Shown: positions 1 through 13,965 of the stretch, one piece after another
How the letters are laid out: each line of letters begins with the position of its first letter
How positions within the stretch are numbered: position 1 is the stretch's first letter
From: Corynebacterium freiburgense
Lineage (GTDB): Bacteria; Actinomycetota; Actinomycetes; Mycobacteriales; Mycobacteriaceae
Assembly (NCBI RefSeq): GCF_030408815.1
Contig: NZ_CP047356.1
Location: 1-13,965 of the forward strand
DNA: 13,965 bases
Reading direction: 5' to 3'
The notes under the pieces: model-generated
What the model was told of the DNA's origin: nothing
The model's database searches: none
What the model saw: the letters and a program-made list of their open reading frames with translations, nothing else
Translations under genes and position numbers: made by a program

Positions 1-23
1 GCGGCGTGGCGGATTGAGGGTGG

Positions 24-1172
24 TTAGGTTGGTGGGGTGCGCCAGATGGCGTTGACGGTGTGGGTGGTTTCGGTGGTGGTGACGGTGAGGGTGCCGCCGA
101 TGACGGTGAAGCAGGGGGGTGCGCCCATGATGGTGGCGATGGGGTCGCCGGCGATGCTGATGCCGGTGTGGAGGTCTTCCCATGGCAGCCAGCAGTACCT
201 GTTTTCCCACCACGATGGCGCAATAAGTCGATCGGAGAATGTGAATTTTCTTGAGCCCGTGACCTGCAGCTTCCAGAGTGCGGTCATATCCTCCTTGTAG
301 TCTGTGGTGTATACACCGTAGTCTGAAATGATTTTCATCACAGGACCGTGTCGGTCGGCGCGGTCGATGTCGATGATGATATGTCGTTTGGGCCCGATGA
401 CTGCGCCGGAGTTTTCTACCCAGATTAATTTTGTTCGGTGCTGGGGTCCGACACGGGCGGCGGCGGTGGAGATGACGTTGGTGGCGGGGAGTTCTGTCAG
501 CCCACCCCAGGTCAGGCCGCGGGCGGCGCACGTGGATACACGCAACGTTTGATAGTCCGGTGACCAGCACGGATAGCTGCCCATGGGACGGCAAATCGAT
601 GCCTCGAGCCATTGGCGGATGGTGCGTTTTTCTTGCTTGTGGGATGCGGGATACAACTCCGGGTTGCCACTGACGGTGTACGCGCTGATGCCCAGGCGCG
701 GCCGACCCTTTTTAATCAACCACTCGTTAATCATGGTTTTAGCATTATGAGCTTTCCGATCCCTCGGAAAAACATCAGGGGTGAGCCGGAAAATATCCTC
801 ATAATCAGTAGCTTCGATTGCGCGGATCAGCACGCGGCCGCCGTCCTCTGGCGGGTGGTTTGGGGTGATTTCCACCTCATCGACGTACCCCCGGAATACC
901 GGGACAGTTTTGGGTTCTTTCGTTTGAGTAGTCGGCGTGGGAATATTCAGGTCAACCACTATTTTTTTGCGCATAAACTCTACGGCCGCACGCAGATCAT
1001 CAGCAGAATCTGGGTAGTAAAGCTTGAGTGTGGCGGTGCGCGAGCGTGGTGGCTCGTTGAGTTCTTGACGCCCCCACGTCGTGGAAAACCCGGCAATCTC
1101 ATAAAGTGGGATGCGCGTCCCCGCAATTGACACGCGCAAACCCCGCGCCAGCGGTGATCGTTGTTTTACCAT
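24..1172 (-). CDS. Minor tail protein (probable distal tail/baseplate component)
   Basis: A 382-residue protein encoded directly after the tape measure gene, overlapping its end by 7 nt, which points to translational coupling. Its position and size fit the distal-tail or baseplate-hub proteins that follow the tape measure in siphophages. The N-terminal third (about 10-125) is rich in beta-type sequence, with GTRIPLYEIAGFSTTWGRQ and a later FRGYVDEVEI stretch, as in phage proteins that build the tail tip. The rest has no catalytic motif I recognise; the C-terminal about 60 residues are Thr/Ile-rich. No signal peptide or membrane segment is visible. The assignment rests mainly on gene order. 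The next tail gene must start beyond the left edge, since no start codon follows in the remaining 23 bases. The exact structural role is unknown. Confidence 0.75.
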   Translation of the reverse strand: MVKQRSPLARGLRVSIAGTRIPLYEIAGFSTTWGRQELNEPPRSRTATLKLYYPDSADDLRAAVEFMRKKIVVDLNIPTPTTQTKEPKTVPVFRGYVDEVEITPNHPPEDGGRVLIRAIEATDYEDIFRLTPDVFPRDRKAHNAKTMINEWLIKKGRPRLGISAYTVSGNPELYPASHKQEKRTIRQWLEASICRPMGSYPCWSPDYQTLRVSTCAARGLTWGGLTELPATNVISTAAARVGPQHRTKLIWVENSGAVIGPKRHIIIDIDRADRHGPVMKIISDYGVYTTDYKEDMTALWKLQVTGSRKFTFSDRLIAPSWWENRYCWLPWEDLHTGISIAGDPIATIMGAPPCFTVIGGTLTVTTTETTHTVNAIWRTPPT

Positions 1173-3193
1173 GTTGTTTGCCGTTCACGGTCGCGATCGA
1201 GCAGCCGCCGGATTTGATCGGCGACAGCATCGGGGTCAAGGGCCCCAGTGATGGTGAAGTGGTTGTGTATTTCGGGTCGGGTGTGGTAAGAGAGTCGTCC
1301 GAGGCGCAGTGGTCGGCGGGGTGTGGCGGCGGCGGTGAGGATGGCTGCGGCCAGTGGCGCGGCGGTGAGGATGTGGGCTGGTGGGATCGTGCCGGTTAGA
1401 TCTGGTGGGGTGTGGGTGGCGAAAATCTCACCCGCGTAGGTGGCGAGGTCGCCGAGGCTGACATTCGCGAGGCGATCGAGGAGTGCGTCAATCCAGTCGA
1501 TGGTGTCGCGTACGGCCTGGATGAGGCGATTGTGTGCGGTGACGGCGAGGTCCATGGCCCCGCTGATGGCGTCGCCGGGGCGGGCGGCGAGGTCGATAAA
1601 CTCGCTGACGATAGTGCTGGTGTCGTGCCATTTGTCGATGCACCAGTCCAGTGCTGTGCGGCTGGTTTCAGCCATGGTGCGCATCCCGTCGCCAACATCG
1701 GCGACTTTGGTGATGACGTATTCTGCGGCACTCGCACCGATGAGGGATGACAGGGCACCGTAGCCGTCATCACCGCCGTGGAACGCGGTCCAGACTTCTG
1801 ACCATGAGGTTTTTAGGTTTGTGAGGGAGTCTCGGACATTGAGGACGAAGCCGATGGTGGTGTTGTCTTCTTCGATGCCGAGGGCTTGGCCGAGGGTGCC
1901 GGTGTAGTCGCCGTCGAAGATGAGGGAGCGTAGGCCAGTGATGGTGTCGGTCACCCAGGTCGCTTTGTCGTCGAGCCATCCGGTGGCGTTATTCCAGGTG
2001 TCTTCGGCTGAGTGCCACATTGAGTTCCAGGAGTCGGTCACCCAGGTCGCGCCGTCGTCGACAGCACCGGTGAACTTTTCCCATTCTTGGGTGCACCAGT
2101 TCCAGGCGGCGGTGAGTTGGTCACCGAGCCATGCTGCGCTGTCGCTGAGTGCGGTGGTAAATTGCTGCCAGAGTTGTTTACCGGTTTCTGTTTCAGTGAA
2201 AAACCACACCAGCGCCGCGATGACCGCAGCGATCGCCAGAACGATGAGCCCCAATGGGTTGGCGCTCATGACGACGTTGAGCGCGGTTTGGGCGATCTGC
2301 ATCGCAGCGGTGGCGGTTTGCCAGGCTTTCACGACAGCGACCACACCCCAGAGTGCGGCGGTGATCCCGATGACGGCGCCGGCCATGGCTTGGAATTTTT
2401 CTGGGTTTTCGCCGACCCATTTGGCAAGCTCCGCGACTTTTTCTGCAGCTTGTGCCACGTATGGTAGGAGGGCTTCACCGAGGGAGGCTTTGGCGTTTTC
2501 CCAGGCGGCGTTAGCGCGTTGTTGTTGGCCGGCGGCGGTATCGGCTTCTCGGCTGAATGCGCCAACTGTGTCGGCGGTTTGTTGGTTCAGCAGCGTCAGG
2601 ATGGCTTGGGTGCGGGCGGTTTTCGCGGCTTCGCCTTCGAGTTTATCGAGTCCTTGCGCGGCCAGTTCGGCTTGGATGGTGGATTCTTTGATGGACACGC
2701 CGTAGCGCTCGATCGGGTCGGCCTCGCCTTTCATGAGGGATGACAGTGCAGCGACTGCGTCGGCGGTGGTACCACCAAACGTGGCGGCGAGGTCAGCGCC
2801 TTTTTGAATGAGTTCATCAGTTTGGCCGACCAGCTCCCCTTGGGAGACGCCCATGTTTTTCAGCTGCGCCCCCATCACCGAGGCTAACTCTTGGTATTCG
2901 TTTTTGCTCAAACCGACGGCGCTGGATGCTTCTGCGGCGAGGGTTTTAATTGCTTCGGCTTGGTGTTTGTAAATGCTTTCTACCGCGCCGGTGGATTGTT
3001 GCAGGCTGCTCGCGGATTCGAATGCTTGCACGCCGAAGGCGATGACTGCGCCGGAGGCCACGCTCATGGCTTGGGCTGCGGAGGTGGCGCGTGATTGCAG
3101 TTTATCGATCCGGGTTTCGGCTTCATCGAATCCTTTGTTCGCGCCTTTTGCATCTGCCAAAATTTTGACAGAGAGCAGTGCTGTTTTACCCAT
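1166..3193 (-). CDS. Tail tape measure protein
   Basis: A 675-residue, Ala-rich, mostly helical protein that sets tail length and is threaded through the tail tube. Residues 1-250 resemble the conserved N-terminal region of phage tape measures, including GLSKNEYQELASVMGAQL and MKGEADPIERYGVS. Two hydrophobic segments lie at about 270-290 and 313-332 (NPLGLIVLAIAAVIAALVWFF), the usual membrane-active part of these proteins. A Trp-rich region with a 29-residue internal repeat follows at about 345-420. The start ATG overlaps the end of the chaperone's frameshifted frame by 8 nt. At the usual siphophage ratio of about 1.5 angstrom per residue, a tail of roughly 100 nm is expected (inference). No peptidase or lytic domain is apparent. 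Confidence 0.93.
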   Translation of the reverse strand: MGKTALLSVKILADAKGANKGFDEAETRIDKLQSRATSAAQAMSVASGAVIAFGVQAFESASSLQQSTGAVESIYKHQAEAIKTLAAEASSAVGLSKNEYQELASVMGAQLKNMGVSQGELVGQTDELIQKGADLAATFGGTTADAVAALSSLMKGEADPIERYGVSIKESTIQAELAAQGLDKLEGEAAKTARTQAILTLLNQQTADTVGAFSREADTAAGQQQRANAAWENAKASLGEALLPYVAQAAEKVAELAKWVGENPEKFQAMAGAVIGITAALWGVVAVVKAWQTATAAMQIAQTALNVVMSANPLGLIVLAIAAVIAALVWFFTETETGKQLWQQFTTALSDSAAWLGDQLTAAWNWCTQEWEKFTGAVDDGATWVTDSWNSMWHSAEDTWNNATGWLDDKATWVTDTITGLRSLIFDGDYTGTLGQALGIEEDNTTIGFVLNVRDSLTNLKTSWSEVWTAFHGGDDGYGALSSLIGASAAEYVITKVADVGDGMRTMAETSRTALDWCIDKWHDTSTIVSEFIDLAARPGDAISGAMDLAVTAHNRLIQAVRDTIDWIDALLDRLANVSLGDLATYAGEIFATHTPPDLTGTIPPAHILTAAPLAAAILTAAATPRRPLRLGRLSYHTRPEIHNHFTITGALDPDAVADQIRRLLDRDRERQTTW
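1946..2050 (-). repeat. Internal direct repeat in tape measure gene
   Basis: The 18-bp sequence GTCGGTCACCCAGGTCGC occurs at 1946-1963 and again at 2033-2050. The spacing is 87 bp, an exact multiple of three. In protein it gives two copies of DDxATWVTD, 29 residues apart, within a Trp-rich stretch. The identity at DNA level beyond what the protein needs suggests a fairly recent in-frame duplication. Confidence 0.8.
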
Positions 3194-3347
3194 TGTTGAT
3201 TTCCTCTACCACGGCGACCGCAGTCGCGATCATCACATCATCGCAGGTGAAAAAATAGTCAGGGGCGACACCCCACGCATAGGCCAGGCGCATTAATTCC
3301 CGGATGGTGGTGCCCCGGTCGTAGGGTCCGGCATCACCTCCGGAGCA
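3186..3347 (-). CDS. Tail assembly chaperone, -1 frameshift extension (gpT-like)
   Basis: This is an open stretch in the -1 frame relative to the upstream chaperone. It is bounded by an in-frame TGA at 3348-3350 and ends at TAA 3186-3188, inside the start of the tape measure gene. It has no convincing start of its own. Its translation contains GTTIRELMRLAYAWGVAPDYFF and ends AVAVVEEINNG; the LAYAWG stretch looks like real coding sequence, not shadow. Ribosomes must shift between 3347 and 3296 to reach it. No textbook XXXYYYZ heptamer fits. The run of four G (minus strand) at 3313-3316, read GGG GCA, is one candidate. The longer fusion would be about 130 residues. Confidence 0.7.
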   Translation of the reverse strand, partial: CSGGDAGPYDRGTTIRELMRLAYAWGVAPDYFFTCDDVMIATAVAVVEEINNG

Positions 3348-3580
3348 TCATCGGCGACCAGGTCGGCGACGGTTTCGATCCATGTGTCAAAGTCCAGGGT
3401 GGTGGCGTGGGTGCGGTTGAGTGCGGCCCACGTCCAGTACGACATCCCGAGAAACGGTGCGTCCTGAAATGAGGGCCAGCCCATCCGGGCACGATGCATA
3501 TCAAACCGCACTTGGTCGGGGGTCATGACCTTCGCGGTTTCGGTCGTACCGTCGGAATACGTCACTGTGATTTTTTTCAT
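3293..3580 (-). CDS. Tail assembly chaperone, short form (gpG-like)
   Basis: A 95-residue protein just upstream of the tape measure gene, in the position of lambda gpG-type chaperones that hold the tape measure during tail assembly. It starts MKKITVTYSDGTTE and has a good ribosome site (AAGGAGC, 10 nt before the ATG). The central part (RFDMHRARMGWPSFQDAPFLGMSYWTWAALNRT) resembles the conserved helical region of actinophage tail chaperones. The frame stops at TAA 3293-3295. An overlapping -1 frame continues from about 3347 to 3186 without its own start, the classic layout of a programmed -1 frameshift making a longer gpGT product. The role comes from gene order and this layout. Confidence 0.82.
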   Translation of the reverse strand: MKKITVTYSDGTTETAKVMTPDQVRFDMHRARMGWPSFQDAPFLGMSYWTWAALNRTHATTLDFDTWIETVADLVADDAPEVMPDPTTGAPPSGN

Positions 3581-3586
3581 TGGTGG

Positions 3587-4000
3587 TTAAGCTCCTTCGA
3601 TGGTGTTGAGAATGTTCTTGACGTGCTCTTCGTAGAGGCGAAGCCATGTGGGTTCAGTTTTTTGGGCTTGCTCTGCAACAAACGGGTTTGGTGTGATGTT
3701 CCGGGCAAACCAGCCCCAGTGGATCGGCCCGGCGTAGGGCACGCTTTTCGCGCCAAGGCGGATACGTGCCCCGGTCTGGGTGGAGAACACTGTGAGCGTG
3801 TCTTTGAGTCTGCGAACGCGCGCGCGTTTTGTGCGCGAGCCTACTGGTGCGACAGCCACAGATGCGGTTTTGACGATTTCACCGGCTGATTTGTTGACCG
3901 CTTTGAGTTGTTTCATGTCGATGCCAGCGCGGCGGAGTGATGCGCGCAGTTGCCGGGCACCTTCGATTTCTACATGGCCGGGTGCTCCGGCGTAGCTCAT
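3587..4000 (-). CDS. HK97 gp10-like neck/tail completion protein
   Basis: A 137-residue basic protein. The pattern of an N-terminal helix with EIEGARQLRASLRRAG, a central APVGSRTKRARVRRLKDTL, then PYAGPIHWGWFARNITPNPF near the end matches the HK97 gp10/neck family. In that family a small domain ends with a conserved N/R-PF motif before a terminal helix. Its ATG overlaps the stop of the major tail gene (ATGA), so the two are translationally coupled. In most siphophages this gene lies before the tail terminator and major tail gene; here it lies after the major tail gene, which is unusual. Function is by family resemblance. Confidence 0.7.
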   Translation of the reverse strand: MSYAGAPGHVEIEGARQLRASLRRAGIDMKQLKAVNKSAGEIVKTASVAVAPVGSRTKRARVRRLKDTLTVFSTQTGARIRLGAKSVPYAGPIHWGWFARNITPNPFVAEQAQKTEPTWLRLYEEHVKNILNTIEGA

Positions 4001-4437
4001 GGCGTGATCCCGTTGACTTTCGTGGCTGGGGTGAATGTGGGTTCACCGATGAAATCCAGCTCGATGTTGGTAGTTCCAGCTTCCCCGACCTTGCCCCCGA
4101 CTTCTGGCGGGTCAAGGCGAACCGTGCCTTCGAATTTGCCACCATCGGTGGTGTTGGGAATGAACTCGATTTTCTCAGTGGTGCCTTTTTTCGACCACAA
4201 ATACCCAACGATGCCTTTAACGGTGAGGTTTTGCACACATGTGAGTTTCAACTTATAACTATAGGTAGTTGCCTCGGCGGCGACATCACCTGATAGGAGT
4301 TGGATTTCCGAGCCGGCTTTCACCGATGGTGCGATGGTTGCGGCGGACACCTCGGCGGAAAAGTTCAATCCGGCGGTGGATTGGCCAAGCACAATTTTGC
4401 CGGGCCCAGTGGTAGCAATTTTAGTGTTGACTGGCAT
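3997..4437 (-). CDS. Major tail protein
   Basis: A 146-residue protein of beta-rich character and no long helices, consistent with the tail-tube subunit. The usual context supports it: connector and terminator genes precede it, and chaperone plus tape measure follow shortly. The sequence has alternating polar/hydrophobic strands (TYSYKLKLTCVQNLTVKG, KIEFIPNTTDGGKFEGTVRL), as in tube proteins. The start is supported by AGGAGC five nt before the ATG. It is short compared with many actinophage tube proteins (often around 200 residues), so it probably lacks an Ig-like decoration domain. The assignment is from order and composition. Confidence 0.75.
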   Translation of the reverse strand: MPVNTKIATTGPGKIVLGQSTAGLNFSAEVSAATIAPSVKAGSEIQLLSGDVAAEATTYSYKLKLTCVQNLTVKGIVGYLWSKKGTTEKIEFIPNTTDGGKFEGTVRLDPPEVGGKVGEAGTTNIELDFIGEPTFTPATKVNGITP

Positions 4438-4446
4438 GGATAGCTC

Positions 4447-4788
4447 CTAGTGTGGGGGTCGGATGGTGAGAGAGAATGCAGGGCAGACCTCCCCGCCGGG
4501 GAGGGTGACGGTGGTCCCCAGGTCGGTGTCAACGACGTTGCCGCTCAGCACGTCCAGTGCTGTGGTGAGCATCTTTTCTAGCACGCCGATGGCCGCCGGG
4601 ATATCTGTTTCTGGGCTAATAAGATGAATCCCTATCTCAATAATGTTTGTGCCGTCGAGACGGCGGCCGAGCCAGCGGGTAGCATGCACCCACGCACACG
4701 GTGGATGCAGACATAGCGGGTCGATATCGGCCGGGATGCCCGCATTTTGGAGTGCGGTCGTAATGTCAGTGAGGCTGTCGGTAATCAT
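4447..4788 (-). CDS. Probable tail terminator
   Basis: A 113-residue protein with an N-terminal helix (ITDSLTDITTALQNAG) followed by alternating strands and a helix (AAIGVLEKMLTTALDVL). This fits the small alpha/beta fold of siphophage tail terminators, which cap the tail tube and join it to the head connector. It sits directly before the major tail gene with a 9-nt gap. Three Cys residues (LCLHPPCAW and EVCPAF) are present but form no clear metal motif. The alternative is a head closure protein: no separate head-stopper gene is visible between the connector and the tail tube. Confidence 0.6.
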   Translation of the reverse strand: MITDSLTDITTALQNAGIPADIDPLCLHPPCAWVHATRWLGRRLDGTNIIEIGIHLISPETDIPAAIGVLEKMLTTALDVLSGNVVDTDLGTTVTLPGGEVCPAFSLTIRPPH

Positions 4789-4802
4789 TGCAGTAACGGT
4801 AG

Positions 4803-5126
4803 CTAGGCGACGATGATGTCTCGGTGGCGCCCAAGGTTCAGCAATGCCTCGATATCGGGATCGTATTTCGCGACATAGCTGGGACCCAGTTCACCGATAG
4901 TTTCCACCCCGGAGGGGCTGGCGCGGCGTCGCCATAATCGGGCGGCGAGCATGTGCGCGCCACGGCGGGTTTTCGCACTGTCCCATTGGGACGCCGGGAC
5001 CCAGTCAGCGACCAGGTCTACGACTGCGTCGATGACGTCGGCGAGGTCAGCGTGATAGTCGCCGCTGAGTTTGAGTTGGGCGGCAAGCTTTTCGGCATTG
5101 ATGATGCCTACTGGTCGGTTGGTCAT
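4803..5126 (-). CDS. Head-tail connector (HK97 gp6-like adaptor)
   Basis: A 107-residue, largely helical protein following the capsid gene and overlapping its stop by 4 nt (ATGA). Its layout of an N-terminal helix (INAEKLAAQLKL), a second helix (ADVIDAVVDLVADWV), a basic helix (RRGAHMLAARLWRRRASPSG) and a short tail (YDPDIEALLNLGRHR) is typical of gp6/gp15-type adaptors that form the ring below the portal. The ARLWRRRASPSGVE stretch, with small residues after the basic helix, recurs in actinophage connector proteins. The role is inferred from helix pattern and position. Confidence 0.75.
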   Translation of the reverse strand: MTNRPVGIINAEKLAAQLKLSGDYHADLADVIDAVVDLVADWVPASQWDSAKTRRGAHMLAARLWRRRASPSGVETIGELGPSYVAKYDPDIEALLNLGRHRDIIVA

Positions 5127-6580
5127 GCGGTAAACTTCACCAACTTTAGGCCCTTGGGTTGCTCAACCAGTGTGGCGCGATAGCCGAACACGCCTTCATC
5201 GGTGGCACCTTTAGCGACGTTGAGTGCATCGACGCGGATCGGGCTGCCTGCTAACTCCCCGTGGCGGATGGCTGGTTTACACCACGCCAGGACTTTCCCT
5301 TTGCCGATCAATGGAGTTGGTTTCATCTGGGCCGGGGTAATGCCAAGCATTTCCAAAAACGCTGGTAATTCTTTTTCTTTGACATCGATCAAATTAAACC
5401 AATCCATGTCATTGACGACATACACATCCGGGTCGATATTGGTCGCAGCATGGATCGTGTGCCGCGCCCAGCCGCAGGCTTTAAACAGCGACCATTGCTT
5501 TGCAGATTGATCATCCTCGGCACCGGCACCCGCAAGCGCATCAGCCAGGGCTTTTTCGTCGGACTTTTGCGCATAGGATTCCGCCATGGCTGCGAAGTAT
5601 TTGGCGATGACATCGACTTGGTGGAAATGGATGTGCTCGATCGGCAGCTGGTTCGCGCCCGCCAATCGGGTGGCCTCAACTTCGACGAGTTCGAATTCAG
5701 CTTTAGTTGACGAGACTTCAGCGGGATGCCCAGCGTAGTCGGCGACCTCAGGTTTGGTTTTCCAGCGCACGCCTTGCATTTTCAACCCCGTGAGAGTGTC
5801 TTGCCGCATGGCCGGGATAAATTTCCGCTGGTAGGTGACGCCTTCCCAAAGCTCACCGACCCAGTTCGGCGCGAGCCCAAGTGGGGATTTCGCGACCTGC
5901 AATGATTGCAGTGCCGCGGTGAGCATAGTCGGCTCGGCGGTGGGATCATCCAGGCGGGCAAGCGCATCGTAGATCGCAGAGCAGCTGAGTTCGACTGGGC
6001 GCGGTGTGGCGTGGATGCCGCCGGGGGCTGCGGCCGGGCCTGCGCTGGCGGTGACAGTCTCGGCGGTGGGGGTGTCATTATTCATCGTGGTGGTCTCGGT
6101 TGGGTCGGGTGTGGTATGGGAGGCGGTGATACTGGTGACACGGGCGCTGGAGAACGCTGGGATCGCCACCAACGCGACTGACATCAGTGTCGCCGCAGTA
6201 ATTGTGTCACCGTCAAATTGGGGTTCGAGCAGTTCGACCGATAGCGCATCGCGCACTCCTTCGCGGATGTCTGCGCTGGCAAGATCGCCATCCGGGGTTC
6301 GGGCAAGATGAAATTTTGCGTACAAACCAGCATCGGTGTCGGTAAGTTCCAGGGCGTAGCCGACCGGTTGCCAATCTGCTTGAGTTGAGTGGTTTCTCAA
6401 CAATTTAATATGGCGAAGATCATCGGGGATGGTGATCGCCCCACGCGCGACCTGATAGTCTCCGGCGCTGGTCATGCCATGCTGATTCCACGGCAGGATA
6501 AGCCCTTCAACGATGCGTGGGGCAGCGTCGGCGTCAGTGCAGGTGGTGGCAGTCAACAGTGCGTTAGTCTGCAGAATCAC
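5123..6580 (-). CDS. Prohead protease-major capsid protein fusion (HK97 fold)
   Basis: A 485-residue protein joining two functions usually encoded separately. Residues about 20-155 match the HK97-type prohead serine protease: a PWNQHG start region, the catalytic His in LLRNHS (H64), and the catalytic Ser in DALSVELL (S114). A Thr/Ala/Pro-rich linker follows (about 154-195). Residues about 200-485 are an HK97-fold capsid protein, with the SPLGLAPNWVGELWEG start region, the E-loop region (about 255-290) and a C-terminal P-loop/A-domain ending GLKLVKFTA. No stop or frame change lies between the parts. The start is GTG, overlapping the holin end by 17 nt. ATG M166 (6083-6085), preceded 8 nt upstream by GAGA, could also give a 320-residue capsid alone. 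Confidence 0.88.
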   Translation of the reverse strand: MILQTNALLTATTCTDADAAPRIVEGLILPWNQHGMTSAGDYQVARGAITIPDDLRHIKLLRNHSTQADWQPVGYALELTDTDAGLYAKFHLARTPDGDLASADIREGVRDALSVELLEPQFDGDTITAATLMSVALVAIPAFSSARVTSITASHTTPDPTETTTMNNDTPTAETVTASAGPAAAPGGIHATPRPVELSCSAIYDALARLDDPTAEPTMLTAALQSLQVAKSPLGLAPNWVGELWEGVTYQRKFIPAMRQDTLTGLKMQGVRWKTKPEVADYAGHPAEVSSTKAEFELVEVEATRLAGANQLPIEHIHFHQVDVIAKYFAAMAESYAQKSDEKALADALAGAGAEDDQSAKQWSLFKACGWARHTIHAATNIDPDVYVVNDMDWFNLIDVKEKELPAFLEMLGITPAQMKPTPLIGKGKVLAWCKPAIRHGELAGSPIRVDALNVAKGATDEGVFGYRATLVEQPKGLKLVKFTA

Positions 6581-6833
6581 GGTGGCGCCCCTTTTTTTCT
6601 CGTGGTTCAGCAGCCAACCACGGCATGTAGGTTTTCATCCATGCCTCCGTAGCAGGGTGAGCAAGAATACGGGTGATCGTAGCGATCGTGGCGAGGGTTG
6701 CCGCCACCCATGGAATGGATTCAATGCCAAGTTCTTTGGCAATGATTGGCAAAATCGGGCCGATGCCAATGACAGCGGCGACCAGGGTGCGGATCGTGGC
6801 GCGGTTTGGATGTTTCACTTGTGTTGGTGTCAT
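6564..6833 (-). CDS. Holin (two transmembrane segments)
   Basis: An 89-residue membrane protein. Two hydrophobic segments lie at about 14-32 (IRTLVAAVIGIGPILPIIA) and 40-57 (IPWVAATLATIATITRIL), followed by an amphipathic part and a charged tail (EPREKKGRHRD). This is the form of class II-type holins in actinophages. It follows the lysin gene and a tiny membrane ORF, and its ATG overlaps the stop of that ORF (ATGA). It should make lesions in the cytoplasmic membrane so that the signal-less lysin can reach peptidoglycan. Its end overlaps the capsid fusion start by 17 nt, so lysis and head genes are on one transcript. Confidence 0.8.
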   Translation of the reverse strand: MTPTQVKHPNRATIRTLVAAVIGIGPILPIIAKELGIESIPWVAATLATIATITRILAHPATEAWMKTYMPWLAAEPREKKGRHRDSAD

Positions 6834-6940
6834 GGTTGTACGGGAGCAGGATCAGGGGCAACAACCGTAAGCAGTTGCCGGACGGCAAAGGTATTCACCA
6901 CAGCGGTGATGGTTAAGGCAACAAGTTCGATGACGGTCAT
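6830..6940 (-). CDS. Small single-span membrane peptide in lysis cassette
   Basis: A 36-residue ORF (MTVIELVALTITAVVNTF...) lying exactly between lysin and holin. It overlaps both through ATGA junctions: its ATG overlaps the lysin stop and its TGA overlaps the holin ATG. This precise double coupling is strong evidence that it is translated. Residues 3-17 are strongly hydrophobic and residues 20-30 moderately so, giving one likely membrane segment with a Pro/Asp tail. It may be a second holin-like or antiholin peptide, or mainly a coupling device. I do not recognise a family. Confidence 0.6.
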   Translation of the reverse strand: MTVIELVALTITAVVNTFAVRQLLTVVAPDPAPVQP

Positions 6941-7794
6941 GGTTTTGCAGAAAACCCTTGCACTTCAAGGGCTTCACCAATGGCGGCCAAGGCATCGACG
7001 ACGGTGCGCCCGCCGAGCTGCGGCCAGCCGGCGAATGTGTGGCCATGGGCATCGCGGCCCGGCCCGGCCAACTGGTCAAGGATCAATGAATCAATATCTG
7101 TGCGCATAGGTTCACTTTCTTCCATCGGTGAGGTGGTGCCATAGAACAGGGCATGTAGTTGTTCTCTGGTGCCACGAAAAGCATTGATATCAACACCTGA
7201 ATTTCCGCCGCGCCAGCTTCCAAATCGCGCTTCTGAGCTAAATTGCCACAACGCTGGCTGTTGGTTGCCCAATGGGTAATTCCACTGCCTGTGGCTATTT
7301 CCTGGATAAATATTTTTTGGCGGGCCCGGGGTATTGGTTCCATAAGCGGCGACCCAAAATGCACCGAACTCATGGCTATCTGGCTCATTTGGTGAAATTT
7401 TATGCTCCCAATAGGGAACATATGAATAACACCCGATGACACGAACACCAGCTTGCTCGAACAGTCGCTTACATTCGCGGATGTGATCGACGTGGATGCC
7501 TGCGGGGGTTTCCACATCAATCCACATTGGGCGTTGCTGGTTTCCCATAACCTCAAGGGAGGCTTGTACCTGGGCCGCAATACTCGATCCTTCACGAGGG
7601 TTACGCAAATAGTGGTATGCCGACGTAATCAGGCCAGCTGCCTCGGCGTCTGCCAGATGCGACTGGTAGACCCGGTCACGGTGGATGCCATCAGTAGTAC
7701 GAATGATGGCGAAATCCAGGTCCGACTCGCGGGCGGCCTCGACGAGGCTGAGACCGTTTTGCCACTCAGAGACATCAACGCCAAAAATAGTCAT
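6937..7794 (-). CDS. Endolysin, GH25 muramidase with C-terminal domain
   Basis: A 285-residue lysin. Residues 1-215 form a GH25 (Chalaropsis-type) lysozyme domain that cleaves the MurNAc-GlcNAc bond. The motifs are GVDVSEWQ (D7), AYHYLRNP, and WIDVETPAG, with the acidic pair D93 and E95. QPALWQFSS and SGVDINAF near the end of the domain are also typical. Residues about 229-282 form a separate small region (DQLAGPGRDAHGHTFAGWP, then LGGRTVVDALAAIGEAL) that resembles repeats seen in corynephage lysins and may anchor the enzyme or interact with the wall. There is no signal peptide, so release depends on the holin. The start overlaps the portal stop (ATGA), an unusual location for a lysin. Confidence 0.9.
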   Translation of the reverse strand: MTIFGVDVSEWQNGLSLVEAARESDLDFAIIRTTDGIHRDRVYQSHLADAEAAGLITSAYHYLRNPREGSSIAAQVQASLEVMGNQQRPMWIDVETPAGIHVDHIRECKRLFEQAGVRVIGCYSYVPYWEHKISPNEPDSHEFGAFWVAAYGTNTPGPPKNIYPGNSHRQWNYPLGNQQPALWQFSSEARFGSWRGGNSGVDINAFRGTREQLHALFYGTTSPMEESEPMRTDIDSLILDQLAGPGRDAHGHTFAGWPQLGGRTVVDALAAIGEALEVQGFSAKP

Positions 7795-8876
7795 TGGTTC
7801 TCACTTTCAATTTCAACATGTGGGTTAGGCGCGGGTAGGGAACGATCATCAGGCACAGTGAGTGCAGCGATATCGGCGGTGGCCTCGCTGGTATCGACCC
7901 TGAGTGACACACCACGGGGCACAATGTCGTCCATCCCCAGTCGGGCGGTGACCGCTGAAATCATCGGGGCGATGCCAAAGGTGATCAGCTCGGCCATCCT
8001 GGCTTGAGTATTGGAATACGACAAGGAGGTGCCGGAGAGGGTGGCATCGATCATCGCGGCCGGGATCGAGCACAGTCGCGCCAAGTCAACCGCAACCGCG
8101 TTGCGGCCCTCAACCAACAGGTGTTCTTTGATGCTGCCGTGTTCTTTCACTTCAATGCCTGCTGAAGTGAATGCGACCCCACCATCGCGGCCTTTCCGGG
8201 CACGAATCCAGCTTTGTTTCAGCTCGGCGACTTTTTCCGGTGTCAACGGCTTATCACTGGTTTGATGCAACTCGGTGGTGTGGGCTGGGGTTTCTACTGC
8301 GCGCCGCACCCCACGAGCAAGCGCGAGTGCTTCCGGGATGGTGGTTTTCCCCAGTGCAAGAATGCCCTCATGAATCCCAGGGATCAGGATATGGGTTGCG
8401 GCCGCAACCGGCGCCCCATCGACTAGGACACGATCCTCGGCATCAAATGCCCAGGCATCGTATGGGACCCGGTCAGCGGTGAGCACATGACCTGAGTAGT
8501 CGCGGGTGACCCGCCACAGTGACCAGCCGTAAAACAGCAGATCGTCGATGGTCCACAACATCCGGTGATACGGGCTGAGCAGCCCATCAGTGCGGGAAAT
8601 CCATGCGGGTTGGGCATCCAGGTCTGTGCCGTTTCGCACCGCTACGATCGGGAGCCGAGCGCAGGTAGTGCAAATAAGGTTGCGGGCGCGCAGCAGTGCA
8701 GGAATCGTGAGGGCCGCGTCACGGGTAATACCATGCAATGACACGTCATCGAGATCGTCACCAATGAAACTCAGGGACTCCAACCTGGGGTGCTCAGACA
8801 AAGACGAAGTGGGCGCGGTCATCGCGCGCAGCGCCCGAAATGCATCCATCATGCCCATGGATGCATCATTGACCAC
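7791..8876 (-). CDS. HK97-type portal protein
   Basis: A 361-residue portal that forms the dodecameric channel at one capsid vertex. Family features are the N-terminal helix with ITRDAALTIPALLRARNLICTTCARLPI, the WTIDDLLFYGWSLWRVTRD clip-region approach, and the C-terminal crown half with LCSIPAAMIDATLSGTSLSYSN followed by ARMAELITFGIAPMISAVTARL. It follows the large terminase by 41 nt. The start taken is GTG at 8876, with GCGGAA about 12 nt upstream; ATG at 8858 is the alternative and would remove six residues. It is at the short end for the family, which fits the compact genome. Confidence 0.9.
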   Translation of the reverse strand: MVNDASMGMMDAFRALRAMTAPTSSLSEHPRLESLSFIGDDLDDVSLHGITRDAALTIPALLRARNLICTTCARLPIVAVRNGTDLDAQPAWISRTDGLLSPYHRMLWTIDDLLFYGWSLWRVTRDYSGHVLTADRVPYDAWAFDAEDRVLVDGAPVAAATHILIPGIHEGILALGKTTIPEALALARGVRRAVETPAHTTELHQTSDKPLTPEKVAELKQSWIRARKGRDGGVAFTSAGIEVKEHGSIKEHLLVEGRNAVAVDLARLCSIPAAMIDATLSGTSLSYSNTQARMAELITFGIAPMISAVTARLGMDDIVPRGVSLRVDTSEATADIAALTVPDDRSLPAPNPHVEIESENQ

Positions 8877-8917
8877 ACTGATGGTTTTCCGCTGAATCTA
8901 TAGAACACGCTGGGGTT

Positions 8918-10363
8918 TTAGTAAATTTCTGGTTCGATGTCTTCGCGGTAATTCTGGGCACCAATCATCGCCAGTGTCGCTGCCTCCAACGGAGCAATCG
9001 ACCCGACCGCTGCACGCCGATCCCACACCCAGGAATCACCAACCCGACGACGAGCGGCGATATCAGCGGCGGCGTCCAATGCCGGATCGGGGCGTATCTT
9101 GATCTCCGGGGCAAACATGCCATCATCATCAATGTGCATCAAGCGGGTCAAAAAATCACCACACCCCGCCGCCAGCGCCCGAAACGTGATTTTATTCACA
9201 TGAATGCCTTTGCGGTCCAGTTCAGCAGCAAGAGCATCTGCCGGGCCGATCGGGTCAATCCATACCTGTGCGCCGTGGGCTTCACACAGTTCATTAATTC
9301 GTTCCACCGCCCACCGATATCCGGGGCGTGCATCAACAACTTCAACCATTGGTTGCGAGGCCACGATGGAAGCAGTAACAATAATGGCGGTATTACGATC
9401 AGCGGCGACAGCTACGCCGAACGCCACTGGCGCATCAGCTGGAATCGGGTCGTCACTGGATGCCATCTCCCATGCTTCAATGGGGATCAATCGATCTCGG
9501 GTATGTGTTTCACGATTACCGTAAGCCCTAGCAAACTCATTAACCTTACCACCCATTTTCTTCCACGCAGCCTGCAACGACTCCACCGACTGGGTGAACC
9601 CAACCGCAGGATGCGCCGCAGCGACAACAGCAATATCGCTGGCATCGTCATCATCAGCAATGCCCCAATCCAGCAGCGCCACACCTTCCTTCCCCACACG
9701 GGCCGCCTCAACCTGATCGTGAAACCATGTACTCGCCGCCGTCCCACGAGTCGAGACCAAAATGACTTGCGCACCAGGGCGAGTGGACTGGGTCGGGGTA
9801 ATTGCCTGCATCAGCGCTTCACCTTCAGCTTGGTCGAACACCCATGCCTCATCAATCACGTTGAAGTCGCCTTGCTCACCGTGTAGCGACTCCTCTGTCG
9901 GGGGATGCGGCGCCCAGTCAGAACCATTTCGAGGGATCAGAAAATGCTCATCACCACGAGATTTCTTCCGGTCAAACAGCTTTGATAACGGAAACGTTGG
10001 ATCAAGTAAATCATTGGTGAACTTCATCCAATTCCGCCGGGCGTGCCCGCCGGTTTGGGCGGTGGACCACACATATGACTTCGGAGCTTGCAGTGCGCGC
10101 TGGATACATGCGGCACCAATAAGCCGGGTTTTTCCCGACTGGCGCGGTACCGAAATAATCACCAGTGGCCACCGGCGCAACCCCGTGGCACGATCAACCT
10201 CACCAATAACATCCGCAGCCCACTCCTGCCATGGCATCGCCGGCGTGCCAGACCACTCCATAATCTGGCAAATGGCAGGGCCAAACGTAGGGTTAATCGT
10301 CGGCCGAGGCGTGGCGAATCGTGGGGGTGCTGAGCGCTGCAAGGGCTTGGGTAATGGCATCAT
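8918..10363 (-). CDS. terL: Terminase large subunit
   Basis: A 481-residue ATP-driven packaging motor and nuclease. Walker A is PRQSGKT (residues 73-79) and Walker B is FNVIDE (167-172), with the catalytic Glu at 172. STRGTAASTW (from about residue 204) follows as the coupling motif. The nuclease half carries AFGVAVAADRNTA and VWIDPIGPADALAAEL, whose Asp residues are candidates for the RNase H-like metal site. The N-terminus (PRPTINPTFGPAICQIMEW) is typical of actinophage terminases. The start at 10363 overlaps the small terminase by 71 nt; ATG at 10360 is equivalent. The large overlap is unusual, but the early residues look like real family sequence. Confidence 0.93.
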   Translation of the reverse strand: MMPLPKPLQRSAPPRFATPRPTINPTFGPAICQIMEWSGTPAMPWQEWAADVIGEVDRATGLRRWPLVIISVPRQSGKTRLIGAACIQRALQAPKSYVWSTAQTGGHARRNWMKFTNDLLDPTFPLSKLFDRKKSRGDEHFLIPRNGSDWAPHPPTEESLHGEQGDFNVIDEAWVFDQAEGEALMQAITPTQSTRPGAQVILVSTRGTAASTWFHDQVEAARVGKEGVALLDWGIADDDDASDIAVVAAAHPAVGFTQSVESLQAAWKKMGGKVNEFARAYGNRETHTRDRLIPIEAWEMASSDDPIPADAPVAFGVAVAADRNTAIIVTASIVASQPMVEVVDARPGYRWAVERINELCEAHGAQVWIDPIGPADALAAELDRKGIHVNKITFRALAAGCGDFLTRLMHIDDDGMFAPEIKIRPDPALDAAADIAARRRVGDSWVWDRRAAVGSIAPLEAATLAMIGAQNYREDIEPEIY

Positions 10364-10634
10364 CGGCGTCAGTATTTCGAGCAGAAGGGATCAATTTCAT
10401 TTCCCGAAGCAATTCCATATACGGCCCAGATAATTGGGCAATCGCATAGTACTTCCGATCAGCTTCGGCTTGGTCCAAAGCGCGGGCATTCGCCCGAGCC
10501 AGCGATACTGCCGCCTCGTCGAGGGTTTCGAGGTAACCATCGCGGCGAGCTTGGGCGATCGCAGTCTCAAGCATTTGGGCGTGTCGGTCACCGGTCGGCA
10601 CATCAGCCGGGGTAAACAGCGCGGGTTGGTTCAT
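10293..10634 (-). CDS. Terminase small subunit (probable)
   Basis: A 113-residue helical protein directly before the large terminase, with which it overlaps by 71 nt in another frame. The central region (MLETAIAQARRDGYLETLDEAAVSLARANARALDQAEADRKYYAIAQLSGPYMELLREMKL) predicts long helices suited to the oligomerisation core of a small terminase. The DNA-binding N-terminal HTH seen in many families is not evident, as in several actinophage small terminases. Between its start and the HNH gene lies a 136-bp non-coding GC-rich stretch that may contain cos, which the small terminase would bind. The role rests on position and helix content. Confidence 0.7.
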   Translation of the reverse strand: MNQPALFTPADVPTGDRHAQMLETAIAQARRDGYLETLDEAAVSLARANARALDQAEADRKYYAIAQLSGPYMELLREMKLIPSARNTDADDAITQALAALSTPTIRHASADD

Positions 10635-10770
10635 GGCAAAACTTTTTCCGTTTCGGGGGTTATGAGTGAAAACAAGGGGGGAGGGGGGAGGGGGGACGCC
10701 CCCCGGGGCACAACGGGGAGAGATTTTCCGGCTGGCGCGGGGCTTCCCCGACCTCGGCTTTTATAAAAAC
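10635..10770. other. Candidate cos / packaging region
   Basis: A 136-bp gap between HNH and small terminase genes, in an otherwise gapless cluster. It has extreme strand asymmetry: G-runs on the plus strand, an AT-rich palindrome (TTTTATAAAA) near 10759-10768, and a GGGG-AAG-CCCC inverted repeat near 10740-10750. In HK97 and relatives, cos lies between an HNH gene and the small terminase when the genome is circular, so this is the best place for it. The sequence alone does not reveal the nick positions. Confidence 0.45.
10676..10708. repeat. GGGGGGA tandem repeat with GC hairpin
   Basis: Three G6 runs separated by single A residues (10676-10681, 10683-10688, 10690-10695) are followed by ACG, a C6 run (10699-10704) and G4 (10705-10708). 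The third G6 and the C6 form a perfect 6-bp inverted repeat with a 3-nt spacer. With the last G4, the plus strand also has the four G-tracts needed for a G-quadruplex. There is no T-run on either side, so it is not an ordinary intrinsic terminator. Confidence 0.85.
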
Positions 10771-11040
10771 TCACCATCGGCGACTCGGCGGCAGAGTTTT
10801 CCCAGGTCGCACTGGGTATTTCGCGAACCACATATCAAGCGGCATATCACGGCGGGCTGAATTGCAACTGGCGTGCGCCGGACGAAGATTCTCGATCGAA
10901 TCATCACCACCAGCCGAACGAGGCACCACATGATCGGCTGTGTCAGCACCATCACGCAAGCACAAATGGCAGATCGTGCCGTACGTCGCCAACGTCAACA
11001 CCCGCAGCCGCGACGCAGATCGCCCACCCCAACCAGCCAT
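10771..11040 (-). CDS. HNH endonuclease
   Basis: A small nuclease of 89 residues with a complete HNH zinc core (numbering from the ATG). CHLC (C24, C27) supplies the first zinc pair. DHVVPRSAGGDDSIENLRPAH gives the catalytic His (H37) and the central Asn (N51). HASCNSARRD gives the second zinc pair (H56, C59) and the last Asn. HNH proteins next to terminases assist cos cleavage and packaging in HK97-like phages. I chose ATG 11040, preceded by GAGGTG at 5 nt; GTG 11043 is possible. The gene overlaps the WhiB-like stop as TGATG, so it is translated in the same operon. Confidence 0.88.
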   Translation of the reverse strand: MAGWGGRSASRLRVLTLATYGTICHLCLRDGADTADHVVPRSAGGDDSIENLRPAHASCNSARRDMPLDMWFAKYPVRPGKTLPPSRRW

Positions 11041-11525
11041 CACAGCACCTCACACTCAGCCTGCGCGCGCGATACCCGCCCCCTATCCCGGCGGGGTGCA
11101 GGATGGGCAGGGGCGGGGTGGGTCCCCCTCCGCCGACGCGCCCGAGCAGCCCGAGCAGCCCGAGCCGTTTGCTCCGTGACAGCTGCGTCCAGCTGCGCTG
11201 CATGCATCGCGCGCAGCGACAACCCACTAGCCACCCCACTCACCGCAGCGATCGCCACACGATAACGCACAGACACGCCATGCGGCGGAATCGGAATACC
11301 AGCAACAATCACCCCACCAATCGGCGGCGCAGGCAACGACAAGGCATAGGTAGCACACGCACGCAGCAACGGACAGCCGCCACACAACTGCGCAGCACGC
11401 TCGTGCAACAGGCGAGTGCGCTCAGCAAGAGACTGCTCAGACGGAAACGAAGTAGGGTAGTCCCACCACGTGGGATCAGCATCAGGAGCCGTACACGGCG
11501 TCGGCACCCCAGGAAAGATGGTCAT
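11040..11525 (-). CDS. WhiB-like iron-sulfur transcription factor
   Basis: A 161-residue protein with the four-cysteine pattern of the WhiB family: C11, then CGGCPLLRAC giving C48, C51 and C57 (C-x2-C-x5-C), ligands for a 4Fe-4S cluster. It is followed by IGGVIVAGIP, which matches the position of the family's G-[VI]-W-G-G turn but lacks its Trp. WhiB proteins are restricted to Actinobacteria and their phages and act on the sigma factor. The C-terminal half (about 95-161) is an unusual Ala/Arg-rich extension (TARAARAARARRRRGTH) and may bind DNA non-specifically. GAGGG lies 8 nt before the ATG. It may time late transcription or alter host regulators; the target cannot be read from sequence. Confidence 0.85.
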   Translation of the reverse strand: MTIFPGVPTPCTAPDADPTWWDYPTSFPSEQSLAERTRLLHERAAQLCGGCPLLRACATYALSLPAPPIGGVIVAGIPIPPHGVSVRYRVAIAAVSGVASGLSLRAMHAAQLDAAVTEQTARAARAARARRRRGTHPAPAHPAPRRDRGRVSRAQAECEVL

Positions 11526-11568
11526 AAGTCATGCCCTCACAGATCAATCAATACACAAGGCCTATAGA

Positions 11569-11799
11569 TCACAGCCACTCCAGGCCAAAGAGTTCGAAGG
11601 CCCAAAGGGCCCCCTTTGCTGTGACCTCCCAGTCGCGCTTCCCAGTTTTTCCGCCTCCCGTCGTCACACCCACGACCAGTAGCCGATGGGCGATTTTGCC
11701 CACCGGCTTCCAGCTATACGCCACGCCCACACTGATCAGATGTGAGATGGCGGTATAACGCCGAGCCGTCATACGCTTTGGTTTATGTATTGGAGGCAC
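11569..11799 (-). CDS. Small hypothetical protein, possible winged-helix DNA binder
   Basis: A 76-residue basic protein from a GTG start. I do not recognise a family. The stretch RRYTAISHLISVGVAYSWKPVGK could be a recognition-helix region, and RDWEVTAKGALWAFELFG resembles the wing and last helix of small winged-helix proteins (W-x-V-T-x-K-G pattern). ATG at 11772 would give a 67-residue form. No strong ribosome site precedes either start. It lies in line with, and 43 nt before, the WhiB-like gene, and a pair of 14-bp direct repeats lies just upstream. It could be a local regulator. Confidence 0.45.
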   Translation of the reverse strand: MPPIHKPKRMTARRYTAISHLISVGVAYSWKPVGKIAHRLLVVGVTTGGGKTGKRDWEVTAKGALWAFELFGLEWL

Positions 11800-11989
11800 A
11801 TACTCGGCCGCAGTTGGTTAGTGTCGAACTTGCGGGACAAACGACAGATCGGGTCGAAGTTGGTTAATGACTATTTAGTTAGTTCTTGATGCCTCCGCAT
11901 ACGCGGTGCACCACGAGGAAACACCAACAGAACGGCAACGTTGATGTGTCCTCGTGACCCACCCGCACCCAGGCAGTCACAACCAGCAA
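11800..11989 (-). promoter_or_regulatory. Intergenic control region with paired 14-bp repeats
   Basis: A 190-bp gap, the largest non-coding stretch in the leftward gene series. It holds two near-identical direct copies, GCCGCAGTTGGTTA (11807-11820) and GTCGAAGTTGGTTA (11853-11866), 46 bp apart with two mismatches. A related GTCGAACTT lies between them at 11823-11831. No clear -35/-10 pair stands out. The position suggests regulation of the WhiB/HNH/terminase part of the operon, but no regulator can be assigned. Confidence 0.5.
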
Positions 11990-12178
11990 CTAAAACAACG
12001 GCTCAGGCAACCACACTGCTAACTCCTCCCGACACCGGGCACACACATGCTCCCCCGCCCACGGACCCGACACCATCCGCGGCGGTACACACCCTTCGGC
12101 AAAATGCACACCACAAACTCCACACCGGGTTTTCGACCGACGCGCAGGACGCCACTCAGCAGACACAGTCAGGTTCAT
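11990..12178 (-). CDS. Small four-cysteine (zinc-ribbon-like) protein
   Basis: A 62-residue protein with two Cys pairs, CGVC and CARC, about 22 residues apart, flanked by basic residues (RPARRSKTRCGVCGV) and ending in VWLPEPLF. The paired C-x2-C motifs suggest one zinc site. ATG 12178 is chosen because GGGGGGTG lies 5 nt upstream; a further start at 12205 would add nine residues and a larger overlap. It overlaps the preceding membrane protein gene by 23 nt. Such small zinc proteins are common in early operons of actinophages; function unknown. Confidence 0.65.
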   Translation of the reverse strand: MNLTVSAEWRPARRSKTRCGVCGVHFAEGCVPPRMVSGPWAGEHVCARCREELAVWLPEPLF

Positions 12179-12503
12179 CACCACACCCCCCATGCGACAC
12201 GACATTCTGCCGGATCCGAGTCACCAACTCAGGCGGAAGATGCCCCCCAATCGGCCCATACGTCCGCACCCACGCCTCCGCAGTCTGCAACGCCTCAGCA
12301 GCAACATACCCATACGGGGCCGACTCCTCCCCATAAATCTCATCAACCACCCCAATCAAATCATCAATCCACACCGGCACAGGCGCAGGCCGAGAAGCCA
12401 CCACACCATCCGATTTCCCCCCACCATTGCCTGATAAAAAGATACATATAACCATCACGGCGATACCGGCAAGACCAACCAAAAAAGCAAACACAGACAT
12501 CAC
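12156..12503 (-). CDS. Membrane-anchored hypothetical protein
   Basis: A 115-residue protein with an N-terminal membrane segment (about 5-24, VFAFLVGLAGIAVMVICIFL), a Gly/Ser/Pro-rich linker, and a soluble domain (about 44-105) with WIDDLIGVVDEIYGEE and an Ala-rich helix ending in AEAWVRTYGPIGGHLPPELVTRI. It finishes with a Cys-rich tail (GCGDEPDCVC). GGAAGG lies 7 nt before the GTG; ATG 12500 is the alternative. The start overlaps the stop of the HTH gene, so it belongs to the first operon made from the early promoter. I recognise no family. A superinfection-exclusion or similar envelope role is possible, but only a guess. Confidence 0.65.
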   Translation of the reverse strand: MMSVFAFLVGLAGIAVMVICIFLSGNGGGKSDGVVASRPAPVPVWIDDLIGVVDEIYGEESAPYGYVAAEALQTAEAWVRTYGPIGGHLPPELVTRIRQNVVSHGGCGDEPDCVC

Positions 12504-12688
12504 GCCACTGCCTTCCGGTCAAGCAGTTCGCGAACATCATATTCCGAAAAAATATAGGTTCCCGTTTGAGTTGAACTTTTCAAAACCGGTGCCAAAATCC
12601 CTTGCTTCACCCAACGATGAACCGTCGATCGGTTAACCCTAAATAGTTTTGCCACCTCATGCGTAGATAGCAACTGTTGCTGTTCCAT
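12500..12688 (-). CDS. MerR/HTH-17-type DNA-binding protein (excisionase or Cro equivalent)
   Basis: A 62-residue protein, nearly all one winged-helix domain: STHEVAKLFRVNRSTVHRWVKQG is the helix-turn-helix (about 8-30), and TGTYIFSEYDVRELLDR is the wing plus last helix. This family contains recombination directionality factors (Xis) and small regulators. It is divergent from the repressor and is the first gene of the leftward operon, the Cro position; it may serve as either or both. ATG 12688 is chosen over a weaker upstream TTG. The palindromic operator at 12669-12681 lies within codons 3-7, so the gene is probably repressed from inside its own start. No ribosome site is seen; the promoter predicts a nearly leaderless transcript. 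Confidence 0.8.
   Translation of the reverse strand: MEQQQLLSTHEVAKLFRVNRSTVHRWVKQGILAPVLKSSTQTGTYIFSEYDVRELLDRKAVA
12669..12681. promoter_or_regulatory. Operator O1 (AGCAACTGTTGCT)
   Basis: A perfect palindrome with 6-bp arms and a central T. Its 11-bp core GCAACTGTTGC is identical to O2. It lies just inside the start of the HTH gene, where a bound repressor would block the leftward early transcript. Confidence 0.75.
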
Positions 12689-12695
12689 ACCATGA

Positions 12696-12724
12696 CTAAT
12701 ACCAATGGATAGACTCAAGCGCAA
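12696..12724 (-). promoter_or_regulatory. Putative leftward early promoter
   Basis: On the minus strand TTGCGC (12724-12719) and TATTAG (12701-12696) are 17 nt apart. The -10 box ends 7 nt before the HTH gene's ATG, so the transcript would begin at or near the start codon, as is common in actinobacteria. The -35 box overlaps operator O2 and O1 lies just downstream. Box matches are moderate. Confidence 0.5.
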
Positions 12725-12732
12725 CTGTTGCG
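12720..12732. promoter_or_regulatory. Operator O2 (CGCAACTGTTGCG)
   Basis: A perfect 13-bp palindrome (6-bp arms, central T) sharing the 11-bp core with O1; the centres are 51 bp apart. It covers the -35 element of the putative leftward promoter. Confidence 0.78.
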
Positions 12733-12756
12733 TTTCTAATCAATTTCTTAAACTGG

Positions 12757-12777
12757 ACTTTGGGGGCACTTTGGGGG
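12757..12777. repeat. Tandem ACTTTGGGGG repeat
   Basis: Two exact copies of ACTTTGGGGG (12757-12766, 12768-12777) with one C between them. The 11-bp period places both copies on about the same face of the helix. It lies between O2 and the repressor promoter and overlaps no gene, so it may bind a regulator or host factor. Confidence 0.7.
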
Positions 12778-12807
12778 TTGATATTGCAACAACTATTGCG
12801 TTAGGGT
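12778..12807 (+). promoter_or_regulatory. Putative repressor/integrase promoter
   Basis: TTGATA (12778-12783) and TAGGGT (12802-12807) are 18 nt apart. The -10 box ends 6 nt before the repressor ATG, again predicting a leaderless message. TAGGGT fits the TAnnnT form seen in actinobacterial promoters. AGGGTG, 5 nt before the ATG, could instead be a ribosome site. O3 lies in the spacer. Confidence 0.5.
12789..12799. promoter_or_regulatory. Operator O3, degenerate (ACAACTATTGC)
   Basis: Matches 9 of 11 positions of the O1/O2 core and lies in the spacer of the repressor promoter. This placement suits autoregulation at lower affinity. A GCAAC half-site also lies at 12786-12790. Confidence 0.5.
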
Positions 12808-12813
12808 GTCAAC

Positions 12814-13158
12814 ATGACAATGCAGCAACATTTCGACTTTTCAAAACTGGAATTTAATCTCGGAGATCGCCTCCGAAAAGCATTAGAGATCGCAGACCTG
12901 ACTGCTATCGACATGGCTACATACTTAGACATCTCTAAATTCACCATTAGCCGCTATATCAATGGAAAAGTCCCTGTTCCATTACAGACCCTTCGCCTGT
13001 GGTCGCTTAGGACTGGTGTCCCACTGGAGTGGTTGCAAACAGGGAAAACCCCCACCAGTGATCCTGATGGGGGTAATACTGTGGGCCCTGTGGGGCTCGA
13101 ACCCACGACCTACGGATTAAGGATTAGGCGTGTCTTACACGGGGTCAGGGCAGCATAG
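12814..13158 (+). CDS. XRE-family immunity repressor whose 3' end contains attP
   Basis: A 114-residue repressor. Residues about 15-77 form an XRE-type HTH domain: RLRKALEIADLTAIDMATYLDIS then KFTISRYINGKVP as recognition helix, and TLRLWSLRTGVPLEWLQTG as the closing helix. It probably binds the GCAACTGTTGC operators and keeps the leftward operon silent. Residues 79-114 are different: they are encoded by a terminator hairpin and by the tRNA-Lys 3' half (V90-L102, including GLEPTTYGL), then by 11 residues of phage-only sequence ending HGVRAA. The -AA end resembles an ssrA-type tag. Crossing over within the core would replace this end. The integrase follows 15 nt after the stop on the same strand. 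Confidence 0.88.
   Translation: MTMQQHFDFSKLEFNLGDRLRKALEIADLTAIDMATYLDISKFTISRYINGKVPVPLQTLRLWSLRTGVPLEWLQTGKTPTSDPDGGNTVGPVGLEPTTYGLRIRRVLHGVRAA
13045..13074 (-). terminator. Terminator for the tRNA-Lys formed on integration
   Basis: On the minus strand ACCCCCATCAGG pairs with CTGGTGGGGGT (7 bp, one mismatch, 3 bp, 5-nt loop) and is followed by TTTT. It lies just past the 3' end of the tRNA segment at 13081-13121. It could end transcription of the host tRNA gene once rebuilt at the attachment junction. It lies inside the repressor coding sequence; the plus strand has no T-run, so repressor-to-integrase read-through is possible. Confidence 0.65.
13081..13121 (-). other. attP: attP core: 3' half of tRNA-Lys (CTT)
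   Basis: On the minus strand this reads as tRNA from the anticodon CTT through the anticodon stem TCCGT, variable loop AGGTC, T-arm GTGGG-TTCGAGC-CCCAC and acceptor strand AGGGCCC. No 5' half is present to the right, where GGATTAGGCG replaces the expected anticodon stem. It is therefore an integration core and not a working tRNA gene. Tyrosine integrases of actinophages commonly use such tRNA 3' halves. The exact edges depend on the host tRNA. Confidence 0.85.
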
Positions 13159-13170
13159 GTTTAACCTATG
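13154..13170. promoter_or_regulatory. Palindrome between repressor and integrase
   Basis: CATAGGTTTAACCTATG is a perfect inverted repeat with 8-bp arms around one T. It covers the repressor stop codon and ends 3 nt before the integrase ATG. It may be a protein-binding site (integrase or directionality factor) or a weak RNA hairpin over the integrase start. Confidence 0.65.
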
Positions 13171-13173
13171 TAA

Positions 13174-13965
13174 ATGCAAAGAGTTTTATTAGAGGATTGT
13201 CTACGGGGGTGGCGGAAAGAACTTGCTGCAGCTGGACGCAGTGACGGAACTCTAGGCGTCCGAACATCACACACCCGCCGGGTGCTTAATTCCATAGGTG
13301 TCCCGCTGCATGATGTCCGTCGACACCACCTAATAAGCTGGCTGGCTCAATGCAAATACGCACCCGAAACTCGGCGTCAAGTAATCATCTCACTTCGAAT
13401 GTTTTTTGCGTGGCTTTTAGCTCAAAATAAGATTTCGGCAAACCCAGCTGAATCACTTCCAGCCGTTGCACGACCTCGCAAATCTCCGATGCCCGCAGCC
13501 GACTATCAAATAATCAAAGCCATGCAAGAAGCACCAGCATGGGTAGCGCTCGCCGTCGAGATCATGACTACCTGCGGTCTGCGAAGGTTTGAAGTAGCAA
13601 AACTAAGAAGCCTTGATGTGCAAGCAATCGGCAACCTTTGGACCATACATGTCATCGGCAAAGGTGGACATTCACGATATGTGCCGTGTCCACCACACCT
13701 TGCAATCAAACTTACAGCTAAACAAGGGTATGTATTTCCAGGGGGCCAGAATGGCCATGTGTCAGCTGGCTGGCTTGGAAAACAAATCAGTAAATATTTG
13801 CCCGCCGGAATTACTTCACATAAATTGCGCCACAGATACGCCAGTGTGGCCTATCGATCACACCACGATCTACGTGCAGTGCAACAACTTCTAGGCCACG
13901 CAAGCGTGGCTACGACTGAAGCCTACACCGCAGTTGATCCGTCGAGCGTTATTGAGACAGCCAGC
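13174..13965 (+). CDS. int: Tyrosine integrase (C-terminus cut by window edge)
   Basis: At least 264 residues with no stop before the window end. The N-terminal part (about 1-95: LRGWRKELAAAGRSDGTLG, RRQVIISLRMFFAWLLAQNKI) is the SAM-like core-binding domain. The catalytic domain has every expected residue: R137 (CGLRRFE), K163 (GKGGHSR), H216 and R219 (HKLRHRYAS), H242 (LLGHASVATTEAY) and nucleophile Y251. There is no long N-terminal arm-binding domain, so the protein is short for a phage integrase. The ATG is the first codon after an in-frame TAA at 13171 and has no ribosome site, suggesting coupling to the repressor message. It should recombine the adjacent attP with a host tRNA-Lys gene. 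Confidence 0.93.
   Translation, partial: MQRVLLEDCLRGWRKELAAAGRSDGTLGVRTSHTRRVLNSIGVPLHDVRRHHLISWLAQCKYAPETRRQVIISLRMFFAWLLAQNKISANPAESLPAVARPRKSPMPAADYQIIKAMQEAPAWVALAVEIMTTCGLRRFEVAKLRSLDVQAIGNLWTIHVIGKGGHSRYVPCPPHLAIKLTAKQGYVFPGGQNGHVSAGWLGKQISKYLPAGITSHKLRHRYASVAYRSHHDLRAVQQLLGHASVATTEAYTAVDPSSVIETAS

Follow-up and report, generated by a model that had tools for sequence, protein, structure and literature searches.

A phage attachment site that lies inside a repressor gene raises the question of what integration does to the repressor, and with it to the immunity of the lysogen. Such a locus is found in the window analyzed here, i.e., the whole 13,965-bp stretch from Corynebacterium freiburgense, which is the entire circular contig C2 of a 2.96-Mb genome assembled in two contigs. 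The phage genes tested correspond to a small tailed phage set (terminase, portal, GH25 lysin, head protein with protease, tape measure, integrase, and repressor). A copy of the window sequence is present in the chromosome (C1:2480055-2494019), integrated in tRNA-Lys(TTT); a CoA-transferase gene with 92% identity to its C. choanae counterpart adjoins this chromosomal prophage. Comparison of the two copies as circles detected a single mismatch in 13,965 positions, at window position 13047, which is the place where host and phage bases differ. Because the copies differ at this one base only, and at the core edge, C2 is the excised form and C1 carries the lysogen, so that both forms are present in one assembly. 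A similar pair was found in the genome G071, in which a 16,908-bp contig C2, holding attP, showed 0 mismatches to the integrated prophage of the same genome (L125, L128).

It is highly improbable that the attP circle is an assembly artefact in which attL and attR were joined via their common core: although the window contig starts at the edge of a 12,505-bp block that it has in common with a second prophage, and the G071 circle contig begins at its core, as if the assembler had cut at repeat edges, the cores of 73 and 35 bp are, judging from the contigs, short repeats for an assembly in which a contig of 2.95 Mb was closed, and the circle is present in two genomes. Moreover, the attP sequence would be identical either way, and the reading of the switch would hold. 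Regarding size, Rhodococcus phage RRH1 (14.2 kb) is reportedly, by the title of a 2012 paper, the smallest known siphovirus genome; the window and the second prophage (13,958 bp) are both below this value, RRH1 being the sole size comparison.

The attP core and the two repressor forms

The first-pass annotation had placed the attP core in frame in the 3' end of the repressor gene, which was borne out (Table 1). Read from the shared ATG, the attP form comprises 114 aa (...TYGL-RIRRVLHGVRAA, ending -HGVRAA) and the attR or lysogen form 109 aa (...TYGL-KVRSSTN, where a TGA in the D-arm of the tRNA serves as the stop): integration swaps the last 12 residues of the repressor for seven host-encoded ones. 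The lysogen repressor is shorter than the viral form, its stop coming from bacterial DNA near the junction, and tRNA-Lys(TTT) is complete at attR after integration. The replaced part begins at residue 103, in accordance with the earlier estimate of about R103; likewise, the expectation that the frame would read into the tRNA, stop in the D-arm and lose the -AA end was confirmed at the real attR junction, where the end is KVRSSTN and the -VRAA end is not kept. The core owes its length of 73 bp to the inclusion of the terminator hairpin that belongs to the tRNA gene itself. A joined empty site (attB) was sought in 242 genus genomes, 241 of which gave a match; among the matches listed, none except that of the own genome extends more than 6 bases into the host left flank, and these matches thus gave no empty site with this sequence.

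Table 1. Features of the window, with positions, strand and the basis of each assignment
Feature	Positions	Strand	Basis
Gene for the 114-aa repressor as read in the excised (attP) state; N-terminal HTH domain and tail RIRRVLHGVRAA	12814..13158	+	ORF; matches above cut-off to HTH_3 and Phage_CI_repr, and to the transcriptional repressor family phrog_2328 (E 5.7e-21)
Common core of attP (73 bp), with the same sequence in attL and attR of the chromosomal copy	13048..13120		Direct repeat
3' part of tRNA-Lys(TTT) within the core	13081..13120	-	ARAGORN call at L010 16057-16130 (minus strand) in the integrated copy
Predicted degron, i.e., the tail RIRRVLHGVRAA of the phage form only (codons 103-114); KVRSSTN instead in the lysogen	13120..13155	+	Junction reading
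Tyrosine integrase, first 264 of 272 codons	13174..13965	+	Phage_integrase PF00589; full ORF read across the circle; C-terminus WRIEGG, no -AA
Integrase, last codons and stop, across the circle joint	1..27	+	272-aa ORF
Divergent small HTH gene, 74 aa, excisionase/MerR-like	12500..12724	-	HTH_17; phrog_66 excisionase and transcriptional regulator, E 1e-8
Candidate operator GCAACTGTTGC	12670..12680		Repeat count
Candidate operator GCAACTGTTGC, second copy	12721..12731		Repeat count; no copy in the cassette of the second prophage
Terminator-like hairpin (13049-13073) and TTTT tract (13045-13048); opposite strand translated as part of GKTPTSDPDGG	13045..13073	-	Hairpin energy -19.2 kcal/mol; 7 nt past the tRNA of the lysogen
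Immunity-integration cassette, 1,460 bp, sole part differing from the second prophage of the same chromosome	12506..13965		Prophage comparison

The annotated gene order, with the repressor followed by the integrase on one strand and a small divergent HTH gene, was found as described. The GCAACTGTTGC copies proposed as candidate operators are not significant by count, since 43 of 200 shuffles give two matches at ≤1 mismatch. Between the HTH gene and the repressor (12757-12777), ACTTTGGGGG occurs in two direct copies 11 nt apart. A sigma-70 scan at attR returned one promoter-like site as compared to 0.8 expected.

At the level of sequence, the viral form carries a two-alanine ssrA-like end (-HGVRAA) that is absent from the prophage form, but the match to the host ssrA tag AENTQRDYALAA is limited to the last two residues. 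Both clpX and a tmRNA (tag ...ALAA) are present. A degradation signal at the integrase C-terminus, which belongs to the BPs switch in the narrow sense, was not found in the predicted protein, which ends in WRIEGG.

Repressor tails in Corynebacterium and other Actinobacteria

A search with the repressor profile matched 36 of the 242 genus genomes at E ≤ 0.001, with strong matches (E below 1e-16) at 14 places in 11 genomes; 12 of these places were fetched, the remaining two being the own prophage and the own circle. A tRNA-Lys(CTT) overlaps the repressor stop in ten of the 12, the exceptions being G108 and the G071 circle. At G108 (L126, C1 2727191-2727829 and 2774442-2775004) neighbouring repressor-like genes occur in pairs, and no tRNA was found in the stretch fetched around the first pair. 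Seven of the ten places with tRNA overlap hold a second core copy, giving prophages of 13,958 to 17,175 bp, while none was present in the stretches fetched for G227, G188 and G189. The core ends in TG in six of these seven prophages: host DNA extends it to a TGA stop, phage DNA to a codon for Trp or Cys. In seven further prophages of the genus, the phage tail is likewise lost on integration.

A database search and a comparison of C-termini, as suggested in the first-pass annotation, supported its reading. The repressor is a distant homologue (34% identity) of the annotated repressor of Angel, a BPs-group phage whose repressor ends in -DKAS in our own translation. Within Corynebacterium, the attP tails, two taken from circles (window and G071) and six reconstructed, are WLMAIPA, WLNALPA, LLLLVA, WLELVAA, WLRSVPA, CLELIAA and WFDVSPLRPVA besides that of the window, and all eight end in Ala. 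Because only three of them end in -AA and five in PA or VA, the degron appears to be looser than the ssrA tag.

Across Actinobacteria, 71 loci were sorted by an antisense-tRNA motif; duplicates were excluded (L039, L048, L057 and L083, having the same printed repressor ends as L033, L034, L036 and L082, respectively), as were L024-L031 before the counts, and G108 (no tRNA) and the G071 circle from the tail and other-ORF counts, and the own attR form was not among the 71. Forms with the motif were regarded as attP-like when their stop was not covered by a tRNA and was followed by at least 500 nt of sequence. Of these, 16/18 end in AA, AS or VA (the misses being L051 and L056), as compared to 0/18 forms with a tRNA over the stop, 0/12 cut at a contig end, 12 of the 23 loci without a motif match and 80/1,078 other ORFs of the same loci; these counts are descriptive, the three end classes having been picked after the tails were seen and the loci being related. 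The lysogen tail KVRSSTN was also found in a Rhodococcus prophage at tRNA-Lys(TTT) (L034). When viral_contigs was searched with the single repressor, eight of 11 loci matched only in the tRNA-derived end (residues 87-106). Several loci, among others L021, L033, L035-L037, L060, L067 and L069, run antisense through differing tRNA genes (Lys, Asn), and the frame used also varies (GLEP- and DSN-type motifs). The use of several tRNA genes and frames by the relatives implies that the tRNA-derived end was replaced more than once.

The overlap of core and repressor might be a by-product of compact packing in a genome of only 13,965 bp with tightly packed genes, in which case the tail would be no degron and both forms equally stable and active, and five of the eight genus tails indeed lack an -AA end. 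We consider this unlikely: differing tails converge on terminal Ala (8/8) or on AA, AS or VA (16/18 attP-like forms, with 0/18 for the lysogen forms), and degradation of the BPs homologue via its tail is described in the available part of PMC4557955. According to the same part, the long BPs repressor form is degraded via an ssrA-like tail, the short form is stable, and the BPs integrase also bears a degradation signal.

The hairpin in the repressor linker

In the window, the linker codons ahead of the tRNA part encode GKTPTSDPDGGN, and the tRNA strand reads CCCCCATCAGGATCACTGGTGGGGG followed by TTTT. The hairpin exists: its GC stem is clear, with five T in the next eight bases. The native site has the same hairpin, followed by TATTTTT, 7 nt past the tRNA, and a strict scan calls it a terminator, whereas the same scan at attR misses the hairpin of the window. 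In all eight prophages with both ends known, a native tRNA-Lys hairpin lies 1-19 nt downstream of the tRNA gene and is left at the far att site by integration, and in all eight a phage-supplied hairpin is present inside the repressor gene, 0-7 nt from the tRNA. The phage hairpin is identical to the native one in two cases (own and G107), near-identical in G131 and unrelated in five. Its T-tract is shorter than the native one in six of the eight prophages and longer in two; the native G071 hairpin has just two T in eight bases.

Whether such hairpins exceed what the protein sequence imposes was assessed with 500 synonymous recodings per locus, drawn from the codon usage of that locus, the GC-stem version being the preferred control. 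It covered 44 linkers, four having been dropped as too short and G188 owing to a motif outside the pattern and another hairpin. Hairpin energy gave p<0.05 in 21 linkers and, jointly with the T count, in 27, and no joint signal was obtained in 17/44, Angel included; for the window linker, p was 0.010 on energy and 0.002 jointly. Earlier controls gave p<0.05 in 27/41 with crude GC weights and, with loosely bounded hairpins, in 19/46 on energy and 24/46 jointly, T being higher on the tRNA strand in 27 and lower in 15. In one run, same-length segments from the HTH part of the same genes scored in 8/88 cases as compared to 20/44 linkers. Furthermore, Watson-Crick pairs occupied four variable stem positions of ten Corynebacterium hairpins (G188 excluded) in 29/40 cases versus 19.2 with the 3' arms shuffled (p about 0.00025, the hairpins being treated as independent though related). 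Among the 31 hairpins of ≤ -12 kcal/mol, 24 carried more T on the tRNA strand than on the other, two carried less and five showed no difference. The mean T count in eight bases was 3.8 on the tRNA strand versus 2.3 on the other, and 1.9 versus 0.9 in the recoded controls; since the latter are also T-richer on the tRNA strand, part of this asymmetry is set by the amino acids.

We predict that the linker hairpin acts as a terminator and takes over from the tRNA terminator that integration moves 14 kb off. Short T-tracts and the strict scan at attR would fit a different role, namely that of an mRNA structure of the repressor-integrase message, of a protein-binding site in integration or excision, or of a mere trace of captured host DNA, and the identical native hairpin in two of the eight prophages might be a recent capture. 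A non-terminator role is possible but on the doubtful side, because the hairpin occupies the native hairpin's former place, 0-7 nt past the tRNA, in 8/8 prophages, because in five of the eight the phage and native hairpins are unrelated, for which capture alone is insufficient, and because 24 of the 31 strong hairpins have more T on the tRNA strand. As to the predicted terminator role, a terminator inside a repressor gene in such a setting was not found in the titles and abstract starts of the open-access papers searched.

Relation to known systems, proposed switch and possible cassette exchange

Integration-dependent immunity is a known kind of switch, with Broussard et al. 2013 reportedly, by the papers that cite it, as its founding paper, and the window phage is placed by its sequence as a member. 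Homology to the Angel repressor implies that the switch belongs to this known kind and is not an independent invention. The three key features of integration-dependent immunity, as set out in the available passages of PMC9934374, are present here by sequence. As far as the available descriptions go, mycobacteriophage BPs (gp33) resembles the window phage in its attP within the repressor gene, the adjacent integrase, the divergent HTH gene, the long viral form with an ssrA-like end and the shorter prophage form, but differs in host genus, tRNA and genome size (about 41 kb versus about 14 kb); the window integrase, unlike that of BPs, lacks a tag-like end, and the BPs relative Angel has no linker hairpin. 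The first-pass annotation had seen a known logic in a phage with different genes and a tRNA-Lys site. The tRNA-Lys(TTT) site is correct but not new, since Gordonia cluster CW phages use a tRNA-Lys, and the repressor is distantly homologous to that of Angel. Cluster CW (Jeanie, McGonagall, GMA5, GRU3) is the closest known system: the available part of PMC5559632 describes small siphovirus genomes, a tRNA-Lys attB and an attP in the repressor, with genomes of 17.1-17.7 kb and a 37-bp core, whereas the window phage has 13,965 bp and a 73-bp core spanning the tRNA terminator; the word terminator does not occur in that paper. Comparison of window positions 12500-13965 with the phage collection gave one record, matched over 40 bp, and in this stretch no DNA shared with cluster CW. 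For Bifidobacterium prophages Bb423phi2 and 689b-1 (about 18 kb), the available part of PMC6109161 reports the repressor at one att site and the integrase at the other, as in the lysogen of the window phage, with an ssrA-like end only in the viral form, which was reconstructed in silico; unlike in the window, the site is tRNA-Met. Gordonia phage Rahul / Coeur and Curtobacterium phage Barebow (16-18 kb) likewise have the repressor and then the integrase on one strand with a divergent HTH gene; their hosts differ, and the aligned parts of their repressors are about 40% identical to the window repressor; the Rahul repressor passes through the antisense-tRNA motif to -HAA. In the available passages of PMC9635641 and PMC5513430, Corynebacterium is mentioned solely in comparisons or as a host, either predicted or tested, and no Corynebacterium phage with integration-dependent immunity was found in the titles, abstract starts and passages of the open-access papers searched.

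Taking these data together with the tails, we consider it very probable that, with attP inside the repressor gene, integration turns a 114-aa -VRAA form, likely degraded by ClpXP, into a stable 109-aa -KVRSSTN form, that immunity hinges on integration, and that the linker hairpin likely ends the tRNA transcript. The DNA itself shows that one genome carries the two forms, and it shows the core, the restored tRNA at attR with the repressor stop in its D-arm, and the tail loss in the seven further prophages; that the long form is unstable and the short one confers immunity is inferred from BPs and from the tails. Integration into tRNA-Lys(TTT) trades the -VRAA end for -KVRSSTN; by analogy with BPs, we propose that the viral form would be degraded, likely by ClpXP, and the 109-aa form would be stable and bind the operator. 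The core would split the repressor from the integrase, now at attL, whose supply from the repressor promoter would, as in BPs, be lost. On the opposite strand, the hairpin would likely end the tRNA transcript in the lysogen, in place of the host terminator left behind at the distant prophage end, and would prevent antisense read-through from the tRNA into the repressor.

The second prophage (L118, G000:C1 about 2371348-2385305, 13,958 bp) is integrated in tRNA-Lys(CTT) of the same chromosome and matches the window without any difference over 12,505 bp (1-12505), an identity that could be a shared consensus, because window position 1 is the exact edge of this block, which the assembler probably took as a repeat. 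The remaining cassettes of 1,460 bp (window) and 1,453 bp (second prophage) hold the HTH gene, candidate operators, repressor, attP and integrase, the repressors being 38% and the integrases 45% identical; GCAACTGTTGC occurs twice in the window and never in the second prophage, TAGTCAGATGACTA once in the second prophage and never in the window. By this arrangement, immunity and integration site would travel together. We lean, by a little, towards the view that the hairpin ends tRNA transcription after integration and shields the repressor from antisense transcription, and that swapping one 1.46-kb cassette changes immunity and site at once, so that two otherwise identical phages can share a cell.

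The findings place integration-dependent immunity in Corynebacterium and provide natural excised/lysogen pairs from two genomes, whereas in studies of this switch one of the two forms often had to be reconstructed from the other. They also make a neglected question testable, namely what stops transcription of the tRNA gene once a prophage has shifted its terminator by 14 kb. The switch itself is already known elsewhere; what is new would be the dual-coded hairpin which, if it works as predicted, would let the repressor gene guard both the tRNA and itself.
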